The translations under genes were made by a program, and so were the position numbers. 64,000 nucleotides of DNA from Leisingera aquaemixtae (GTDB lineage: Bacteria > Pseudomonadota > Alphaproteobacteria > Rhodobacterales > Rhodobacteraceae), in the NCBI RefSeq assembly GCF_001458395.1, contig NZ_CYSR01000021.1, forward strand, positions 186,001 to 250,000, in the 5' to 3' direction. How positions within the stretch are numbered: position 1 is the first letter of the stretch; every line of letters starts with the position of its first letter. The notes beneath the pieces are model-generated. The model searched no databases, was not told the DNA's origin, and saw only the letters and a list, made by a program, of their open reading frames with translations. Positions 1 through 64,000 of the stretch are shown here, in pieces.

Positions 1-1
1 C

Positions 2-1225
2 TCGCTTGCCTTCACCGGCGTCGGCCACGCCACCGACCGCGCCACCATCCTCGGCCTCGGCGGCTTTGTTGCCCATGACTACGATGACGAGAAGGCAGAG
101 GCCTTCCTGGCGGAGCTGAACAAGACCCATAAGATGCACCCCGAGGGGCTGGGCGAACTGCATTTTGACCCCAAGGCCGACATGATCTTCGACTATGATC
201 ACGCGCTGCCGGGCCATGCCAACGGCATGATCCTGATGGCCACCGATGCCCAGGGCGATGTGATCCTGAAACAGGTGTTCTACTCGATCGGCGGCGGTTT
301 TGTCGTCACCGAGGAGGAACTGGCCGCAGGCAAGGCGACCGACGAGGGCGACCCGGTGCCCTACCCGTTCAAATCCGCCGCCGAAATGCTGGAGATGGCC
401 AAGGCCAGCGGCAAGTCGATCGCCGAGATGAAGCGCGCCAACGAGATTTCCCGCGGCTGCTCCGAGAGCCTCGCCAAGGGCACCGCCCGGATCTGGCAGG
501 TGATGAACGACTGCATCAACCGCGGGCTGGAGCGCGACGGCATCCTGCCCGGCGGCCTCAAGGTGCGCCGCCGGGCCAAGGGCATCTATGACGCGCTGAT
601 GGCGGAACGCGGCCTGAACCAGACCGCGCCGCACACCATCAACGACTGGATGAGCGTCTACGCGATGGCGGTGAACGAAGAGAACGCGGCCGGCGGCCAG
701 GTCGTGACCGCCCCCACCAACGGCGCCGCAGGCACCCTGCCCGCGGTGATCCGCTACTACCTCGACCATGTTCCGGGCGCGTCTGAGGCCCATGTCGAGG
801 ACTTCCTGCTGACCGCCGCCGCAATTGCCGGCCTGGTCAAGTACAACGCGTCTATCTCTGGCGCCGAGGCCGGCTGCCAGGCAGAGGTCGGCTCTGCCGC
901 CGCGATGTCCGCCGCGGGCCTCTGCGCGGTGATGGGCGGCACGCCCGAACAGGTGGAAAACGCCGCCGAGATCGCATTGGAGCATCACCTGGGCATGACC
1001 TGCGATCCCGTAAAGGGGCTGGTGCAGGTCCCCTGCATCGAACGCAACGGTCTGGCGGCAATCAAGGCGGTCTCCGCCGCGTCTCTTGCCTTGCGCGGCG
1101 ACGGCCAGCACTTCGTGCCGCTGGACGCCTGCATCGAGACCATGCGCCAGACCGGCGCCGACATGCATGACAAGTACAAGGAAACCTCGCTCGGCGGCCT
1201 GGCGGTGAACGTGCCGAACTGCTGA
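2..1225 (+). CDS. sdaA: L-serine ammonia-lyase (serine dehydratase), 5'-truncated
   Basis: Deaminates L-serine to pyruvate and ammonia in the cytoplasm with a [4Fe-4S] cluster. The frame is open from base 2 without a stop, so the window edge removes the start; about 50 residues of a usual ~460-residue enzyme are missing, and the Met codon at 134 is internal. Family signatures are visible: the Cys-containing stretch [20 protein letters not shown] and the later [14 protein letters not shown], which hold the three cluster-binding cysteines of the bacterial single-chain family. The gene ends at TGA 1223-1225. The next gene lies 251 bp downstream on the same strand. Confidence 0.95.
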
Positions 1226-1324
1226 GTTTTCCCGCTTTCCTGCAAGGTTAGCTCTACACAAGGCCCGGGCCTGACCTTGGGAAGGTGCGAATGCGCCTTC
1301 CCGAGGGGAGTGAAGGCCGTCTCG

Positions 1325-1347
1325 GAAACACTCCGGGGGAGTGTTTC
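1325..1347. repeat. Perfect 10-bp-stem hairpin in the sdaA-DMT intergenic region
   Basis: GAAACACTCC, a GGG loop and GGAGTGTTTC form a perfect stem in the 251-bp gap (1226-1476). It has no T-run. Its GAAA-ACTCC core resembles the GAAATACTCC start of the repeats at 5346 and 61654, so it is probably a shortened relative of that intergenic family. The rest of the gap shows no gene. Confidence 0.55.
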
Positions 1348-1476
1348 AGGCCCGAACGGGCGGAGCCCAAGGCGCGGGCCGTGCCGCTGCGCGACACGCC
1401 CCCAAAGGGCGCAACACCACTCCTTTCCCCGCAACTCCAGCTTGCGCCGCAGACCGCGCAGGCCTAGCGTGGCGCC

Positions 1477-2391
1477 ATGACACAGGACCGGCCCCTCCTC
1501 GGCATCGCCTTGATGCTGGGCTTCTGCATGGTGATCCCGCTGGGCGACGCCATCGCCAAACTGCTGACCAACCGGGTGCCGGTTGCCCAGATCGTCTTCA
1601 TCCGCTTTGCCGCCCAGGCCGCGATCCTGCTGCCGCTGGCTCTGGCCCTGCGCCTGCCGCTCAGCCTGTCGCGCCGGGTGGCGCCGCTCCTGTTCCTGCG
1701 CACGCTGCTGCAGATGGGCGGCATCGCCGCCATGTTCACCGCCTTCCGCTACCTGCCCCTGGCCGACGCGGTGGCAATTGCCTTCGTGATGCCCTTCCTG
1801 ATGCTCCTGCTGGGCAAATATGTCCTGCACGAGAACGTCGGCCTGCACCGCCTCGGCGCCTGCGTCGTCGGCTTCACCGGCACTCTGCTGGTCATTCAGC
1901 CCAGCTTTGCCGCGGTCGGCTGGAACGCGCTCTGGCCGCTCCTGGTGGCGGTGATCTTTGCCCTCTTCATGCTGATCACCCGCAAGATCGCCAAGGAAAC
2001 CGACCCGGTTTCCGTTCAGGCGGTGGCCGGCGTCATGGGCACCGTGCTGCTGGCCCCGGTGCTGCTGATCGGCGATGCCGCCGGCGTTGCCGCCCTTTCC
2101 ACCGCCCTGCCGCCGCAGGACACCTGGGGCCTGCTGGCCGCCGCCGGCGCGCTCGGCACCATCGCGCATCTGCTGATGACCTGGAGCCTGCGGTTCGCCC
2201 CCACCTCCACCCTCGCCTCGATGCAATACCTTGAGATCCCGGTGGCCGTGTTCTTCGGCTGGCTGATCTTTGCGGAACTCCCCAATACGCTCGCCGCCTT
2301 CGGCATCCTGCTGACCATCACCGCGGGCCTCTATGCGGTGATGCGCGAGCGCAAACCTGACGAAACCGAAGAGCGCATCAACCCCGCCTGA
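1477..2391 (+). CDS. DMT-superfamily (EamA-type) permease
   Basis: A 304-residue inner-membrane protein with about ten hydrophobic segments arranged as two EamA-like halves. The second half begins near the VQAVAGVMGTVLLAPVLLI segment, and the family-typical TSTLASMQYLEIPVA stretch lies near residue 250. The length matches drug/metabolite exporters of this family (about 300 aa). ATG at 1477 starts immediately at the first predicted membrane segment. The stop lies three bases from the convergent thiN stop. The substrate cannot be read from sequence; members export amino acids, metabolites or drugs. Longer overlapping frames in this interval are Arg/Pro-rich shadows. Confidence 0.88.
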   Translation: MTQDRPLLGIALMLGFCMVIPLGDAIAKLLTNRVPVAQIVFIRFAAQAAILLPLALALRLPLSLSRRVAPLLFLRTLLQMGGIAAMFTAFRYLPLADAVAIAFVMPFLMLLLGKYVLHENVGLHRLGACVVGFTGTLLVIQPSFAAVGWNALWPLLVAVIFALFMLITRKIAKETDPVSVQAVAGVMGTVLLAPVLLIGDAAGVAALSTALPPQDTWGLLAAAGALGTIAHLLMTWSLRFAPTSTLASMQYLEIPVAVFFGWLIFAELPNTLAAFGILLTITAGLYAVMRERKPDETEERINPA

Positions 2392-2394
2392 GGC

Positions 2395-3060
2395 CTAACG
2401 GTCCAGCCGCACCGCGCCCAGCACATCCGCCAGCAGCCGCCGCGGCACAATCGCCAACAGGCCCGGCCCCTCCGGCAGCAGCCGCACCGGCCCCAGCGCC
2501 CGGTTCGAGGTGCCGATCCGCCCCATTGGCGACATCACCAGCCCCTCGATCGGCCACTCCAGCCCCTCCGACCGCCCTGTCACCTCCTGCATCGGGAACA
2601 GCGAAATCACCTCGCCCGCCCGCGCCGGCAGCGCTACCTCATGCGTCAGGTGAAAAATCACCTCCGTTTCGCCAATCAGCACGCACGGGGTGTCATGCCC
2701 CTGCACCAGCGTGCTGAACGCCGCCAGCTGGTGATCGACCCGCGCCCCCAGGAACCCGACCGCCAGCACCGCCGGCGCCGCAATCGCGCGCAGCGCCTTG
2801 TCGAAATCGGTGCTGTCCTGCTCCGCCACCGGGTGCAGCGCTTCCGGCGGCAGCTGCGCCCGCACCGCTTCGCTCAGCGAGTCGAAATCCCCGATCACCG
2901 CCTGCGGCCGGTATCCCGCCGCCAGCGCCGCCGCCGCGCCGCCGTCCGCCGCCACCAGCTTGGGCGCCAGCGCCAGCGCCTCCTCCAGCGCGCCGGTGGC
3001 GATTTCGCCGCCGCCAATCAGGGTGATTGGTTCCGGAGCTTCAACAATCAGTCTGTCCAT
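2395..3060 (-). CDS. thiN: Thiamine pyrophosphokinase (thiamine diphosphokinase)
   Basis: Transfers pyrophosphate from ATP to thiamine to make thiamine diphosphate. The 221-residue product has the family motifs in order: AADGGA, then GDFDS, then EQDSTDFDKAL, then GARVDH. These supply Mg-ATP and thiamine contacts in known structures. The frame stays open far upstream, but homology begins at MDRLIVEAPEP (CAT at 3058-3060) and the upstream extension is low-complexity antisense of the acidic gene, so I start here. It ends convergently with the DMT permease. It is divergent from the acidic protein gene across about 140 bp that must hold both promoters. Confidence 0.92.
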   Translation of the reverse strand: MDRLIVEAPEPITLIGGGEIATGALEEALALAPKLVAADGGAAAALAAGYRPQAVIGDFDSLSEAVRAQLPPEALHPVAEQDSTDFDKALRAIAAPAVLAVGFLGARVDHQLAAFSTLVQGHDTPCVLIGETEVIFHLTHEVALPARAGEVISLFPMQEVTGRSEGLEWPIEGLVMSPMGRIGTSNRALGPVRLLPEGPGLLAIVPRRLLADVLGAVRLDR

Positions 3061-3200
3061 TCGGCATATTCCCGCCTGTTTTGGAAACAGGTCACAATCT
3101 GAACACAAAATGATACGATCAATTGCACGGATTCGAGCAAAATTGGTCCTTCCAGCCAATAAGGTGAACGGCAACAGATGTGGCGAAGACGAGCGAGCTG

Positions 3201-5264
3201 ATGGTACACAATAACAAAGTCTTGACGGTATCCTATGGAACCTTTTCCTGCACATTGGAAGGGTTCGAGGACTCCTTCGGCACGATGAAGGCCATCGCCG
3301 AGTATTTCCGCGACCTGGCCGCCGACGACCGGTACTTCGGCGCCGAGCCGCCGCAGCCCGATGCCGACATGCTGGCCCGCATCGCCCAGCGCGAGATCGC
3401 CCGCCAGGTCGAGGCCCGCACCAGCGAAAGCGGCATCCACCTGCGCGCCGCCACCCCGGCGCTTGGCGCCGCCCCGGCGCCCGCGGCGGCTCCGGTTGAG
3501 GAGCCGGTTGCGGAACAGCCCGCTCCTGCCCCGGCAGAAGACCCGGCCGCCGAAGTTGAAACTGAAACTCCCGTAAGCGCCACCGCAGAAGCAGCGGCCA
3601 CCCCGGCCTCCGCAGCGGAAACCGCTGAACCGGAGGCTGAGACCGAAGCGGCGCACTCCGCCGAAGCCGAAGCCGAAGCCGAAGCCGAAGCCGAAGCCGA
3701 AGCCGAAGCCGAAGAAACCATCGCCGCGGCCCTCGAAGACGCAAGCGCCGCCCCGCAGCTGGAGCAGCCTGCTGACACTCCCTCGGTCGAGCTGCTGGAA
3801 ATCAGCGAATCCGCCCCTGAGGACGTCTCTGAAGCCGAAGCAGAGGACACCGCCCCGGCGCCGCACCAGCCCTTGGAACCGGCCGCCGACAGCATCGCGG
3901 CCAAGCTGCAGCGCATCCGCGCCGTAGTGGCCCAGGCGCCCGAAGAGGACTTCAGCGAAGACGAGCATGCCGACGACGTGCTGGAAAACGCCGCCGAGGA
4001 GATCGCCAGCGCACTGATGGAGGACGACGACAGCGGCGCCCCCGATTTCGATGACGAGGGCGACGACGAAATCGCCCGCACCCTGGACCGCCTGGACCTG
4101 GGCCGCGCAGCGGCACAGCAGCCGGACACCGCCGCGCAGACCCGCGCCGAAGAGGCTGAAGAGGCCGCTGAAGATACCCCTGACGGCAGCCTGTTCGCGG
4201 ACCTCGACGGCGACACCGCAGCAGACCAGGACGACCAAGATGCAGCTGCCAGCCTGCCGGCAGAGGATGACGCCGGTGAGGCGCCCGCCCCGGCCCCTGC
4301 GCCGCGCGTGCGCATCACCAAGGTCAAGCGCAGCGATTTCGACAAGGCCCTCGCCTCCGGACGCCTGCAGGACACCGGCAGCCGCTCGCAGCCGGACCCC
4401 GCTCCGCCGGCCCTGTCAGAGGAGGACGAAGCCGACCTGATGCGCGAACTGGCCGAGGTGGAGGCGGAAATCCTGGCCGCATCGGACCGGCCCGATGACT
4501 CCGGTGCCACCGCCGCCAGCGATGACAGCGATGACAGCAGCACCGCGGCGCCTGCCGCCGCGCAGGCCGCAGCCTCCCGCCTGGCAGACAGCGATGTCAG
4601 CCGCCTGATGGCCGCCGCGGATGAAAAGCTCGAAGACCCCGAATCGGCGTCCTCGCGCGAGGCCTACAGCCATCTGCGCGCCGCCGTAGCCGCGACCAAG
4701 GCCGGCCCGGCAGGCGGCACCGGCGACAGCGACGACGCGCAAGCCTACCGCGAGGATCTGGCCAGCGTGGTGCGCCCGCGCCGCCCGGGCAGCCGCCAGG
4801 CAAGCTCCGAGCGTCCGCCCGCCCCGGCATCCCGCCCGGCGCCGCTGAAACTGGTTGCGGCCCAGCGCATCGACCCGGGCGCGGCCGCGGGCCAGTCTGC
4901 GGGTCAGGCCGCGGGTCAGCCGGTGCGCCCGCGCCGGGTCTCGGCCGCGGTTCTGGGCGAGCAGCCCGAAACCGGCGGCAGCGGCTTTGCCGCCTACGCC
5001 GAAGAACGCGGCGCCGCCGAACTGCATGAGCTGCTGGAGGCCGCCGCCGCCTACATGAGCTTCGTCGAGGGCCGCGATCACTTCTCGCGCCCGCAGCTGA
5101 TGAACAAGGTGCGCAGCGCCGGCAGCAGCGACTTCAACCGCGAAGACGGGCTGCGCTCCTTCGGCCAGCTGCTGCGCGACGGCAAGATCGAACGCTCCGG
5201 CAACGGCCAGTTCACCGCCTCCGGCGACATCGGCTTCAAACCCGGAAAACGCGCCGCGGGCTGA
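3201..5264 (+). CDS. Large acidic Ala/Glu-rich protein with conserved N- and C-terminal domains
   Basis: About 687 residues, function unknown. A globular N-terminal part (NKVLTVSYGTFSCTLEGFED, then KAIAEYFRDLAADDRYFG) of a type I have seen in Rhodobacterales hypothetical proteins is followed by roughly 480 residues of disordered Ala/Glu/Asp/Pro sequence with an EA dipeptide run. A folded C-terminal domain follows (ELLEAAAAYMSFVEGRDHFS to the end) that looks helical and winged-helix-like. A GTG at 3180 would add seven residues (MAKTSEL); I prefer ATG 3201 but neither has a strong ribosome-binding site. The architecture suggests a scaffolding or adaptor protein rather than an enzyme. A strong terminator follows at 5282. 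Confidence 0.7.
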   Translation: MVHNNKVLTVSYGTFSCTLEGFEDSFGTMKAIAEYFRDLAADDRYFGAEPPQPDADMLARIAQREIARQVEARTSESGIHLRAATPALGAAPAPAAAPVEEPVAEQPAPAPAEDPAAEVETETPVSATAEAAATPASAAETAEPEAETEAAHSAEAEAEAEAEAEAEAEAEETIAAALEDASAAPQLEQPADTPSVELLEISESAPEDVSEAEAEDTAPAPHQPLEPAADSIAAKLQRIRAVVAQAPEEDFSEDEHADDVLENAAEEIASALMEDDDSGAPDFDDEGDDEIARTLDRLDLGRAAAQQPDTAAQTRAEEAEEAAEDTPDGSLFADLDGDTAADQDDQDAAASLPAEDDAGEAPAPAPAPRVRITKVKRSDFDKALASGRLQDTGSRSQPDPAPPALSEEDEADLMRELAEVEAEILAASDRPDDSGATAASDDSDDSSTAAPAAAQAAASRLADSDVSRLMAAADEKLEDPESASSREAYSHLRAAVAATKAGPAGGTGDSDDAQAYREDLASVVRPRRPGSRQASSERPPAPASRPAPLKLVAAQRIDPGAAAGQSAGQAAGQPVRPRRVSAAVLGEQPETGGSGFAAYAEERGAAELHELLEAAAAYMSFVEGRDHFSRPQLMNKVRSAGSSDFNREDGLRSFGQLLRDGKIERSGNGQFTASGDIGFKPGKRAAG
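3660..3713 (+). repeat. In-frame (GCCGAA)9 hexanucleotide tandem repeat
   Basis: Nine exact tandem GCCGAA units encode an Ala-Glu run in the disordered middle of the acidic protein. Unit gain or loss changes length by two residues without a frameshift, so slippage would be tolerated. Confidence 0.9.
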
Positions 5265-5281
5265 CCCCTGGCCAGACAAAC

Positions 5282-5311
5282 AAAAAGGCGGCCCTGCAAG
5301 GCCGCCTTTTT
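5282..5311 (+). terminator. Intrinsic terminator of the acidic protein gene
   Basis: AAAAAGGCGGCC and GGCCGCCTTTTT form a 12-bp stem with a 6-nt loop and end in a T-run. It lies 18 bp after the stop at 5264. Confidence 0.9.
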
Positions 5312-5345
5312 CCGTTTCCAAAGCCCTGCGGGCTTCATCTTTCCA

Positions 5346-5395
5346 GAAATACTCCAGGGTGAATTGGCCGCGAGGCCAAGAGGGGCAGCGCCCCT
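5346..5395. repeat. 50-nt intergenic palindromic repeat, copy A
   Basis: Starts GAAATACTCC and contains two small hairpins (TTGGCC-GCGA-GGCCAA and AGGGGC-AGC-GCCCCT). A second copy at 61654-61703 differs at four positions, all in loops or outside the stems. A partial third hairpin (GGGGCAGCGCCCC) follows at about 5413. Confidence 0.85.
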
Positions 5396-5430
5396 CCTAA
5401 TATCAAACCTGCGGGGCAGCGCCCCTCCCC

Positions 5431-5667
5431 TTACTGGTCCTCAGCGTCCGGGTCTGCCTGACCCACGCCGCGGAACACGAACTTGAACGGCAGCACCCAG
5501 ACGATGCCGAGGCCCACATAGACGATCAGTTCCAGCCACAGCGGCGGACGGTCCAGCCAGTTCATCACCGTGACCGCGGCCACGATATAGACCGGCATCC
5601 CGACCAGCAGGATGATCAAAGCCCAGCGCCGCCGGGCCTTGTAGCTCAGGCCTTGCTTCTCAGCCAT
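5431..5667 (-). CDS. DUF2842-family small membrane protein
   Basis: A 78-residue protein with a basic N terminus (LSYKARRRWA) and two hydrophobic segments (about residues 15-37 and 44-66), consistent with the DUF2842 family of alphaproteobacteria. Function unknown. Its ATG (CAT 5665-5667) overlaps the purA stop by one base (TGATG), so it is probably translationally coupled to purA and co-transcribed. Confidence 0.8.
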   Translation of the reverse strand: MAEKQGLSYKARRRWALIILLVGMPVYIVAAVTVMNWLDRPPLWLELIVYVGLGIVWVLPFKFVFRGVGQADPDAEDQ

Positions 5668-6980
5668 CAGTCAGCGAACGGGTCGGTCACCAGGATGGTG
5701 TCGTCCCGCTCCGGGCTGGTGGAGAGCAGCGCGACCGGGCATTCGATCAGCTCTTCCACGCGCTTCACGTATTTGATCGCATTGGCGGGCAGGTCGTTCC
5801 AGCTGCGCGCGCCTTCGGTCGACTCGCTCCAGCCCGGCATTTCCTCATAGATGGGGGTGCAGCGGGCCTGCTGATCCGCAGCGGTCGGCAGGTAGTCCAG
5901 ACGTTCGCCGTCCAGCTCATAGCCCACACAGATCTTCAGCGTCTCGAAGCCGTCCAGCACATCCAGCTTGGTCAGCGAAATGCCGTTGATGCCGGAGGTG
6001 GCGCAGGTCTGGCGCACCAGGCAGGCATCAAACCAGCCGCAGCGGCGCTGGCGGCCGGTGGTGGTGCCGAACTCATGGCCGCGGGTGCCCAGACGCTCGC
6101 CATCCGCATCCGGGGTGCCGTCTTCCTTCAGCAGCTCGGTCGGGAACGGCCCTTCACCGACGCGGGTGGTATAGGCCTTCACGATGCCCAGCACATAGTC
6201 GATCGAACCCGGACCGATGCCGACACCGGTCGCCGCCTGGCCCGCAATCACGTTGGAGGAGGTCACAAACGGGTAAGTGCCGAAATCAATGTCCAGGAGC
6301 GCGCCTTGCGCGCCTTCGAACAGGATCCGCTTGCCCGCCTTGCGCTTCTCGTTCAGCACCTTCCAGACCGGTGCCGCAAAGGGCAGGATCTGCGGCGCGA
6401 TCTCTTTCAGCTGGGCGATCAGCGCATCGCGGTCCACCGGATCGACGCCCAGGCCCTTGCGCAGCGGATCGTGATGCTGCAGCGCCCGGTCGACGCGGGC
6501 AATCAGGGTCGCCTCATCGGCCAGGTCGGCAACCCGGATCGCGCGGCGGCCCACCTTGTCCTCATAGGCCGGGCCGATGCCGCGGCCGGTGGTGCCGATC
6601 TTGGTGCCTTTCGACGCCGCTTCCTCGCGCGCCCGGTCCAGCTCGCCATGCAGCGGCAGGATCAGCGGCGTGTTCTCAGCGATCATCAGGGTCTCCGGGG
6701 TGATCTCCACGCCCTGCGCCTGAACGGTCGCGATTTCCTTGATCAGATGCCAGGGATCCAGCACCACGCCATTGCCGATGACGCTGAGCTTGCCACCGCG
6801 CACCACGCCCGAGGGCAGCGCGTGCAGCTTGTAGACCTTGCCGTCAATGACCAGCGTGTGGCCGGCGTTATGGCCGCCCTGGAAGCGGGCGATCACGTCA
6901 GCGCGCTCGCTCAGCCAGTCCACGATCTTGCCTTTCCCTTCGTCGCCCCACTGGGCGCCGACTACGACGACATTGGCCAT
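5667..6980 (-). CDS. purA: Adenylosuccinate synthetase
   Basis: Converts IMP, aspartate and GTP to adenylosuccinate, the first committed step to AMP. The 437-residue product matches the usual ~430. The N-terminal [13 protein letters not shown]-loop, the GHNAGHTL motif, the IMP-contacting [14 protein letters not shown] and the late [15 protein letters not shown] motif are all visible. ATG is CAT at 6978-6980. It is followed by overlapping DUF2842. About 685 bp without a gene lies upstream, which must include its promoter. Confidence 0.97.
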
Positions 6981-7665
6981 ATCCGGTCCTTTACAGTCTG
7001 GTTCAAACCCACGCTCATATAGCGATGCTGCGCAGGCAGTGGAACCGGAAATTCGCCGCAGGAGATGGCTTGGCCAAGGTTTTCGCCCCGATCACCAAGG
7101 GCTGCGCCTGCCTGGGCAGGCGCGACTGCCCCTGCCTGTTACTGATTCCCCAAGAACACAGCGCCAACCTCAGGGCGCGTGCCTGCCCGCGGGGTGGCGC
7201 TGCTAGGGCTGTGCATGGCAGTTTATCCCGGCACCGTCCGTACAAGCTAACGCGAGAGCACTGCCCCCTCCAAAGCGCCAGCCCGGTGGGGCGGGCAGGC
7301 GCACGCCCGCAGGGTGTTGCGCCGCCGCCGTACGCTCCCTTCACCTGATCCTCACGCCCCTCTGCCAGACTGCCTCCTGATCGCGATCCCCCGCCATGGC
7401 TCCGCGCATGGGCCATGATACGAGGCGCAGGCATCTGTGCGGCTGCCTGCGCGACACCCGGAGACCGGCCCTGATAAAAAGGGGGTCGTCCAGGAAATCC
7501 TGTCCGAGCAGGCTCCCCGTGGGGTCTGTCCACCTCCACCCGGCGGCGCCGCCCCCTTAATTGGGACACAGGCACAGCGGAACGGCAAAAAGGACACAGG
7601 ACGAAACAAGAGAAAACCGCCCAGGCCGCCCCGGCCCCGGCGGCCAAAGCCGCGCGCGCTCAGCC
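6981..7665. other. 685-bp intergenic stretch upstream of purA
   Basis: No convincing gene. Open frames here on both strands are rich in Arg, Pro and Gly and have no recognisable motif or good ribosome-binding site. The purA promoter must lie near 6981-7040, where the sequence is least GC-rich. The remainder has GC-rich palindromic patches but no terminator or RNA gene that I recognise. Confidence 0.5.
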
Positions 7666-7992
7666 CTACAGCTTCACCGGCGCGCCATGCGGCGTCGACA
7701 GATAGGCCTCCTCCCAGCGGCTGCGCATCACTTCGGCCTCAGCGCGCGACGCGGCCCCCTGCTCCGCCAGGAACATCTCCAGCGTTTCCAGCCAGGCACG
7801 GAAGTAATCCTCGCCGCCATCCAGCTCGCGGCTCAGGCCGTGGCGCTTCAGCGTCGCGGAAAACCGCTCCACCCAGTCGGCCCAGCTGAACCGCCCGGCC
7901 TCATTCAGATGCACGGTCAGCGCAAAGACCTGCGCGTGCCAGGGTTCGGCAAAGACAGGCTCCGGCGCGGCAACCTCGGGACAGATACTCAT
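7666..7992 (-). CDS. Nitrile hydratase accessory (activator) protein
   Basis: A 108-residue protein of the nitrile hydratase accessory family, resembling the beta-subunit N-terminal fold (FAEPWHAQVFALTVHLNEAG, then FSWADWVERFSATL). In cobalt enzymes such small proteins deliver the metal to the alpha subunit; that role is inferred from family knowledge. Its ATG (7990-7992) overlaps the beta-subunit stop as ATGA, so it is the third gene of a coupled alpha-beta-accessory operon. A frame open further upstream lies inside the beta gene and is not used. Confidence 0.88.
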   Translation of the reverse strand: MSICPEVAAPEPVFAEPWHAQVFALTVHLNEAGRFSWADWVERFSATLKRHGLSRELDGGEDYFRAWLETLEMFLAEQGAASRAEAEVMRSRWEEAYLSTPHGAPVKL

Positions 7993-8666
7993 AGCGGCTC
8001 CAGATAGCTCTGCCACAGGTCCAGCACCACCTCGTCCTCCGGGTGCTCGGGATGCGCCCACAAAGCGCTGGCATGAAACCGCACCGCATAAAGCGGCTCC
8101 GGCGCCTCGCCCAGCCCATGCGCACTGCTGTCGGGGAAGACATGCGTGCCATGCAGCCGCAGGATATAACCCTGCGCCCCGGCGGCATAGGCAGGCAGCC
8201 GGGTGTGGCCGCCATCCACCAGCGCGTTATCCGCCGGTATCCGCGCCCGCACCGCCTGCCCGGGCGAGAACCGCGGCAGCGGCCCGCCCTCCCGGTCCGC
8301 CGGGCCGCCCTTGGCCAGCACCCCGGCAACATTCTCCGCCTTCAAGGCCCGCTCCGCCAGCTTATGCAGACCGGCGGCGCCCTTGCCCTCCAGATCCGCG
8401 CGCGTCAGCACGCCCTTCTCCACCAGCAGATCCGCCAGCGCCGCGATCCATTTCTCGTAATAGGAAAAGCGGGCGTAATCTTTGGGCGACAGCTTCTCGC
8501 GCGCATGGCGCGAGGTGTCGATGTTCCACTGGCCCAGCGCGCCGCAGGCCAGCGTCACCGCCAGGGCACGCGCGTGCCAGTCCTCGGCAAAGACCGGCGC
8601 GTCCTCCGCCTCGGGCGCCACCGGACCGTCGCCGAATCGCCCGCCCATGTCATGCACCCGGGTCAT
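7989..8666 (-). CDS. nthB: Nitrile hydratase, beta subunit
   Basis: The 225-residue partner of the alpha subunit in the enzyme that hydrates nitriles to amides. It opens with the typical beta N terminus [16 protein letters not shown] and includes the family stretch [20 protein letters not shown]. The C-terminal SH3-like domain contains [11 protein letters not shown] and HTRLPAYA, then [11 protein letters not shown]. The ATG at 8664-8666 overlaps the alpha stop (ATGA), which indicates translational coupling and equimolar expression. Confidence 0.95.
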
Positions 8667-9292
8667 GCCAGCGCCTCCCCCGGCACCTTGGCCAGGCCGG
8701 TGCCGATCATGCTGTCGCGGGTGACCAGCGCCGCCAGCTCCTCCTCGCCCAGGCTCTCCGAGCCTTCGGGCCGCGCCGGCAGCACAAGATAGCGGACCTC
8801 GGCGGTCGAATCCCAGACCCGCACCGCGCAGCTCTCCGGCAGCGTCACCCCGAACTCCGCCAGCACCTTGCGCGGCTCGCGCACCGCGCGGGCGCGGTAG
8901 GCGTCGGATTTGTACCAGCCCGGCGGAATGCCCAGCAAAGGCCACGGGTAGCAGCTGCATAAGGTGCACACGACCATATTGTGCTGCTGCGCTGTGTTCT
9001 CCACCACCACCATGTGCTCACCCTGGCGGCCGTAAAGCCCAAGCTCCGCCAGAACCGGATCGGCATCCGCCAAAAGCGCCGCCTTGAAATCCGGATCGCT
9101 CCAGGCGCGGGCCACCACCCGGGCGCCGTTTTGCGGGCCGATGCGGTTCTGGTAGGTGTCGATGATCTCCTCCAGCGCGGCGGGGTCGATCAGGCCTTTC
9201 TCGGTGAGAATCGTCTCCAGCGCCTTGACCCGCAAGGCAGGGTCTGGCGGCAGGAGGGCGTGCGGGTGGTCGTCGTGATGATCATGAGGCAT
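8663..9292 (-). CDS. nthA: Nitrile hydratase, alpha subunit, cobalt type
   Basis: The 209-residue metal-binding subunit. The active-site claw motif reads [11 protein letters not shown]. By family rules Thr in C-T-L-C-S-C and the following YPWP indicate a non-corrin cobalt centre, whereas iron enzymes have C-S-L-C-S-C. I start at [14 protein letters not shown] (CAT 9290-9292), because homology begins there and the upstream in-frame sequence is unrelated. The His-rich N terminus (HDHHDDHPH) could bind metal. It is first gene of the operon; secG is divergent 172 bp away. Confidence 0.95.
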
Positions 9293-9464
9293 GAAAAAAC
9301 TCTGCCCCGCGCCAAGGGCCTGCGTCCAGCCGCAAAACATTGGCGCGGCCGCCTCTGACTGCACGTCACAGCTGCTGCCCGGCATCAGGCAAACTCCGCC
9401 CTTGCCCCCCCGGGCAATCTTGCCTATTTACCGCCCGATACTCAGCCAACCGCCGCAGGGACCC

Positions 9465-9830
9465 ATGGAAAACGTTGTTCTCATCATCCATCTTCTTCTG
9501 GCTCTCGGCCTTATTGCCGTGGTGCTGCTGCAGCGCTCCGAAGGCGGCGGTCTGGGCATGGGCGGCGGCGGCGGCGGCGCCATCTCGGGCCGTGCGGCGG
9601 CCACGGCGCTTGGCAAGGTGACCTGGCTGCTGGCGATTGCCTTCATCTGCACCTCGATCACCCTGACCATCATGGCGGCGCAGAAATCCGCAGGCTCCTC
9701 GGTCACCGACCGGCTGGCGGCGCCGCAGTCCGAAGACAGCAGCGCACCAGCAGTGCCGGCACCGCTGGGCAGCGACCTGCTGCCGCCCAGCGAAGGCGAC
9801 AACGCGCCGCTGGTTCCCAGCGCCGACTAA
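9465..9830 (+). CDS. secG: Preprotein translocase subunit SecG
   Basis: A 121-residue inner-membrane subunit of the SecYEG translocon. Two transmembrane segments flank the conserved Gly-rich cytoplasmic loop (LLQRSEGGGLGMGG, then the second segment near WLLAIAFICTSI). A Pro/Ser/Ala-rich C-terminal tail is typical of alphaproteobacterial SecG. ATG 9465 follows a GCAGGG ribosome-binding sequence. A hairpin at 9856 separates it from pyrG; the secG-pyrG order is common in this group. Confidence 0.93.
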   Translation: MENVVLIIHLLLALGLIAVVLLQRSEGGGLGMGGGGGGAISGRAAATALGKVTWLLAIAFICTSITLTIMAAQKSAGSSVTDRLAAPQSEDSSAPAVPAPLGSDLLPPSEGDNAPLVPSAD

Positions 9831-9855
9831 CCTACTACACCTTGAGAGGGTTATA

Positions 9856-9882
9856 GGAACCGCAACAGCATCTTGCGGTTCC
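9856..9882 (+). terminator. Probable secG terminator hairpin
   Basis: GGAACCGCAA and TTGCGGTTCC form a perfect 10-bp stem with a 7-nt loop. The following T-run is weak, so it may be attenuating rather than fully terminating ahead of pyrG. Confidence 0.6.
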
Positions 9883-10002
9883 CTTGCGCATTTCGTGCGA
9901 ATCCTTTATATATGAAGTCCCGTGATGCTGCGGTTTTTGGAATGATTCCGATCACCGCCGGGCAGCTGAAATCTGACTTCTCACGGGGGCAGCCGAACAC
10001 AT

Positions 10003-11646
10003 ATGGCGCGTTTCATCTTTATCACTGGCGGTGTTGTTTCATCCCTGGGCAAAGGCCTGGCTTCGGCAGCACTGGGGGCACTTCTGCAGGCCCGCGGATA
10101 CTCCGTCCGCCTGCGCAAGCTGGACCCCTATCTGAACGTCGATCCGGGCACCATGAGCCCGTTTGAGCACGGCGAGGTCTTCGTCACCGACGACGGTGCC
10201 GAGACCGATCTGGACCTCGGCCATTACGAGCGCTTCACCGGCGTGCCCGCCCGCAAGACCGACTCGATCTCGTCGGGCCGGATCTACACCAACGTGCTGG
10301 AGAAGGAGCGCCGCGGCGACTACCTCGGCAAGACCATCCAGGTCATTCCGCACGTCACCAACGAAATCAAGGACTTCATCTCCATCGGCGAGGATGAGGT
10401 CGATTTCATGCTCTGCGAGATCGGCGGCACCGTCGGCGACATCGAGGGCCTGCCCTTCTTCGAGGCGATCCGCCAGTTCGCCCAGGACAAGCCGCGCGGC
10501 GAGTGCATCTTCATGCACCTTACCCTGCTGCCCTACATCAAGGCCTCCGGCGAGCTGAAGACCAAGCCGACCCAGCACTCCGTGAAGGAGCTGCGCTCCA
10601 TCGGCCTGGCGCCGGACATCCTGGTCTGCCGCTCCGAAGGCCCGATCCCGAAGAAAGAGCGCGAGAAGCTGGCGCTGTTCTGCAACGTGCGCCCGGATTC
10701 GGTGATTGCCGCGCAGGACCTCAAATCCATCTACGAAGCACCGCTGGCCTATCACCGCGAGGGCATGGACCAGGCAGTGCTGGACGCCTTTGGCATTGCC
10801 CCCGCCCCCAAGCCGAACCTGGAGCGCTGGGAAGATGTGGCCGACCGCATCTACAACCCCGAGGGCGAAGTGCGGGTGGCCATCGTCGGCAAATACACCC
10901 AGCTGGAAGACGCCTATAAATCCATCGCCGAGGCGCTGACCCACGGCGGCATGTCGAACCGGGTCAAGGTGCGGATCGAATGGGTCGATGCGGAGCTGTT
11001 TGACAAGGAAGACGCCGCCCCGCACCTGCAGGGCTTCCACGCGATCCTGGTGCCCGGCGGCTTTGGCGAGCGCGGCACCGAGGGCAAGATCAAGGCAGCC
11101 CAGTACGCGCGCGAAAACAAGGTGCCGTACCTCGGCATCTGCCTCGGCATGCAGATGGCGGTGATCGAAGCCGCGCGCAACGTGGCAGGCATTGCCGAGG
11201 CGGGGTCGGAAGAGTTCGACCACGAGGCTGGCAAGAAGCGCTTTGAACCCGTTGTCTACCACCTCAAGGAATGGGTGCAGGGCAATATGACGGTCGAGCG
11301 CAAAGTGGGCGACGACAAAGGCGGCACCATGCGCCTGGGCGCCTATGACGCGACCCTGGCCGAAGGCTCCAAGGTGGCCGAGGTCTATGGCAGCACCCAT
11401 ATCGAGGAGCGCCACCGCCACCGGTATGAGGTCGACACCAAATACCGCGAGCAGCTGGAAAAATGCGGCCTCACCTTCTCCGGCATGTCGCCGGACGGCC
11501 GCCTGCCGGAAATCGTGGAGTGGACAGACCACCCGTGGTTCATCGGCGTGCAGTTCCACCCGGAGCTGAAATCCAAACCCTTTGCGCCGCACCCGCTGTT
11601 CGACGGTTTCGTGCGCGCCGCGAAAGAGGCGTCGCGGCTGGTCTGA
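10003..11646 (+). CDS. pyrG: CTP synthase
   Basis: Amidates UTP to CTP using glutamine. The 547-residue length is standard. The N-terminal synthetase domain starts [18 protein letters not shown] with its P-loop. The Mg/regulatory stretch [20 protein letters not shown] follows. The C-terminal class I glutaminase carries PGGFGERG, the nucleophile motif GICLGMQ and the late FHPELKS with its catalytic His and Glu. ATG 10003 follows about 170 bp after secG. A double hairpin terminator lies downstream. Confidence 0.98.
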
Positions 11647-11715
11647 GGGATCGCGCGGCAGGCGGAATTCTCCCGCCCGTCGCCTGCGCATGGCACATGC
11701 GCGGCTCCCGTTGGG

Positions 11716-11778
11716 CCCAGCGCCGCCAAGGCGGCGCTGGGAGAAAGCAGAAAAAGGCGGGCCGCTGGCCCGCCTTTT
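11716..11778. terminator. Double-hairpin terminator between convergent pyrG and the DUF983 gene
   Basis: First stem CCCAGCGCCGCC / GGCGGCGCTGGG (11716-11741). Second stem AAAAGGCGGGCC / GGCCCGCCTTTT (11752-11778), with A and T runs on either side, so it can work in both directions. Confidence 0.85.
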
Positions 11779-11806
11779 GCATTTTGATTGATTGAAGGCG
11801 GGCGGC

Positions 11807-12187
11807 TCAGAAGCCGTGCATCCGCTTGGCCCATTGATAGGCCACCACCAGCCCCTTCATCCGCGGCAGCATGATCAGCGAGGCCCCGACGGTGATCACC
11901 GACATGATGATCGCCAGCGTCCAGGGGTCCGGGCGCAGCTGGGTGTAGACGATGTGCAGCGCAAAGCCGAGGATGTGGCCGACCACCAGAATGGTCAGAT
12001 AGGCCGGGCCGTCATCAGCGCGCTGGTGGTGCAGCTCCTGGCCGCACTCGGTGCAGCTGTCGTTCACCTTCAGGTAGCTGTGCAGCAGCTTGCCGCCGCC
12101 GCAGTTCGGGCAGCGCAGCTGCACCCCCTTCAGCAAGGCGGGCTTCAGCTCCCGCGGCTCCTGTTCGGCTAGATCAATCCCGGTCAT
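11807..12187 (-). CDS. DUF983-family membrane protein with zinc ribbon
   Basis: A 126-residue protein. An N-terminal zinc-ribbon-like domain (RCPNCGGGKLL, then DSCTECG) is followed by HHQRADDGPAYLTIL and two membrane segments, the usual DUF983 layout. Function unknown. The start MTGIDLAEQEP (CAT 12185-12187) has an AAGGAGA ribosome-binding site; an upstream Met codon overlaps the operator region and is unlikely. It converges with pyrG and diverges from the MocR regulator. Confidence 0.88.
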   Translation of the reverse strand: MTGIDLAEQEPRELKPALLKGVQLRCPNCGGGKLLHSYLKVNDSCTECGQELHHQRADDGPAYLTILVVGHILGFALHIVYTQLRPDPWTLAIIMSVITVGASLIMLPRMKGLVVAYQWAKRMHGF

Positions 12188-12235
12188 CGCGGCGTCTCCT
12201 TGGGTTTGCCGCCTGATACCGCGATTCCGCAATTG

Positions 12236-12290
12236 AATGCAAACAATATGCAATCATTGATATTGCATTTAATGCCATACTGATGCATTG
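12236..12290. promoter_or_regulatory. Candidate operator cluster for the adjacent MocR regulator
   Basis: In an unusually AT-rich gap, ATGCAAT (12248-12254) and ATTGCAT (12262-12268) form a perfect 7-bp inverted repeat. It is flanked by further half-sites AATGCAA (12236) and TGATGCATTG (12281). Clustered ATGCA half-sites in a divergent promoter are what MocR/GntR proteins commonly bind. The link to this regulator is inference. Confidence 0.55.
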
Positions 12291-12333
12291 AACCAATCAT
12301 TCACGACACAAAACGGCCCCAGGAGGCACCGCG

Positions 12334-13704
12334 ATGAAACAATGGACCCCTGCCCGGCTGGACAGCGGCAAGCCCCGCTATCTGGAAATCGCCGAGGCGA
12401 TCGGGGCCGACATCGAGGCAGGCGTGCTGGAACCCGGCGACCGGCTGCCGCCGCAGCGCCGGGTGGCGCAGGATACGGGGCTGGATTTCTCCACTGTGTC
12501 AAGGGGATACGCCGAAGCGGTGCGGCGCGGCTATATCGAGAGCTTTGTCGGCCGCGGCACCTTTGTGCGCGCCGCCGAGGCCCTGGCCGGGCGCCCCGAT
12601 CCGCGCCGGGCACTGGAAGAAGACCCGATGATGAACATGCCGCCGGAGCCGGACGACCCGGCCCTGCTCGCCCGGATGCAGGAGGGGCTGCAGCATGTTT
12701 CGGCCAGCCTCCTGCCATTGTTGCGCTATCAGTCGGTGACCGGCAGCCCGCAGGACCGCGCCATCGCGGCGGCGTGGATGCAGGCCAACGGCCTGCCCTG
12801 CGCACCGGAGCGGCTGGTGATCACGCCGGGCGCCCATGCCAGCATCTATGCGATTCTGACGGTGCTGTGCGAACCGGGCTCCACCGTGCTGTGCGAAGAT
12901 GTGACCTATCCCGGGCTGCGCTCGATTGCGGCGCGGCTGGGCCTCCGGCTTGTCGGGCTGGCGGGCGACAAGGACGGCATCCGGCCGGAGGCCCTGGCCA
13001 AGGCGATCCAGGACCACTGGCCCGCGGCGCTGTACCTCAATCCGACGCTGCAGAACCCGACCACCCGGACCATGCCCGCCAAGCGGCGGCAGGAGGTCGC
13101 GGCGGTGCTGCAAGCCCATGACCTGCCGCTGATCGAGGATGACGCCTACTGCTTTGTCGACAATGGCGCGCCGCAGCCGGTCAGCAGCCTGATTCCCAGC
13201 CTTGGCTGGCATATCGCGGGGATTTCCAAGTGCTTTGGCGCCGGGCTGCGGCTGGCCTACACCACGGTGCCGGAGCGCGCCGCGCCGGGGCAGTTCAGCC
13301 AGGCGCTGCGCGCGATGCATGTGATGGTCTCGCCCTTGAACCTGGCGCTGCTGGGCCGCTGGATCGAGGACGGCACCGCGGCGGCGATCCAGAAATCGCT
13401 CCGCAAGGCGGCCGCGGAACGGCAGGCGCTGGCGGGGGAGGTGCTGAAGGACTGCTTTACGCAAAGCGATCCGCTGGCCTTCAACCTGTGGCTGACCCTG
13501 CCCCGCGGCACCAGCCGGGCCGAGCTGATGGGCCGCATGGCGGGCCGCCAGATCGGCATCATGCCCAGCGATGCCTTCACCGTGTCGGGCGTGCCGGAGG
13601 AAGCCGTGCGGGTGTGCCTGGGCGGCCCGATCGGCCTGGAGCAGCTGCGCGCGGACCTGATGGCGCTGAATGATGCGGTCACCCGCAAAGACTGGCTGGG
13701 ATGA
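12334..13704 (+). CDS. MocR-type transcriptional regulator (GntR wHTH + aminotransferase domain)
   Basis: A 456-residue protein. The N-terminal winged helix (YLEIAEAIGADIEAGVLEPG, then LPPQRRVAQDTGLDFSTVSR) is fused to a fold-type-I PLP-dependent aminotransferase domain. The PLP lysine is in HIAGISKCFGAGLRLAY. Such proteins sense PLP or an amino compound and control a neighbouring or own promoter. No pyridoxine or amino-acid gene sits beside it; the divergent neighbour is DUF983. A repeated-half-site region directly upstream is the likely autoregulatory operator. Confidence 0.9.
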   Translation: MKQWTPARLDSGKPRYLEIAEAIGADIEAGVLEPGDRLPPQRRVAQDTGLDFSTVSRGYAEAVRRGYIESFVGRGTFVRAAEALAGRPDPRRALEEDPMMNMPPEPDDPALLARMQEGLQHVSASLLPLLRYQSVTGSPQDRAIAAAWMQANGLPCAPERLVITPGAHASIYAILTVLCEPGSTVLCEDVTYPGLRSIAARLGLRLVGLAGDKDGIRPEALAKAIQDHWPAALYLNPTLQNPTTRTMPAKRRQEVAAVLQAHDLPLIEDDAYCFVDNGAPQPVSSLIPSLGWHIAGISKCFGAGLRLAYTTVPERAAPGQFSQALRAMHVMVSPLNLALLGRWIEDGTAAAIQKSLRKAAAERQALAGEVLKDCFTQSDPLAFNLWLTLPRGTSRAELMGRMAGRQIGIMPSDAFTVSGVPEEAVRVCLGGPIGLEQLRADLMALNDAVTRKDWLG

Positions 13705-13748
13705 GCCGCGGCTGGTAAGCTTGCGCCGTACCCGCAACGAGGTTCCGC

Positions 13749-14081
13749 ATGATCCGCGCCTTCCGCAACCTGATCGAACGGCAGCTGGCCAAAGCCCAGG
13801 CCGAAGGGCAGTTTCAGGGCCTGGAAGGCGAAGGCAAGCCGCTGCCCGACCGCAGCGGCGAGGCGCATCTGGATGCGGGTTTGGCGGCGGGGTTGCGGAT
13901 CATGGCCGAGGCCGGCGTGGTGCCGGAGGAGTTCCGGCTGCAGGCGGACCTGGACGCGGCGCGCAAGGATTATACCGCGCTGACGGACCCGCAGGCGCGC
14001 CGGGCGGCGATGGCGCGGATCTCCGATCTGGAAATGCGCTGCAACATGGCGCGGGATGCGCGGAAATCCTTCTTCCGTTAG
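13749..14081 (+). CDS. DUF1992-family (DnaJ-homologue-associated) protein
   Basis: A 110-residue protein with the DUF1992 core: an N-terminal helix (NLIERQLAKAQAEGQF) then the family signature GLEGEGKPLPD, then helical sequence. The domain occurs in J-domain protein DNAJC28 and in bacterial stand-alone versions. Molecular role unknown. It follows the MocR gene by 44 bp and may be co-transcribed with it. Confidence 0.85.
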   Translation: MIRAFRNLIERQLAKAQAEGQFQGLEGEGKPLPDRSGEAHLDAGLAAGLRIMAEAGVVPEEFRLQADLDAARKDYTALTDPQARRAAMARISDLEMRCNMARDARKSFFR

Positions 14082-14163
14082 CGCAACACCCCGTTGTTTC
14101 CGGCGCAATTCACGCTATAGACAGCGCCAAGACATCACACCATCCGCAAGAGAGTGAGGCATT

Positions 14164-15066
14164 ATGGCCAAAGACGCTTCCGTACAGCAGGAACAACTCG
14201 ACCGCATCGCCAACGGCAAGGGCTTTATCGCCGCGCTGGACCAGTCGGGCGGCTCCACCCCGAAGGCGCTGAAGCTTTATGGCGTGAACGAGGACGCCTA
14301 TTCGAACGACGGCGAGATGTTCGCCGAGATCCACAAGATGCGCACCCGCATCATCACCTCGCCGAGCTTCACCAAGGAGCGCATCCTGGGCGCGATCCTG
14401 TTTGAAAAGACCATGGACGGCGAGATCGAGGGCAAGCCGACGGCCGAGTACCTGTGGGACAACTGCGGCGTGGTGCCGTTCCTGAAGGTCGACAAGGGCC
14501 TGGCGGACGAGGAAAACGGCGTGCAGATGATGAAGCCGATGCCGGAACTGGACGCGCTGCTGGCGCGCGCCAGCGATAAAGGCATCTTCGGCACCAAGAT
14601 GCGCTCTGTCATCAAGGACGCCAATGCCGAGGGCATCAAGGCGGTTGTCGCGCAGCAGTTCGAAGTGGGCCAGCAGATCGTTGCGGCCGGCCTGGTGCCG
14701 ATCATCGAGCCGGAAGTGGACATCAACTCCGCCACCAAGGCAGAAGCCGAGGAGCTGCTGAAGGTGGAGATCAAGGCGCAGCTGGACGCGCTGCCGTCCG
14801 ATGCCAAGGTGGCGCTGAAGCTGACCATCCCGTCCAAGGCGGGCCTCTATGATGAGCTGGCGGACCACGCCAATGTGGTGCGGGTTGTGGCGCTGTCGGG
14901 TGGCTACACCACCGATGACGCCTGCGCGCGCCTGGCGCAGAACCCCAAGATGATCGCCTCCTTCAGCCGCGCCCTGACCGAGGGCCTGAACGTGGCTATG
15001 AGCGATGAAGACTATGACGCCGCGCTTGGCGCCAATATCTCCAAGATCTACGACGCATCGCTGTAA
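14164..15066 (+). CDS. Class I fructose-bisphosphate aldolase
   Basis: Cleaves fructose-1,6-bisphosphate to DHAP and glyceraldehyde-3-phosphate via a Schiff-base lysine. The 300-residue protein has [16 protein letters not shown] near the N terminus, [24 protein letters not shown] and [13 protein letters not shown]; the Lys in the LKLTIPSK strand is the expected Schiff-base residue. ATG 14164 follows a GAGTGAGG ribosome-binding sequence. A terminator follows directly, so it is probably monocistronic. Confidence 0.95.
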
Positions 15067-15088
15067 TCCGGCTGGTTCCGGACATGGC

Positions 15089-15124
15089 AAGGGCCGCGCC
15101 TGCTGAGGCTGCGGCCCTTTTTTT
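15089..15124 (+). terminator. Intrinsic terminator of the aldolase gene
   Basis: AAGGGCCGC and GCGGCCCTT form a 9-bp stem, followed by a run of seven T. Confidence 0.9.
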
Positions 15125-15181
15125 GTGCTGGCTGGCGGGCGGGCCGCCGGGCCGGTGCGCGCCCCGGGGTCAGGCGGCAGA

Positions 15182-15457
15182 TCAGACCCCGGAGCGCCCG
15201 GCGCAGCAGACCGCCAGCACCAGCCCGGCACCGCTGAGGAAGGGCAGCCAGAAGTAGCGCAGCGCCGCCAGGGTGAACCAGCCGGGCTGCGCCTCCGGCG
15301 CCTGGCCGGCCCCGCCGAGCCAGACCCAGAACACCAGCGCCGCGGCGGAGATCAGAACCCCGCTGAAGGCGAGCAGCCAGCGGGCGGAACTAGGCATCCG
15401 CGCCTCTGCCGCGGTGTGCCGCTCCGCTATCCGGCTGGCTGCAAGCCATCCGCTCAC
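15182..15457 (-). CDS. Small two-helix membrane protein, unknown
   Basis: Up to 91 residues. Two hydrophobic segments (WLLAFSGVLISAAALVFWVW and FWLPFLSGAGLVLAVCC) flank a short loop. A GTG at 15455-15457 overlaps the stop of the upstream gene as GTGA, which favours coupling; an internal ATG (CAT 15395-15397) would give 71 residues that begin just before the first helix. No family recognised. Confidence 0.5.
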   Translation of the reverse strand: MSGWLAASRIAERHTAAEARMPSSARWLLAFSGVLISAAALVFWVWLGGAGQAPEAQPGWFTLAALRYFWLPFLSGAGLVLAVCCAGRSGV

Positions 15458-15651
15458 GCCGCTTCGGTCAGCGACGGGCGCAGGCCAGTGCAGCTGACCC
15501 GGTTTTCGTTTGAGGCCAGATAGCGCTGCGCCTCCTCTCGGTTGCCGAAGCTCAGGGCCTCGTCATAGAAATATGTGATCCTGTCCCCGGTCCGGGACAG
15601 CAAGGCGCCGCTCTCAAACAAAATAAACCACTTCTTACGCACCAGATGCAT
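15454..15651 (-). CDS. Small conserved-looking protein, unknown
   Basis: A 65-residue soluble protein (MHLVRKKWFILFESGALLSR, then TYFYDEALSFGNREEAQRYL). ATG is CAT 15649-15651 with AGGAG and GAGG sequences upstream. The downstream membrane protein overlaps its stop. No function recognised. The ordered amino acid composition and good ribosome-binding site support a real gene. Confidence 0.6.
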   Translation of the reverse strand: MHLVRKKWFILFESGALLSRTGDRITYFYDEALSFGNREEAQRYLASNENRVSCTGLRPSLTEAA

Positions 15652-16067
15652 CAGCCTCACTCCTTTCTGAAGCCCGGCCCAGGGCGGTCTCAGCCTGGCC
15701 GGTTCCACTGCAGTTCCAGAGGGTGCGCGCAGCCGTCCGGGTCCCCCGCTGTCCGTCTGCCAGGTGCTGGATCTGCCCCTGTTGCGCCCTCTTGAAGTCA
15801 GGTTTTGCGCCCAGAGGTTGCCAAAAGGTTAACGTGTCTTTCTGCTGGTTTTACGCGGCATTATTCTGCCGGCAGGCGGCGGTTTCCCGCTTGCGTCGGC
15901 GGGTTTACGTAAAATTTGGCAAAAACCCGCCGTTGCAGTTTCCGAGGTTGCTTTTTCAGCAAAAACGCCCCTGCCGGGCGCTGCCGCCCCGCCCGGCGGG
16001 ACGGGGTTTTTCCGGGCCGGGGAACGCGGCCGGCGCGGGGCGTTTGCCGCGCCGGACCGGCCTGCCC
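15652..16067. other. Intergenic stretch of about 415 bp with a minus-strand terminator
   Basis: No gene seen. It includes an AT-richer patch with the palindrome TTTACGTAAA near 15904 inside a 10-bp inverted repeat (CGGCGGGTTT at 15897 and AAACCCGCCG at 15923). GC-rich palindromes (15985-16020) resemble the intergenic repeat families elsewhere in the window. The promoter of the minus-strand small-protein pair should lie at 15652-15800. Confidence 0.5.
15961..15980 (-). terminator. Probable terminator of the crotonase gene
   Basis: Read on the minus strand, CGCCC-GGCAG-GGGCG is followed by five T, about 90 bp after the crotonase stop. The stem is short, so confidence is moderate. Confidence 0.45.
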
Positions 16068-16853
16068 TCAGCGGAAGTTCGGCGGCCTTTTCTGCAGCTG
16101 GGCGGTGACCGCCTCCATCTGGTCGGGCTTGCCAATCAGCGCCAGCTGTTCGGCGCTTTCGGCCAGCAGCACCTCGGCCTGGGAGGCGCCGCTTTCGGCC
16201 TGGGCAATCAGCCGCTTGGCGGCGCGGATCGCGGAGGGGCTTTGCGCGGCGATGGTAGCGGCCAGTTCAGAGGCGCGCGACAGCGGGTTGCCGGCCAGCT
16301 CTGTCACCAGGCCCCAGTCCAGCGCCTGCTGCGCTTCGATCTTTTCCGCCGTGTAAGTCAGGCGGCGCAGCACGTCGGAGCGCACCAGCCGCGGCAGCAG
16401 CGCCATGCCGCCCATATCGGGGATCAGCCCCCATTTCATCTCCATCACCGACAGCTTTGCCTCGGGGTGGGCGATGCGGATATCGGCGCCCAGCGCGATC
16501 TGCAGCCCGCCGCCGAAACAGGCGCCATGCACCGCGGCGATCACCGGCACCGGCACCCGCCGCCAGACCATGGCCACCTCCTGAAAGGCATTGGCGTCGT
16601 GGTGGGTGCGGTCCATCACAAAGCTGTCGAGGTCGCGCTGCGCCAGCACGGCGAAGCTGGCCATGTCGAGCCCGGCGCAGAAGCTTTTGCCGGCACCCGA
16701 CAGCACCACCGCGCGGGCGTCCGAGGCGGCCACTTCCTGCCCGGCGGCGATGATCGCCTGCACCATCTCCTCGTCCAGCGCGTTGTGCTTGTCCGGCCGG
16801 GCAAGCGTGACATAGGCAATGTGGTCCTTGTAGCCGGTGGTAACTCTGGCCAT
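16068..16853 (-). CDS. Crotonase-family enoyl-CoA hydratase/isomerase
   Basis: A 261-residue crotonase fold protein. The oxyanion-hole signature AVHGACFGGGLQIALGADI and the later KLSVMEMKWGLIPDMGG are clear. Canonical hydratases have Glu in the GGG-x-E position and a second Glu in the later motif; here the first position is Gln and only the second (VMEMKWG) is acidic. Family knowledge then points to an isomerase-like or other crotonase activity, not classical hydration. It diverges from the aminotransferase at 16997. Confidence 0.85.
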   Translation of the reverse strand: MARVTTGYKDHIAYVTLARPDKHNALDEEMVQAIIAAGQEVAASDARAVVLSGAGKSFCAGLDMASFAVLAQRDLDSFVMDRTHHDANAFQEVAMVWRRVPVPVIAAVHGACFGGGLQIALGADIRIAHPEAKLSVMEMKWGLIPDMGGMALLPRLVRSDVLRRLTYTAEKIEAQQALDWGLVTELAGNPLSRASELAATIAAQSPSAIRAAKRLIAQAESGASQAEVLLAESAEQLALIGKPDQMEAVTAQLQKRPPNFR

Positions 16854-16996
16854 GGTCTTCTCCCCGCTGAAAATTCCCGGCCAGCCTGCCCCGGAAGCAA
16901 GGCTGTTTCCAGTGCAACGTCGGGGCAGGCAGACGCGGGGCGCGGCGCTGCGCGGCAGGCCTTGCCGCGCGCCGCCGCTTGGGGTTATCTGCCGCC

Positions 16997-18109
16997 ATGA
17001 CTGGCCCCCGTTACACCCCGCTTGCCCTCTCCCTGCCCGCCACCGTGCCCTTTGTCGGGCCCGAAACCCAAGAGCGCGCGCGCGGCGTGCCCTTTGCTGC
17101 GCGGCTGGGGGCGAATGAAAACATCTTCGGCCCTTCGCCCAGGACGGTTGAGGCGATGGCGCAGGCCGCCGCGGAGATCTGGAAATACGGCGATGCCGAG
17201 AACCATGACCTGCGCCAGGCGCTGGCGGCGCATCACGGGGTGCGGCCGGACAACATCATGGTTGGCGAAGGCATCGACGGCCTGCTTGGCTGCCTGGTGC
17301 GGCTGCTGATCGGCCAGGGCGATGCGGTGGTGACCTCGCTGGGGGCCTATCCCACATTCAATTACCATGTGTCTGGCTTTGGCGGGGTGATTCACACGGT
17401 GCCCTACAAGGACGACCGCGAGGATTACGGCGCGCTGTTTGCCAAGGCGGCGGAGACGGACGCCAAGATCGTCTATCTTGCCAACCCCGACAACCCGATG
17501 GGCAGCTGGCACAAGGGGGCAGACATTGCCGCGGCGCTGGACACGCTGCCCGCGGGCTGTTTGCTGCTGCTGGACGAGGCCTATGTGGAATGCGCGCCCG
17601 AGGGCACCGCGGCCCCCATCAGCGCCGATGATGCGCGGGTGATCCGGATGCGCACGTTTTCCAAGGCCTACGGCATGGCCGGGGCGCGGGCGGGATATGC
17701 GCTGGGGCATCCGGAGCTGATCTCTGCCTTCAACAAGGTGCGCAACCATTTCGGCATGAACCGGGCGGCGCAGGCGGGCGCGCTGGCGGCCTTGCAGGAT
17801 CAGGCGTGGCTGGCGCAGGTGACGGCGCAGATCGCGGACGCGCGGGCGCGGATTGCGGAGATTGCCGCGCAGAACGGCCTCAGCGCCCTGCCCTCGGCCG
17901 CCAATTTCGTGGCGATCGACTGCGGCCGGGACGGCGCCTTTGCCAAGGCGGTGCTGGACGCGCTGGTGGATCAGGGGATCTTTGTGCGGATGCCCTTTGC
18001 CGCGCCGCAGAACCGCTGCATCCGCGTGAGCTGCGGGCCGGAGGCGGAGCTGGCCGCCTTTGCCGCCGCGCTGCCACGGGCGCTGGAGGCCGCGCGAGGG
18101 GCTGGCTGA
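16997..18109 (+). CDS. HisC-like PLP-dependent aminotransferase
   Basis: About 370 residues, fold-type I. FAARLGANENIFGPSP is the histidinol-phosphate aminotransferase-like N-terminal signature. YLANPDNPMGSW and LLLLDEAYVEC hold the Asn and Asp that bind PLP, and MRTFSKAYGMAGARAGYA holds the Schiff-base Lys and phosphate-binding Arg. No other his gene is nearby, so the substrate could be histidinol phosphate, an aromatic amino acid or another amine. I start at ATG 16997 (MTGPRYTPL); a TTG at 16979 would add six residues. Confidence 0.85.
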   Translation: MTGPRYTPLALSLPATVPFVGPETQERARGVPFAARLGANENIFGPSPRTVEAMAQAAAEIWKYGDAENHDLRQALAAHHGVRPDNIMVGEGIDGLLGCLVRLLIGQGDAVVTSLGAYPTFNYHVSGFGGVIHTVPYKDDREDYGALFAKAAETDAKIVYLANPDNPMGSWHKGADIAAALDTLPAGCLLLLDEAYVECAPEGTAAPISADDARVIRMRTFSKAYGMAGARAGYALGHPELISAFNKVRNHFGMNRAAQAGALAALQDQAWLAQVTAQIADARARIAEIAAQNGLSALPSAANFVAIDCGRDGAFAKAVLDALVDQGIFVRMPFAAPQNRCIRVSCGPEAELAAFAAALPRALEAARGAG

Positions 18110-18163
18110 AACCTGCCGGCCGCCGCCGGATCGCGGCGGTTTTACCGGACATTCACCACTCCT

Positions 18164-18186
18164 GTACTACCATTTTACAGTAGTAC
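18164..18186. promoter_or_regulatory. Candidate operator: 7-bp inverted repeat with 9-bp spacer
   Basis: GTACTAC (18164-18170) and GTAGTAC (18180-18186) are exact inverted copies. They lie 13 bp before the ATG of the small membrane protein and overlap its probable promoter. The arrangement fits a dimeric repressor site or a short mRNA hairpin just before the ribosome-binding site. Confidence 0.45.
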
Positions 18187-18199
18187 CTGGAGATAAGTC

Positions 18200-18394
18200 A
18201 TGCGTGACCACGAACTGCCGGACGGCATGCCGGATTTCTTCACTGCCGCGATCACTTTTACCGGAATCAACCTCATGTGGATCTTCTTTGTGATCTGGGT
18301 GATGTACGGGCTGGTTCCCGTGCTGGTGGTGGCGGTGCTGATCAACCATTTCATCACCAGGCTGGACATCCGGCTGAATTCGCAAAAGGCGTGA
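18200..18394 (+). CDS. Small two-helix membrane protein, unknown
   Basis: A 64-residue protein with two long hydrophobic segments (FTGINLMWIFFVIWVMYGLV, then PVLVVAVLINHFI) and a short basic tail. A GGAGA ribosome-binding site precedes ATG 18200. An inverted repeat sits directly upstream and a strong terminator overlaps its last codons, so it looks like a single-gene unit. Family not recognised. Confidence 0.65.
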   Translation: MRDHELPDGMPDFFTAAITFTGINLMWIFFVIWVMYGLVPVLVVAVLINHFITRLDIRLNSQKA

Positions 18395-18407
18395 CGCCGC
18401 CTTTTGC
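18382..18407. terminator. Terminator overlapping the end of the small membrane protein gene
   Basis: GCAAAAGGCG and CGCCTTTTGC form a perfect 10-bp stem with a 6-nt loop. It contains the stop codon of the gene on the plus strand and lies between convergent genes. Confidence 0.75.
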
Positions 18408-18425
18408 CCGCGCCCGGGCGGAGGC

Positions 18426-19634
18426 CTAGACGCCCGCGAGCGCGGTTGCCGCGGCCTCCAGAGCGCCGTCCCCGTGCGGGATGTCCAGCGCCTTGAGACC
18501 GGTTTCGATGCCGCCCAGAAGGCCCATGATCATATGGCCGTTGACGTGGCCCATGTGGCCAAGCCGGAAGAAGCCGTGCCATTCCGGGCTGCGCGGCGGC
18601 GCCATGCCCAGGCCGATGCCAAGGGTGAGGCCCAGATTCTGCTCCAGCCACATCCGCAGCTCGGTTCCCAGCGGCGATCCGATGTGCAGCGCGGTGACCG
18701 CGTGGGAGCGCAGGGCGCGGTCCGGCACGTTCATCTTCAGCGGGCCGTCCCGGCCCCAGGCCTCGCAAGCGGCCCAGATGGCGCGGGCCAGACGGGCGTG
18801 GCGGGCCCAGACCGCCTCTATCCCCTCGGCGTGGATCATGTCCAGCGCGGCGCGCAGGCCGTAAAGGTGATGGGTGGGCGCGGTGCCGCCGAAATACTGA
18901 TAGAACTCTTCCGGGTTGGCGCGCGGCTCCCAGTCCCAGTAGCGGCTGATCCGCGGCAGCGCCCGGCGCGCCTCGGCGGCGCGGGCGTTGAAGAACACAA
19001 AGCCCATGCCCGCAGGCACCATCAGCCCCTTCTGGCAGGCGGTGACCATCACGTCCACGCCCCACCCGTCCATCTCGAACCGGTCGCAGCCGAGCGAGGC
19101 GATGCAGTCGGCCATCAGCAGTGCCGGGTGGCCCGCATCATCCAGCGCCCGGCGCAGGGCGGCGACATCGTTGCGGATCGAGCTGGAGGTGTCCACATGC
19201 ACGCCCAGCACCGCCTTGATGCGGTGGCCGGTGTCGGCGGCCAGCGCCGCGGCGATCCGGTCCATGTCCCAGGGCGCGTGATTGCCGAAGTCCAGGATCT
19301 CGGTCTCAATGCCCAGGCCTTGCGCCATTTCCGCCCAGCCGATGGCAAAGCGGCCCGACGAGGGCACCAGCACCCTGTCGCCCGGCTGCAAGGTGTTTTG
19401 CAGCGCGGCCTCCCAGGCGCCGTGACCGTTGGAGATGTAGATCGCAACCTGGTGCTGCGTGCGCGCCACCCGGCGCAGGTCCGGAATCAGGGCGGCGGTC
19501 ATCTCCACCAGCTCGCCCGCGTAGATATTGGGAGAGGCCCGGTGCATCGCCTGCAGCACCTGGTCCGGAATGACCGAAGGCCCGGGGATGGCAAGGTAAG
19601 ACCGGCCTGCCGACACGTTCACTGATCCGCTCAT
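18426..19634 (-). CDS. Class V aminotransferase (alanine/serine/aspartate-glyoxylate type)
   Basis: A 402-residue fold-type-I PLP enzyme. IPGPSVIPDQVLQAM is the family N-terminal motif. GVHVDTSSSIRND and LLMADCIASLGC contain the substrate and PLP Asp contacts, and MVTACQKGLMVPAGM has the Schiff-base Lys. Relatives transfer amino groups from Ala, Ser or Asp to glyoxylate. It is not next to other glyoxylate genes, so the donor is unknown. ATG at 19632-19634 is divergent from the ABC exporter. Confidence 0.88.
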   Translation of the reverse strand: MSGSVNVSAGRSYLAIPGPSVIPDQVLQAMHRASPNIYAGELVEMTAALIPDLRRVARTQHQVAIYISNGHGAWEAALQNTLQPGDRVLVPSSGRFAIGWAEMAQGLGIETEILDFGNHAPWDMDRIAAALAADTGHRIKAVLGVHVDTSSSIRNDVAALRRALDDAGHPALLMADCIASLGCDRFEMDGWGVDVMVTACQKGLMVPAGMGFVFFNARAAEARRALPRISRYWDWEPRANPEEFYQYFGGTAPTHHLYGLRAALDMIHAEGIEAVWARHARLARAIWAACEAWGRDGPLKMNVPDRALRSHAVTALHIGSPLGTELRMWLEQNLGLTLGIGLGMAPPRSPEWHGFFRLGHMGHVNGHMIMGLLGGIETGLKALDIPHGDGALEAAATALAGV

Positions 19635-19842
19635 TTCTGGTGTTCCTTGCAGCGCGGAGGACGCCCCTGCCCGCCGCGGTTGATCTGTCCTGCCACACTA
19701 GCCGTACGGCGCGCCGGGTCAATTCCGCAGAGCGCTGCGTCACGGCGAATTGCTTGCGCCCTGCTGCCCACCTGCTTAAATGGCGCTGGAACGACAGGGA
19801 AAGGCCCGCAATGACACGAATTTCCTGCCGGAAAGCGCTGCA

Positions 19843-21708
19843 ATGAGCCAGAAACCGCACAAGTCCTCGAAGGAGCTGTTCGGCTGGCTGTGGCGCGGAT
19901 ACCTGCGCCATTACATCGGGCTGCTGGGCGTCGCCGTGATCTTCATGCTGGTGGAAGGCGCCACCATGGGGGCGCTTGGCTACATGATGCAGCCGATGTT
20001 CGACCTGGTGTTTGTCGCGGGCAATTCCGACGCGCTGGTCTGGGTCAGCCTGGCGTTTCTGGCGATCTTCACCCTGCGCGGCGTGTCCAGCGTCACCCAG
20101 AAAGTGCTGCTGAGCAAGGTGTCGCAAACCTCTGCCGCGCATCTGCGCAAGGACATGCTGGCCCGCCTCATCCGCCAGGACCCGGCGTTTCACCAGCAGC
20201 ACCCGCCGGGGCTGCTGATCCAGCGGGTGCAGTCGGACGTCAATGCGATCAACGCGGTCTGGCAGGCGGTGATCACCGGCGCGGGCCGCGATCTGGTGGC
20301 GCTGGTGGCGGTGCTGGGCGTGGCCTTCAGCATCGACTGGCGCTGGACGCTGATCCTGCTGATCGGGGTGCCGGTGCTGCTGCTGCCGATCGCCTCGATC
20401 CAGCGCTACGTGCGCAAGAAAGCGTCGCGGGCGCGCGATCTGGGGGCCGATCTGGCGACCCGGCTGGACGAGATTTTCCACGGCATCGTGCCGGTCAAGC
20501 TGAACCGGCTGGAGGAGTATCAGGCCCGCCGGTTTGGCGAACGCCAGGACGAATTTGTCCGCTCCGAGGTGAAGGCGGCCTTTGGCACCTCCTCGATTTC
20601 CGGGATGACCGACATCATGGCGGGCGTCGGCTTCATGGCGGTGCTGCTCTATGGCGGCAATGAGATCATCGCCGGGGAAAAGAGCGTCGGCCAGTTCATG
20701 AGCTTCTTCACCTCGATCGGGCTGTCGTTTGAACCGATGCGGCGGCTGGCCAATATCTCGGGCGTGTGGCAGGGCGCGGCGGCGGCCCTGGAGCGGATCA
20801 AGGAGCTGCTGGACGCGCCGATCCTGCTGAGCGAGCCTGCCGCGCCGAAGCCGGCGCCAGAGGGGCTGCCGGAGATCCGGCTGGAGGGCGTTGGCCTGTC
20901 CTATGGCGACGCCCGGATCCTGCAGGGGCTCAACCTGGCGGCCGAGGCCGGCAAGACCACGGCGCTGGTCGGGGCCTCCGGCGCGGGCAAGTCGACGATC
21001 TTCAACCTGCTGACGCGGATGGTCGATCCGCAAACGGGGTCTGTTACCGTCGGCGGGGTCGAGGTTCAGGACCTGAACACCGCCGACCTGCGCAGCCTGT
21101 TTTCGGTGGTGACGCAGGATGCGATGCTGTTTGACGAGACCTTGCGCGAGAACATCGTGCTGGGGCGGACTGATGTCAGCGACGAAGAGCTGCAGGCGGC
21201 GCTGGATGCCTCGCATGTGGCGGATTTCCTGCCCAAGCTGGAGCACGGCCTGGAAACCCGGGTCGGCCCGCGCGGCTCGGCCCTGTCGGGCGGCCAGCGG
21301 CAGCGGGTGGTGATCGCACGGGCGCTGTTGCGCAACACGCCGGTCTTGCTGCTGGACGAGGCGACCTCGGCCCTGGATGCCCAGTCGGAGAAGGTCGTGC
21401 AGCAGGCGCTGGACAAGCTGGCGGGCGGGCGCACCACTCTGGTGATCGCGCATCGGCTCTCGACCATCCGCAACGCCGACAAGATCGTGGTGATGGACCG
21501 CGGCCGGGTTGTGGACCAGGGCAGCCATGACGAGCTGCTGGCCCGCGGCGGCATCTATGCCGATCTGTACCGGCTGCAGTTTCAGGACGGTAAGACGCTG
21601 GTGGATACCACAAGCATCGCGGCCCAGGCAGAACAGGTGCCGGAGGGCGCGGCGCATAACGGCAAGGAACGCTGGTTCCGCCGCTTTGCCCGCAAGGTGT
21701 TCGGGTAG
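19843..21708 (+). CDS. MsbA-like ABC exporter (fused membrane and ATPase domains)
   Basis: A 621-residue half-transporter. The N-terminal six-helix exporter domain (about residues 20-320) is followed by an ATPase domain with Walker A GASGAGKST, the Q-loop VVTQDAMLFDETLRENI, signature SALSGGQRQR, Walker B VLLLDEATSALD and the H-loop VIAHRLSTIR. It probably works as a homodimer exporting lipid or a hydrophobic compound. I start at MSQKPHKSS (ATG 19843); the upstream in-frame extension lacks homology. A palindromic repeat follows the stop. Confidence 0.92.
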   Translation: MSQKPHKSSKELFGWLWRGYLRHYIGLLGVAVIFMLVEGATMGALGYMMQPMFDLVFVAGNSDALVWVSLAFLAIFTLRGVSSVTQKVLLSKVSQTSAAHLRKDMLARLIRQDPAFHQQHPPGLLIQRVQSDVNAINAVWQAVITGAGRDLVALVAVLGVAFSIDWRWTLILLIGVPVLLLPIASIQRYVRKKASRARDLGADLATRLDEIFHGIVPVKLNRLEEYQARRFGERQDEFVRSEVKAAFGTSSISGMTDIMAGVGFMAVLLYGGNEIIAGEKSVGQFMSFFTSIGLSFEPMRRLANISGVWQGAAAALERIKELLDAPILLSEPAAPKPAPEGLPEIRLEGVGLSYGDARILQGLNLAAEAGKTTALVGASGAGKSTIFNLLTRMVDPQTGSVTVGGVEVQDLNTADLRSLFSVVTQDAMLFDETLRENIVLGRTDVSDEELQAALDASHVADFLPKLEHGLETRVGPRGSALSGGQRQRVVIARALLRNTPVLLLDEATSALDAQSEKVVQQALDKLAGGRTTLVIAHRLSTIRNADKIVVMDRGRVVDQGSHDELLARGGIYADLYRLQFQDGKTLVDTTSIAAQAEQVPEGAAHNGKERWFRRFARKVFG

Positions 21709-21722
21709 TCAGGATGAACTGT

Positions 21723-21774
21723 TCCGCCCGGCCGAAAGGCCGGGCAGCGCCCGTCCGCCCCCATGGGCGGGCGC
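21723..21774. repeat. GC-rich intergenic palindromic repeat, family 2
   Basis: CCGCCCGGCC-GAAA-GGCCGGGC is followed by CAGCGCCCGTCCGCCC and a second arm GGGCGGGCGC. Related copies lie at 43504-43556 (inverted), 47215-47299 and 53232-53281. Here it may double as the ABC exporter terminator. Confidence 0.7.
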
Positions 21775-21810
21775 TTCGCTTCCGCCCGCGGACCGGCGCT
21801 GCCCTCTCTT

Positions 21811-22491
21811 CTATTTCCTGTAAGAAGCCGCCAGTTTGTGTGTGTCGCACCCCAGAAAGTAACACGCTAGCGTCCACAGGTTCCGGGTCCCGCGCCGCAG
21901 CCAGCCGGCCCGCTGATAGCGCGCCGCACTGGTCAGCGCCGCTGAGGGCAAGGCGGTCAGCCCCTCAAGGCGGCGCACCAGCGCCACATCCTCCATCAGC
22001 GGCTGGTCGGGGTAGCCGCCCGCGGCCTCATATTCCTCGCGGCGGATCAGCAAACCCTGGTCGCCGTAGGGCAGCCCGAACAGGCGCGCGCGGAAGTTGG
22101 CCCAGCCGGCGACCCAGGCGGGCAGCAGCCCGCGCGCCCGGAAGCGCAGCCGGAAATAGGCGGGATGCCCCTGCCCCTCCTGCACATGCTGCGCCACTGC
22201 TGCGGCCCAGCCCGGCTCCAGGCGGGTGTCGGCGTGCAGCACCAGCAGCCAATCGCCCCTGGCCGCTGCGCAGCCCCGGCGCAGCTGGCCGCCGCGCGAG
22301 GGCGCGCCGCTGATCCACTCGGCACCTGCGGCCTGGGCGATGGCGCGGGTCTCGTCGGCGGAGCCGCCGTCGGTGATGATCAGCTCGCGGATCAGCCCGG
22401 CGCCCAGCCCCTCCATCAGATGCTCCAGGCAGGCGGGCAGCTCCTCCGCGGCGTTGAGGGTCGGGATCACGATACTGACCGGCGCGGGCAT
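21811..22491 (-). CDS. Family 2 glycosyltransferase, TIGR04283 (arsenosugar-type)
   Basis: A 226-residue GT-A glycosyltransferase. The start MPAPVSIVIPTLNAAEELP is followed by ELIITDGGSADETRAIAQAA, the donor-site LLVLHADTRLEPGW with its DxD-like acidic pair, and PYGDQGLLIRR. These match the short TIGR04283 group, some members of which sit in arsenosugar gene clusters. No arsenic gene is adjacent, so the acceptor is unknown. CAT at 22489-22491 is the start. Confidence 0.82.
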   Translation of the reverse strand: MPAPVSIVIPTLNAAEELPACLEHLMEGLGAGLIRELIITDGGSADETRAIAQAAGAEWISGAPSRGGQLRRGCAAARGDWLLVLHADTRLEPGWAAAVAQHVQEGQGHPAYFRLRFRARGLLPAWVAGWANFRARLFGLPYGDQGLLIRREEYEAAGGYPDQPLMEDVALVRRLEGLTALPSAALTSAARYQRAGWLRRGTRNLWTLACYFLGCDTHKLAASYRK

Positions 22492-22590
22492 GAGGGCCTC
22501 CTGGGCGGATTTGCTGTTTTCTTCCGCCCTGCTTCCTATATCACTGGGCCAAGCAGCGAAACGCCCCCAGAGGCACACAGGAGAAAACAC

Positions 22591-23325
22591 ATGAGCGACC
22601 GCCGTATCCTGCGCCTGAGCGGCAGCGACGCCAAGAGCTTCCTGCAAGGGCTTGTCACCAATAACGTCGACCGGCTGGAAGACGGCTTGGTCTATGCCGC
22701 GCTTTTGACGCCGCAGGGCAAGTACATCGCGGATTTCTTTCTGGCGGGCGATGGCGATGCGGTCCTGCTGGACGTGGACGCCGCGCTGGCCGAGGGCTTG
22801 CTGAAGCGGTTGAACATGTACCGGCTGCGCGCCGATGTGCAGGTGGAGATGACGGAGCTGCAGGTCAAGCGCGGCACCGGGGCGGCCCCGGACGGGGCGC
22901 TGCAGGATCCGCGCCACCCGGCGATGGGCTGGCGGCTCTATGGGCTTGAAGGCGGCGATGACGGCAGCGACTGGGACGCGATCCGGGTGGCCCATTGCAT
23001 CCCGGAAACCGGGGTCGAGTTGGGGCCGGAGAGCTATATCCTGGAGGCGGGGTTTGAGGCTTTGAACGGGGTGGACTTCCGCAAGGGCTGCTATGTCGGC
23101 CAGGAGGTGACCGCGCGGATGAAGCATAAGACCGAGCTGCGCAAGGGGTTCCGCACGGTTGAGGTCGAGGGCGCGGCGCCGGTGGGGACGGAGATCACCG
23201 CCGGGGGCAAGCCGGCTGGCACGCTGTTCACCCAATCGGGCGGCAAGGGCATTGCCTACCTGCGGTTTGACCGCGCCAAGGGGGAGATGCAGGCCGGGGA
23301 CGCCCGCGTCACCTGGCCGGAGTGA
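22591..23325 (+). CDS. ygfZ: YgfZ/GcvT-like folate-binding Fe-S repair protein
   Basis: A 244-residue protein of the YgfZ family, which uses tetrahydrofolate and supports maintenance of iron-sulfur enzymes. The N-terminal RRILRLSGSDAKSFLQGLVT and the diagnostic C-terminal-domain motif FRKGCYVGQEVTARMKHK (K-G-C-Y-x-G-Q-E) are present. GGAGA precedes ATG 22591. Its stop overlaps the next gene's GTG start (GTGA). Confidence 0.92.
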   Translation: MSDRRILRLSGSDAKSFLQGLVTNNVDRLEDGLVYAALLTPQGKYIADFFLAGDGDAVLLDVDAALAEGLLKRLNMYRLRADVQVEMTELQVKRGTGAAPDGALQDPRHPAMGWRLYGLEGGDDGSDWDAIRVAHCIPETGVELGPESYILEAGFEALNGVDFRKGCYVGQEVTARMKHKTELRKGFRTVEVEGAAPVGTEITAGGKPAGTLFTQSGGKGIAYLRFDRAKGEMQAGDARVTWPE

Positions 23326-24125
23326 GCGGGCTGAACCAGACGGTTCTGGCCCTGCTGGGCGCGGAAGTTGCAGGCGCCCGGCCGCTGCATGGCGGCGACC
23401 TGTCGGAGGTGCAGCTTCTGTCTTTAAGCGACGGCCGCCGGGTGGTGGCCAAGACCGGGCCGCAGGTTGCGGCGGAGGCGGCGATGCTGCGCGCGATCCG
23501 GGCCGCGGGCGTGCCTGCGCCGGAGGTGCTGGGCGTTGCCGGTCCTGTGCTGCTGATGGAGGCGCTGGAGGAGACCGCGGCCAGCACGGCGGGCTGGCAG
23601 GCCTTGGGTGGTGCGCTGCGGCAGCTGCATTCGATGACAGGCCGGCAGTACGGCTGGGCGGAGGACTATGCCTTTGGCGCGGTGAAAATCCCCAATGCGC
23701 CGCTGCCGGACTGGCCGGCGTTCTGGGCCAGCCGCCGCCTGCTGGCCGCCCCGGACGCCCTGCCCCGCAATCTGCGGCTGCGGATTGAGGCGCTGTGCAA
23801 GCGGCTGCCGGACTTGCTGCCCGCCGCGCCGCCTGCCGCCCTGCTGCATGGCGATCTGTGGACCGGAAATGTGCTGTTCAGCGGCGCTGGCGCCTATCTG
23901 ATCGACCCGGCCTGTTATCACGGGCACGGCGAGGTTGATCTGGCGATGCTGCACCTGTTCGGCACACCGCCTGCGGCGTTTCATGACAGCTATGGCGCGC
24001 TGGAGCCGGGGTATGACGAGCGCCGCCGCATCTATCAGCTGTGGCCCGCGCTGGTGCACCTGCGGCTGTTCGGCGCCGGCTACCGGGGGATGGTGGAGGC
24101 GCGGCTGGAGGCGCTGGGGGTCTGA
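23322..24125 (+). CDS. Fructosamine kinase-like phosphotransferase
   Basis: A 267-residue protein of the fructosamine/ketosamine-3-kinase family with an APH-type kinase fold. GGDLSEVQLLSLSDGRRVVAK holds the nucleotide-binding lysine. LLHGDLWTGNVLF is the catalytic loop with Asp, and AYLIDPACYHGHGEVDLAML is the DxG-like metal-binding stretch. It may remove early glycation adducts from proteins. Its GTG start overlaps the ygfZ stop, so the two genes are coupled. Confidence 0.88.
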   Translation: MSGLNQTVLALLGAEVAGARPLHGGDLSEVQLLSLSDGRRVVAKTGPQVAAEAAMLRAIRAAGVPAPEVLGVAGPVLLMEALEETAASTAGWQALGGALRQLHSMTGRQYGWAEDYAFGAVKIPNAPLPDWPAFWASRRLLAAPDALPRNLRLRIEALCKRLPDLLPAAPPAALLHGDLWTGNVLFSGAGAYLIDPACYHGHGEVDLAMLHLFGTPPAAFHDSYGALEPGYDERRRIYQLWPALVHLRLFGAGYRGMVEARLEALGV

Positions 24126-24197
24126 CAATCCTCTGTTCACATCCTTGCGCTAGGGTCGCGGGCAAAACCTGCGGGTGATCAACGAAAAGGGTGTTTC

Positions 24198-24743
24198 ATG
24201 CGACTGATATTCGGGGCCTGCCTGGCTGCGCTGGCGGCCTCCCCCGCGCTGGCGGATTACTGGAATTACAATGACTGGCATGTCGCCACCGAGCCGCATG
24301 TGACGGAACAGGACAGCTATCTGAGCTGCCGCGCCTGGACCGGCGGCGATGGCGATCCGATCCTGGCGCTGGAGGTGTTTTCCGGCGATGCCGGCCCGCC
24401 CGCAGCCTATCCGATGGCCCAGGTGCAGGAATATGCGGCGCGCCATTACCCGACCATGATGCAGCAGGGCGGCACGGTGGATTTCATCTTTGACTTCGAC
24501 CGGACGTTCTCGATCGCGGCAGGGATCAATTCAAGGATCAATGAGGAAGGCCTGGCGGAGGCCGAAAGCGTGCTGCGGTTTCAGGACCATGTGCCGATGC
24601 TGCAAGCGATGAAACAGGGCCGCTGGGTGGAGATCTGGGCGGGGAACGACATGGTTTATGAGGCCTCGCTCAGCGGCTTCACCGCCGCCTATGGCAAGAT
24701 GATGGACGAATGCGGCTTCAGCCTGGCGCTGCCTGCGGGGTGA
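24198..24743 (+). CDS. Secreted protein of unknown function
   Basis: A 181-residue protein with a signal peptide (MRLIFGACLAALAASPALA, cleavage after ALA). The mature part begins DYWNYNDWHVATEP and contains two cysteines (C50 and C174 approx.) that may pair in the periplasm. No family recognised. Its original downstream terminator was shared with efp and is split by the mobile element; transcription now runs into the element's left-end terminator. Confidence 0.75.
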   Translation: MRLIFGACLAALAASPALADYWNYNDWHVATEPHVTEQDSYLSCRAWTGGDGDPILALEVFSGDAGPPAAYPMAQVQEYAARHYPTMMQQGGTVDFIFDFDRTFSIAAGINSRINEEGLAEAESVLRFQDHVPMLQAMKQGRWVEIWAGNDMVYEASLSGFTAAYGKMMDECGFSLALPAG

Positions 24744-24822
24744 TCCATCCGCCGGCGCACAGGTTTTCTGAAAACGTCTGCCAAGAATTTTCAGAACCGC
24801 CTTAGGCGCCGCGCGGAAACGG

Positions 24823-24843
24823 AAAAAGCCGCCCCCGAGGGAG
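24823..24843. terminator. Left half of an intrinsic terminator split by transposition
   Basis: AAAAAGCCGCCC plus the duplicated loop CCGAGGGAG. Its partner arm GGGCGGCTTT lies 9.2 kb away at 34041-34050. Joined, they form a 10-bp stem with an 8-nt loop and T-runs on both sides: a bidirectional terminator between the secreted-protein gene and efp. Confidence 0.85.
24835..24843 (+). repeat. Target-site duplication, left copy (9 bp)
   Basis: CCGAGGGAG immediately precedes the left terminal inverted repeat. The identical nonamer immediately follows the right one at 34033-34041. Confidence 0.95.
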
Positions 24844-24868
24844 TGACGCATTCCGTGTGGTGGGACAC
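24844..24868 (+). repeat. Left terminal inverted repeat (25 bp)
   Basis: Begins TGACGCATTCCG and ends TGGTGGGACAC. It matches the right end (34008-34032) at all 25 positions in inverted orientation; similarity stops abruptly at base 26. Confidence 0.97.
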
Positions 24869-24877
24869 GCTTACAAC

Positions 24878-24915
24878 AAACCCTGTCGCGCAAGTCGCGG
24901 CAGGGTTTTGTTTTT
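24878..24915 (+). terminator. Inward-facing terminator at the left end of the element
   Basis: AAACCCTGTCGCG and CGCGGCAGGGTTT form a 13-bp stem (one G-T pair) with a 5-nt loop, then TTGTTTTTG. It would stop host transcripts entering from the left. Confidence 0.85.
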
Positions 24916-24960
24916 GAATGGAAAAATGACGTGCAGATGCTGGTGTAAAAACGCGAAAAT

Positions 24961-24980
24961 CCCGAGAAAATTTTCTCGGG
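24961..24980. promoter_or_regulatory. Perfect 20-bp palindrome upstream of the transposase
   Basis: CCCGAGAAAATTTTCTCGGG is fully self-complementary. It lies about 220 bp before the transposase start and could be an operator or a transposase subterminal binding site. Confidence 0.5.
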
Positions 24981-25001
24981 CGCCGCAAGCGGTCACTCGA
25001 T

Positions 25002-25036
25002 GCGAAAAAAAGTTTGATCGAACCAAACATTTTCGC
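25002..25036. promoter_or_regulatory. Imperfect inverted repeat upstream of the transposase
   Basis: GCGAAAAAAAGTTTG and CAAACATTTTCGC are near-perfect inverted copies around ATCGAAC. This is a second candidate protein-binding site in the left end. Confidence 0.4.
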
Positions 25037-25202
25037 TTCTGATTTTCAAAATAGAGCCAATATCCCTCGGTCACAAGCTTGATGTTCGCAGTGGTGCGGA
25101 ATCCACGGATTTTCTTCCGTGACCACTCCAAATTGCGCGTGGTTTCTGCTTTCTGATCGGAAAAAACGACTCGAGGCGGAACCGCGAAGATCTGAGGTTC
25201 CG

Positions 25203-27596
25203 ATGGCAGGCTTGGCTACATTCAACTTCAAACTCTCGCAGCTTTACCCAGGCTCAGGCGAGCACAAGCTCAACACCTGCGGCAATCCGGACTGCTCCAA
25301 CTTCGGTCATCCAATGACGGAGCGCGCGGCGCGGCGGGAACTCTGGCGATCAAAGCGGCCGGACCTCACTCCAGAACAGCTCAAGCTCTATGAGACCAAT
25401 GGTCCTGGCGCTTACAAACTGGCTGGCTCCAAGGCGAAGCATCTTCGCGTTTCCAGCGCATTCCAGTTCGATGGCAATCCTCACGAGTGGTCAGATCAGC
25501 GGACCATTCGGTGCCTCGGTCAGACACGGGATGGCTCACCATGCAAATCAGGTTTCTCAATCCTCTCCCCGGCCCATCTGGCGGAAGAGGTCGACCGGTT
25601 GCGGAACTACAATGGCGTCCTCGACGGACCTTCGTGCGGCGCTTGCGGGGTGCGTCTTCTCGACAAACCTGACGAGTTTGCACTGAATGGCGCTCATGAA
25701 AGAACAAAGGACCGGGATGGCAAGCCTGCCAAAAGAAACGCCGCTCCAAAATCCATTCGGGTGGTGCACAAACCGTGCAAGGGCAAGAAAGGCGCGCGCT
25801 TTTCTGTGTCCTTGCCTCATGCCGGGCAAAAGAACACCGCGGACAACCTTCGCATCCTCGGTGCAGTCCTGAACAGCGCAGGTATCATTGACATTCAGAG
25901 AACCCTAAGCATTGCGACCGGCAAAAGCATCGGCATGTCCCGCATCTACGATCGCATCGCCTGGTTCGAGGAGGTATACCTTGCCTACGAGCGCGAGATG
26001 CTGCGCCGCTGGAAGGCAAAGATCGAAAAGAGCGGCGAGTTGATCGAACATCGCCTCAGCCATGATGACATGGTTCTGACAGTGAACTGGGAAACCGCGG
26101 CAGACCGGCGGAATACCCAGTTGAACTGCGCGGTCACTGCCGATGCACGTAGCGGTTACGTGTATCGGCTCGATGTTGATTTCGATCCCAGGGCTGCACC
26201 CCTTGATGTTTTCAACTCGACTTATCTGGACGAAGAAGGGCAGCCTCAAAACCTCTCGCAAGAATACCCCGGGAGTAAGGTCGCATCGGCGCCGAAGTTT
26301 TCATGGCAGCGCCCAACTGGCCGGTTTCATGAAAGCCAGTTCTTTGGGGCCTGCGTGAACGAGATCCGAGCGTTCCAGATATGTGCCAAGCGGCGGATGC
26401 CAAAGAGGACGAAGGATCAGCAGGACGAACGCAAAGAGATCATGGACCGCACCGACGGCATGATCGCCAAGATCCGCGAGATCTCCGAAGGTTGGTTTGG
26501 GTTCCCCTTCGATGACACCGATGAACGGGGATCGTTCAAGGGCGTCACCACCCGGGACACTTACACGAAGGGGGCGCACTTCATCCTGCTGAAGGAGATG
26601 CTGCCTTACGGCTCAATAGTCCTGACGACGGAACAGGAGGCAACACTTCCACCTCTGCTGCCTCATATATTCGACCAGGAGATCCGCGAGAACCGCTTCA
26701 CCTGGCTTGCGATGTCATTCAATAAGAAGGCGACAAAGCCGGAAAGACAGAGGCTGGTCAACGGCTATCGCCGCGCACGGAAGAAGTTCCGCGACAAAGG
26801 ATTATATAACGGCCGGTTTGATCCGGACACGGACGAGCAAGCGATCACAGAAGCGTTTATCGCCAGCGGCCTCTCAACAGCCCTTCGGGGCACTTCGTCG
26901 CCGTTTCAGATATCCAACTATAAAATCAGAAGCTTTCCGGGCCTGTGGGTGAAGTCGCCAACTGAGGCAAGCGGTGAGATCGGCAAGGTGGTTGGATTTC
27001 CAATCGTGCCCCGCCCGCTCCGCCAAACCCTCAAGCAGGTTCCATTCGACCAGGAACAGCTCGATGCCGACCTGCGGAGAGAATTGGCGCCGCTGGTTTA
27101 CAAGGCGACCTTTCAACCCGTTAGCAGCTTCATGAATTCACTGCGCACGCGCCTCAGCGTTGCGGACCGGGCCGGCAGCGGTGGCGCACGCGTTGGCGGA
27201 ACCTACATTCAAGGGGCAATCTTCAATCCGAAGATCCTGGTTTCAATCCTCAACATCTACCGGGTCCACTACAACTTCTTCGAGGAGCGCAGCTATGCGT
27301 GCCCATATGCAGAGATTGACGACCTGATCGACCCGCCGGTGATGATACAGAGGGCGATGCCGATACCTGGGACGGATGAATTCGTCGACCTCCCTCCAAA
27401 ACCAAGGCGGGTGCCTGCCAAGAAGACGCCGGCCATGCGGCATGGCATGGATGCCTTCACCAAGAAGAAGGATGGCTCCGAGGTGCCCCCTGACCTCTAT
27501 CGAGTGCTGTATCGTCCGTGGCTCTACATGGGGACCAAGCTCGGTGCCCGCTTCGAGCGGTCTCGCGGCAAGAGACGACAGTCCCAGGCGGACTGA
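25203..27596 (+). CDS. Large IS1-like transposase homologue
   Basis: A 797-residue protein, far larger than IS1 transposase. The N-terminal 200 residues hold zinc-ribbon-like Cys pairs (CGNPDC near 26-31, CGAC near 145-148, C104 and C114). A helix-turn-helix-like segment follows (225-255: IDIQRTLSIATGKSIGMSRI). An RNase-H-like core starts near 291 (VLTVNWE, then AVTADARSGYVYRLDVDFDP). The C-terminal MNSLRTRLSVA...FNPKILVSILNIYRVHYN resembles the IS1 tail. The DDE acids are not obvious: Asn295 sits where the first Asp is expected. I start at ATG 25203 (GAGG site); a GTG at 25119 lacks one. Confidence 0.72.
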   Translation: MAGLATFNFKLSQLYPGSGEHKLNTCGNPDCSNFGHPMTERAARRELWRSKRPDLTPEQLKLYETNGPGAYKLAGSKAKHLRVSSAFQFDGNPHEWSDQRTIRCLGQTRDGSPCKSGFSILSPAHLAEEVDRLRNYNGVLDGPSCGACGVRLLDKPDEFALNGAHERTKDRDGKPAKRNAAPKSIRVVHKPCKGKKGARFSVSLPHAGQKNTADNLRILGAVLNSAGIIDIQRTLSIATGKSIGMSRIYDRIAWFEEVYLAYEREMLRRWKAKIEKSGELIEHRLSHDDMVLTVNWETAADRRNTQLNCAVTADARSGYVYRLDVDFDPRAAPLDVFNSTYLDEEGQPQNLSQEYPGSKVASAPKFSWQRPTGRFHESQFFGACVNEIRAFQICAKRRMPKRTKDQQDERKEIMDRTDGMIAKIREISEGWFGFPFDDTDERGSFKGVTTRDTYTKGAHFILLKEMLPYGSIVLTTEQEATLPPLLPHIFDQEIRENRFTWLAMSFNKKATKPERQRLVNGYRRARKKFRDKGLYNGRFDPDTDEQAITEAFIASGLSTALRGTSSPFQISNYKIRSFPGLWVKSPTEASGEIGKVVGFPIVPRPLRQTLKQVPFDQEQLDADLRRELAPLVYKATFQPVSSFMNSLRTRLSVADRAGSGGARVGGTYIQGAIFNPKILVSILNIYRVHYNFFEERSYACPYAEIDDLIDPPVMIQRAMPIPGTDEFVDLPPKPRRVPAKKTPAMRHGMDAFTKKKDGSEVPPDLYRVLYRPWLYMGTKLGARFERSRGKRRQSQAD

Positions 27597-27731
27597 CGAA
27601 GAGGAAATGCGTGCAACTGATGGGAATGCCTTGGCTTCCCCACGCGCGCAAGGTTAGGTTGATTTGAATCTGGATTTCCATCGTAAAGAGGCTTTTCCTA
27701 ACTGTTTTGGGAACAACCCGCCGAGTAAAGC

Positions 27732-30434
27732 ATGAACCCCACCGAGATTTCCGACGCCCTCGAGGCTATTTCAACAGCGCCATTTGATCCGGCCGAGTTT
27801 GGCTATGACTTCGCCGCCGCCACGGGCAATGCAAAAGCTACAGTGTCCAGGCTCCGCCCGGGCAAGCGAACTCTGAATAAATCGAAGATCTCAGGCGCGG
27901 TCCTGATGAACCGCCGTTTTTATTACATTCCGGCGGAGCTTGGTCAGGCAGATGCAGCCATGGAGCTGCTGCTTTCGGACAAGAAAACCATCCAACACAA
28001 GCCGGAGATTTTGATTGCAACCGACGGCCAGGATGTGGTCGCGCGACATCCTGCATCGGGCGATACACTGCGCTGCTCCTTCGTCGACCTTCACCACCAT
28101 TTTGGCTTCTTCCTGCCCGCCGCGGGCATGACACGGTTCAAGGCCGCGGAAGAAAACGAGGTCGACATCAAGGCCACCGGCAAGCTGGCCAAACTCTACG
28201 ACGCACTGATCAAAAAGAACCCCGACTGGGCAACTGAAGATCGGCGCCATGACCTCAACCAGTTCATGACCCGGATGATCTTCTGCCTCTTCGCCGAGGA
28301 TGTTGGGATTTTCCCAAAGGATCAGTTCAGCCGGCTAATCGTCAACCATTCCGGCGAAAAAGGCGTCGAGGCACACCTGGTGATCCGCGATGCCTTCGCT
28401 GCGATGAACCTGCCAAAGGACGGCCGCGCCCATCTTCCTGCCTGGACGCAGGAGCTGGAATACGTCAACGGCGGATTGTTCTCGGGTCAGCCGGATTGCC
28501 CTGTTTTCGATCCCATCGCCTGGGGCTACCTGCTGGATGCGGCGGGTGAGGATTGGCGCAAGATCAACCCCGACATCTTCGGCTCCATGATCCAGTCGAT
28601 TGCTGACGCAAAGCGGCGCAGCGAGTTGGGGATGCACTACACCTCTGTGCCGAACATCCTGAAAGTGCTGGGTCCACTTTTCCTGGACGATTTGGATGCC
28701 GCCATCGAGAAAGCCTGGGACCGGCCCAATTCGCTGGAAAAGCTACTGACCCGGCTCGGTCGCATCCGGGTTTTTGATCCGGCCTGTGGGTCGGGTAACT
28801 TCCTGGTGGTTGCTTACCGGCAACTGCGTGAGCGGGAAATGAAGGTGATGAAGCGCCTGGTGGATTTGACCGGGCAATCCCTGATGAAGTTGAGTTCGAC
28901 CCTCAGCCTGTCGAGCTTCCATGGGATCGAAATCACTGATTTCGGTGCCGAAACCGCAAAACTTGCCCTGTTCATTGCCGAATACCAGGCCAACGCTGAA
29001 ATGTCTGAGATGTTCGGGGCCGCGACCGAAACGCTGCCCTTGCGCGACGGCGGCCATATCGTTTGCGCAAACGCTCTGCGGGTGGACTGGCAGACGGTTT
29101 GCCCTCCGCCGAAGGGCGAAGAAGAAGTGTATATTGCGGGCAACCCGCCGTTTTTAGGGTCCAACTATCAGTCAAAAGAACAGAAGGTCGATCTTGCCAA
29201 CGTGTTTACCGGCAAGATTAAAAGTTTTGCGGCCTTCGATTTTGTCGCGGCATGGTTTTACAAGGCCGCAGCGTTCATTCGCGGGCGGAGGTGCAAGGCC
29301 GCTCTGGTGGCGACCAACTCTGTTTGCCAAGGCTATTCTGTCGCCGCACTGTGGCCGCATGTTTTGGGGAGTGACCTGGAAATCGGCTTTGCCCACAAAG
29401 ATTTCAAATGGCGCAACAACGCGTCATCTAATGCTGCTGTCATCTGTTCGATTGTGGGGCTTCAGCCAAAATCAACGGCACTCAAACGGCTGTTCTCGGA
29501 TGGTGTAGAAACACCCAGCGATCGCATCAACGCCTATCTGGTGAATGGGCCCGAAACCTATGTGGAAACAGAACGCAAAAGCCTTTTCGACCTTCCATTC
29601 ATGTGCAAGGGAAACCAGCCAACAGACGGCGGCGGCCTGATCCTAACACAGGAGGAACGCGACGACCTGTTGGCGGAGAATCCGGATGCCGCGCAGTTTC
29701 TATATAAGTTTGCAGGTTCGCAAGAAATCGTGCGGGGATTCACCCGATATTGCCTATGGATCGAACAAAGCCAAGCGGACGACGCAGCCTGGATTAAACC
29801 GATTGGCAGGCGTATCGAGGCCGTGCGTCAGTTTAGGCTGGCCAGCGCCAAGGCACGCACCCGCGACATGGCCCTGCGGCCGTTTGAATTTGATGAAATC
29901 CGGGTGCGGCCTGGTAAATCATCAATCCTGGTTCCCAGCGTGACTTCGGAGCGTCGCCCATACCTGCCGGTGGATATGGTCGGGGCGGATGTTATTCCTT
30001 CCAACCTCAATTTCGCCCTCTACGACGCCCCGGAATGGTGCCTTGCGCTGATTGCCTCCCGCCTGCATCTGGTCTGGATCGGCACCGTCTGCGGCAAGCT
30101 GAAATCGGATTTCCGCTATTCCAACACCCTGGGCTGGAACACCTTCCCAGTGCCTCGGTTTACCCCAGGCCAGCTGGAGCAGTTCGACGCCTCGGCGCGG
30201 ATGATCCTGAAGACGCGCTACATGCATCACCCCAAGACCATCGCTGAGCTCTACGACCCTGACAAGATGCCAGATGACCTGCGCGAAGTGCATCGTCAGA
30301 ACGATGAGCTTCTGGAAAGCATGTATATCGGCCGCCCCTTCCGCAATGACACCGAGCGCTTGGAAAAACTGTTCAAACTCTATGCCGCCCGCGTCGAGAA
30401 GCTGAAATCAGAACCGAAGAAGGGAGCTGCCTGA
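27732..30434 (+). CDS. MmeI/YeeA-like N6-adenine DNA methyltransferase
   Basis: A 900-residue class I SAM-dependent enzyme. The SAM-binding motif RVFDPACGSGNFL (about 346-358) and the catalytic amino-methyltransferase motif NPPF (471-474) are intact. Upstream, the MmeI-type helical spacer is clear (MTRMIFCLFAEDVGIF, then RRSELGMHYTSVPNIL). The region after about 600 is a target-recognition domain of the same class, with NTLGWNTFPVPRF near its end. The N-terminal 130 residues lack a PD-(D/E)xK motif, unlike single-chain MmeI restriction enzymes, so cleavage probably resides elsewhere. The stop overlaps the helicase start (TGATG). Confidence 0.9.
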   Translation: MNPTEISDALEAISTAPFDPAEFGYDFAAATGNAKATVSRLRPGKRTLNKSKISGAVLMNRRFYYIPAELGQADAAMELLLSDKKTIQHKPEILIATDGQDVVARHPASGDTLRCSFVDLHHHFGFFLPAAGMTRFKAAEENEVDIKATGKLAKLYDALIKKNPDWATEDRRHDLNQFMTRMIFCLFAEDVGIFPKDQFSRLIVNHSGEKGVEAHLVIRDAFAAMNLPKDGRAHLPAWTQELEYVNGGLFSGQPDCPVFDPIAWGYLLDAAGEDWRKINPDIFGSMIQSIADAKRRSELGMHYTSVPNILKVLGPLFLDDLDAAIEKAWDRPNSLEKLLTRLGRIRVFDPACGSGNFLVVAYRQLREREMKVMKRLVDLTGQSLMKLSSTLSLSSFHGIEITDFGAETAKLALFIAEYQANAEMSEMFGAATETLPLRDGGHIVCANALRVDWQTVCPPPKGEEEVYIAGNPPFLGSNYQSKEQKVDLANVFTGKIKSFAAFDFVAAWFYKAAAFIRGRRCKAALVATNSVCQGYSVAALWPHVLGSDLEIGFAHKDFKWRNNASSNAAVICSIVGLQPKSTALKRLFSDGVETPSDRINAYLVNGPETYVETERKSLFDLPFMCKGNQPTDGGGLILTQEERDDLLAENPDAAQFLYKFAGSQEIVRGFTRYCLWIEQSQADDAAWIKPIGRRIEAVRQFRLASAKARTRDMALRPFEFDEIRVRPGKSSILVPSVTSERRPYLPVDMVGADVIPSNLNFALYDAPEWCLALIASRLHLVWIGTVCGKLKSDFRYSNTLGWNTFPVPRFTPGQLEQFDASARMILKTRYMHHPKTIAELYDPDKMPDDLREVHRQNDELLESMYIGRPFRNDTERLEKLFKLYAARVEKLKSEPKKGAA

Positions 30435-32497
30435 TGGTCGATCTCATCAAAATGACCTATGGCTCCAAGGGCGGGCCGCGCTCAAACGCGCTGGGAATGC
30501 GTGAAATGCAGGCCCGCGTTTACGAGGCCCGCGCCGCGCAATTCATTCTACTGAAAGCGCCACCTGCTGCCGGCAAATCCCGCGCGCTGATGTTCGTGGC
30601 ACTCGACAAGTTGGAAAACCAAGGGGTGAAGAAGGCCATCGTCGCGGTGCCGGAAACCTCGATCGGCGGATCATTCAAGTCAACCGACCTGACCAGTTTT
30701 GGTTTTCATCGGGACTGGGTGGTGAATGAACGGTGGAACCTTTGCCTGTCCGGCGAGGAAGGTAAGGCCAAAGCCCAGAAGGTGAAGACCTTTGAGGACT
30801 TCATGGGTTCGGAAGACGAAGTGATCGTCTGCACCCATGCCACCTTCCGTTTTGCTTTCGAGGAGATCGTCGCCAAACGCGGCATCGAGGCGTTTGACGA
30901 CTGCCTGATAGCCATTGATGAATTCCACCATGTAGCGGCCAGTGATGACAACCGTCTGGGGGAAATCCTGCGCCGCCTTCTGAACCGCGAAAAGGCGCAT
31001 GTCATGGCTATGACCGGCTCCTACTTCCGTGGCGACAGCGTGCCGGTCCTACGCCCTGAGGATGAGGCCAGGTTCCGCTCGATCACCTATTCCTATTACG
31101 AGCAGATCGAGGGCTATGAGCACCTGAAGTCTCTGGGGATTTCCTACGCCTTCTACCGGGGGCGTTACATCTCGGCGATCAAGGATGTTCTGGACACCGA
31201 TCTCAAGACCATCATCCATATCCCGCATCGCGGCTCGGCCGAGGCCTTTGGCGAAAAGCACGATGAAGTTGGAAAGATCTATGACGCCATCGGTGAACAT
31301 ATCGGCCACGATCCGGAAACCGGCTTCGACCTGGTGCGACGGGAGGATGGGCGTGTTCTGAAAATCGCCGATCTGGTCGACGACGGCCCAGAGAGGGACG
31401 GCGTCAAAGCTGCCCTGCAAGCTGAGATCCAGGGAGAGGACGGCAAACGCGACGATGCCGCTGACCGGGCCAAGGTTGATTTGATCGTGGCGCTTGGCAT
31501 GGCGAAAGAAGGTTTCGACTGGGTCTGGTGCGAACACGCCTTGACCATCGGATACCGAAACAGCCTGACCGAGATCGTGCAAATCGTGGGCCGAGCCACT
31601 CGTGATGCGCCTGGAAAATTCCACGCCCAATTCACAAACCTTGTCGCTGAGCCCGGCGTGGAAACCACCGTTGTTGCGGACGCTGTGAACGATATGCTCA
31701 AGGCGATCTCAGGTGCTCTGCTAATGGAGCAAGTGCTGGCGCCCAACTTCCGCTTCTACCGGAGAGAGGACGGCGATATCCGGGAACCGGTGCATGTTGA
31801 CAAGGAAGGCCGCGTTAACATTGGTATCGGCGGGCTTCTGGAGCCGCCCACGCCGCGGGCTCGGGCGATCGTCGAGGATGACATGCAGGATCTGGTCGCC
31901 AAGGCCTGCCAAGCCATGGACCGGCGCGTGGTTGCCGATGATGTGGCCCCCGAAGTGGCGACACAGTTGGTGCTGACCGAAATTGTCGAGAAAAGCTACG
32001 AGAATCTGACCGCCGAGGAAACTGAAGCGATCCGTCAGGATCTGGCCGCTCGGATGAACCTGATTGGAATGGCGAAACGTCACGAAGATAATCCCGGGTT
32101 CAACGACCAGGCCGAGGCGTTCAATGGGAAAAATGAAGAGGACGGTGATGGACCTAACCATTCGCTTCTCAACATGGTGAAGCGCTTCATCAATGTGCGC
32201 GAGTTGGACATTGACCTGATCGACTCGATCAACCCTTTTCGCGAAGGGTTTGACGTCGCATCCCGTGCCTTTGATGCGCCGCTGCTAAAGAACATTCAGA
32301 GCGCAATGGTCGCGCAACGCATTCAAATGTCTGAAGACGAGGCTCTTGTCCTGTGGCCTCGCATTAAGCGCTTCACAAAGCAAGAGGGGCGTGCACCCAA
32401 TCCGCATTCGGAAGATCCGCTTGAGAAGCGGCTTGCAGAGGCGCATGCCTATGTTCGCGCAAAGAAAGCGGAACGCCTCCGCGCCGCGGCGGTTTGA
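30434..32497 (+). CDS. DEAD/DEAH-box superfamily 2 helicase
   Basis: A 687-residue ATPase. The P-loop KAPPAAGKSRA lies near residue 40 and the DEAH-like box AIDEFHH near 155. MAMTGSY is motif III. The second RecA domain has LIVALGMAKEGFDWVWC and the arginine-finger motif QIVGRATRDAPGK near 385. The C-terminal 250 residues are helical, with no known nuclease. Translation is coupled to the methyltransferase (one-base overlap). It probably translocates DNA or remodels the complex, as helicase subunits do in type I/III/ISP restriction and in DISARM/BREX; its exact role here is inferred. Confidence 0.88.
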   Translation: MVDLIKMTYGSKGGPRSNALGMREMQARVYEARAAQFILLKAPPAAGKSRALMFVALDKLENQGVKKAIVAVPETSIGGSFKSTDLTSFGFHRDWVVNERWNLCLSGEEGKAKAQKVKTFEDFMGSEDEVIVCTHATFRFAFEEIVAKRGIEAFDDCLIAIDEFHHVAASDDNRLGEILRRLLNREKAHVMAMTGSYFRGDSVPVLRPEDEARFRSITYSYYEQIEGYEHLKSLGISYAFYRGRYISAIKDVLDTDLKTIIHIPHRGSAEAFGEKHDEVGKIYDAIGEHIGHDPETGFDLVRREDGRVLKIADLVDDGPERDGVKAALQAEIQGEDGKRDDAADRAKVDLIVALGMAKEGFDWVWCEHALTIGYRNSLTEIVQIVGRATRDAPGKFHAQFTNLVAEPGVETTVVADAVNDMLKAISGALLMEQVLAPNFRFYRREDGDIREPVHVDKEGRVNIGIGGLLEPPTPRARAIVEDDMQDLVAKACQAMDRRVVADDVAPEVATQLVLTEIVEKSYENLTAEETEAIRQDLAARMNLIGMAKRHEDNPGFNDQAEAFNGKNEEDGDGPNHSLLNMVKRFINVRELDIDLIDSINPFREGFDVASRAFDAPLLKNIQSAMVAQRIQMSEDEALVLWPRIKRFTKQEGRAPNPHSEDPLEKRLAEAHAYVRAKKAERLRAAAV

Positions 32498-32507
32498 GGT
32501 AGGAAAC

Positions 32508-33764
32508 ATGGCGAGATACAGGTCACTCGATGAAATCTTTGACGAGGAAGATGAGCTCGGCCTTCTGAAAAATGTGAAGCCCAGAAGGCCTGCTTCCTCG
32601 ACGCCCGATGATCGAAATGCGGAAATCGTCGCTGAAGTAAATGCATTCTATGAAGCCCATGGTCGCCTGCCGGATGAAGGTGGGCAGACCATCGAAGAAA
32701 TGAAACTGGGGACGATTTGGCAATCCATTCGTGGCATGCCTACAGAGGCTATGCTCGCAGCAGACAAAAACCGGCTTTTGGGGTATGGAGTTCCTGTAAG
32801 CGAATTTGCTTTTGAGAAAGAAACCACTGAGGTGCCTCAGGAGCCGTCTTGGCGAGATGAACCTGAAGATGAGGCTGTGCCATCCAGCCTCGACGATATC
32901 TTCGCGGAAGACGACGAAGATTTTCCTGAAGCTGTAATCGGTCTAAGGCATGTCACGCCGGCGGCAGAGAGGGAGCAGCCAAGTCACCGTGCGGACATGT
33001 TCCCCTGTTCTGATTTCCAACTATTCGAGCAGGGCTTTATCGACATGCAAGCCAAACTGGAAACTGGCGAACGTGATGTCAGCCCCATTGAAGACCGGCA
33101 AGAACTGCGGATCAACGAGGGTGACTTTATCATTCATCGCGGGTTGCTTGCCTACATAGCCGAAAAGACTGAACACACCCGCCGCGGAGGGAAGCCAGAT
33201 CAACGCCTCAGGATAATCTTTTCCAACGGCATGGAAAATGACCCCCTTGTCTCCTCTCTGCGCAAAGCCCTCGCGGCAGATAAAACAGCCCGCTATATTC
33301 ACAGGCCAGGCCTTGGCCCTCTCGACCCTGAATGGGAAGAGGACGCTTTGGAGCTGACCGGCACCATTTATGTGGCGCGCAGCAAGTCTGAGCGCCCTGA
33401 AATAAAAGAGGTTCGTCACATCCTGCACAAGATCGGTGTAACGTCTCAGGACGTTCGACGCCGAGTGGCAGACGCGCGCAATGATGCAACCTTTCTACTT
33501 GCCGATGTAGATATCGTTGCAACCTACGAACTGCGAAATCTTTCCAGAATGAAGATCGAAGATCTGCTTCACAGGTTCTTTGATGCTGCCCGTCCTTCTG
33601 GCCTGACCATAACAGACCGCTTTGGAAAAAAGGTCTTCCCTCGGGAGTGGTTTTATGTCCTTCCCGAACATGTGGCTGAAGCGGTCAAGCTGATCCAGGA
33701 TGGAACCATGCATCTCTATCGTTACGATCCGACTGTTCAAAAGATCGAAAGGATCGAGGATTGA
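32508..33764 (+). CDS. GIY-YIG-type nuclease (T5orf172-like), putative effector
   Basis: A 418-residue protein. The C-terminal third is a GIY-YIG domain of the T5orf172/Mug113 kind: GTIYVARS (285-292), HKIGVTSQDVRRRV (307-320) with the catalytic Arg, and KIEDLLHRFF (349-358) with the metal-binding Glu, ending REWFYVLPE. The N-terminal half is acidic and carries two copies of an SLD-E/D-IF motif (6-11 and 127-132). ATG 32508 has an AGGTAGGA site 10 bp after the helicase stop, so it belongs to the same operon. It is the likely DNA-cutting component. Confidence 0.85.
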   Translation: MARYRSLDEIFDEEDELGLLKNVKPRRPASSTPDDRNAEIVAEVNAFYEAHGRLPDEGGQTIEEMKLGTIWQSIRGMPTEAMLAADKNRLLGYGVPVSEFAFEKETTEVPQEPSWRDEPEDEAVPSSLDDIFAEDDEDFPEAVIGLRHVTPAAEREQPSHRADMFPCSDFQLFEQGFIDMQAKLETGERDVSPIEDRQELRINEGDFIIHRGLLAYIAEKTEHTRRGGKPDQRLRIIFSNGMENDPLVSSLRKALAADKTARYIHRPGLGPLDPEWEEDALELTGTIYVARSKSERPEIKEVRHILHKIGVTSQDVRRRVADARNDATFLLADVDIVATYELRNLSRMKIEDLLHRFFDAARPSGLTITDRFGKKVFPREWFYVLPEHVAEAVKLIQDGTMHLYRYDPTVQKIERIED

Positions 33765-34007
33765 AAGCATAACGCGCCGATGATCGGTAAGTATCTCTCA
33801 AATGCAAGGGCTTCGTTCGATCACACCAAAAATCTACGACTTGCAGCGGAGAGCAGCAACCAGGCGAAGCAGCCTAAAGTTTCGGGACCGGAGCCTCTTC
33901 CGCAAACGCCGATCATAAGCCCATGTGATGATTTATAAAAAACTGCGCCCCTGTGAGGGGCGCAGCGATGTCTGTTTTTCACAGTAGGTTTAAGATAGCT
34001 CCGGCCA
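33765..34007. other. Right subterminal region of the element
   Basis: About 240 bp with no gene. It contains the inward-facing terminator at 33937-33965 and small inverted repeats (GCCGATGATCGG near 33778 and CGCCGATCAT near 33907). Confidence 0.5.
33937..33965 (-). terminator. Inward-facing terminator at the right end of the element
   Basis: Read on the minus strand, CTGCGCCCCT-CAC-AGGGGCGCAG is a perfect 10-bp stem followed by TTTTTT. It now terminates efp transcripts that enter the element. Confidence 0.9.
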
Positions 34008-34032
34008 GTGTCCCACCACACGGAATGCGTCA
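34008..34032 (-). repeat. Right terminal inverted repeat (25 bp)
   Basis: Plus-strand sequence begins GTGTCCCACCAC and ends GGAATGCGTCA, an exact inverted copy of 24844-24868. Confidence 0.97.
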
Positions 34033-34041
34033 CCGAGGGAG
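34033..34041 (+). repeat. Target-site duplication, right copy (9 bp)
   Basis: CCGAGGGAG, identical to 24835-24843. It is followed by GGCGGCTTT, the second arm of the disrupted terminator. Confidence 0.95.
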
Positions 34042-34074
34042 GGCGGCTTTCTCACGTCCGGGACGCGGCCTGGA

Positions 34075-34638
34075 TCAGGCGCGCTCGGAATACTCCATGG
34101 TCTCGGTGTTGACCACGATCATCTCGTCCTGGCCGACAAACGGCGGCACCATCACCTTGACGCCGTTCTCCAGGATCGCGGGCTTGAAGGAGTTTGCCGC
34201 GGTCTGGCCTTTGACGACCGGCTCGGTCTCGACGATCTTGCAGGTGACTTTCTGCGGCAGGGTCGCGTTCAGCGCCTCGGACTCGTGGAATTCCACCACG
34301 ATGGTCATGCCGTCCTGCAGGAACGGGCGGCGGTCGCCCAGAAGCTCTGCCGGCAGTTCGATCTGCTCGTAGGTTTCGGCGTCCATGAACACCAGCATGC
34401 CGTCGCTCTCATAGAGGAACTGCTGGTCTTTCTGCTCCAGACGCACCTTCTCGACCTTATCGGCGGAGCGGAACCGCTCGTTCAGTTTGGAGCCGTTGCG
34501 CAGGTTGCGCATCTCGACCTGGGCAAAGGCGCCGCCCTTGCCGGGTTTGACGTGATCGACCTTCACCGCTGCCCAAAGGCCGCCATTATGTTCCAGGACG
34601 TTGCCGGGGCGGATTTCATTGCCGTTGATCTTGGGCAT
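34075..34638 (-). CDS. efp: Translation elongation factor P
   Basis: A 187-residue three-domain OB-fold protein that rescues ribosomes stalled at polyproline. The start [18 protein letters not shown] and domain I loop [17 protein letters not shown] are typical; the Lys in KPGKGGAF is the residue modified in many bacteria. The signature [17 protein letters not shown] is in domain III. CAT at 34636-34638 is the start. Its own downstream terminator was interrupted by the mobile element, which ends 42 bp after the stop. Confidence 0.97.
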
Positions 34639-34855
34639 GGAAAAATGCCTTTCAGATGGTTGATGAATTCTTACCAGCCCCTATATCTGGCGGGCTTGGC
34701 GCTGGCAAGACAAGGATGTGGTGTGGAATCGGTGAAAAAGGTATGCGCAATTTGCATGAAAGCTATGCATCTGCGCCCTATCCGAATCGTCACAATTCCG
34801 CCATAAGCAGCGCTACGCCGAAAATTGCAATAGCAAGAACAACAAGGGATACGAG

Positions 34856-35173
34856 ATGCGAGATTTCGTAGACGGCACCGCTTATAACAACGAGCAAGGC
34901 AACCGCGCCCGCAAACTGTTTGCTGCCGTGGTCCTGGCCGCATTGGATGATGCCATCGCCGACGACAAGAAATACGGCAATGGCCCGGAACAAATCGCCC
35001 GCTGGGCGCGCTCGCGCGATGGCCGCGAAGTGCTGTCCTGCGCCGGTATCGACCCCAACGAACGGGTGGTCGAAGGCCTGATGGACTTCGTCGGCCGCGG
35101 GGTACGGACCTCGGTCGCGCTGTCGCGCGAGGAAAGCGAGCGCCGCAATGCCGCACAGGCTGAAGCCGCCTAA
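34856..35173 (+). CDS. DUF6280-like conserved Rhodobacterales protein
   Basis: A 105-residue soluble helical protein (MRDFVDGTAYNNEQGNRARK, then LDDAIADDKKYGNGPEQIAR, then SCAGIDPNERVVEGLMDF). It resembles small proteins annotated DUF6280 in Rhodobacteraceae. No function known. It is divergent from efp, with about 217 bp of shared promoter region, and is closed by a strong terminator. Confidence 0.75.
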   Translation: MRDFVDGTAYNNEQGNRARKLFAAVVLAALDDAIADDKKYGNGPEQIARWARSRDGREVLSCAGIDPNERVVEGLMDFVGRGVRTSVALSREESERRNAAQAEAA

Positions 35174-35194
35174 AGGCTGCTGCCAGCATTGCTG

Positions 35195-35224
35195 AAAAGC
35201 GCGCCCTTCGGGGCGCGTTTTTCT
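35195..35224 (+). terminator. Intrinsic terminator after the DUF6280-like gene
   Basis: AAAAGCGCGCCC-TTCG-GGGCGCGTTTTT: 12-bp stem, stable TTCG loop, then a T-run. Confidence 0.92.
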
Positions 35225-35369
35225 TTTGCCTGCGCGAATTTCCCCAACGTCAACCGGTCGCCCCGGGGCAGCGTGCCGACGGTTCCGGCGCAGCCGTTAT
35301 GGACGGCAGCGTCTAACCTGCTATGCAGGCCCGTGAAATGCGGGGCGCAGGCAGGGAGATGGCAGCGGG

Positions 35370-36830
35370 ATGACACGGGCGCGTTCGATCATGATCCAGG
35401 GCACCGGCAGCAATGTCGGCAAGTCTTTGCTGGTGGCGGGGCTGGCGCGCGCCTATGTGCGGCGCGGGCTGAGGGTGGCGCCGTTCAAGCCGCAGAACAT
35501 GTCCAACAACGCCGCCGTCACGCCCGAGGGCGGCGAGATCGGCCGTGCGCAGGCGCTGCAGGCGCGGGCCGCCATGCGTCCGCCGCATACCGACATGAAC
35601 CCGGTGCTGTTGAAGCCCGAGACCGATACCGGCGCCCAGCTGATCGTGCAGGGCAAGCGCCGCGGCAGCCAAGGCGCGGGCTCGTTCCTGCGCGATAAAT
35701 CGGGCCTCTTGGAGGCGGCGCTGGAGAGCTACCGGCGGCTGGCGGCGGACGCGGATCTGGTGCTGATCGAGGGCGCGGGCTCGCCGGCCGAGACCAACCT
35801 GCGCAAGAACGACATTGCCAACATGGGCTTTGCCTGCGCGGCTGAGGTGCCGGTGGTGATCGCCGGCGACATCCACCGCGGCGGGGTGATCGCGCAGATC
35901 GTCGGCACCCATGCGGTGCTTGAACGCCAGGACCTGGAGCGGGTCGTGGGCTTCCTGGTGAACCGGTTCCGCGGCGACCTCAGCCTGTTTGACGGCGGGC
36001 GGGACGATATTGCCGCGCGCACCGGCTGGCCCAGCTTGGGCGTGGTGCCGTGGTTCTGGGATGCTTGGAAACTGCCGGCCGAGGACATGATGGACATCGC
36101 CTCGCACAAGGGCGGTGCCTGCAAGGTGGTGGTGCCGCAACTGGAGCGGATGGCGAATTTTGACGACCTGGACCCGCTGGCAGCGGAGCCTGCGGTGACG
36201 GTGGAGATCGTGCCGCCGGGCCGCGCCCTGCCCGGCGATGCGGATCTGGTGATCCTGCCCGGCAGCAAGTCGACCATCGGCGATCTCGCCTATCTCCGCC
36301 GCCAAGGCTGGGACATCGACATCCTGGCGCACCACCGCCGCGGCGGCCATGTGCTGGGCTTGTGCGGCGGCTACCAGATGCTCGGGCAGACCATTGACGA
36401 CCCCGAGGGCGTCGACGGGCGGCCCGGCAGGGTCGAGGGGCTGGGCCTGTTGGACGTGCACACGGTGATGGCAGGCGAAAAGCGGGTGACGCTGACCGAG
36501 GCAGTGACCCGCGACGGCAACCTGGCGGTAAGCGGTTATGAGATCCACATGGGCCGCACCACTGGCGCCGACTGCGCCCGCGCCTGGCTGAGCATCGGCG
36601 GGCGCCCCGAAGGCGCGGCCTCTGCCGACGGGCGCGTCAAAGGCTCCTACCTGCACGGGCTGTTTTCCTCGGACCCCTTCCGCGCCAGCGTGCTCGGGGC
36701 CTTGGGGCATGAGAGCCAGGCGGGCTATGAGGACTGCGTCGAGGAGACGCTGGACGCGCTGGCCGGTCATCTGGAGCGCTACATGGATCTGGACCAGCTG
36801 CTGGCGCTGGCGCAGCCCGTCACGCTCTGA
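35370..36830 (+). CDS. cobQ: Cobyric acid synthase
   Basis: Amidates four carboxylates of adenosylcobyrinic acid a,c-diamide using glutamine and ATP in B12 synthesis. The 486-residue protein has the P-loop-like [34 protein letters not shown] and [19 protein letters not shown]. The C-terminal glutaminase domain carries [12 protein letters not shown] with the nucleophile Cys and the late GSYLHGLF with its His. ATG 35370 follows a weak AGCGGG site. No other cob gene is in the window, and no B12 riboswitch consensus was found upstream. Confidence 0.96.
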
Positions 36831-36900
36831 CCCCGCCGGTTGCGGCGGCGCTCCCGCCCCCGCAGGCCTGCCCTGGCTGGCGCCAGAACCGTCCGCGGCC

Positions 36901-36939
36901 TTGGGCGTGGCGCCGCGCATAGCGCGGCGCCACGCCCAA
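36901..36939. repeat. Perfect 18-bp-stem hairpin
   Basis: TTGGGCGTGGCGCCGCGC and its exact complement GCGCGGCGCCACGCCCAA are separated by ATA. There is no T-run, so it is not a standard terminator. The right arm GGCGCCACGCCCAAC recurs near 59079. Confidence 0.85.
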
Positions 36940-36985
36940 CGGGCAAGCGGCTTTTTCCAAAAGCCGCGCGCCGGGCGGGAGCCCC
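36933..36985. repeat. Intergenic repeat family 3, copy 1
   Basis: CGCCCAAC, a variable hairpin (GCGGCTTTT / AAAAGCCGC) and GGGCGGGAGCCCC. The same frame with a different hairpin occurs at 55867-55920 and 59085-59140. Confidence 0.6.
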
Positions 36986-37086
36986 TTATTGAAAGGCGGC
37001 AGTTCAAGGCTGTGGTGACGGTCTGCGTTGCAAGGCTGCGGCGGCCGGTCCGCCTCTCCCTGTTTCTCCGGGCTGGCCAAACAGAA

Positions 37087-37109
37087 AAGGCACGCCCTCG
37101 GCGTGCCTT
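37087..37109 (-). terminator. Terminator of the PopZ-like gene
   Basis: On the minus strand AAGGCACGCC-GAG-GGCGTGCCTT is followed by TTCTGTTT, about 45 bp after the stop at 37155. Confidence 0.75.
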
Positions 37110-37154
37110 GCTGGACCCTGTTTCAAACAGCGGTTTGCCGCCTGCGGTCAGGCC

Positions 37155-38189
37155 TTAGAGCAGGTCATGCGCGGCCAGGGCGCGGTGGATTTCGCGCCGG
37201 ACCAGCTTGCGCACATTGCGGGTGATGCGCTCGCCCAGGGGGCCCTGAAGCTCTTCACGCACAATGCTGGCGACCAGATCGCGCAGGGCGTCTTCGTCGA
37301 GATAGCTGTCGCCGGACTCCGCCAGCGCATCCATGGCCGCGCCGGTGAAGGCGGCCTCGATGACCGGTTCCGCCGCGCTGTCAGCGTCCGCGGTTTCCGC
37401 TGGTTCGCCGGCGGCCTCCAGGATCTCCTCCGCAGGGCTGGAATCAGCACCGAAGTCCGCCTGAGCGCTGCTGCGGACAGGCGCCGGTTCGTCGCGCCAT
37501 TCGATGGTATCGACCAAGGTGGCGGCAAAGGGGGCTTCGGTCTTGCTGTCAGGCTCCCACTGCTGCTGCGCCTGATCCCGCGCGCCAGAGCTGCGGGCCT
37601 CCAGTTCGGCGATCTTGCGGACCACCGAGGCGGCGCGGGCGCCGGCTGTGCCGCCCGCCAGATCCTCCGCCAGACCCCCAGCCGGGGTATCCTGCGGCGC
37701 GGTGCCGGATGCGGCCGAAAACAGCGTGGCATCGGGGTCGGCCCAGGGCGCCTGGGCCGCCGCGCCGCCGGGCTGCGCAGGCTCTGCAACGGACTCCGGT
37801 TCGCTTTTCTGCGCGGGGCGCAAGACAACAGGACCGGACTCGGAAACCGGGCCGGAAGTGGAGTCGAAACGGGTGTCGCGGTGGCGGAAGGAAACAGAGG
37901 AGTCCGCTGCGGTTCCGTCTGCCGCTTCTTCCGTGCGGCCAGCGTCCTGCGCAGGCTCAGCGTCCTGCGCGGGCGCCTCATCCGGCTGCGGTGTGCCGCC
38001 CGGGGTGTCCGGGCGATCCGCCGTTTCCGGGCTGCGGGTTTGCGGATCCTTCACCCGCAGCGCAGGCGTCAGCACCAGACGGGCCGCCGGTTCCGGCGCC
38101 GCGGGCTGGCCGCGGCTGTCTTCGCTCACCAGGCGGCGGATCGAGGACAATACATCTTCAATCTCAGCATGGGTAACTGGGTCGGACAT
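37155..38189 (-). CDS. DUF2497/PopZ-like polar organising protein
   Basis: A 344-residue protein. A short N-terminal helix (ThrHis-AEIEDVLSSIRRLVSED region) precedes about 230 residues of Pro/Glu/Ala-rich disordered sequence. The C-terminal DUF2497 helices follow (YLDEDALRDLVASIVREEL, then RITRNVRKLVRREIHRAL). In Caulobacter PopZ uses this layout to self-assemble at the cell pole and tether the chromosome. The spacer is longer than in many homologues. It lies directly after tolC on the same strand, 75 bp apart, as often in this group. Confidence 0.85.
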   Translation of the reverse strand: MSDPVTHAEIEDVLSSIRRLVSEDSRGQPAAPEPAARLVLTPALRVKDPQTRSPETADRPDTPGGTPQPDEAPAQDAEPAQDAGRTEEAADGTAADSSVSFRHRDTRFDSTSGPVSESGPVVLRPAQKSEPESVAEPAQPGGAAAQAPWADPDATLFSAASGTAPQDTPAGGLAEDLAGGTAGARAASVVRKIAELEARSSGARDQAQQQWEPDSKTEAPFAATLVDTIEWRDEPAPVRSSAQADFGADSSPAEEILEAAGEPAETADADSAAEPVIEAAFTGAAMDALAESGDSYLDEDALRDLVASIVREELQGPLGERITRNVRKLVRREIHRALAAHDLL

Positions 38190-38264
38190 TTTATAAACCA
38201 CTCTTGCCTCTTGCTGGAAAGTGTAGCCGCCTTCCCGCCACCGCACAACAGATAGGATGAATTA

Positions 38265-39671
38265 TCAGTTACGCCCCAAGGCCTTGAGCACCCGGTCCAG
38301 ATCCTTGCCGCGCTTGCTGCGGTGGGCGGGCGCGTCCTTGACCAGATTGTAATAAAGCGTCGGGTCGTAAATCTCCACCGCGAGGCCCAGGTGCTCGGCG
38401 GTCAGCAGGCCCTGCGCCTGCAGCAGCTGATAGGCCGCAATCGCCTGGTTGGCGCGGGCGTTCACCTGCTCGGTCTGGGCGTCGAGGTATTCCTGCTCTG
38501 CCTGCAGCACGTCGAGCGTGGTGCGGGCGCCCAGGGTGGCTTCCTCGCGGATGCCGTCAAAGGCGACCTTGGAGGCACGCACCCGCTCCCCGGAGGAGAC
38601 CAGGCTGGCGCGCGCGGTTTCGACGTTGAAGTAGGCTTCGCTCACCGCCTGCCGGACGGCGCGCTGGGTGTTGATCAGCACGCCGCGCTCTGCGTCGGCG
38701 TTGGCAATGGCCCGGCGGCGGACGGCGGCATTGCGGCCGCCGGCGTAAAGATCCTGAGACATGGTGATGCCGATGCTGGAAGAATTCGCGGCCCCCAGCC
38801 CGTCCTGCACGTCCTCGCTCACCCCGGCGTTTGCCCGCAGGCTCACGGTCGGCCCCAGGCCCGCAGTTGCAGACGCGACCTGATGCTCCCGCGCCTTGAC
38901 CACGTGCTGCTGCGACAGCAGATCCGGCTGGTTCCGGAGCGCGACGTTATGCGCGCCGTCAAGCGACACCTGCTGGCGGGGCAAGGCCGGCTGGCCGGCA
39001 ATGGCGCCCGGCGCCCGGCCCACAATCTGTTGGTAGGTCGCCCTGGCGGTCAGCAAAGTGCCCTCGGCATCCGTCAGGTTCGCCCGCGCCGCCGCGACGC
39101 GGCTTTCGGCCAGCGCCACATCCGTGCGGGTGACTTCGCCCACTTCAAAGCGGTCCTGGGCGGCCTTCAGCTCCTCCTGCAGCAGACGCAGGTTGTTGCG
39201 GCGCAGAGACACGTTTTCCTGCGACTGGAGGACGCCGACATAGGCCTGCACCGCCTGGAACAGCACCGTCTGCTCTACGCTCAGCAGGGCCTGCCGGGTG
39301 GCCAGCACGATTTCCTGAGCCGCCAGCCGGTCCAGGCGGGTGGCGCCGCCATCATACAGCAGCTGGGTCAGTTCCAGCTGGGTGGAGAGGGTGTTGCGGG
39401 TCTGATTGAAGTTGACCTCGTTATAGGAGTTGGCCGCGTTCACCGTCCACTGGACCAGCGGGCGCAGCCGGGACAGGGCAATCGCGACGTCTTCGTCCGC
39501 GGCCCGCAGCAGCGCCCGGTTCTGCTCCAGCAGACCGCTGGTCTTATAGGCGCCGATCATGGCGTCGGACAGGTTGTCCGCAGCCGCCTGAAGCGGCATC
39601 AGCGCCGTGGCGGCCACGCCGCCGGCAAACACAAAAGCCTTAAACACACTCGCCGGGAATTTCATTCGCAT
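38265..39671 (-). CDS. tolC: TolC-family outer-membrane channel
   Basis: A 468-residue type I secretion/efflux outer-membrane factor. The signal peptide (about 1-28, ending LQAAAD) is followed by two homologous coiled-coil halves. Typical repeats are LLYDGGATRLDRLAAQEIVL in the first half and SQDLYAGGRNAAVRRRAI in the second, with TLDVLQAEQEYLDAQTEQVN near the end. I use the MRMKFPAS start (CAT 39669-39671) with an AGGCAGG site; the in-frame frame above it lacks homology. It is downstream of pcm on the same strand. Confidence 0.93.
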   Translation of the reverse strand: MRMKFPASVFKAFVFAGGVAATALMPLQAAADNLSDAMIGAYKTSGLLEQNRALLRAADEDVAIALSRLRPLVQWTVNAANSYNEVNFNQTRNTLSTQLELTQLLYDGGATRLDRLAAQEIVLATRQALLSVEQTVLFQAVQAYVGVLQSQENVSLRRNNLRLLQEELKAAQDRFEVGEVTRTDVALAESRVAAARANLTDAEGTLLTARATYQQIVGRAPGAIAGQPALPRQQVSLDGAHNVALRNQPDLLSQQHVVKAREHQVASATAGLGPTVSLRANAGVSEDVQDGLGAANSSSIGITMSQDLYAGGRNAAVRRRAIANADAERGVLINTQRAVRQAVSEAYFNVETARASLVSSGERVRASKVAFDGIREEATLGARTTLDVLQAEQEYLDAQTEQVNARANQAIAAYQLLQAQGLLTAEHLGLAVEIYDPTLYYNLVKDAPAHRSKRGKDLDRVLKALGRN

Positions 39672-39803
39672 TGCCTGCCTTTGTTCTGCCGCGCCGCCAG
39701 CCGCGGTGAGTTGTCCGTGTCCAGGCGCCAGCGTCACCGGCGTCCGGCCTCTCCCCTGTGGCGGCGGCCCCGCCCCGTCAGCCGCCGTGCCCGACCGGTG
39801 CGG

Positions 39804-40457
39804 TCAGAGCGCAAATTCGTGCGCAGCAGCAAAGCCCGGCAGCACCGGCGCGGCGGCGTTGAAGTCGAACCGCCAGGAAATCCCGCCGCCGCTCTTGTAG
39901 CCGATCTTCACCTCGCCCAGCGCGCCGGTCATCATCAGCGCCGCAATCCGGCCGCCGTCCTTGAGCTGCGCCAGCAGCGGCGCCGGCAGCTCCTCTGCCC
40001 CGCCCTGCACCAGGATCACGTCATACGGCCCGTGTTCGGCCGCGCCCTCCGCCAGCGGGCCGGTGTGCACGATCGCATTGTCGGCGCCGGTCTCGGACAG
40101 CAGCGTCTGGGCGTCCTCCGCCAAATCCTCGTCTTCCTCGACGCCGATCACCATCTGCGCCACCCGCGCCGCAACGGCAGTGGAATAGCCCAGCCCGCAG
40201 GCCACATCGAGCACCAGTTCGTCCTTCTGGATGTCCAGCGCATCCAGCATCTTGGCCAGGGTGCGCGGCTCCAGCAGCACGCGGCTGCCGCCGAGGCTCA
40301 CGTTCTGGTCGGCATAGGCCGCTTCGCGCTGCGCGGCGGGCACGAACTGCTCGCGCGGGACCGCCAGCATGGCTTCGATAATCGGGTATTTGGTGACATC
40401 CGACGGGCGGATCTGGGTGTCCACCATCATACGGCGGCGTTCGGCGAAATCAGGCAT
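39804..40457 (-). CDS. pcm: Protein-L-isoaspartate O-methyltransferase family
   Basis: A 217-residue Rossmann-fold methyltransferase. MVDTQIRPSDVTKYPIIEAM and REQFVPAAQREAAYADQNV are typical of the group that lies next to tolC in alphaproteobacteria. LVLDVACGLGYSTAVAARV is SAM motif I. It repairs isoaspartyl residues in classic members. The usual N-terminal Thr-Ser before the substrate loop is less clear, so substrate specificity is inferred. Confidence 0.88.
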   Translation of the reverse strand: MPDFAERRRMMVDTQIRPSDVTKYPIIEAMLAVPREQFVPAAQREAAYADQNVSLGGSRVLLEPRTLAKMLDALDIQKDELVLDVACGLGYSTAVAARVAQMVIGVEEDEDLAEDAQTLLSETGADNAIVHTGPLAEGAAEHGPYDVILVQGGAEELPAPLLAQLKDGGRIAALMMTGALGEVKIGYKSGGGISWRFDFNAAAPVLPGFAAAHEFAL

Positions 40458-40690
40458 TTGCTAAACTCATGTGTTCAGTCTGTTGCATCAGGTTGTGGCA
40501 CATCCCGGCAGGCACGGCAACGGGGCCTTTGGCGCGAAAGCCGCGACTGGTGCAGCGCTGCCGCGGCGCGCCGCCGCCGCCCCCGCCGCAAACGGCAGCA
40601 GCCAGCGGGACGGGCGGCCGCTGGCTGTGAGAAGCTTATGGTTTCCGGCAGATGCGGGCGCGCGGCCCGTGCGGCTGCGCCCTGCCCCGG

Positions 40691-40993
40691 CTAGGCAGCG
40701 CAGCTTTTGCAGAACGGCGAGGCCGGGCGCTGGTCCAGCCAGTCGTCGGCGATATCGTCGCCGCAGATCTGGCAGAAGCCGTATGACCCCTCGCGCAGGC
40801 GGGCCAGCGCCGCGTCGATGCGGCGCAGCTCGTCCAGGCTGGCCTTGGCCGGCACCCCGGCGGCCGGTGCCCGCTGCAGACGGGACGCGGCATAGGCCGC
40901 GGCCGCCTCCGCCGCGAGTCCGGTCTGCGACAGAATCCCCGCCAGCTCCATCCGGCGCACCTCAAGCGTTTGTTTTCTGGTGGAAAAGTTCAC
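40691..40993 (-). CDS. DksA/TraR-like zinc-finger protein (paralogue 1)
   Basis: A 100-residue protein. A coiled-coil region (STRKQTLEVRRMELAGILSQ; SLDELRRIDAALARLREG) is followed by the C4 zinc finger CQICGDDIADDWLDQRP...CKSC. It aligns residue by residue with the neighbour at 41157, which supports the GTG start (CAC 40991-40993) with a GGAGG site. DksA-type proteins enter the RNA polymerase secondary channel; this short form lacks the longer coiled-coil arms. Confidence 0.82.
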   Translation of the reverse strand: MNFSTRKQTLEVRRMELAGILSQTGLAAEAAAAYAASRLQRAPAAGVPAKASLDELRRIDAALARLREGSYGFCQICGDDIADDWLDQRPASPFCKSCAA

Positions 40994-41156
40994 AGTCCAT
41001 ACCCTCCAGCTCAATTTTCGCGCAACGTGCCGCAAGGTCAAAGCCACAGCCTTGATCCAGATCAATATGCCCGCGATTTCGAAGGATTGCACTACCTTAT
41101 AAGTTGCAAATTTTTGGTAAACCCCAGCGGCCCCCGCAGGGGCCGCGGGCGCGGGC

Positions 41157-41483
41157 TCAGCCCGCTTCCTCCGCGGCGCAGGTCTTGCACAGCGGCGCGG
41201 CGGGCAGCAGGTCCAGGCGCGCGTCCGAAATCATCTCGCCGCAGGACGCGCAGATGCCGTAGGTGCCCGCCTTGATCCGGGCCAGCGCCGCATCGATCCG
41301 GCGCAATTCGTCCAGTTCCGCCTTACCGAGGCTTTCCAGCACCTCATCGCCCTGCCGCTCGGAGGCGCGGTCCTCCCAGTCCTTGGGCATCGGCGCGTCC
41401 AGCGTGTGCTCAACCTCGCTCAGATGGCCGGTCAGCTCAGTGCGGCGCGCCTCCAGCGCCTGTTTGCGGGTGGAAAGATCCAT
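41157..41483 (-). CDS. DksA/TraR-like zinc-finger protein (paralogue 2)
   Basis: A 108-residue protein, tandem paralogue of 40691-40993. The start MDLSTRKQALEARRTELTGH, the coiled-coil LDELRRIDAALARIKAGTYG and the zinc finger CASCGEMISDARLDLLP...CKTC are clear. This copy keeps an acidic stretch (MPKDWEDRASERQGDEVL) that is missing in the other. It probably binds RNA polymerase. The two copies are about 160 bp apart, so each may have its own promoter. Confidence 0.88.
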   Translation of the reverse strand: MDLSTRKQALEARRTELTGHLSEVEHTLDAPMPKDWEDRASERQGDEVLESLGKAELDELRRIDAALARIKAGTYGICASCGEMISDARLDLLPAAPLCKTCAAEEAG

Positions 41484-41664
41484 AATGTCTGCCTCCTGTA
41501 ATGTCCTGCGCAGAGTAGCCCGGCCCCGGAGCCCCGGCCTTGACCTGGCTCAAGCTCCTTGCCTGCCCCGCAAATCCGCCGGCCTGGAAATCCGCTGGCC
41601 TGCGCCGGGGCGGCTTGCTAGACATTTGCCGACGGGTTTGAGCAGAGATGAGGAGCCTTCGACG

Positions 41665-41802
41665 ATGATCCGGATTTTCACATGTGCGCTGATGCTGCTG
41701 GGCCTGGCGGCCTGCGAGACCACCAAGGGCGCGGGGCGCGACATTTCCAAGGCCGGCCAGGCGATCAGCGGCGCCGCGCAGGACGTGCAGGACGCGCTGT
41801 AA
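41665..41802 (+). CDS. Entericidin-like small lipoprotein
   Basis: A 45-residue lipoprotein: signal segment MIRIFTCALMLLGLAAC with the lipobox LAAC, then the entericidin-type tail ETTKGAGRDISKAGQAISGA. Entericidin A/B proteins are membrane lipoproteins linked to stress-related lysis in enterics; role here unknown. A GAGGAG site precedes ATG 41665. It is closed by a shared terminator. Confidence 0.85.
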   Translation: MIRIFTCALMLLGLAACETTKGAGRDISKAGQAISGAAQDVQDAL

Positions 41803-41825
41803 ACCGACCGGACTAGCAGCTTGGG

Positions 41826-41854
41826 AACGCCCGGTTTGCCGCCGGGCGTTTTCT
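41826..41854. terminator. Terminator between convergent small genes
   Basis: AACGCCCGG and CCGGGCGTT form a 9-bp stem, followed on the plus strand by TTCT. It serves the entericidin-like gene and lies 8 bp past the minus-strand secreted-protein stop. Confidence 0.75.
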
Positions 41855-41862
41855 GTTGCGGG

Positions 41863-42105
41863 TTATTCGATGCCCAGCAGCGTCTTGGCTTCGGCCAGGG
41901 TCTGAACCGAGGCGTCATGATCGCCGCTGTCATGCAGGGCCTGGCCCTCGTCGCGCAGTTCCTGAACCGTTGCCAGATCAGCCTCCGACAGTTCGGTTCC
42001 GGCCGCCAGTGCGGCGTCGATGGCGGCAATGTCGGCGGGGCATTGCCCGGCCAGCACTGGAGACGCCAAGAGCGCGATCGCGGCGGCCAAAGTCAGATGT
42101 TTCAT
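41863..42105 (-). CDS. Small secreted protein, unknown
   Basis: An 80-residue protein with signal peptide MKHLTLAAAIALLASPVLAG. The mature helical part (CPADIAAIDAALAAGTELSE, then TVQELRDEGQALHDSGDHDA, then TLAEAKTLLGIE) has one Cys near the cleavage site. It resembles short periplasmic helical proteins of Rhodobacteraceae; function unknown. GGAGG-like sequence precedes the ATG (CAT 42103-42105). Confidence 0.75.
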   Translation of the reverse strand: MKHLTLAAAIALLASPVLAGQCPADIAAIDAALAAGTELSEADLATVQELRDEGQALHDSGDHDASVQTLAEAKTLLGIE

Positions 42106-42619
42106 GGTGTTATCCTCCCCAGATGAACGGAGGTGAGGATAACACGGAATGGGTGCGTTTACAGTCGGAGAGTTGCGGGGCGGCGGCGGATGGGCGGAGA
42201 GTGGCGCATGGGCGCGGTGGATGGTGGGCAAGATTGCCCACCCTACGGACAGCAGGTAGCCGCCTGTTGGAATGCAGCGTCTTGGCAGCTCGGATTTTGC
42301 AAAATTCGATCAGCACGCGGAGGGCAGCGCCCGGCCCGGCGGGGCGGGAAGCGAAGTGCCCGCTTCGTGCTGAAAGCACGCCTCCGGCATGACGGGGGGG
42401 CGGGGCGGGCGCTACTTTCTCTGAAAAAACAGTGGCATACTTCCACAACAAAATCGTCGACACTAACAGATTATGTTTAGTGCTTGGATAGGGACTGCAG
42501 CCCACATTCCGCTTGGTTTTTTAAGCGACTCCACCTATATCTTAAGTATGATCTGAAACCCGGCACAACCGGTTAGTAGGATCGTACCGGCGAGCGGGAG
42601 ACCGCTCGCCCTTACTATT
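42106..42619. other. 514-bp intergenic stretch, GC-rich then AT-rich
   Basis: No gene. Composition changes at about 42415, where AT-rich DNA typical of the DUF3800 gene begins, so the transferred segment probably starts here. It holds a repeat at 42223 and the hairpin GGCGAGCGG-GAGA-CCGCTCGCC (42589-42610) just past the DUF3800 stop, which may end that transcript. Confidence 0.55.
42223..42242. repeat. GGTGGGCAA palindrome of a widespread intergenic type
   Basis: GGTGGGCAAGATTGCCCACC, followed by CTACGG. The same type of palindrome is found in intergenic DNA of many bacteria. Confidence 0.6.
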
Positions 42620-43372
42620 TCAGAGCATCACAATCCCCTGTGGGTTCACCGACGATGCGTTCTTATTCAGTACTGGATCAAGTCTATTGAAGTAATTTTT
42701 GGCAGACTTCTTCTTGATGTATGCATTTGGGTCCAGTTTCTGATGAAGAAAGTAGGCGCAGACATCACAGGACTGAATACCCAGGGAAGTTTGCGAGTCT
42801 CTTTCGCTTGGGTCTTCTATAACTCTATGAATTGGTATGTTACGATACCCGCCACCAAACCTATTTGGCACCGGATTATAGACGCTCTTCTTTCGAACAA
42901 GCTGAGTTAACTTTTTTCCTGACGTTGCGTCCGTATAAACCTTTCCGAAGGATCGCTTGTAGCCACCAGGAAAGTTTCCATGTGTTAGTGTGTTCTCGAA
43001 CCGCTGGAACAAAGTACGCCAAGCAGAAGAAAACACATCGTATCCAGAGGGTTTCCCCTGCTTATCAACAACAATGTTCGTAACAGAAATTGTATTCATC
43101 TTGGCAAGCTCATCGAGGTAATTTCTTAAAATCGCCAATCGGTCATGTTTCGCGATGCCAAACTTGTTTTTCCTAATCATCTCTACTGCATGCAACTCAC
43201 TGCGGAGAGGCAACCCATAAACACCGCGCATAGTTCTTCTAAAAGACACCAACCCATCAATGAACTGCCGCCACTCACTCTCGTGAACTACGATGGCACT
43301 CAGGCAAAAGTACCTAGTTTGCAAAACATTGTTGCCGGGATCACCACTTTCATCAACATACATAAGATACAT
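42620..43372 (-). CDS. DUF3800-domain protein
   Basis: A 250-residue protein with the DUF3800 signature YVDESGDPG at the N terminus (RNase-H-like acidic residues) and FCLSAIVVHESEW shortly after. QSCDVCAYFLHQKLDP matches the C-terminal family motif near the last acidic residue. The domain occurs in accessory and prophage regions and is suspected to be a nuclease. The gene is AT-rich and codon use differs sharply from both neighbours, so it was probably transferred. No partner gene is adjacent. Confidence 0.85.
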   Translation of the reverse strand: MYLMYVDESGDPGNNVLQTRYFCLSAIVVHESEWRQFIDGLVSFRRTMRGVYGLPLRSELHAVEMIRKNKFGIAKHDRLAILRNYLDELAKMNTISVTNIVVDKQGKPSGYDVFSSAWRTLFQRFENTLTHGNFPGGYKRSFGKVYTDATSGKKLTQLVRKKSVYNPVPNRFGGGYRNIPIHRVIEDPSERDSQTSLGIQSCDVCAYFLHQKLDPNAYIKKKSAKNYFNRLDPVLNKNASSVNPQGIVML

Positions 43373-43503
43373 GCCAGCCTCGAAAATTTTGACTCAGACT
43401 AGCGGAAATTCACTCACCCACAAGGTGTGAAATTTGTTGCGCCACTCCCGCAAAGAATTCGCAGCCAACCATCATGGCAACCTTGGAAAATTACCGCAGG
43501 GCC

Positions 43504-43556
43504 GCGCCCGCCCGTGAGGGCGGATCGGGCGCTGCCCGGCCTCTCGGCCGGGCGGG
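43504..43556. repeat. GC-rich intergenic palindromic repeat, family 2 (inverted copy)
   Basis: Read on the minus strand: CCGCCCGGCC-GAGA-GGCCGGGC, then CAGCGCCCGATCCGCCC and GGGCGGGCGCGG. It matches the copy at 21723 apart from loop and spacer changes. Confidence 0.75.
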
Positions 43557-43581
43557 ACAGTGGATAGGACGGCAACAAACA

Positions 43582-43599
43582 ACGGGGCCGAAGCCCCGT
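43582..43599 (-). terminator. Probable lepA terminator
   Basis: On the minus strand ACGGGGC-TTCG-GCCCCGT is followed by TGTTTGTTG. The stable TTCG loop supports termination about 110 bp after lepA. Confidence 0.7.
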
Positions 43600-43690
43600 G
43601 TTGCAACCGTTTGAAAAGGTCTCGTTTCCGCCGCAGAACACTCCTGTGCAGGCCCGCAATTGGCTGCGCCAACCGCTTTCGCCCGCCGTC

Positions 43691-43726
43691 CCTTAAAATG
43701 GACAGCTTCAGCTGTCCATTTTAAGG
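43691..43726 (-). other. 16-bp perfect hairpin enclosing the lepA stop codon
   Basis: Minus strand: CCTTAAAATGGACAGC, loop TGAA, GCTGTCCATTTTAAGG. The first three loop bases are the lepA TGA. The left arm encodes the last residues of LepA. There is no T-run, so it is not a classical terminator. Confidence 0.85.
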
Positions 43727-45522
43727 GCTGAAATAAACGCTTCCTGCGGGATGTCCACCTTGCCGAACTGGCGCATCTTCTTCTTGCCCGCTTTCTGCTT
43801 GTCCAAAAGCTTGCGCTTCCGGGTGGCGTCGCCGCCGTAGCATTTGGCGGTCACGTCCTTGCGCAGCGCCGAGAGGGTCTCGCGGGCGATCACCTTGCCG
43901 CCGATGGCGGCCTGGATCGGGATCTTGAACATGTGGCGCGGGATCAGCTCCTTGAGCTTCTCGCACATCGCCCGGCCGCGCATCTCGGCCCGGTCGCGGT
44001 GGACCATGGTGGAGAGCGCATCCACCGGCTCGTCATTCACCAGCACCGACATTTTCACCAGGTTGTCCTGACGGTAGCCGATCATCTGGTAGTCGAAGGA
44101 GGCATAGCCCTTGGTCACCGATTTCAGGCGGTCGTAGAAGTCGAAGACCACCTCGTTCAGCGGCAGGTCATAGACCACCATGGCGCGGGAGCCGGCGTAG
44201 GAGAGATCCATCTGGATGCCGCGGCGGTCCTGGCAGAGCTTCAGCACGTCGCCCAGGTATTCGTCCGGCACCAGGATGGTCGCCTTGATGCGCGGCTCCT
44301 GGATGTGGTCGACCTTGGAGGGGTCGGGCATGTCGGCGGGGTTGTGCAGCTCGATCATCTCGCCGGGCTCGTTGTCCTTGCCCTTCATGTAGACGTGGTA
44401 GATCACGGAGGGCGCGGTGGTGATCAGCTCGATATCGTATTCGCGCTCGATCCGGTCGCGGATGACCTCGAGGTGCAGAAGGCCGAGGAAGCCGCAGCGG
44501 AAGCCGAAGCCGAGGGCGGCGGAGGTTTCCATCTCGAAGGAGAAGGACGCGTCGTTCAGCGCCAGCTTGTCGATGGCGTCGCGCAGGTCCTCGAATTCGG
44601 CGGAGTCGACCGGGAACAGGCCGCAGAACACCACCGGCTGAGCGGGTTTGAAGCCCGGCAGCGCCTTTTCGGTGCCGTTGCGGTCGTTGGTGATGGTGTC
44701 GCCGACGCGGGTGTCGCGCACCTGCTTGATCGAGGCGGTGAGGAAGCCGATCTCGCCCGGCCCCAGCTCGTCCACCGCCTGCATGGCGGGGCGGAAGACG
44801 CCGATGCGGTCGACGTGGTGCAGGGTGTTGTTCGACATGAACTTGACCCGCATGCCTTTTTTGAGGACGCCGTCCATGATGCGGACCAGAACGATCACCC
44901 CGAGGTAGCTGTCGTACCAGCTGTCGACCAGCATCGCCTTGAGCGGCGCGTCGCGGGTGCCCTTGGGTGCCGGCAGGTGCTGGACGATCGCCTCCAGCGT
45001 TTCGCGGATGCCCTGGCCGGTCTTGGCCGACACCTGAATGGCGCCGGACGCGTCGATGCCGATCACATCCTCGATCTGCTCCGCCACCCGGTCGCAGTCC
45101 GATGCGGGAAGGTCGATCTTGTTCAGCACCGGCACGATCTCATGATCGGCGTCGATGGCCTGATAGACGTTGGCGAGCGTCTGCGCCTCCACCCCTTGCG
45201 TCGAGTCAACGACCAGCAGCGAGCCCTCGACCGCGCGCATGGAGCGGGAGACCTCATAGGCAAAGTCGACGTGGCCGGGGGTGTCGATCAGGTTCAGGAC
45301 ATAGGTCTCGCCGTTCTGCGCGGTGTAGTCGATGCGCACGGTGTTGGCCTTGATGGTGATCCCGCGCTCGCGCTCGATGTCCATGGCGTCGAGCAACTGT
45401 TCCTTCATGTCGCGGTCCTTCACCGTCCCGGTCTCCTGGATGAGCCGGTCAGCGAGGGTGGATTTGCCATGGTCGATATGGGCGACGATGGAGAAATTGC
45501 GGATGTGAGCGAGGTCAGTCAT
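43708..45522 (-). CDS. lepA: Elongation factor 4 (LepA back-translocase)
   Basis: A 604-residue translational GTPase. GTPase motifs [26 protein letters not shown] and NKIDLPASD are intact, and the C-terminal LepA-specific domain ends [16 protein letters not shown]. It acts on stalled or initiating ribosomes. The start [11 protein letters not shown] is CAT 45520-45522; the 12-residue upstream extension is not conserved. The stop codon sits in the loop of a perfect hairpin. Confidence 0.97.
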
Positions 45523-45611
45523 GCTGAGGCATATGATTTGGATTCGGGGTTTGGTCAAGCGTGGTTGACACGACTACCTGTTAAAGCGGCAGTAAATTTG
45601 AGGCGAAAATC

Positions 45612-47210
45612 ATGAGCAGCAACGGGCAACAGCCGGGATCAGCCACTGGCAACTTGCCGACTGGTCACATTTTCGCTGTTCTTGGATTGATCATAGCCAT
45701 CATTGCCCTGCCAATCGGCGTCGCTCAGAGTATCTGGCTGGCAGGATTAGCTGCGATTTTCCTGGGAACAGCGGTTTTTGCACTTCTCAAGATTCACAGC
45801 ATAAACCATACAGTTCACATCAAGACAGCGCTGTCAGAACCCCGTTACCGCACGCTTTATGACACGGTTCTGACGGCGAACCTGCCGTATCTGCAGCGTT
45901 TTTTTCAGACCGCGGAGCCTGACCCCAAAGCCGGTTTTTTGCAATTGCTGCGCAGCACATTCACCTTCGGGCTGCTGTTACGGTCGTTGCTGTTCGCCGT
46001 GATCTATCCGGTTGCGCTGCTACTGCTGCACTGGGGGTTAAGCGGCGGCTCTGGACGGCTGGGCGAAATTGTACTGATCCCGGCCGCCGACCCAGCCTGG
46101 AAAGGCTATGCGACGATTGGCTTGATGGCCCTTTTCGTTTCAATTGTTTCTTTATCAAAATGGGCGTCAGCCAGCCCGGAACGGTTTGTAAGAAGTGTTC
46201 CGGGCTGGCTGACTCTCGTAGGCCTAGCGTTGTTATTGTCAATACTGTTATTACTTAACCTGCCGATAGCCGCAGCCGCATTCGCAGGCGCACTCGCAAT
46301 CGCAATAGCACTCGCAGCCACACTCGCAACCGCACTCGCAGCCGCAATCGCAATCACATTCGCAACCGCAGCCGCACTCGCATACGCAACCGCATTCACA
46401 CTCGCAACCGCAGCCGCAGCTGCATTCGCAACTGCATTCGCAACTGCATTCGCAGCCACAATCGCAATCGCATTCGCGCTCGCAACCTTAAAGCTCAAAA
46501 AGAACGACCGAGGGAAAGCTGCCGCGATCCTTGCAGTTGCGGCTCCGGCAGCAGCCATTTGCGCAAGCGTTTTCTGGCTCCCGTGGGAAACCTTGGGAGA
46601 CAAAGCAGGTCGAACAACCAGCATATTCATGTTTCTCGGCGTGCTTCCGCTGATCAACGCGCTGTTTGACGCAATTAGCTATGGGGTAACGCTGGTATTA
46701 ACACAGCGCGGGTTGCACGGCTGGCCGGTTTTATACGCCGTTTTGGACGCACTGCTTGCGCTGACGTTGTTTCTGGGGCTGGGTGCCACGTTGGTTTATG
46801 TCGTGGCAATAATTGAGAGCATAACCGGCATCGGCTGGGTTGACTTGAACGGGCTGCTGCGCAATGCCGGCAATGTCCAGCAGTACTGGTGGCTTTATGC
46901 GATGCTGTTTTCCACGGCGCTGCCGACCTTTTATCATTTGGGACTCGCGGCGGTCAGCCTGCAATGCTTTGTGCCGCTGCGCTGGCGGCGCGGGCTGGCC
47001 GCCGCAATTGATGCCGCCCATACCGGTTCAGTGCCGGGTGGAGTAGCCGCAGTGCTGGGGCTGGCTGCGCTGTGGTCTGCCACATGGGCAGCAGCAGTTC
47101 TGGCGCTTTTGGGTTTGGCATGGGTGTCTTTGAAATTTGGCGTCGGGCATCTGCTGCTTCTGTACCGGGACATCCTCGAACAATTGGCCATTCGGTTGGG
47201 TGGTATCTGA
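45612..47210 (+). CDS. Polytopic membrane protein with alternating Ala-X repeat
   Basis: A 532-residue, strongly hydrophobic protein of unknown family. At least eight membrane segments are visible, starting with FAVLGLIIAIIALPIGVAQS. Residues 221-292 form a 72-residue run in which Ala (sometimes Thr) occupies every second position, encoded by a near-repeat GCA-NNC array. This run is long enough for three or more membrane passes. GAGG precedes ATG 45612. Its Ala codons in the run are GCA, unlike the GCC/GCG used by neighbouring genes. It is divergent from lepA. Confidence 0.75.
   Translation: MSSNGQQPGSATGNLPTGHIFAVLGLIIAIIALPIGVAQSIWLAGLAAIFLGTAVFALLKIHSINHTVHIKTALSEPRYRTLYDTVLTANLPYLQRFFQTAEPDPKAGFLQLLRSTFTFGLLLRSLLFAVIYPVALLLLHWGLSGGSGRLGEIVLIPAADPAWKGYATIGLMALFVSIVSLSKWASASPERFVRSVPGWLTLVGLALLLSILLLLNLPIAAAAFAGALAIAIALAATLATALAAAIAITFATAAALAYATAFTLATAAAAAFATAFATAFAATIAIAFALATLKLKKNDRGKAAAILAVAAPAAAICASVFWLPWETLGDKAGRTTSIFMFLGVLPLINALFDAISYGVTLVLTQRGLHGWPVLYAVLDALLALTLFLGLGATLVYVVAIIESITGIGWVDLNGLLRNAGNVQQYWWLYAMLFSTALPTFYHLGLAAVSLQCFVPLRWRRGLAAAIDAAHTGSVPGGVAAVLGLAALWSATWAAAVLALLGLAWVSLKFGVGHLLLLYRDILEQLAIRLGGI
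46272..46487 (+). repeat. Degenerate (GCANNC)36 coding minisatellite
   Basis: Thirty-six consecutive 6-bp units, mostly GCA plus NNC (TTC, CTC, ATC, ACC, GCC), with a few ACA or GCG exceptions. It encodes the Ala-X run of the membrane protein. Confidence 0.9.
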
Positions 47211-47214
47211 GCCC

Positions 47215-47299
47215 CCGCCCGGCGGCACCGCCGGGCAGCGCCAGATCCGCCCCGTCAAACCAAAGGTTTGCCTCCGGCAAAACGGGCGGGCGCTGCCCT
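47215..47299. repeat. GC-rich intergenic palindromic repeat, family 2 (expanded copy)
   Basis: CCGCCCGGCGG-CAC-CGCCGGGC, then CAGCGCCAGATCCGCCCCG, an inserted hairpin (AACCAAAGGTTTGCC region) and ACGGGCGGGCGCTGCCC. It begins five bases after the membrane protein stop and may act as its terminator. Confidence 0.65.
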
Positions 47300-47465
47300 C
47301 TGATTTGCTGCACGGTCTTTGGTCCCTGCCCTCCCCGCACCTCCCGAACCCCTCAAATTCTCCCGGCTCCCTGCACGCCCGGCCAAAATGCGCTATACTC
47401 CATGCCTACCGCGAGACGCGCGCCCCGCTGACGGGTGATGACCACAGCAAAGGAGGACGACCCGC

Positions 47466-47648
47466 ATGGATGCAATCAAAGCCGCTGAGTATGCCCGCGC
47501 GCTCTACAGCGCGCATGGCGACAAGGCCGAGGCCGAAGCCGCGCAGAAAATGCGTGAATGCGAAGAAGCCGGCAAGGACGCCGAAGCCGCAGACTGGAAA
47601 GCCGTGCGCCAGGCCGTGCGCGCCATGCGCGGGCCGAACCAGACCTGA
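47466..47648 (+). CDS. Small acidic-basic helical protein, conserved type
   Basis: A 60-residue predicted helical protein (MDAIKAAEYARALYSAHGDK, then RECEEAGKDAEAADWKAVRQ). It has a strong AAAGGAGGA ribosome-binding site before ATG 47466. I have seen similar short proteins in Rhodobacteraceae, but no function is known. Confidence 0.75.
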   Translation: MDAIKAAEYARALYSAHGDKAEAEAAQKMRECEEAGKDAEAADWKAVRQAVRAMRGPNQT

Positions 47649-47800
47649 GCGCCAGACCGCTGGAGCGCTGCAAGCCGCAGCGCTCCGGCGGCTTTGAAAC
47701 ACCCCGTTCACCACGATTGAAACGCGCCCCGGCTTGCGCCATACTGCGGGCCATTCCCGCGGGCATCAGACCCGCTTGCCAAGAACCGGGGCATGAGCAG

Positions 47801-48112
47801 ATGAAACCTTTCCTGACAGCCGCGCTTTGCGCAGGATTTCTCGCAGCACTGGCGCCCGCAGGCGTCTCGGCCGGCGCCATTGAGCGCGCCTGCCGCCAGT
47901 CGGACCGCACCGCCGCGACGCCGTCCTTGTGCAGCTGCATCCAGAATGTCGCCAACCGCAGCCTGACACGCTCGGAGCGCAAGACCGTCTCCAAGTGGTT
48001 TGCCGACCCGCACAAGGCCCAGGTCGTGCGCCAGTCCAGCAACCGCAATGACGAGCGGCTGTGGCAGCGCTACAAGGCCTTTGGCGACCACGCGGCGCGC
48101 AGCTGCAGCTGA
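47801..48112 (+). CDS. Small secreted cysteine-containing protein
   Basis: A 103-residue protein with signal peptide MKPFLTAALCAGFLAALAPA...SAG. The mature part has four Cys (ACRQ, LCSC, SCS at the end) and the stretch LTRSERKTVSKWFADPHKAQ. The cysteine pattern suggests periplasmic disulfides. Homologous small proteins in the group have no assigned function. A terminator follows within 30 bp. Confidence 0.75.
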   Translation: MKPFLTAALCAGFLAALAPAGVSAGAIERACRQSDRTAATPSLCSCIQNVANRSLTRSERKTVSKWFADPHKAQVVRQSSNRNDERLWQRYKAFGDHAARSCS

Positions 48113-48138
48113 GCCGCGCCGCCTGCCCAAAGAGTGCC

Positions 48139-48165
48139 AAGGCGTCCCCCGGGGGCGCCTTTTTG
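48139..48165 (+). terminator. Terminator after the secreted Cys protein gene
   Basis: AAGGCGTCCC and GGGGCGCCTT pair around a GC-rich loop and run into TTTTT. Confidence 0.8.
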
Positions 48166-48283
48166 CCGTTTTGATACATTCGCGCTGCGGCATTTTCGCA
48201 GCGGGCCGGAGCCTCGGCCCCGCCCCTCTTGACCGCACTGCCCCAAACCGGAAAGAACGGCGCAAGGTATTGGAGCAGTTCAT

Positions 48284-49249
48284 ATGTTGATCAAAGGTGT
48301 TACCCTGCGCGGGCTGGAAGTGTTCGAGGCTTTGGCCAAGACCGGCTCGGTGGCGCAGGCGGCTGAGCTGACCGGCCTGAGCCAGCCCGCCGTCAGCCAG
48401 CAGATGCGCAACCTGGAAAAGGCGCTGGACAGCGAGCTGATCGACCATGGCCGCCGACCGATGGTGCTGACGGCGGCGGGGCGCAGCTTCCTGTCGCGGA
48501 CCGAGGCGGTGCTGGGCGAGCTGCGGCTGGCGCAGAGCGAGCTGACGGTGATGGACCTGTCCCACCTGCAGGCGCTGTCGATCGGGCTGATCGACGACTT
48601 CGACAATGACCTCACGCCGCGGCTGGCCACCATCCTGGCCGACAGCCTGACCCAGTGCCGGTTCAAGATGATCACCGCCTCCAGCCATGACATCATCCGC
48701 GCGCTGGAGGCGCGCGAGCTGCATATCGCCGTCGCCGCCACTGCCGGGGGCTTGCACGAGGGGCTGGTGGAATACCCGCTGGTGCGCGATCCCTTCATCC
48801 TGGTGGCGCCGCGCGGTGCGGTCTCGGACGCGGCGCAGGCTGCGGAGCAGCTGCAAGGCCTGCCGTTCCTGCGCTATGCCCGCGAGCAGCTGATCTCGCA
48901 GCAGATCGAGGCGCTGCTGAGCCGCCAGAAGCTGGAGGTCGAGGACCGGTTCGAGGTCGGCTCGCATCTGGCGCTGATGGCGATGGTGGCACGGCGGATC
49001 GGCTGGGCGATCACCACGCCGCTGGGCTTTATGCGCGCGGGGCGCTTCCACGACCAGATCGACGCCTTCCCGCTGCCCTTTGGCGAGATGTCGCGGACGA
49101 TCTCGCTGTTCACTGCCGCCGACTGGGCCGACCGGGTGCCGCGCGATGTGGCCGAAACCGTGCGCCGCCTGGTGCAAAGCAAGATGATCGACCCGGCGGT
49201 GCAGCAGCTGCCGTTCCTGGCAGGCGGCTTCCGGGTGATTGCGGAGTAA
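48284..49249 (+). CDS. LysR-family transcriptional regulator
   Basis: A 321-residue LTTR. The N-terminal helix-turn-helix (LEVFEALAKTGSVAQAAEL, then LSQPAVSQQMRNLEKAL) is followed by a two-lobed effector domain (LSIGLIDDFDNDL, then VGSHLALMAMVARRIGWAIT). The target genes are unknown: no divergent gene shares its promoter, and the downstream neighbour is convergent with a stop-to-stop contact at 49249/49250. Confidence 0.92.
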   Translation: MLIKGVTLRGLEVFEALAKTGSVAQAAELTGLSQPAVSQQMRNLEKALDSELIDHGRRPMVLTAAGRSFLSRTEAVLGELRLAQSELTVMDLSHLQALSIGLIDDFDNDLTPRLATILADSLTQCRFKMITASSHDIIRALEARELHIAVAATAGGLHEGLVEYPLVRDPFILVAPRGAVSDAAQAAEQLQGLPFLRYAREQLISQQIEALLSRQKLEVEDRFEVGSHLALMAMVARRIGWAITTPLGFMRAGRFHDQIDAFPLPFGEMSRTISLFTAADWADRVPRDVAETVRRLVQSKMIDPAVQQLPFLAGGFRVIAE

Positions 49250-49687
49250 TCAGAGCGCCGCCTTGAGCCCCTTTGCGGCCTGTTCGATCAGGTCCAGGCA
49301 GCCGTCGAAATCACGTGTGAAATAGGGATCCGGCACATGGTCTGCGCCGGTTTCGGGCGCGTAATCGGTGAACAGGCGCACCGGGGTCTCGCTGCCTGCC
49401 GGGCGCAGGGCCTCGATGTTCTCCAGATTGCTGGCATCCATCGCGACGATCAGATCGAAGCTGCCGAAATCAGCGCGCCGGAACTGCCGCGCGCGCAGGT
49501 CCGAGAGATCCAGCCCCCGCGCCCGCGCCGCCGCCTGCATCGGGCCGTAGGGCGGCTCTCCCACGTGGTAGGACGCCGTGCCGGCGCTGTCGGTCTCAGC
49601 TTCCGGGCAGAGCGCGCGGAACACGCCCTCCGCCGCCGGGGAGCGGCAGATGTTTCCTAGGCAGACAAACAGAATACGGGTAGGCAT
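49250..49687 (-). CDS. Low-molecular-weight protein-tyrosine phosphatase
   Basis: A 145-residue phosphatase. The P-loop VCLGNICRSPAAEGVF contains the catalytic Cys and Arg, and HVPDPYFTRDF carries the general-acid Asp in the DP motif. CAT 49685-49687 is the start, 49 bp from the divergent sirtuin start, so promoters overlap. The substrate is unknown; arsenate reductase activity is less likely since the arsenate-type Cys pair is absent. Confidence 0.92.
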   Translation of the reverse strand: MPTRILFVCLGNICRSPAAEGVFRALCPEAETDSAGTASYHVGEPPYGPMQAAARARGLDLSDLRARQFRRADFGSFDLIVAMDASNLENIEALRPAGSETPVRLFTDYAPETGADHVPDPYFTRDFDGCLDLIEQAAKGLKAAL

Positions 49688-49736
49688 TGGCAAACGGCTC
49701 CTTTGGACGGGAGCAGTGATAGGGGGTTTCAGGGCA

Positions 49737-50435
49737 ATGGAAAAGAGCGCGAAGACAGTGATACTGACCGGCGCCGGGATTTCCGCCGAAAGCGGGCTGG
49801 GCACGTTCCGCGACGAGGGCGGCCTCTGGGCGCAGCACCGGATCGAGGATGTCGCAACGCCCGAAGGCTTCGCGCGCAACCCGGATCTGGTGCATGGCTT
49901 CTATAACGCCCGCCGGGCGCAGGCGGCAAAGGCGCAGCCCAACCCGGCGCATCAGGCGCTGGCGCAGCTTCAGGCGGACCATCCGGGCGAGGTGGTGATC
50001 GTCACCCAGAATGTCGACGCCCTGCATGAGGCGGGCGGGGCCGCGCAGGTGCTGCATATGCACGGCACGCTGGCAGGCGCGCTCTGCGCGGTTTGCGGCC
50101 ACCGCTGGCCTGCGCCGCTGGAGATGCAGACCGGCCAGCCCTGCCCCGCCTGCGCGGCGCCTGCGGGGCGGCCCGATGTGGTCTGGTTCGGCGAGATGCC
50201 GTATTTCATGGAGGAGATCTATGCCCATCTGGCGGAGGCGGATCTGTTTGCCGCCATCGGCACCTCCGGCGAAGTCTACCCCGCCGCAGCCTTTGTCGAT
50301 GAGGCGCATCTGGCGGGCGCGCTTACGGTGGAGCTGAACCTGGAACCCTCCGCCGCCGCCTCCCGCTTTGGCGAGCGCCGCTTTGGCCCGGCCAGCGAAA
50401 CCGTGCCCGCCTGGGTGGCGGAGCTGCTCCGCTAG
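49737..50435 (+). CDS. cobB: NAD-dependent protein deacylase (sirtuin, class III)
   Basis: A 232-residue sirtuin. The NAD-binding GAGISAESGLGTFR, TQNVDALHEAGG and the catalytic His in LHMHGTL are present. Zinc ligands are CAVC and CPAC. GFYNARRAQ contains the Tyr-x-x-Arg pair that in SIRT5 and CobB accepts succinyl or malonyl lysine, so desuccinylase activity is likely in addition to deacetylation. It is divergent from the phosphatase and ends at a terminator. Confidence 0.93.
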   Translation: MEKSAKTVILTGAGISAESGLGTFRDEGGLWAQHRIEDVATPEGFARNPDLVHGFYNARRAQAAKAQPNPAHQALAQLQADHPGEVVIVTQNVDALHEAGGAAQVLHMHGTLAGALCAVCGHRWPAPLEMQTGQPCPACAAPAGRPDVVWFGEMPYFMEEIYAHLAEADLFAAIGTSGEVYPAAAFVDEAHLAGALTVELNLEPSAAASRFGERRFGPASETVPAWVAELLR

Positions 50436-50449
50436 CCCCAAACACCAAA

Positions 50450-50474
50450 AAAGCCCGCCGCAAGGGCGGGCTTT
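50450..50474 (+). terminator. Terminator after cobB
   Basis: AAAGCCCGCC and GGCGGGCTTT form a 10-bp stem with a 5-nt loop. A-runs upstream make it useful on the minus strand too. Confidence 0.8.
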
Positions 50475-50532
50475 GGGCGCGAAGGAGGGCTGCGGCGCAG
50501 CCTGACGCCGCGCCCGCCCTGCCCTGCGGGCC

Positions 50533-51021
50533 CTAGTTGGTGCGGGTGGAGTGATCCATGCTTCCATGGCCCCCGTCCTGGCGCTCCAGATCGACCGGCA
50601 CCTCGATCTCGACCTCGCCGGCCTTCTCGAACACCAGCGTGACCTTCACCACATCGCCGTGGTTCAGCGGCTGCTTCAGGCCCATGAACATGATGTGGTC
50701 GCCGCCGCGCTGCAGCATATGGGTGGCGCCTGCGGGCACGGCAAAGCCTTCCTCCACATGCATCATCTTCATGACGCCGTCGCCGCCTTCCTTGTGGGTG
50801 TGCAGCTGCACCTTGGCCGCCACGTCGGAGCGCACGCCGATCAGCTGATCATCGGCTTCGCCCTTGTTGATGATCTCCATGAAGGCGGCACCGGCCTTGG
50901 CAGCCGGCGAGGACACCCGCGCGTACTGGCCGTGCACCATGATCATGGCATCGCCCGCAAAGGCAGAGGTGGCAAAGGCAGCAGCAGCCGCGGCTGCAAA
51001 GACAACAGACTTCAGGGACAT
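50533..51021 (-). CDS. Periplasmic copper chaperone PCu(A)C
   Basis: A 162-residue secreted protein. Signal peptide MSLKSVVFAAAAAAAFATSA ends near FAG. The Cu(I) site is formed by the HTH and MMHVEEGFAVPAG stretch, ATHMLQRGGDHIMFMG giving the H-M...H-x-M ligand pattern. The C-terminal GGHGSMDHSTRTN may add His/Met ligands. Known members deliver copper to the cytochrome oxidase Cu(A) site. It is 56 bp after the DUF2946 protein on the same strand. Confidence 0.92.
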   Translation of the reverse strand: MSLKSVVFAAAAAAAFATSAFAGDAMIMVHGQYARVSSPAAKAGAAFMEIINKGEADDQLIGVRSDVAAKVQLHTHKEGGDGVMKMMHVEEGFAVPAGATHMLQRGGDHIMFMGLKQPLNHGDVVKVTLVFEKAGEVEIEVPVDLERQDGGHGSMDHSTRTN

Positions 51022-51077
51022 ATCCTGTCTCCTCCTGGTAGGTATTCGGTATTGAAATTGGTGGTGTGCTTGGCCGG

Positions 51078-51428
51078 TCAGGCGATGGCCGGCGGCGCGC
51101 GGGCGGTGGCACGCAGGATCTGCTGCACCGCGGGCAGCGCAGCTGTCCGCACGGCAGCTACTTTGCTGGAAACCGCAACCGGCAGCACCAGCCCCGCAGG
51201 CTGCATCACCGCGTCCAGAACATGCATCACGCAGTCCGGGCAATGGTGCGGCGGCTTAACCGGCTGGCCCTCGCTGTCGACATAGATGGTGACCGGGCCG
51301 GTGCCGGTGCAGATCACCATCTGGCCTGCGGCATCGCGCTCCCCCTGCCGGGCGGCGGCGCTGTGGGCGGTCAGGGTGACCGTCAGGGCCAGGAACAGGC
51401 CAAGGGATATGCGCAAGGCACGGATCAT
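51078..51428 (-). CDS. DUF2946-like membrane-anchored CxxC protein
   Basis: A 116-residue protein with an N-terminal hydrophobic signal or anchor (MIRALRISLGLFLALTVTLT), a central VICTGTGPVTIYVDSEG and the motif HHCPDCVMH, which could bind copper. It resembles DUF2946 proteins, which often lie beside copper genes. Co-transcription with the PCu(A)C gene is likely. Confidence 0.75.
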   Translation of the reverse strand: MIRALRISLGLFLALTVTLTAHSAAARQGERDAAGQMVICTGTGPVTIYVDSEGQPVKPPHHCPDCVMHVLDAVMQPAGLVLPVAVSSKVAAVRTAALPAVQQILRATARAPPAIA

Positions 51429-51498
51429 CACCGCAAGATATGCCCCCGCGGCGCGGCCCCTGCAAGGCGCAACCCTGCGGCAGATTGCGCAAACGCAA

Positions 51499-51528
51499 AC
51501 ACCGCGCAAGGGGGCCCCTGCGCGGTGT
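51499..51528 (-). terminator. Terminator of rpmB
   Basis: ACACCGCGCA and TGCGCGGTGT form a 10-bp stem extended by GGGG/CCCC, followed on the minus strand by TTTGCGTTTGCG. Confidence 0.75.
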
Positions 51529-51565
51529 GCGTAATCCGATCCGGTGAAGGGATCAGGCCAGGAAA

Positions 51566-51856
51566 TTAAGCCTGAGCGGCTTGTGCTTTGGCGATCTCTT
51601 TCTTCACTTTCAGCGCGTTTGCCGACAGCTCTTCGTCCTTGGCTTTGGCCAGGAACGCGTCCAGGCCGCCGCGGTGGTCGACCGAGCGCAGGGCAGCTGC
51701 GGAGATGCGCAGCTTGACGCCGCGGCCCAGAACTTCGGACTGCAGGGTCACGTCGTTCAGGTTGGGCAGAAAGCGGCGCTTGGTTTTGTTGTTGGCGTGG
51801 CTGACATTGTTGCCAGTCATCGGGCCTTTTCCGGTCAGTTCGCAACGGCGCGACAT
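51566..51856 (-). CDS. rpmB: 50S ribosomal protein L28
   Basis: A 96-residue protein. [20 protein letters not shown] and [19 protein letters not shown] are the classical L28 N terminus; the alphaproteobacterial C-terminal extension ([20 protein letters not shown]) is present. CAT at 51854-51856 is the start. A stable terminator follows. Confidence 0.97.
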
Positions 51857-52071
51857 ATCTTCATCCTTCGTTTCTGGAGGCGCTGGCAGTCCGGCGCCAA
51901 ATCACAAGGGGCGCGGCCATTGGCTGCGCCCGAAAACTGGTCCGCTGCTCTTACGCTCAACCGGCAACAGCGTCAAGTGATTCAACTCAGCTTTCTTGCC
52001 GGGCTTACTGCACCCGTTTCCGGCCGGCTGCAAGCCCCTGCAGCCGCCCTTTTTGCCCCCGTCAGGCGGCG

Positions 52072-53049
52072 TCAGGCGGCGCCCAGCGCCTGCAGCATGA
52101 TCTGCGCCGCCTCGCCCGGGCTTTTGCCGCCGCTCGCAACTGTGCCTGCCAGCTCTGCCATCTGCGCCTTGGCGTCCGGTGTTTCCAGCCGCGCCAAAAG
52201 CGCCTGGCGCACCTCCTGATCGAACCAGTAGCAAGCCTGATCGGCGCGGCGGCGCTCCCAGTGGCCGTTCTCCCGGCGCCAGGCGGCCAGCGCCTGCATC
52301 TCCTCCCAAGCCCTGTCCAGCCCGTGTTCTTCCACCGCGGACACCATCAGCGCCTTGGGGAAGCCCTCCGGGTCCTGCGGGCGCTTGCGCAAGAGGCGCA
52401 GGGCGCCTGCGTAATCGGCGCAGGTGCGGGTCGCGACGGGTTTCAGCGGCCCGTCGGCCTTGTTCACCAGGATGAGGTCGGCCATTTCCATGATGCCGCG
52501 CTTCACGCCCTGCAGCTCATCGCCGCCCGCGGGCGCCAGCAAGAGCAGGAACAGATCCGACATCTCCGCCACCACGGTTTCCGACTGGCCGACGCCGACG
52601 GTTTCGATCAGCACCACGTCGAACCCAGCAGCTTCGCACAGCGCCACCGCCTCGCGGGAGCGGCGGGCGACGCCGCCCAGGGGGCTCTGACTGGGGGGCG
52701 GGCGGATGAAGGCGTTCTTGTCCCGGCTGGGCCGTTCCATCCGGGTCTTGTCGCCCAGAATGGACCCGCCGGAGCGCGCCGAACTGGGATCGACCGCCAG
52801 CACCGCCACCCGCAGGCCAAGCCCGGTCAGCATCATGCCGAAGCTTTCGATGAAGGTGGATTTGCCAACGCCGGGCGTGCCGGACAGGCCGATGCGCAGC
52901 GACTGGCGCTTGTGTTTTGCCAGCTCCGACAACAGCTCGCCCGCCTTGGCGCGGTGATCCTTGCGGCCGCTTTCCACCAGGGTGATGGCACGGGCCAGCG
53001 CCCGGCGGTCGCCATCGAGGATTTTCTGCGTCAGCTGTTCGGTATCCAT
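52072..53049 (-). CDS. meaB: Methylmalonyl-CoA mutase-associated GTPase MeaB
   Basis: A 325-residue G3E GTPase that protects methylmalonyl-CoA mutase. RIGLSGTPGVGKSTFIESFG is the P-loop, AVDPSSARSGGSILGDKTRM includes the switch region, VLIETVGVGQSE is the DxxG-like segment and LILVNKADG the NKxD motif. No mutase gene is nearby. The start MDTEQLTQKILDGD is CAT 53047-53049. Confidence 0.95.
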   Translation of the reverse strand: MDTEQLTQKILDGDRRALARAITLVESGRKDHRAKAGELLSELAKHKRQSLRIGLSGTPGVGKSTFIESFGMMLTGLGLRVAVLAVDPSSARSGGSILGDKTRMERPSRDKNAFIRPPPSQSPLGGVARRSREAVALCEAAGFDVVLIETVGVGQSETVVAEMSDLFLLLLAPAGGDELQGVKRGIMEMADLILVNKADGPLKPVATRTCADYAGALRLLRKRPQDPEGFPKALMVSAVEEHGLDRAWEEMQALAAWRRENGHWERRRADQACYWFDQEVRQALLARLETPDAKAQMAELAGTVASGGKSPGEAAQIMLQALGAA

Positions 53050-53387
53050 GCGTGCCTTCCTGTCGTGATGGCCGGACCTTGGCGCAAGCGGCGCCGCAAA
53101 GTCCAGCCCCTGCCGTCTGGCGCGCACCCTACATCAGACGCCGCCGCAGGGAAGGCGGCAAATCCGCCGCGGCTGGTGCGGTTTGCGCAGTGGGAGGAAG
53201 CGCAATGGGGCGCATTGGTTGCGATGTCTGTACCGCCCGGCTGAAAGCCGGGCTGGAAGGCCCGCCCCCATGGGGCGGCGCATTCGCGCCACCCCGCGGG
53301 CCTCTGCAGCCCTATGCCTTAAATCAACAGCCTTCTGTTCAGGACACACCGCTAGACCTCCCGCCCCCCTTTGGCGATAAGGCGGAC
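53050..53387. other. 338-bp gap between meaB and hrpB
   Basis: Divergent genes on both sides, so it must contain both promoters. It holds a family 2 repeat (53232-53281). The frame preceding hrpB is open here but has no homology. No RNA gene seen. Confidence 0.5.
53232..53281. repeat. GC-rich intergenic palindromic repeat, family 2 (variant)
   Basis: CCGCCCGGCT-GAAA-GCCGGGC, then TGGAAGGCCCGCCCCCATGG and GGCGGCGC. The first hairpin and spacing match 21723, while the middle differs. Confidence 0.5.
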
Positions 53388-55835
53388 ATGACCAGATTGC
53401 CGATCGAAGACGCCCTCACCGAATTGCTGGACGCCCTGCGCGCCCGCGGCCGTGCGGTGCTGCAGGCGCCGCCCGGCGCGGGCAAGACCACGCGGGTGCC
53501 GCTGGCGATGCTGGAGGCCGGGCTGACGCCGGGCCGCATCGTGATGCTGGAACCGCGCCGCCTCGCCGCCCGCGCCGCTGCCGAGCGGATGGCGGAGACG
53601 CTGGGGGAGAAACCGGGGCAGACCGTCGGCTACAGGGTGCGGGGCGATGCGAAGGTTTCGAAATCGACCCGCATCGAGGTGGTGACCGAGGGCATCCTGA
53701 CCCGGATGCTGCAATCGGACCCGGACCTGCCCGGCGTCGGCGCGGTGATCTTTGATGAATTCCACGAACGCTCGCTGAACGCCGATCTGGGGCTGGCCCT
53801 GTGCCTGGAGGTGGCGGGCGCGCTGCGCGAGGACCTGATGCTGCTGGCGATGTCGGCGACGCTGGACGCCGAGCCGGTGGCGGCGCTGATGGACGCGCCG
53901 ATGGTGACGTCTGAGGGGCGCAGCTATCCGGTGGAGACCCGCTGGCTGGAGCGCCCCCTGCCCGCCCAGGCCCGCCGCGTGGACGCCTTGGCGGATCTGG
54001 TTGTGCAGGCCGAAAGGGACACGAAGGCTGCCGGCGGCGGTATCCTGGTGTTCCTGCCCGGCGAGGGTGAGATCCGCCGCGCCGCCGGCGCGCTGGAGAA
54101 GCGCCTGCCCGGTCACTGCCATATCCGGCCCCTGTTCGGCGCCCTGCCCTTTGCCGAGCAGCGCGCGGCGATCCAGCCCGAGGCACAGGGCCGCAAGGTG
54201 GTGCTGGCGACCTCCATCGCCGAGACCTCGCTGACCATTCAGGACATAAGGGTGGTGGTGGATATGGGCCAGGCGCGGCGCGCGCGGTTCGATCCCGGCT
54301 CCGGCATGTCGCGGCTGGTGACGGAGAAAGTGACCCGCGCCGAGGCGACCCAGCGCCAGGGCCGCGCGGGGCGGGTGGCGGAGGGCATCTGCTACCGGCT
54401 GTGGACCAAGGGCGAGGAAGGCGCGCTGATGGCCTTCCCGCCCGCCGAGATCGAAAGCGCCGATCTCACTGCGCTGGCACTGGAGCTGGCGCTGTGGGGC
54501 GCCACGCCTCAGGATCTGTCCTTCCTGACCCAGCCGCCCGCAGGCGCTCTGGCAGAGGCGCAGGCGCTTTTGCACATGCTGGGGGCGCTGAACGCGCAGG
54601 GGCGGATCACCGAACACGGCAAGGCGCTGGCCGCCCTGCCCCTGCATCCGCGGCTTGGCCATATGCTGCTGCAGGCGGGTCCTGCGGCGGCGCCTTTGGC
54701 AGCGCTTTTGGGCGAGCGCGATCCGCTGCGCGGCGCGCCTGCGGATCTGTCGCTGCGGCTGAAGGCGTTGAGGGACCCCAAGGGGTTTGCGCGCAGCCAC
54801 CCCTATCAGCTGAACCGCCCGGTGGCGGAGCGCATCAAGAGCGAGGCGCGGCGGCTGGAGAAACAGGCTGGCCGCCGGGATGCGGGCCTGTCCGCCGCCA
54901 TGATGGCGGCACTGGCCTATCCCGACCGTGCGGGCCAGCGCCGCAAGGGCGGCACCCCGCGCTTTGTGCTGTCGGGCGGCAAGGGCGCCATCCTCGACGG
55001 CGGCGACACGCTGGCAGGCGCGCCGTTCATCGTGGCGCTCGATACCGACGGCAATCCGCGCGAGGCGAAGATCCGGATGGCGGCGCAGATTTCGCTGGCG
55101 GAAATCCGCGAACTGTTTGCCGATCAGATCGTCTGGACGGATGTCTGTGCCTGGTCCAAGCGCGACCGCCGGGTGGTGGCGCGCCAGCAGGAACGGTTCG
55201 GTGCCGTGGTGCTGGACGACCGCATCTGGAAGGATGTGCCGCCGGACGCCGTGGCACGGGCGATGCTGGACGGGGTGCGCGACCTCGGCCTGCGGCTGAC
55301 CGGTGCTGCGGCGCGGCTGGCCGCACGGGTGGAGCTGGTGCGGGCGGAAGGCTTTGACCTGCCCGATTTCTCGCAGCCCGGCCTGACGGACACGCTGGAG
55401 GACTGGCTGCTGCCAATGCTCGGCGGGGTGAAATCGGCGGAGGACTGGAAACGTTTCGACCTGCTGCCCGCGCTCAAGGCCGCGCTCAGCTGGGAGCAGA
55501 CGCAAGTGCTGGACCGCGAGGCGCCGGGCAGTTTCATCACCCCGCTGGGGCGCAAGATCCCGATCAGCTATGACGGCGAGATCCCCGAAATCTCCGTCCG
55601 CCTGCAGGAGATGTTCGGCGTCACCCGCCACCCGTCCGCAGGCGGCGTGCCGCTGAAGGTGTCGCTCCTGTCGCCCGCCCAGCGCCCGATCCAGATCACC
55701 CGCGACCTGCCCGGCTTCTGGGCAGGTTCTTATGCCGATGTGAGGAAGGACATGCGGGCCCAGTACCCCAAGCACCCCTGGCCGGAGGATCCGACGCAGG
55801 AAGACCCGACGCTGCGCGCGAAACGGCGCAAATGA
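53388..55835 (+). CDS. hrpB: ATP-dependent RNA helicase HrpB
   Basis: An 815-residue DEAH-box helicase. Motif I is LQAPPGAGKTTRVPLAML, motif II FDEFHERSLNADLGL, motif III AMSATLDAEPV and motif VI ATQRQGRAGRVAEGICYRLW. The C-terminal HrpB-type domain (GTPRFVLSGGKGAILDGGD, then EIPEISVRLQEMFG) is complete and the length is normal. Function in enterics is not essential and not well defined. ATG 53388 is used; the upstream extension lacks homology. Confidence 0.95.
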   Translation: MTRLPIEDALTELLDALRARGRAVLQAPPGAGKTTRVPLAMLEAGLTPGRIVMLEPRRLAARAAAERMAETLGEKPGQTVGYRVRGDAKVSKSTRIEVVTEGILTRMLQSDPDLPGVGAVIFDEFHERSLNADLGLALCLEVAGALREDLMLLAMSATLDAEPVAALMDAPMVTSEGRSYPVETRWLERPLPAQARRVDALADLVVQAERDTKAAGGGILVFLPGEGEIRRAAGALEKRLPGHCHIRPLFGALPFAEQRAAIQPEAQGRKVVLATSIAETSLTIQDIRVVVDMGQARRARFDPGSGMSRLVTEKVTRAEATQRQGRAGRVAEGICYRLWTKGEEGALMAFPPAEIESADLTALALELALWGATPQDLSFLTQPPAGALAEAQALLHMLGALNAQGRITEHGKALAALPLHPRLGHMLLQAGPAAAPLAALLGERDPLRGAPADLSLRLKALRDPKGFARSHPYQLNRPVAERIKSEARRLEKQAGRRDAGLSAAMMAALAYPDRAGQRRKGGTPRFVLSGGKGAILDGGDTLAGAPFIVALDTDGNPREAKIRMAAQISLAEIRELFADQIVWTDVCAWSKRDRRVVARQQERFGAVVLDDRIWKDVPPDAVARAMLDGVRDLGLRLTGAAARLAARVELVRAEGFDLPDFSQPGLTDTLEDWLLPMLGGVKSAEDWKRFDLLPALKAALSWEQTQVLDREAPGSFITPLGRKIPISYDGEIPEISVRLQEMFGVTRHPSAGGVPLKVSLLSPAQRPIQITRDLPGFWAGSYADVRKDMRAQYPKHPWPEDPTQEDPTLRAKRRK

Positions 55836-56135
55836 GCGCCCGCAGCGCGCCGCAGGCGCGGTGCCCGGCCCAACCGCTGGCAGCGCATCCCTGATGCGCG
55901 GACCAGCGGGCGGGAGCGCCGCCGCAGCGCTGGAGCCTGTCTGGTAAGTGCTTTTTTCACCCTTGCCGGCTATACTGCGCGGGATGCCGCAAGCGGGCCG
56001 TAAAACCGCAGCCGTAAAACCGCGCGGGACGGCCCCGTTCAGGCGGCAGCCTTGATATTCCGGGCAAGTCCGCATACTTTCCCACAACTTCACACAAGAA
56101 CACGGGGCCAACCCAACACCAAAGGCTGAGCAGCG
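55836..56135. other. 300-bp gap upstream of the NUDIX gene
   Basis: No gene. It contains a family 3 repeat (55867-55920) and a tandem 13-bp duplication GCCGTAAAACCGC at 55997-56009 and 56011-56023. The NUDIX promoter should lie in the less GC-rich 56040-56130 part. Confidence 0.5.
55867..55920. repeat. Intergenic repeat family 3, copy 2
   Basis: GCCCAAC, nested hairpins CCGCTGG...CCAGCGG and GCGCATCCCTGATGCGC, then GGGCGGGAGCGCC. Confidence 0.6.
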
Positions 56136-56594
56136 ATGACCCGCACCCTGACGCGCGCCTGGGAGGAAATCCTCAGGCCGATGCTGAAACGACCGAACCG
56201 CCTGCAAGTTGCCGCCCTGTGCTACCGCACCGGCGCGCACGGCAAGGAAGTGCTGATGATCACCAGCCGCGGCACCGGCCGCTGGATCATCCCCAAGGGC
56301 TGGCCGGTCGAGGGCAAGGACGGGCCGGCCTCGGCGCTGCAGGAAGCCTGGGAAGAGGCCGGCGTGCGCTCCGCCCGCATTTCCAAACAGCCAGTAGGCG
56401 AGTTCAATTACCTCAAGCGCCGCGGCCACGGCGCCGATGAGCCGGTGACCACGCTGATATTTGCCGCGGAAGTCGAGGCGCTTGCGGATGATTACCCCGA
56501 GTCCCACCAGCGCACGCGCCGGTGGATGCGCCCGGAGGAGGCCGCGGAACTGGTTCAGGAGCCGCAGCTGCAGGAGCTGCTGCGCCAATTGTAA
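56136..56594 (+). CDS. NUDIX hydrolase, diphosphoinositol-phosphatase-like
   Basis: A 152-residue NUDIX protein. The box reads GWPVEGKDGPASALQEAWEEAG; the invariant Arg of the REUxEE core is Gln here, though the EE pair remains. WIIPKGWP before it is typical of DIPP-like enzymes acting on diphosphoinositol or dinucleoside polyphosphates. ATG 56136. The phosphate permease gene follows 90 bp downstream. Confidence 0.85.
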   Translation: MTRTLTRAWEEILRPMLKRPNRLQVAALCYRTGAHGKEVLMITSRGTGRWIIPKGWPVEGKDGPASALQEAWEEAGVRSARISKQPVGEFNYLKRRGHGADEPVTTLIFAAEVEALADDYPESHQRTRRWMRPEEAAELVQEPQLQELLRQL

Positions 56595-56684
56595 AAGTTA
56601 TGTGACATTTTCATGTCAAACGCTTGAACCGCTCCCGCAGCGGCGTTAGGCGCGTCCGCAGACCTCAGAATCAGGAATACGACT

Positions 56685-58166
56685 ATGAGCGATGCACCCC
56701 AGCGCACGCAATGGACCACGCTGGACAAGGACCTGAACCGGATCTCCCAGCTCGAACTCGCCACCGCCTATGTCTCCCGCCCGCTGGTGGCGCCGGGCAT
56801 TGCGCTGGCCTTCATCGTGCTGGCAGGCCTCGGCGCCGGCGTCTTCTTCGGCGGCTCCGCCATGAGCATGGTGGTGATCGCCGCCGCGGCCTTTGGCGCT
56901 TACATGGCGATCAACATCGGCGCCAATGACGTGGCCAACAACATGGGTCCGGCGGTGGGCGCCAACGCGCTGACCATGGGCGGCGCCATCGTGATTGCCG
57001 CCGTTGCCGAAAGCGCCGGCGCGCTGCTGGCGGGCGGCGATGTGGTCTCGACCATCTCCAAGGGCATCATCGACCCCACCGCGGTGTCCAGCAGCAATGT
57101 CTTCATCTGGGCGATGATGGCGGCGCTGATCTCCTCGGCGCTGTGGGTGAACCTGGCCACCTGGGTCGGCGCGCCCGTGTCCACCACCCACTCGGTCGTG
57201 GGCGGCGTGCTGGGCGCAGGCGTGGCCGCCGCAGGCACCGCCGCGGTGAACTGGCCCACCATGGGCAAGATCGCTGCCAGCTGGGTGATTTCGCCGGTGC
57301 TGGGCGGGGTGATTGCTGCCCTGTTCCTGGCCTTCATCAAGGCCAAGATCATCTATCAGGACGACAAGATCGCCGCTGCCCGCCGCTGGGTGCCGGTGCT
57401 GGTCGCGATCATGGCAGGCGCCTTTGCCTCTTATCTGGCCCTCAAAGGGCTGAAGAAGATCGTCAAGATCGACCTGGAAACCGCGCTGCTGATCGGCGCC
57501 GGCATTGGCGCCCTGTCCTATGTGATCACCGCGCCGCTGATCAAGCGCCAGTCTGAAGGCATGGAGAACCGCAACAAGTCGCTGAAGGCGCTGTTCGGCC
57601 TGCCGCTGGTGATTTCCGCCGCGCTCCTGTCCTTCGCCCATGGCGCCAACGACGTGGCCAATGCGGTCGGCCCGCTGGCCGCCATCGTGCACGCGACCGA
57701 GTTCGGCGACTTTGCCACCAAGGTGACGATCCCGACCTGGGTGATGGTGATCGGCGCCTTCGGCATCTCCTTCGGCCTGTTCCTGTTCGGCCCCAAGCTG
57801 ATCCGCATGGTCGGCAGCCAGATCACCAAGCTGAACCCGATGCGCGCTTACTGCGTGTCGCTGTCCGCCGCCATCACCGTGATTGTGGCCAGCTGGCTGG
57901 GCCTGCCGGTCTCCTCCACCCATATCGCGGTGGGCGCGGTGTTCGGCGTCGGCTTCTTCCGCGAATGGCACATGGAGCGCCGCCTGAAGAAGACCGCCGC
58001 AGGCCGCCCGGCAGAAAAGCGCATCGCGCCGGAGGAACGCCGCCGCCGCAAGCTGGTGCGCCGCAGCCACTTCATGACCATCGTGGCCGCCTGGGTGATC
58101 ACTGTTCCGGCCGCCGCCCTTCTGTCAGCGGTGATCTACCTGCTGCTCAACACCTTCGTCGGCTGA
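56685..58166 (+). CDS. pit: Inorganic phosphate transporter, PiT family
   Basis: A 493-residue permease. The two duplicated PiT signatures are clear: NIGANDVANNMGPAVGANAL in the first half and FAHGANDVANAVGPLAAIVH in the second, each flanked by membrane helices. VNLATWVGAPVSTTHSVVGG and SWLGLPVSSTHIAVGA are the paired motifs. It imports phosphate with a cation. The central loop carries EGMENRNKSLKALFG. It ends at a strong terminator. Confidence 0.96.
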   Translation: MSDAPQRTQWTTLDKDLNRISQLELATAYVSRPLVAPGIALAFIVLAGLGAGVFFGGSAMSMVVIAAAAFGAYMAINIGANDVANNMGPAVGANALTMGGAIVIAAVAESAGALLAGGDVVSTISKGIIDPTAVSSSNVFIWAMMAALISSALWVNLATWVGAPVSTTHSVVGGVLGAGVAAAGTAAVNWPTMGKIAASWVISPVLGGVIAALFLAFIKAKIIYQDDKIAAARRWVPVLVAIMAGAFASYLALKGLKKIVKIDLETALLIGAGIGALSYVITAPLIKRQSEGMENRNKSLKALFGLPLVISAALLSFAHGANDVANAVGPLAAIVHATEFGDFATKVTIPTWVMVIGAFGISFGLFLFGPKLIRMVGSQITKLNPMRAYCVSLSAAITVIVASWLGLPVSSTHIAVGAVFGVGFFREWHMERRLKKTAAGRPAEKRIAPEERRRRKLVRRSHFMTIVAAWVITVPAAALLSAVIYLLLNTFVG

Positions 58167-58185
58167 GCCGCACCGCAGGAGCCGC

Positions 58186-58222
58186 AAAAACCCCCGCGCC
58201 TTTTGGCTGCGGGGGTTTTTCT
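58186..58222. terminator. Terminator between convergent pit and the SDR gene
   Basis: AAAAACCCCCGC and GCGGGGGTTTTT form a 12-bp stem with an 11-nt loop; A and T runs allow both directions. Confidence 0.9.
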
Positions 58223-58239
58223 TTGGCTTGCGCTGCTGC

Positions 58240-58959
58240 CTAGAACCGCTCCACCCAGGGCCGCAGCACCAGTTCGTCGCTCCAGGCGGAGCGGTGCTGA
58301 TGGATCAGGTTCATATACTCTCCGGCGATGGCATCCGGGTCCAGCATGCTGTCGGGGTTGTCTGCGCCCTCTGTCCGTTCGGGGCGCGACGCATTGCGGA
58401 TGCCGCCATCGATATTGATCCAGGCGACATGGATGCCCTTGGGGTGCAGCTCCCGCGCCATCGACTGCGCCAGGCCGCGCTGTGCGAATTTGCCCATGGC
58501 AAAGGGCGCCGACTGGGCAAAGCCCTTCACCCCGGCGGAGGCGCCGGTGAACAGGATGGTGCCGCGCCGCCCGTCTTCTGGCTGCTGCGTGAGCATCCGT
58601 TTCGCCGCCGCCTGGCCCAGCACAAAGGCGCCAAAGGCGGTGACCTCCACCGCCTCGCGCACCTGTTCCGGGTCCAGCTCCGCAACCGGGCCGCGGACAC
58701 GGGCCGACGGGTTATAGCAGGCCACCCGCAACGCCCCCTGGAGGCCCGCAACCAGTTGCCGGACCTTTTCCGCATCGGTGCCATCCAGCGCATGCAACTG
58801 CGCTCCGGTCTCTGCCGCCAGCCTTTGCAGCTTGTCCGTGCTGCGCGCCGCCAGATGCAGCGCATAGCCCTCCCGGGACAGCGCCCGGGCAAGGGAGGCG
58901 GACAGGCCCGCCCCTGCGCCCACGATCAGTGCAAGCGGTTTTGATGATGTGTCTGCCAT
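58240..58959 (-). CDS. Short-chain dehydrogenase-like protein lacking the catalytic Tyr
   Basis: A 239-residue Rossmann protein. LALIVGAGAGLSASLARAL is the cofactor site and LFTGASAGVKGFAQS contains the usual Ser-region. The canonical YxxxK motif is FAMGK here: Lys is kept but Tyr is Phe. C-terminal WINIDGGIRN is SDR-typical. Activity may be altered or lost, or another residue may act. It converges with pit; CAT 58957-58959 is the start. Confidence 0.82.
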   Translation of the reverse strand: MADTSSKPLALIVGAGAGLSASLARALSREGYALHLAARSTDKLQRLAAETGAQLHALDGTDAEKVRQLVAGLQGALRVACYNPSARVRGPVAELDPEQVREAVEVTAFGAFVLGQAAAKRMLTQQPEDGRRGTILFTGASAGVKGFAQSAPFAMGKFAQRGLAQSMARELHPKGIHVAWINIDGGIRNASRPERTEGADNPDSMLDPDAIAGEYMNLIHQHRSAWSDELVLRPWVERF

Positions 58960-59084
58960 CGCGGAACCTCCCCCTATCCGGCAGCAGGATGGTGGCGGCA
59001 ATGCGCCCCCTGCACAAGGGGTTCGGGGGCTTACGCGCATCCGCTGCAGTCCGGTCACCGCGCCGGGCCTGCGGCCCGGCGCCA

Positions 59085-59140
59085 CGCCCAACTGGCACGT
59101 CCCCTTCCAGGGAAGGGGGCGCGGCAGGCGGGAGAGCCCC
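59085..59140. repeat. Intergenic repeat family 3, copy 3
   Basis: CGCCCAAC, then the hairpin CCCCTTCC-AG-GGAAGGGG, then GGCGGGAGAGCCCC. It is preceded by the stem CCGGGCC-TGC-GGCCCGG and GGCGCCACG, as at 36922. Confidence 0.6.
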
Positions 59141-59189
59141 GCCCTGCCGCGCCCTTAGGCCTCAAGCTTGGCTATACATGGCACCGGCC

Positions 59190-60116
59190 TCAGCTGCCGG
59201 CGCACCAGCGCATGATGGCCTTCTGCGCGTGCAGCCGGTTTTCGGCCTCGTCGAAGATCACCGAGTTCGGCCCGTCCATCACCTGGCTGGTCGCCTCCTC
59301 CTCGCGGTGGGCCGGCAGGCAATGCATGAACAGCGCATCCGGCTTGGCGTGGGACATCAGCTCCGCATTGACCTGATAGGGGCGCAGCATGTTGTGGCGG
59401 CGCTCCTTGGAGGACTGGCTGTCATGCATCGACACCCAGGTGTCGGTGACCACCAGATCCGCGCCTTCGACCGCCTTGGCCGCGTCGCGCTCGATCACCA
59501 CCTTGGAGCCCGCCTTGCGCGCCAGGCCGACAAATTCCTCCTCCGGGTCCAGCTGCGCCGGGCCTGCGAAGGTGAGGTCGAAGCCGAACTGGCCGGCCGC
59601 ATGCAGGAAGGACGCGCAGACGTTGTTGCCGTCGCCGCACCAGACCACCTTCTTGCCCTGGATCGGGCCGCGGTGCTCTTCGTAGGTGAGCACGTCGGCC
59701 ATGATCTGGCAGGGGTGGGTGCGGTCGGTCAGGCCGTTGATCACCGGCACGTCCGAGTATTCCGCCATCTCGGTCAGCACGGTCTCGTCAAAGGTCCGGA
59801 TCATGATCATGTCGACATAGCGGCTGAGGACGCGCGCGGTGTCGGCAATGGTTTCGCCATGGCCCAGCTGCATGTCCTTGCCCGACAGCACCATGGTCTG
59901 GCCGCCCATCTGGCGCACGCCCACGTCAAAGGACACACGGGTCCGGGTCGAGGGTTTCTCAAAAATCAGCGCCACCATCTTGTCTTTCAGCGGCAGCTCA
60001 TCATCCAGCGCCGCCTTGGGGCGTCCCAGGCGCGCCTGCTTGGTGGCCTTGGCCTGATCGATGATCGCGCGCAGGTCTGCGGGGCCGGTTTTGTGGATGT
60101 CGAGGAAATGCTTCAT
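59190..60116 (-). CDS. argF: Ornithine carbamoyltransferase
   Basis: Makes citrulline from ornithine and carbamoyl phosphate. The 308-residue protein has the carbamoyl-phosphate motif [11 protein letters not shown], the second site [12 protein letters not shown] and the ornithine-site [11 protein letters not shown]. The start [15 protein letters not shown] is CAT 60114-60116. It follows argD on the same strand after 79 bp. Confidence 0.96.
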
Positions 60117-60195
60117 AGTCCTATCGCTTCTGGCTGGCGAAGGCCGGGGGCTGCCTGCCCCCGGACCCCCGGGAGTATTTTTGAAAAGGTGAAAA
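60117..60195. repeat. argD-argF spacer containing an intergenic palindrome
   Basis: On the minus strand an AAAAATACTCCCGGGGGTCCGGGGGCAGG-type stretch (in parts: AAAAATACTCC, CGGGGGTCC, GGGGGC) resembles the common Roseobacter version of the AAATACTCC repeat family. It lies between two co-oriented arg genes and may affect relative expression. Confidence 0.6.
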
Positions 60196-61371
60196 TCAGG
60201 CGGCGGCGACCTGGGCGGCGGTTTTGTCCAGGCGGCGGACGGCCTCGGCGATGTCCTCATCGGTCAGGGTCAGCGGCGGCAGCAGGCGGATCACGTTGTC
60301 CGCTGCCGGCACGGTGATCAGCTCGTTGCCATAGCCCGCCTGGACCACATCGGCGTTCACCGCCTTGCATTTGAGGCCCAGCATCAGGCCGGCGCCGCGC
60401 ACCTCCTCGAACACCTCGGGATGATCGGCCACCAGACCTTCGAGCTTTTGCCGCATGAGGCCCGCCTTGCGGTTCACCTCGGCCAGGAAGGCCTCATCGG
60501 CGATGTGATCCATCACCGCGCAGCCCACCGCGCAGCCCAGCGGGTTGCCGCCGTAGGTGGAGCCGTGGGTGCCCGCGGTCATGCCGCTGGCCGCGTCCTC
60601 GGTCGCCAGCACCGCGCCCAGCGGGAAGCCGCCGCCGATGCCCTTGGCCACCATCATGATGTCGGGGGTAATGCCCGCCCATTCATGGGCGAACAGCTTG
60701 CCGGTGCGCCCCACCCCGCATTGCACCTCGTCGAGGATCAGCAACAGGCCGTTGTCGTCGCAGATCTGACGCAGCGCCTTCAGCTCTGCATCCGGCACCG
60801 GGCGGATGCCGCCCTCGCCCTGCACCGGCTCGATCAGGATCGCGGCGGTCTTTTCCGAGATCGCGTTGGTGACGCCATCGAGGTCGCCAAAGGTCAGATG
60901 CACGAAACCGGGCAGCAGCGGGCCGAAGCCCTTGACCATCTTCTCGGAGCCCGCGGCGGCGATCCCGGCAGAGGACCGGCCATGGAAGGAGCCGTCAAAG
61001 GTGAGGATCTCCACCCGCTCCGGCTGGCCCTTGTCATAGAAATACTTGCGCGCCATCTTCACCGCCAGCTCGCAGGCCTCGGTGCCGGAGTTGGTGAAGA
61101 ACACGGTGTCGGCAAAGGTATGCTCCACCAGCTTGTCCGCCAGCGCCTGCTGCTGCGGGATCTGGTAGAGGTTGGAGACATGCCACAGGTTCTGCGCCTG
61201 CGCGGTCAGCGCTTCCACCAGCGCCGGATGGGCATGGCCCAGCGCGTTCACGGCGATGCCGGAGCCCAGATCCAGAAAGCGGCGCCCGTCCGCCGTGGTC
61301 AGCCAGGCGCCTTCGCCTTTGACGAACTCAAGCGGGGCACGGTTGTAGGTCGGCAGAACGGACGGGATCAT
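60196..61371 (-). CDS. argD: Acetylornithine aminotransferase
   Basis: A 391-residue class III aminotransferase converting N-acetylglutamate semialdehyde to N-acetylornithine. [17 protein letters not shown] is the PLP phosphate-binding loop, [19 protein letters not shown] carries the Asp, and [18 protein letters not shown] has the Schiff-base Lys. Two in-frame Met codons are close; [16 protein letters not shown] (CAT 61369-61371) has the AAGGA site 8 bp away, so I prefer it over 61380. It forms an operon with argF. Confidence 0.95.
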
Positions 61372-61810
61372 CGGGATCATCCTTTTTCTAAGGTAGAAGC
61401 CAAAGCTGTGACGTAAGCCTGGCCTTGGGTCAACGGTGGATCGCTGGATTTCGAGGGGGGATGCGCCGCAGAGAAGGCGCAACAGATCAGGGGCCGGTCA
61501 CGCCAGGCGGCGTCGGCGTCGCGAAACGGTGATATCTGCGCGTTTGATCATGGATGGGTTCCATAATGGAGGTTTCGCCGAAAGAAAACCCCATTTGTGT
61601 CATTCGATCCGCCAATCCGCCGCAGCGCACCGCCCGTCCCATTCACCTTTGGCGAAATACTCCGGGGTGAATTGGCCGTAAGGCCAAGAGGGGCAGAGCC
61701 CCTTATCTTCTCAACTCTGCGGAGCAGCCTGCCTGCCGCGCCTCAAGCCTGCGGCAGCGGCCGAACCCTTTTCCCTTGCATCCCGCGGCGGCTTGCCGCA
61801 CCGCTTGCAC
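61372..61810. other. About 430-bp gap upstream of argD
   Basis: Divergent genes with both promoters. It contains copy B of the 50-nt repeat. Nothing resembling a clear ArgR box was found. No gene seen. Confidence 0.5.
61654..61703. repeat. 50-nt intergenic palindromic repeat, copy B
   Basis: Starts GAAATACTCC, then GGGGTGAATTGGCCGTAAGG and CCAAGAGGGG, ending CAGAGCCCCT. It has the same two stems as 5346-5395 with changes only at loops or outside the stems. Confidence 0.85.
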
Positions 61811-62773
61811 ATGCGCCGCGACACCGCTGAAAACCCGCCCCTGGCCGCTGCCCTGATCCTGGCGGCAACGACCTTCATTGCCGGCACCACGCTGATGGCC
61901 AAGGCATTGGGGACGGATCTGCTGGGCGAACCGCTGCACCCGCTGCAGATCAGCCACGGCCGCTTCCTGTTTGCCTTCATGGCCATCTCAACGGCGGTGC
62001 TGGTCCTGCGGCCGCGCTTCAGCCGCCCGCATTGGGGCTATCACATCGGGCGCACGTCCTTTGGCTGGGCGGGGGTGACGCTGATGTTTGCCTCCGTGGC
62101 CTATATCCCGCTGGCCGATGCCACCGCGATCACCTTCCTCAACCCGGTCTTCGGCATGCTGCTGGCCATTCCGCTGCTGGGGGAACGGGTCGGCCCCTGG
62201 CGCTGGGGCGCGGCGCTGATCGCCTTGACCGGCGCGATGATCCTGCTGCGGCCCACGCCTGCCAGCTTCCAGCCCGCGGCGCTGCTGGCCCTGGGCGCGG
62301 CGGCGGTGATGGGGCTGGAGCTGATCTTCATCAAGAAGCTGGCGGGCCGCGAGGCGCCCTTGCAGATCTTGTGGGTCAACAACCTCTTGGGGCTGGTGAT
62401 CGCCAGCTGCGCGGTGCTGCCGGTCTGGCAGATGCCAAGCCCGGCGCAATGGGCGGCGCTGGCGGCCCTGGGGCTGTTGATGGCCTGCGCACAGGCCTGT
62501 TTCATCAACGGGATGGCGCGGGCGGATGCCTCCTTCGTTGCACCGTTCAGCTATGCCACACTGGTGTTTGCTGCCCTTTATGACTTCCTTGGCTTTGGCG
62601 CGGTGCCGGATGCCATTTCCGTCCTCGGCGCCTGCATCATCCTGGCCGGGGCCGCCGTGCTGGCCTGGCGCGAGGGCCGAGTGCGGCCGCCAGCAGGCCG
62701 CGCCGCAGCCGCCGGGAAGGAACCGCACCGGACCGCGGCCAGCGAGAAAGATATTCCTGCCACTGGCCCATGA
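61811..62773 (+). CDS. DMT-superfamily (EamA-type) permease
   Basis: A 320-residue inner-membrane protein, ten hydrophobic segments in two EamA-like halves. TLMFASVAYIPLADATAITF and NPVFGMLLAIPLLGERVG are typical motifs of the first half; FSYATLVFAALYDFLGFG is in the second. The C-terminal tail is hydrophilic and Ala-rich. It is a paralogue of the 1477 permease in type. Substrate unknown. Confidence 0.88.
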   Translation: MRRDTAENPPLAAALILAATTFIAGTTLMAKALGTDLLGEPLHPLQISHGRFLFAFMAISTAVLVLRPRFSRPHWGYHIGRTSFGWAGVTLMFASVAYIPLADATAITFLNPVFGMLLAIPLLGERVGPWRWGAALIALTGAMILLRPTPASFQPAALLALGAAAVMGLELIFIKKLAGREAPLQILWVNNLLGLVIASCAVLPVWQMPSPAQWAALAALGLLMACAQACFINGMARADASFVAPFSYATLVFAALYDFLGFGAVPDAISVLGACIILAGAAVLAWREGRVRPPAGRAAAAGKEPHRTAASEKDIPATGP

Positions 62774-62852
62774 GCGGCACCTGCGTCGAAAACAGGCATT
62801 CTCCGCCTGCCGGGCGCGCCACCCTGCCCCTTAGCAGGACAGGAGCACGCAG

Positions 62853-64000
62853 ATGCATGAGAGACGGATCCCAGAATGGCTGCGCCATGCGCCGGTGCCC
62901 TCGGTGCGGGACTTCGGCATTCTGGCGGGGTTTGAGGCGGTGGTGCGCGGCACGCTGATCTCTGTGTTTCCGCTGATCATCTACCGGGCGCTGGGGGATG
63001 CGGGCCTGGTCTCCGCCTCCTATTTCGCGGTGGGCGTGCTGTCGCTGATTGCCGGGCTGATGGTGCCCGCGCTGGTCCGGCTGGTGCCGCGCCGCTGGGC
63101 CTACACCCTGGGGGCGCTGATGTTCGTCTTGTCGGCGGGCTTTGCCATCGAAGGCAGCCCCGCGTCGGTGCTGGCCGCGCTGGCGCTCAACACCATGGCG
63201 GCGGTCACCACATTCGTCTGCTTCAACGCCTATGTGCTGGACTACATTGCCCCGGTCGAGCTGGGCAGATGCGAGACCTCGCGGATGTTCTATTCGGCCC
63301 TGGGCTGGACCGCCGGGCCGATGACCGGCGTGCTGCTGCTGGAGGTCTGGGCGCCCGCCCCGTTCCTGATCTCCGCCGCAGCGGCCCTCGTGATGCTGGC
63401 GGCCTTCTGGTGGATGCGGATGGGCAACGGCAAGCAGATCGCCCGCGCCCGCGGCCCCGCCTCCAGCCCGCTGAAATACCTGCCGCGCTTCCTGGAGCAG
63501 CCGCGGCTGGTGACCGGCTGGCTGTTTGCGGTGATCCGCTCCTCCGGCTGGTGGATTTACGTGGTCTACCTGCCGATCTTTGCCATCGAGAAGGGGCTGG
63601 GGCAGGAACTGGGCGGCATTCTGCTGTCAATCACCAACGGCTGCCTGTTTGCCGCGCCGCTGCTGCAGCGCTGGGTGCAGCGGCATTCGATCCGGATGGC
63701 AGTGCGCACAGGGTTCCTGACCGTCACGCTCTGTTTCGGCGCGGCAGCGGCGCTGCAGGGCTGGCCTGCGGTGTCGGTGGCTCTGCTGATGGCCGGGTCT
63801 GCGGCGCTGATCCTCCTGGACATCTGCGGCGGGCTGCCGTTCCTGATGGCGGTGAAACCGTCCGAGCGGACCGAGATGTCGGCGGTCTATTCCAGCTACC
63901 GCGACATCTCCGGCATCGTGACGCCGGGGGCCGCCTGGCTGGTGCTGATGGTGTCGCCGCTGGCCGGGATCTTTGCCGCGGGGGCCGGCGCCATGGCCTT
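62853..64000 (+). CDS. MFS-like permease, 3'-truncated by the window
   Basis: At least 382 residues, open to the window end. Starts MHERRIPEWLRHAPVPSVRD with a CAGGAG site before ATG 62853. Repeated hydrophobic segments (LISVFPLIIYRALG, then SYFAVGVLSLIAGLMVPAL, then WTAGPMTGVLLLEVWAP) suggest twelve helices with a basic middle loop. Substrate unknown; it lies 79 bp after the DMT permease and may be co-transcribed. Confidence 0.8.
   Translation, partial: MHERRIPEWLRHAPVPSVRDFGILAGFEAVVRGTLISVFPLIIYRALGDAGLVSASYFAVGVLSLIAGLMVPALVRLVPRRWAYTLGALMFVLSAGFAIEGSPASVLAALALNTMAAVTTFVCFNAYVLDYIAPVELGRCETSRMFYSALGWTAGPMTGVLLLEVWAPAPFLISAAAALVMLAAFWWMRMGNGKQIARARGPASSPLKYLPRFLEQPRLVTGWLFAVIRSSGWWIYVVYLPIFAIEKGLGQELGGILLSITNGCLFAAPLLQRWVQRHSIRMAVRTGFLTVTLCFGAAAALQGWPAVSVALLMAGSAALILLDICGGLPFLMAVKPSERTEMSAVYSSYRDISGIVTPGAAWLVLMVSPLAGIFAAGAGAMA

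Follow-up and report, generated by a model that had tools for sequence, protein, structure and literature searches.

A described restriction-type cluster, dnmA-yeeB-yeeC, as likely cargo of a probable DDE-type transposon at a terminator of Leisingera aquaemixtae

Restriction-modification (RM) systems of type I and type III combine an ATP-driven motor with a nuclease that depends on a modification or specificity subunit. The gene set closest to the locus studied here has been described as dnmA-yeeB-yeeC, with an order conserved across bacteria, and the missing PD-ExK nuclease of the dnmA cluster is in print as well (Nye et al. 2020, PMC7261158; mBio 2023, PMC9973331). As cited in these papers, a type I-like RM role was proposed for the cluster by Morgan in 2009, and Makarova et al. 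listed yeeB and yeeC homologues as putative antiphage genes. The B. subtilis cluster restricted neither plasmid transformation nor three phages and was termed a nonfunctional relic, and the DnmA site was not depleted in phage genomes (PMC7261158; PMC9973331). In Vibrio crassostreae, deletion of dnmA or yeeB resulted in a higher sensitivity to some phage subclades (cited in PMC9973331). A formal RM-type name for the cluster was not found in the literature searched.

The window analysed here comprises 64,000 nucleotides of L. aquaemixtae and contains a transposon of 9,189 bp (24844-34032) with four genes, three of which form the trio of interest. At the level of protein families and gene order, this trio is the dnmA(yeeA)-yeeB-yeeC cluster, already in print. 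A first-pass annotation had read it as a mobile operon of modification, motor and nuclease genes, probably defensive, and as a candidate new defence system, no named system with exactly these genes being known to it. The first part of this reading stands, while the second has to be given up in view of PMC7261158 and PMC9973331; because the cluster has been described, the trio in substance matches a named type. We consider it quite probable that this known restriction-type cluster travels as cargo on a probable DDE-type transposon, from a family for which no description was found in the literature searched. The less expected part of the locus is the transposon vehicle, not the trio, which in itself is of modest value. 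The features are as follows.

24835..24843, no strand: left copy of the target site duplication (TSD), CCGAGGGAG, 9 bp, inside the efp terminator loop
24844..24867, plus: left terminal inverted repeat (TIR), TGACGCATTCCGTGTGGTGGGACA, 24 bp; related TIRs in relatives
24878..24908, plus: left inner hairpin, inward-facing, intrinsic-terminator-like, T-rich tail at 24909-24916, score 19.0
25119..27596, plus: probable transposase P0001, 825 aa, GTG start uncertain
27611..33769, plus: cargo module, by DNA similarity (blastn) to a trio operon elsewhere in a same-genus genome
27732..30434, plus: DnmA/YeeA homologue, MmeI-type methyltransferase, 900 aa (Pfam and PDB match)
30434..32497, plus: YeeB homologue, SF2 helicase/translocase, 687 aa (Pfam, motifs, relatives in plasmids and genomes)
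32508..33764, plus: YeeC homologue, MUG113/T5orf172 (GIY-YIG-like) nuclease, 418 aa (Pfam, conserved residues)
33943..33965, minus: right inner hairpin, inward-facing, terminator-like, T-run 33942-33935 on the minus strand, score 17.5
34009..34032, minus: right TIR, 24 bp (repeat search)
34033..34041, no strand: right TSD copy, CCGAGGGAG, 9 bp
34075..34638, minus: ORF, presumably efp, the host gene whose terminator is the target

The repeat search returned inverted repeats identical at 26 of 26 nt (24843-24868 and 34008-34033), which become 24 of 24 once the 9-bp TSD is set. DNA of the neighbouring ORF, which by its sequence we take to be efp (elongation factor P), was matched in all 21 genomes of the genus, our own included. 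The terminator hairpin is uninterrupted in all 19 same-genus relatives fetched, the TIR core occurs in none of them, and the empty site of the closest relative holds a single copy of the 9-bp sequence. With perfect TIRs, a TSD and empty sites in relatives, the element shows the marks of a DNA transposon, which bears out the mobility claimed earlier. The genome has one P0001 copy. The right inner hairpin faces transcripts coming from efp.

P0001 matches no family in Pfam (E <= 1), NCBIfam, PADLOC or PHROG. Its AlphaFold model (mean pLDDT 74.8) has transposases as best Foldseek matches, all of them weak (ISCth4, E 7.8e-3; none at E <= 0.001). Among these weak matches are ISCth4 of the IS256 family, Mu, TnsB and RAG1, from which P0001 differs by the missing Pfam match, its 825 aa, the terminator-loop target and an E as second candidate acidic residue; membership in the IS256 family itself was rejected, as no Pfam transposase family is matched at E <= 1. 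D316, E505 and E620 are invariant in 23 sequences and align with D/D/E in the homologue P0005, where the second candidate acidic residue is D instead of E. From this we infer that the three are candidate catalytic residues; P0001 is probably a DDE-type transposase, and its modelled core is probably RNase H-like. By eye, the N-terminus appears zinc-finger-like.

P0001 matches were found in 9 of 198 genomes of the family (our own included); many of these matches are fragmentary or interrupted by stops. A quick look at 385 class-sampled genomes with profile A2, with few candidates per genome, returned only our own genome at E <= 1e-10, and no match occurred among 72,556 plasmid records. The 50 genome-contig loci, with orders assigned from organism names, comprise 46 with Rhodobacterales-type names, three labelled 'Alphaproteobacteria bacterium' and one Salinarimonas fragment; Rhodobacterales therefore seem to hold most of the P0001 type. 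In the literature searched (titles and abstract starts), we could not find a description of a terminator-targeting transposon family, and as far as this literature shows the P0001 family is so far undescribed. A related principle is known from Tn916, where a terminator near the element end blocks transcription as an insulator; Tn916, however, is a conjugative element, and the start of the abstract does not mention insertion into terminators (PMC11658703).

For a view of the insertion sites, 26 elements were compiled, i.e., the window and those 25 of the 50 loci for which a script found a TIR pair; the other 25 (fragments, contig ends, no clear TIR pair) were dropped before counting. Element ends were refined within 3 nt, favouring matched TIR and TSD, and TSDs agree at 9 of 9 positions in 20 of the 26 elements. 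A hairpin is centred on the insertion site in 22 of 26 cases, versus 4.8% of 36,331 control positions which are intergenic only in the rough sense of being left uncovered by long ORFs, and a site flanked by palindromic sequence may have a slight advantage under the inverted-repeat scoring. An A-run on the left together with a T-run on the right was seen at 16 of 21 sites versus 40 of 1233 controls, and inward-facing terminator-like hairpins at 45 of 52 element ends versus 12 of 1000 control windows. The mean folding energy of the sites is -27.1 kcal/mol compared to -18.0 kcal/mol in controls, 5.4% of which are at or below the site mean; folding energy discriminates insertion sites less well than stem centring. 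The hairpin test was failed by four sites (L022, L027, L039 and L050); in the first three the TSD is not convincing either, and the TIR of L050 is of a different kind.

A second type of element carries P0005, a distant homologue of P0001 (616 aa in L128; hhalign probability 97.9, E 6e-13, about 22% identity). These elements likewise have TIRs, but unlike those of the P0001 elements. Exact duplications of 9-10 bp are present in L128, L131 and L133, and three of the five P0005-type loci with TIRs lie at a terminator; the sites of L131 and L133 have weak stems only (6 and 6.5), and no convincing TIR pair was found in L136 from Vibrio. Plasmid records with a P0005 match number 112, among them some from Enterococcus, Staphylococcus and Vibrio. 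L128 holds a decayed copy of the dnmA-yeeB-yeeC trio inside another split terminator, and L132 carries a Mokosh-like MkoC protein.

Recognisable defence systems are present in 6 of 15 cargo-bearing P0001 elements (the window, L039, L042, L051, L054 and L060), which is a raw count and which includes L051 by the 75-92% identity of its three ORFs to those of L042. Cargo scans covered 20 ORFs of the 13 other relatives with Pfam, and 14 with PADLOC. Two weaker candidates were left uncounted, L024 (SLFN_AlbA_2; PADLOC PDC-S50, E 1e-4) and L028 (HEPN, below the Pfam cut-off). Other cargo in the family consists of mer-like, metabolic and unidentified genes.

Taking sites and cargo together, we lean towards the view that a superfamily made up of the P0001 type in Rhodobacterales and the more widespread P0005 type targets terminator hairpins, carries replacement terminators (a 'terminator swap' with near-neutral insertion) and shuttles single complete defence systems between genomes; the systems named for this are dnmA-yeeB-yeeC, type I RM, CBASS, PD-Lambda-1 and Mokosh-like. 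An element would enter the terminator loop with a 9-bp duplication and thereby split the hairpin, as can be read from the sequence at efp. The inner hairpins may then give the flanking genes back a working terminator and stop host transcripts from running into the element, so that insertion would cost the host little, and such a low cost would suit the long-term carriage of defence cargo. If true, this would explain how a compact genome can take up defence systems with its genes left unbroken, and the target rule would let such elements be found via split terminators. It is unlikely, though worth serious consideration, that terminators are not targeted as such and that the elements follow a loose sequence motif, or enter any intergenic site and survive best between convergent genes. 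Terminators of these genomes share A-run/GC-stem sequences, and sequence and structure are therefore confounded; the weak stems of L131 and L133 also fit here. However, TSD sequences vary widely while insertion stays centred on the hairpin, and both the hairpin centring relative to roughly intergenic positions and the paired A- and T-runs relative to controls speak against such a reading.

Turning to the cargo, the three genes overlap or abut as annotated: the junction of methyltransferase and helicase gene is a 'TGATG' in which the TGA stop and the following ATG start share their A, and 10 bp separate helicase and nuclease gene. All three ORFs are intact. The same order recurs in genome neighbourhoods, i.e., in the annotation of both plasmids read (2/2) and in sampled genome loci, where the nuclease lies downstream of the helicase at 28 of 29 other fetched helicase loci (the 29th being a contig end) and methyltransferase sequence lies upstream at 21 of 29 (at most 1.5 kb upstream fetched). 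Judged from these comparisons, the order is no chance arrangement. The trio also exists without the P0001 transposon, namely in plasmids and in G208, where no convincing TIRs were found around the copy. With the same-genus locus L127, blastn similarity extends over window positions 27611-29446 and 29916-33769, and the transposase is absent near the L127 copy. PF20473 was found in 7 of 14 control genomes, B. subtilis included. A PDDEXK_4 'fourth gene' between dnmA and yeeB in L108 has a homologue in only 2 of 29 loci and is therefore no part of the system here.

Pfam searches of each protein support the annotated families. The DnmA homologue matches all five MmeI domains (N, helical spacer, MTase, TRD and C), with E 1.5e-100 for the MTase, 1.6e-79 for the TRD (606-809) and 1.2e-23 for MmeI_N (1-161). 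MmeI in the PDB (5hr4) is matched with E 1.8e-145 from residue 119 onwards, PADLOC assigns REase_MTase_IIG (E 5.3e-270), and the motifs DPACGSGNF and NPPF are intact; by family, we infer an m6A methyltransferase. The helicase has weak Pfam matches above cut-off (DEAD, E 1.1e-6; ResIII, E 3.8e-5) and the motifs APPAAGKS, DEFH and QIVGRATR. The nuclease matches MUG113 (E 3.4e-11) and T5orf172 (E 3e-8), and its residues Y288, K308-T312, R319, E351, H355 and E380-F382 are near-invariant across 17 homologues, with no more than one deviation; phmmer against the PDB gave nothing below E 0.13, the top matches being calmodulin-like. Separate ORFs, Pfam matches and intact motifs support modification, motor and nuclease on separate chains.

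The mobile trio is probably defensive, to judge from its families. DnmA would place N6-methyladenine on one strand of a short asymmetric site and so mark self; DNA with unmodified sites would engage YeeB, which would translocate and deliver YeeC, a nuclease on a chain of its own, for cleavage. Phage or plasmid DNA entering the cell would be destroyed and host DNA protected. The recognition site may change by a swap of the segment containing most of the TRD: compared to the same-genus G208 homologue, DnmA shows 96-100% identity per 50-residue block outside residues 451-850, 90% at 751-850 and 48-60% at 451-750, the latter covering most of the TRD and part of the MTase domain. Such a divergence within an otherwise nearly identical protein fits selection on recognition. 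It also argues against the rather improbable case of an orphan methyltransferase, in which DnmA methylates and affects expression and YeeB and YeeC are inactive relics, the conclusion drawn for B. subtilis after the transformation and phage tests (PMC7261158; PMC9973331). The B. subtilis YeeB and YeeC, however, were reported without C-terminal stretches (PMC9973331), whereas the copy studied here retains three intact reading frames with their catalytic motifs. An apparently intact copy and a close sister, with their differences mainly in the TRD and next to it, form a natural specificity-swap pair, with which the question left by B. subtilis, whether the cluster ever is a working restriction system, becomes testable.

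Compared to B. subtilis, taken by its description, the trio shares the three families, their order, the MmeI-like methyltransferase without PD-ExK and a horizontally acquired context (PMC7261158; PMC9973331), but is located on a TIR transposon. By analogy to type I and type III RM, its motor and nuclease may depend on the modification/specificity subunit; specificity and methylation, however, reside in one chain without HsdS, motor and nuclease are on separate chains, and the nuclease is GIY-YIG-type. Methylase_S, HsdM_N and HSDR_N were not matched in the trio (Pfam). The distinctness claimed earlier from type ISP, which joins nuclease, motor, methyltransferase and TRD in a single polypeptide, holds with nuclease, motor and methyltransferase in separate ORFs. 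So does the lack of BREX and DISARM parts: none of the four genes of the element matches PglZ/BrxC or DrmA/DrmB (DUF1998), and PADLOC gives the methyltransferase only partial matches to PglX and DrmMI, far behind its IIG match.

With MmeI and type IIL, the methyltransferase shares the N-terminal, helical, MTase, TRD and C-terminal domains and presumably single-strand m6A protection. A single-chain type IIG/IIL enzyme with unrelated neighbours, to which the IIG label, the 5hr4 match and MmeI_N would point, is nevertheless very improbable, and the first-pass annotation had likewise set the trio apart from type IIL. The chain has no conserved N-terminal PD-(D/E)xK site: the sole pattern match, D74..D83xK85, is not conserved in five of seven aligned homologues, the other two being the protein itself and its G208 sister, and MmeI is not among the PDB matches of residues 1-173 (phmmer, E <= 10). 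Moreover, helicase and nuclease are separate genes that follow in conserved order in relatives. That the trio is a new, undescribed defence system has practically no probability left, as both PMC7261158 and PMC9973331 describe the set and cite the 2009 proposal, even though PADLOC 2023 has no model for the set and matches helicase and nuclease weakly (best PbeA, E 3.3e-5, and PDC-S57, E 1.1e-4).

Names of the yeeA/B/C type are also given to genes beside blaOXA-23 in Acinetobacter (PMC9258068, PMC3691203).

The three genes that follow the transposase in the window are the dnmA (yeeA)-yeeB-yeeC gene set of the Bacillus subtilis type, which is already known. The first-pass annotation had proposed them as a new gene set; this is not borne out, since the set is described in the passages on this cluster in Nye 2020 (PMC7261158) and in an mBio 2023 article (PMC9973331). 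The coordinates, overlap and gap that the first-pass annotation gave for the three reading frames were exact on an ORF check of the window, and the three family calls agree with Pfam, the helicase match being weak.

27732-30434, MmeI-like methyltransferase (DnmA/YeeA homologue)
30434-32497, SF2 helicase (YeeB homologue)
32508-33764, T5orf172/GIY-YIG protein (YeeC homologue)
25119-27596, plus strand, transposase P0001 (825 aa)
24844-34032, transposon carrying these four genes
34075-34638, minus strand, host gene efp

All five MmeI domains were matched by Pfam in the methyltransferase, DEAD/ResIII weakly in the helicase and MUG113/T5orf172 in the nuclease. A motif check found methyltransferase motifs I and IV in the first protein and Walker A, DExH and motif VI in the second, and GIY-YIG-like residues of the third are kept across 17 aligned homologues. 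The MmeI_N domain of the methyltransferase is matched by Pfam; a conserved PD-(D/E)xK site was not found in this protein, the sole pattern match being absent from 5 of 7 aligned homologues. PDB MmeI was aligned by phmmer from residue 119 onward only, and a search of PDB with residues 1-173 alone did not find MmeI. PADLOC (2023 models) matched only the methyltransferase strongly, under the label type IIG, which partly accounts for such clusters looking unnamed.

According to the relevant parts of Nye 2020 (PMC7261158), B. subtilis DnmA forms m6A within GACGAG sites, shares 38% identity with MmeI and is placed among MmeI homologues without a nuclease motif that are flanked by yeeB/yeeC-like genes; a Type I-like RM system had been suggested earlier for the three genes, and the cluster had no effect on plasmid transformation. 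The corresponding parts of the mBio 2023 article (PMC9973331) report that the gene order is conserved between species, that the DnmA site is not depleted from phage genomes, that the B. subtilis cluster gave no protection from three Bacillus phages, and that its YeeB and YeeC lack C-terminal stretches; the cluster was concluded to be a "nonfunctional relic". Cited in the same source is a finding by others that deletion of dnmA or yeeB renders Vibrio crassostreae more sensitive to some phages. Judged from its sequence, the window's trio, a known restriction-type cluster, appears intact.

By tblastn, the helicase has matches in 263 of 72,556 plasmid records; at least 80% of the query is covered in 154, and identity is below 60% in 261. 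At E <= 1e-50 it was found in 33 of the 292 genomes sampled from the order, a count that includes the window's own. Among 29 other fetched loci, the nuclease lies downstream of the helicase in 28 and the methyltransferase upstream in 21 (at most 1.5 kb fetched upstream). Two loci carry a PD-(D/E)XK (PDDEXK_4) type gene between dnmA and yeeB:

L108, 168-1481
L118, 4423-5010

Several further loci have a gap at this position whose content gave no identification. A WYL-domain regulator stands ahead of dnmA at L130 (5228-6088) and L072 (3210-4073), the place of the transposase in the window.

The same-genus genome G208 has the trio at a different place, and no transposase similarity was found near it across the 18 kb fetched. 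DNA similarity to the window is confined to 27611-29446 and 29916-33769, i.e. the cargo. In blocks of 50 residues, the two DnmA proteins are 96-100% identical through residue 450, 48-60% at 451-750, 90% at 751-850 and 100% at 851-900, so that the divergent stretch takes in the tail of the methyltransferase domain (326-588) and the greater part of the TRD (606-809, Pfam). This is the trace expected from a restriction system pressed to change its site, and supports function indirectly. A GmrSD-type restriction gene adjoining the trio (4797-6725 of the G208 locus, L127) suggests a defence island there.

Any novelty would sit in the carrier element rather than in the trio; within the literature searched, the carrier looks new. 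An inverted repeat matching at 26 of 26 positions surrounds the transposase gene and the trio, and the 9-bp duplication CCGAGGGAG sets the element at 9,189 bp. In the flanking DNA, the left-hand AAAGCCGCCC pairs with the right-hand GGGCGGCTTT, so the transposon splits the efp terminator hairpin. The efp stretch was matched in 21 of 21 genus genomes searched, own included, and 19 relatives were fetched (G202 was not). In all 19 the hairpin beside efp is uninterrupted and the TIR core was not found at this locus; the hairpin's stem score is at least 8 in 17 and 7.5 in two. Both flanks of the window's element recur without change in the closest relative (L076), around a single copy of the duplication. 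The earlier description of the operon as mobile is thus upheld by inverted repeats, target-site duplication (TSD) and 19 empty sites.

A scan of genome contigs gave 50 relatives of P0001, 25 with TIR pairs, hence 26 elements with the window's. Their usual TIR resembles TGACGCATTCCGnnnnGTGGGACA; variants occur, and that of L050 is different. The TSD matches at 9/9 positions in 20 elements, 8/9 in L037, 7/9 in L057 and 6/9 in L036; a convincing one was not found in L022, L027 and L039. Of the 26 reconstructed sites, 22 have a stem of at least 8 centred at the insertion point and four (L022, L027, L039 and L050) do not; among roughly intergenic positions of the same loci the rate is 4.8% (1736 of 36,331). 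Before the ends of three elements were adjusted, the figures were 21 of 26 and 257 of 10,204 random positions (2.5%). In the subset whose TSD matches at 8 or 9 positions (21 elements), 16 have an A-run to the left and a T-run to the right, each of at least 3 (controls 40/1233), and mean folding energy is -27.1 against -18.0 kcal/mol, a poorer separator, since 5.4% of controls attain the site mean. Inward-facing terminator-like hairpins lie about 170 nt or less inside 45 of 52 ends, compared with 12 of 1000 control windows. They may stand in for the broken host terminator and would insulate the element; possibly they serve transposase binding as well.

P0001 had no match in Pfam, NCBIfam, PADLOC or PHROGs. 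Its AlphaFold model, built from 23 sequences (mean pLDDT 74.8, pTM 0.79), has as top Foldseek match ISCth4 of the IS256 family (E 7.8e-3, probability 0.95), followed by Mu and CAST TnsB, with RAG1 ranked lower. The model thereby points to a likely RNase H/DDE transposase, likely and unproven because no Foldseek match reaches E 0.001. D316, E505 and E620, invariant among the 23 sequences and aligned with D, D and E of the distant homologue P0005, are a plausible candidate catalytic triad.

P0005 (616 aa) is the transposase of a different element in genome G355, inside which lies a decayed trio copy, its methyltransferase in two ORFs and its helicase with stops. P0005 occurs once in the 292 genomes of the order and has relatives in 112 plasmid records; ends were read in five further plasmid loci of this type, two more fetched loci being left out.

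L128, ~4005-12298, G355 element that has a TIR of its own and splits a terminator, duplicating 9-10 bp
L132, 8866-18989, Polaromonas plasmid element splitting a terminator, with genes for a Mokosh-like MkoC protein and for an HNH protein

Hairpins with stems of 10 and 10.5 mark the sites of L132 and L134, neither of which has an exact TSD. TSDs are present in L131 and L133, where the stems are weak (6 and 6.5). For L136, reading the ends yielded no TIR pair. As these loci differ in stems and TSDs, the apparent terminator habit, strong in the P0001 type, is mixed across the wider P0001/P0005 group.

The transposase or its remains stand alone in 11 of the 26 P0001-type elements. Among the 15 with more content, defence cargo was recognised in the window and in five others:

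L060, 12705-19260, type I RM (HsdM, HsdS, HsdR)
L042, 12530-15473, CBASS (phospholipase, cyclase, E2)
L051, 12676-15520, CBASS as judged by ORF identity to L042 (299/326, 332/399 and 170/225)
L054, 12384-13841, PD-Lambda-1
L039, 12511-14122, NsnA/PD-T4-2-like GmrSD_N protein with a RiboL-PSP HEPN partner

L024 and L028 are weaker defence candidates. L064 (9745-13785) appears to carry mercury-resistance-like (mer-like) genes: Pfam identifies a flavin reductase, and inspection by eye suggests a MerR-like regulator and small Cys-rich proteins. Cargo is metabolic in L037 and L050 and without identification in L038, L040 and L062.

Elsewhere in the window, a second low-GC stretch (~42-44 kb) holds a DUF3800 gene (42620-43372) next to a presumably lepA-like gene, and is possibly another small mobile insertion.
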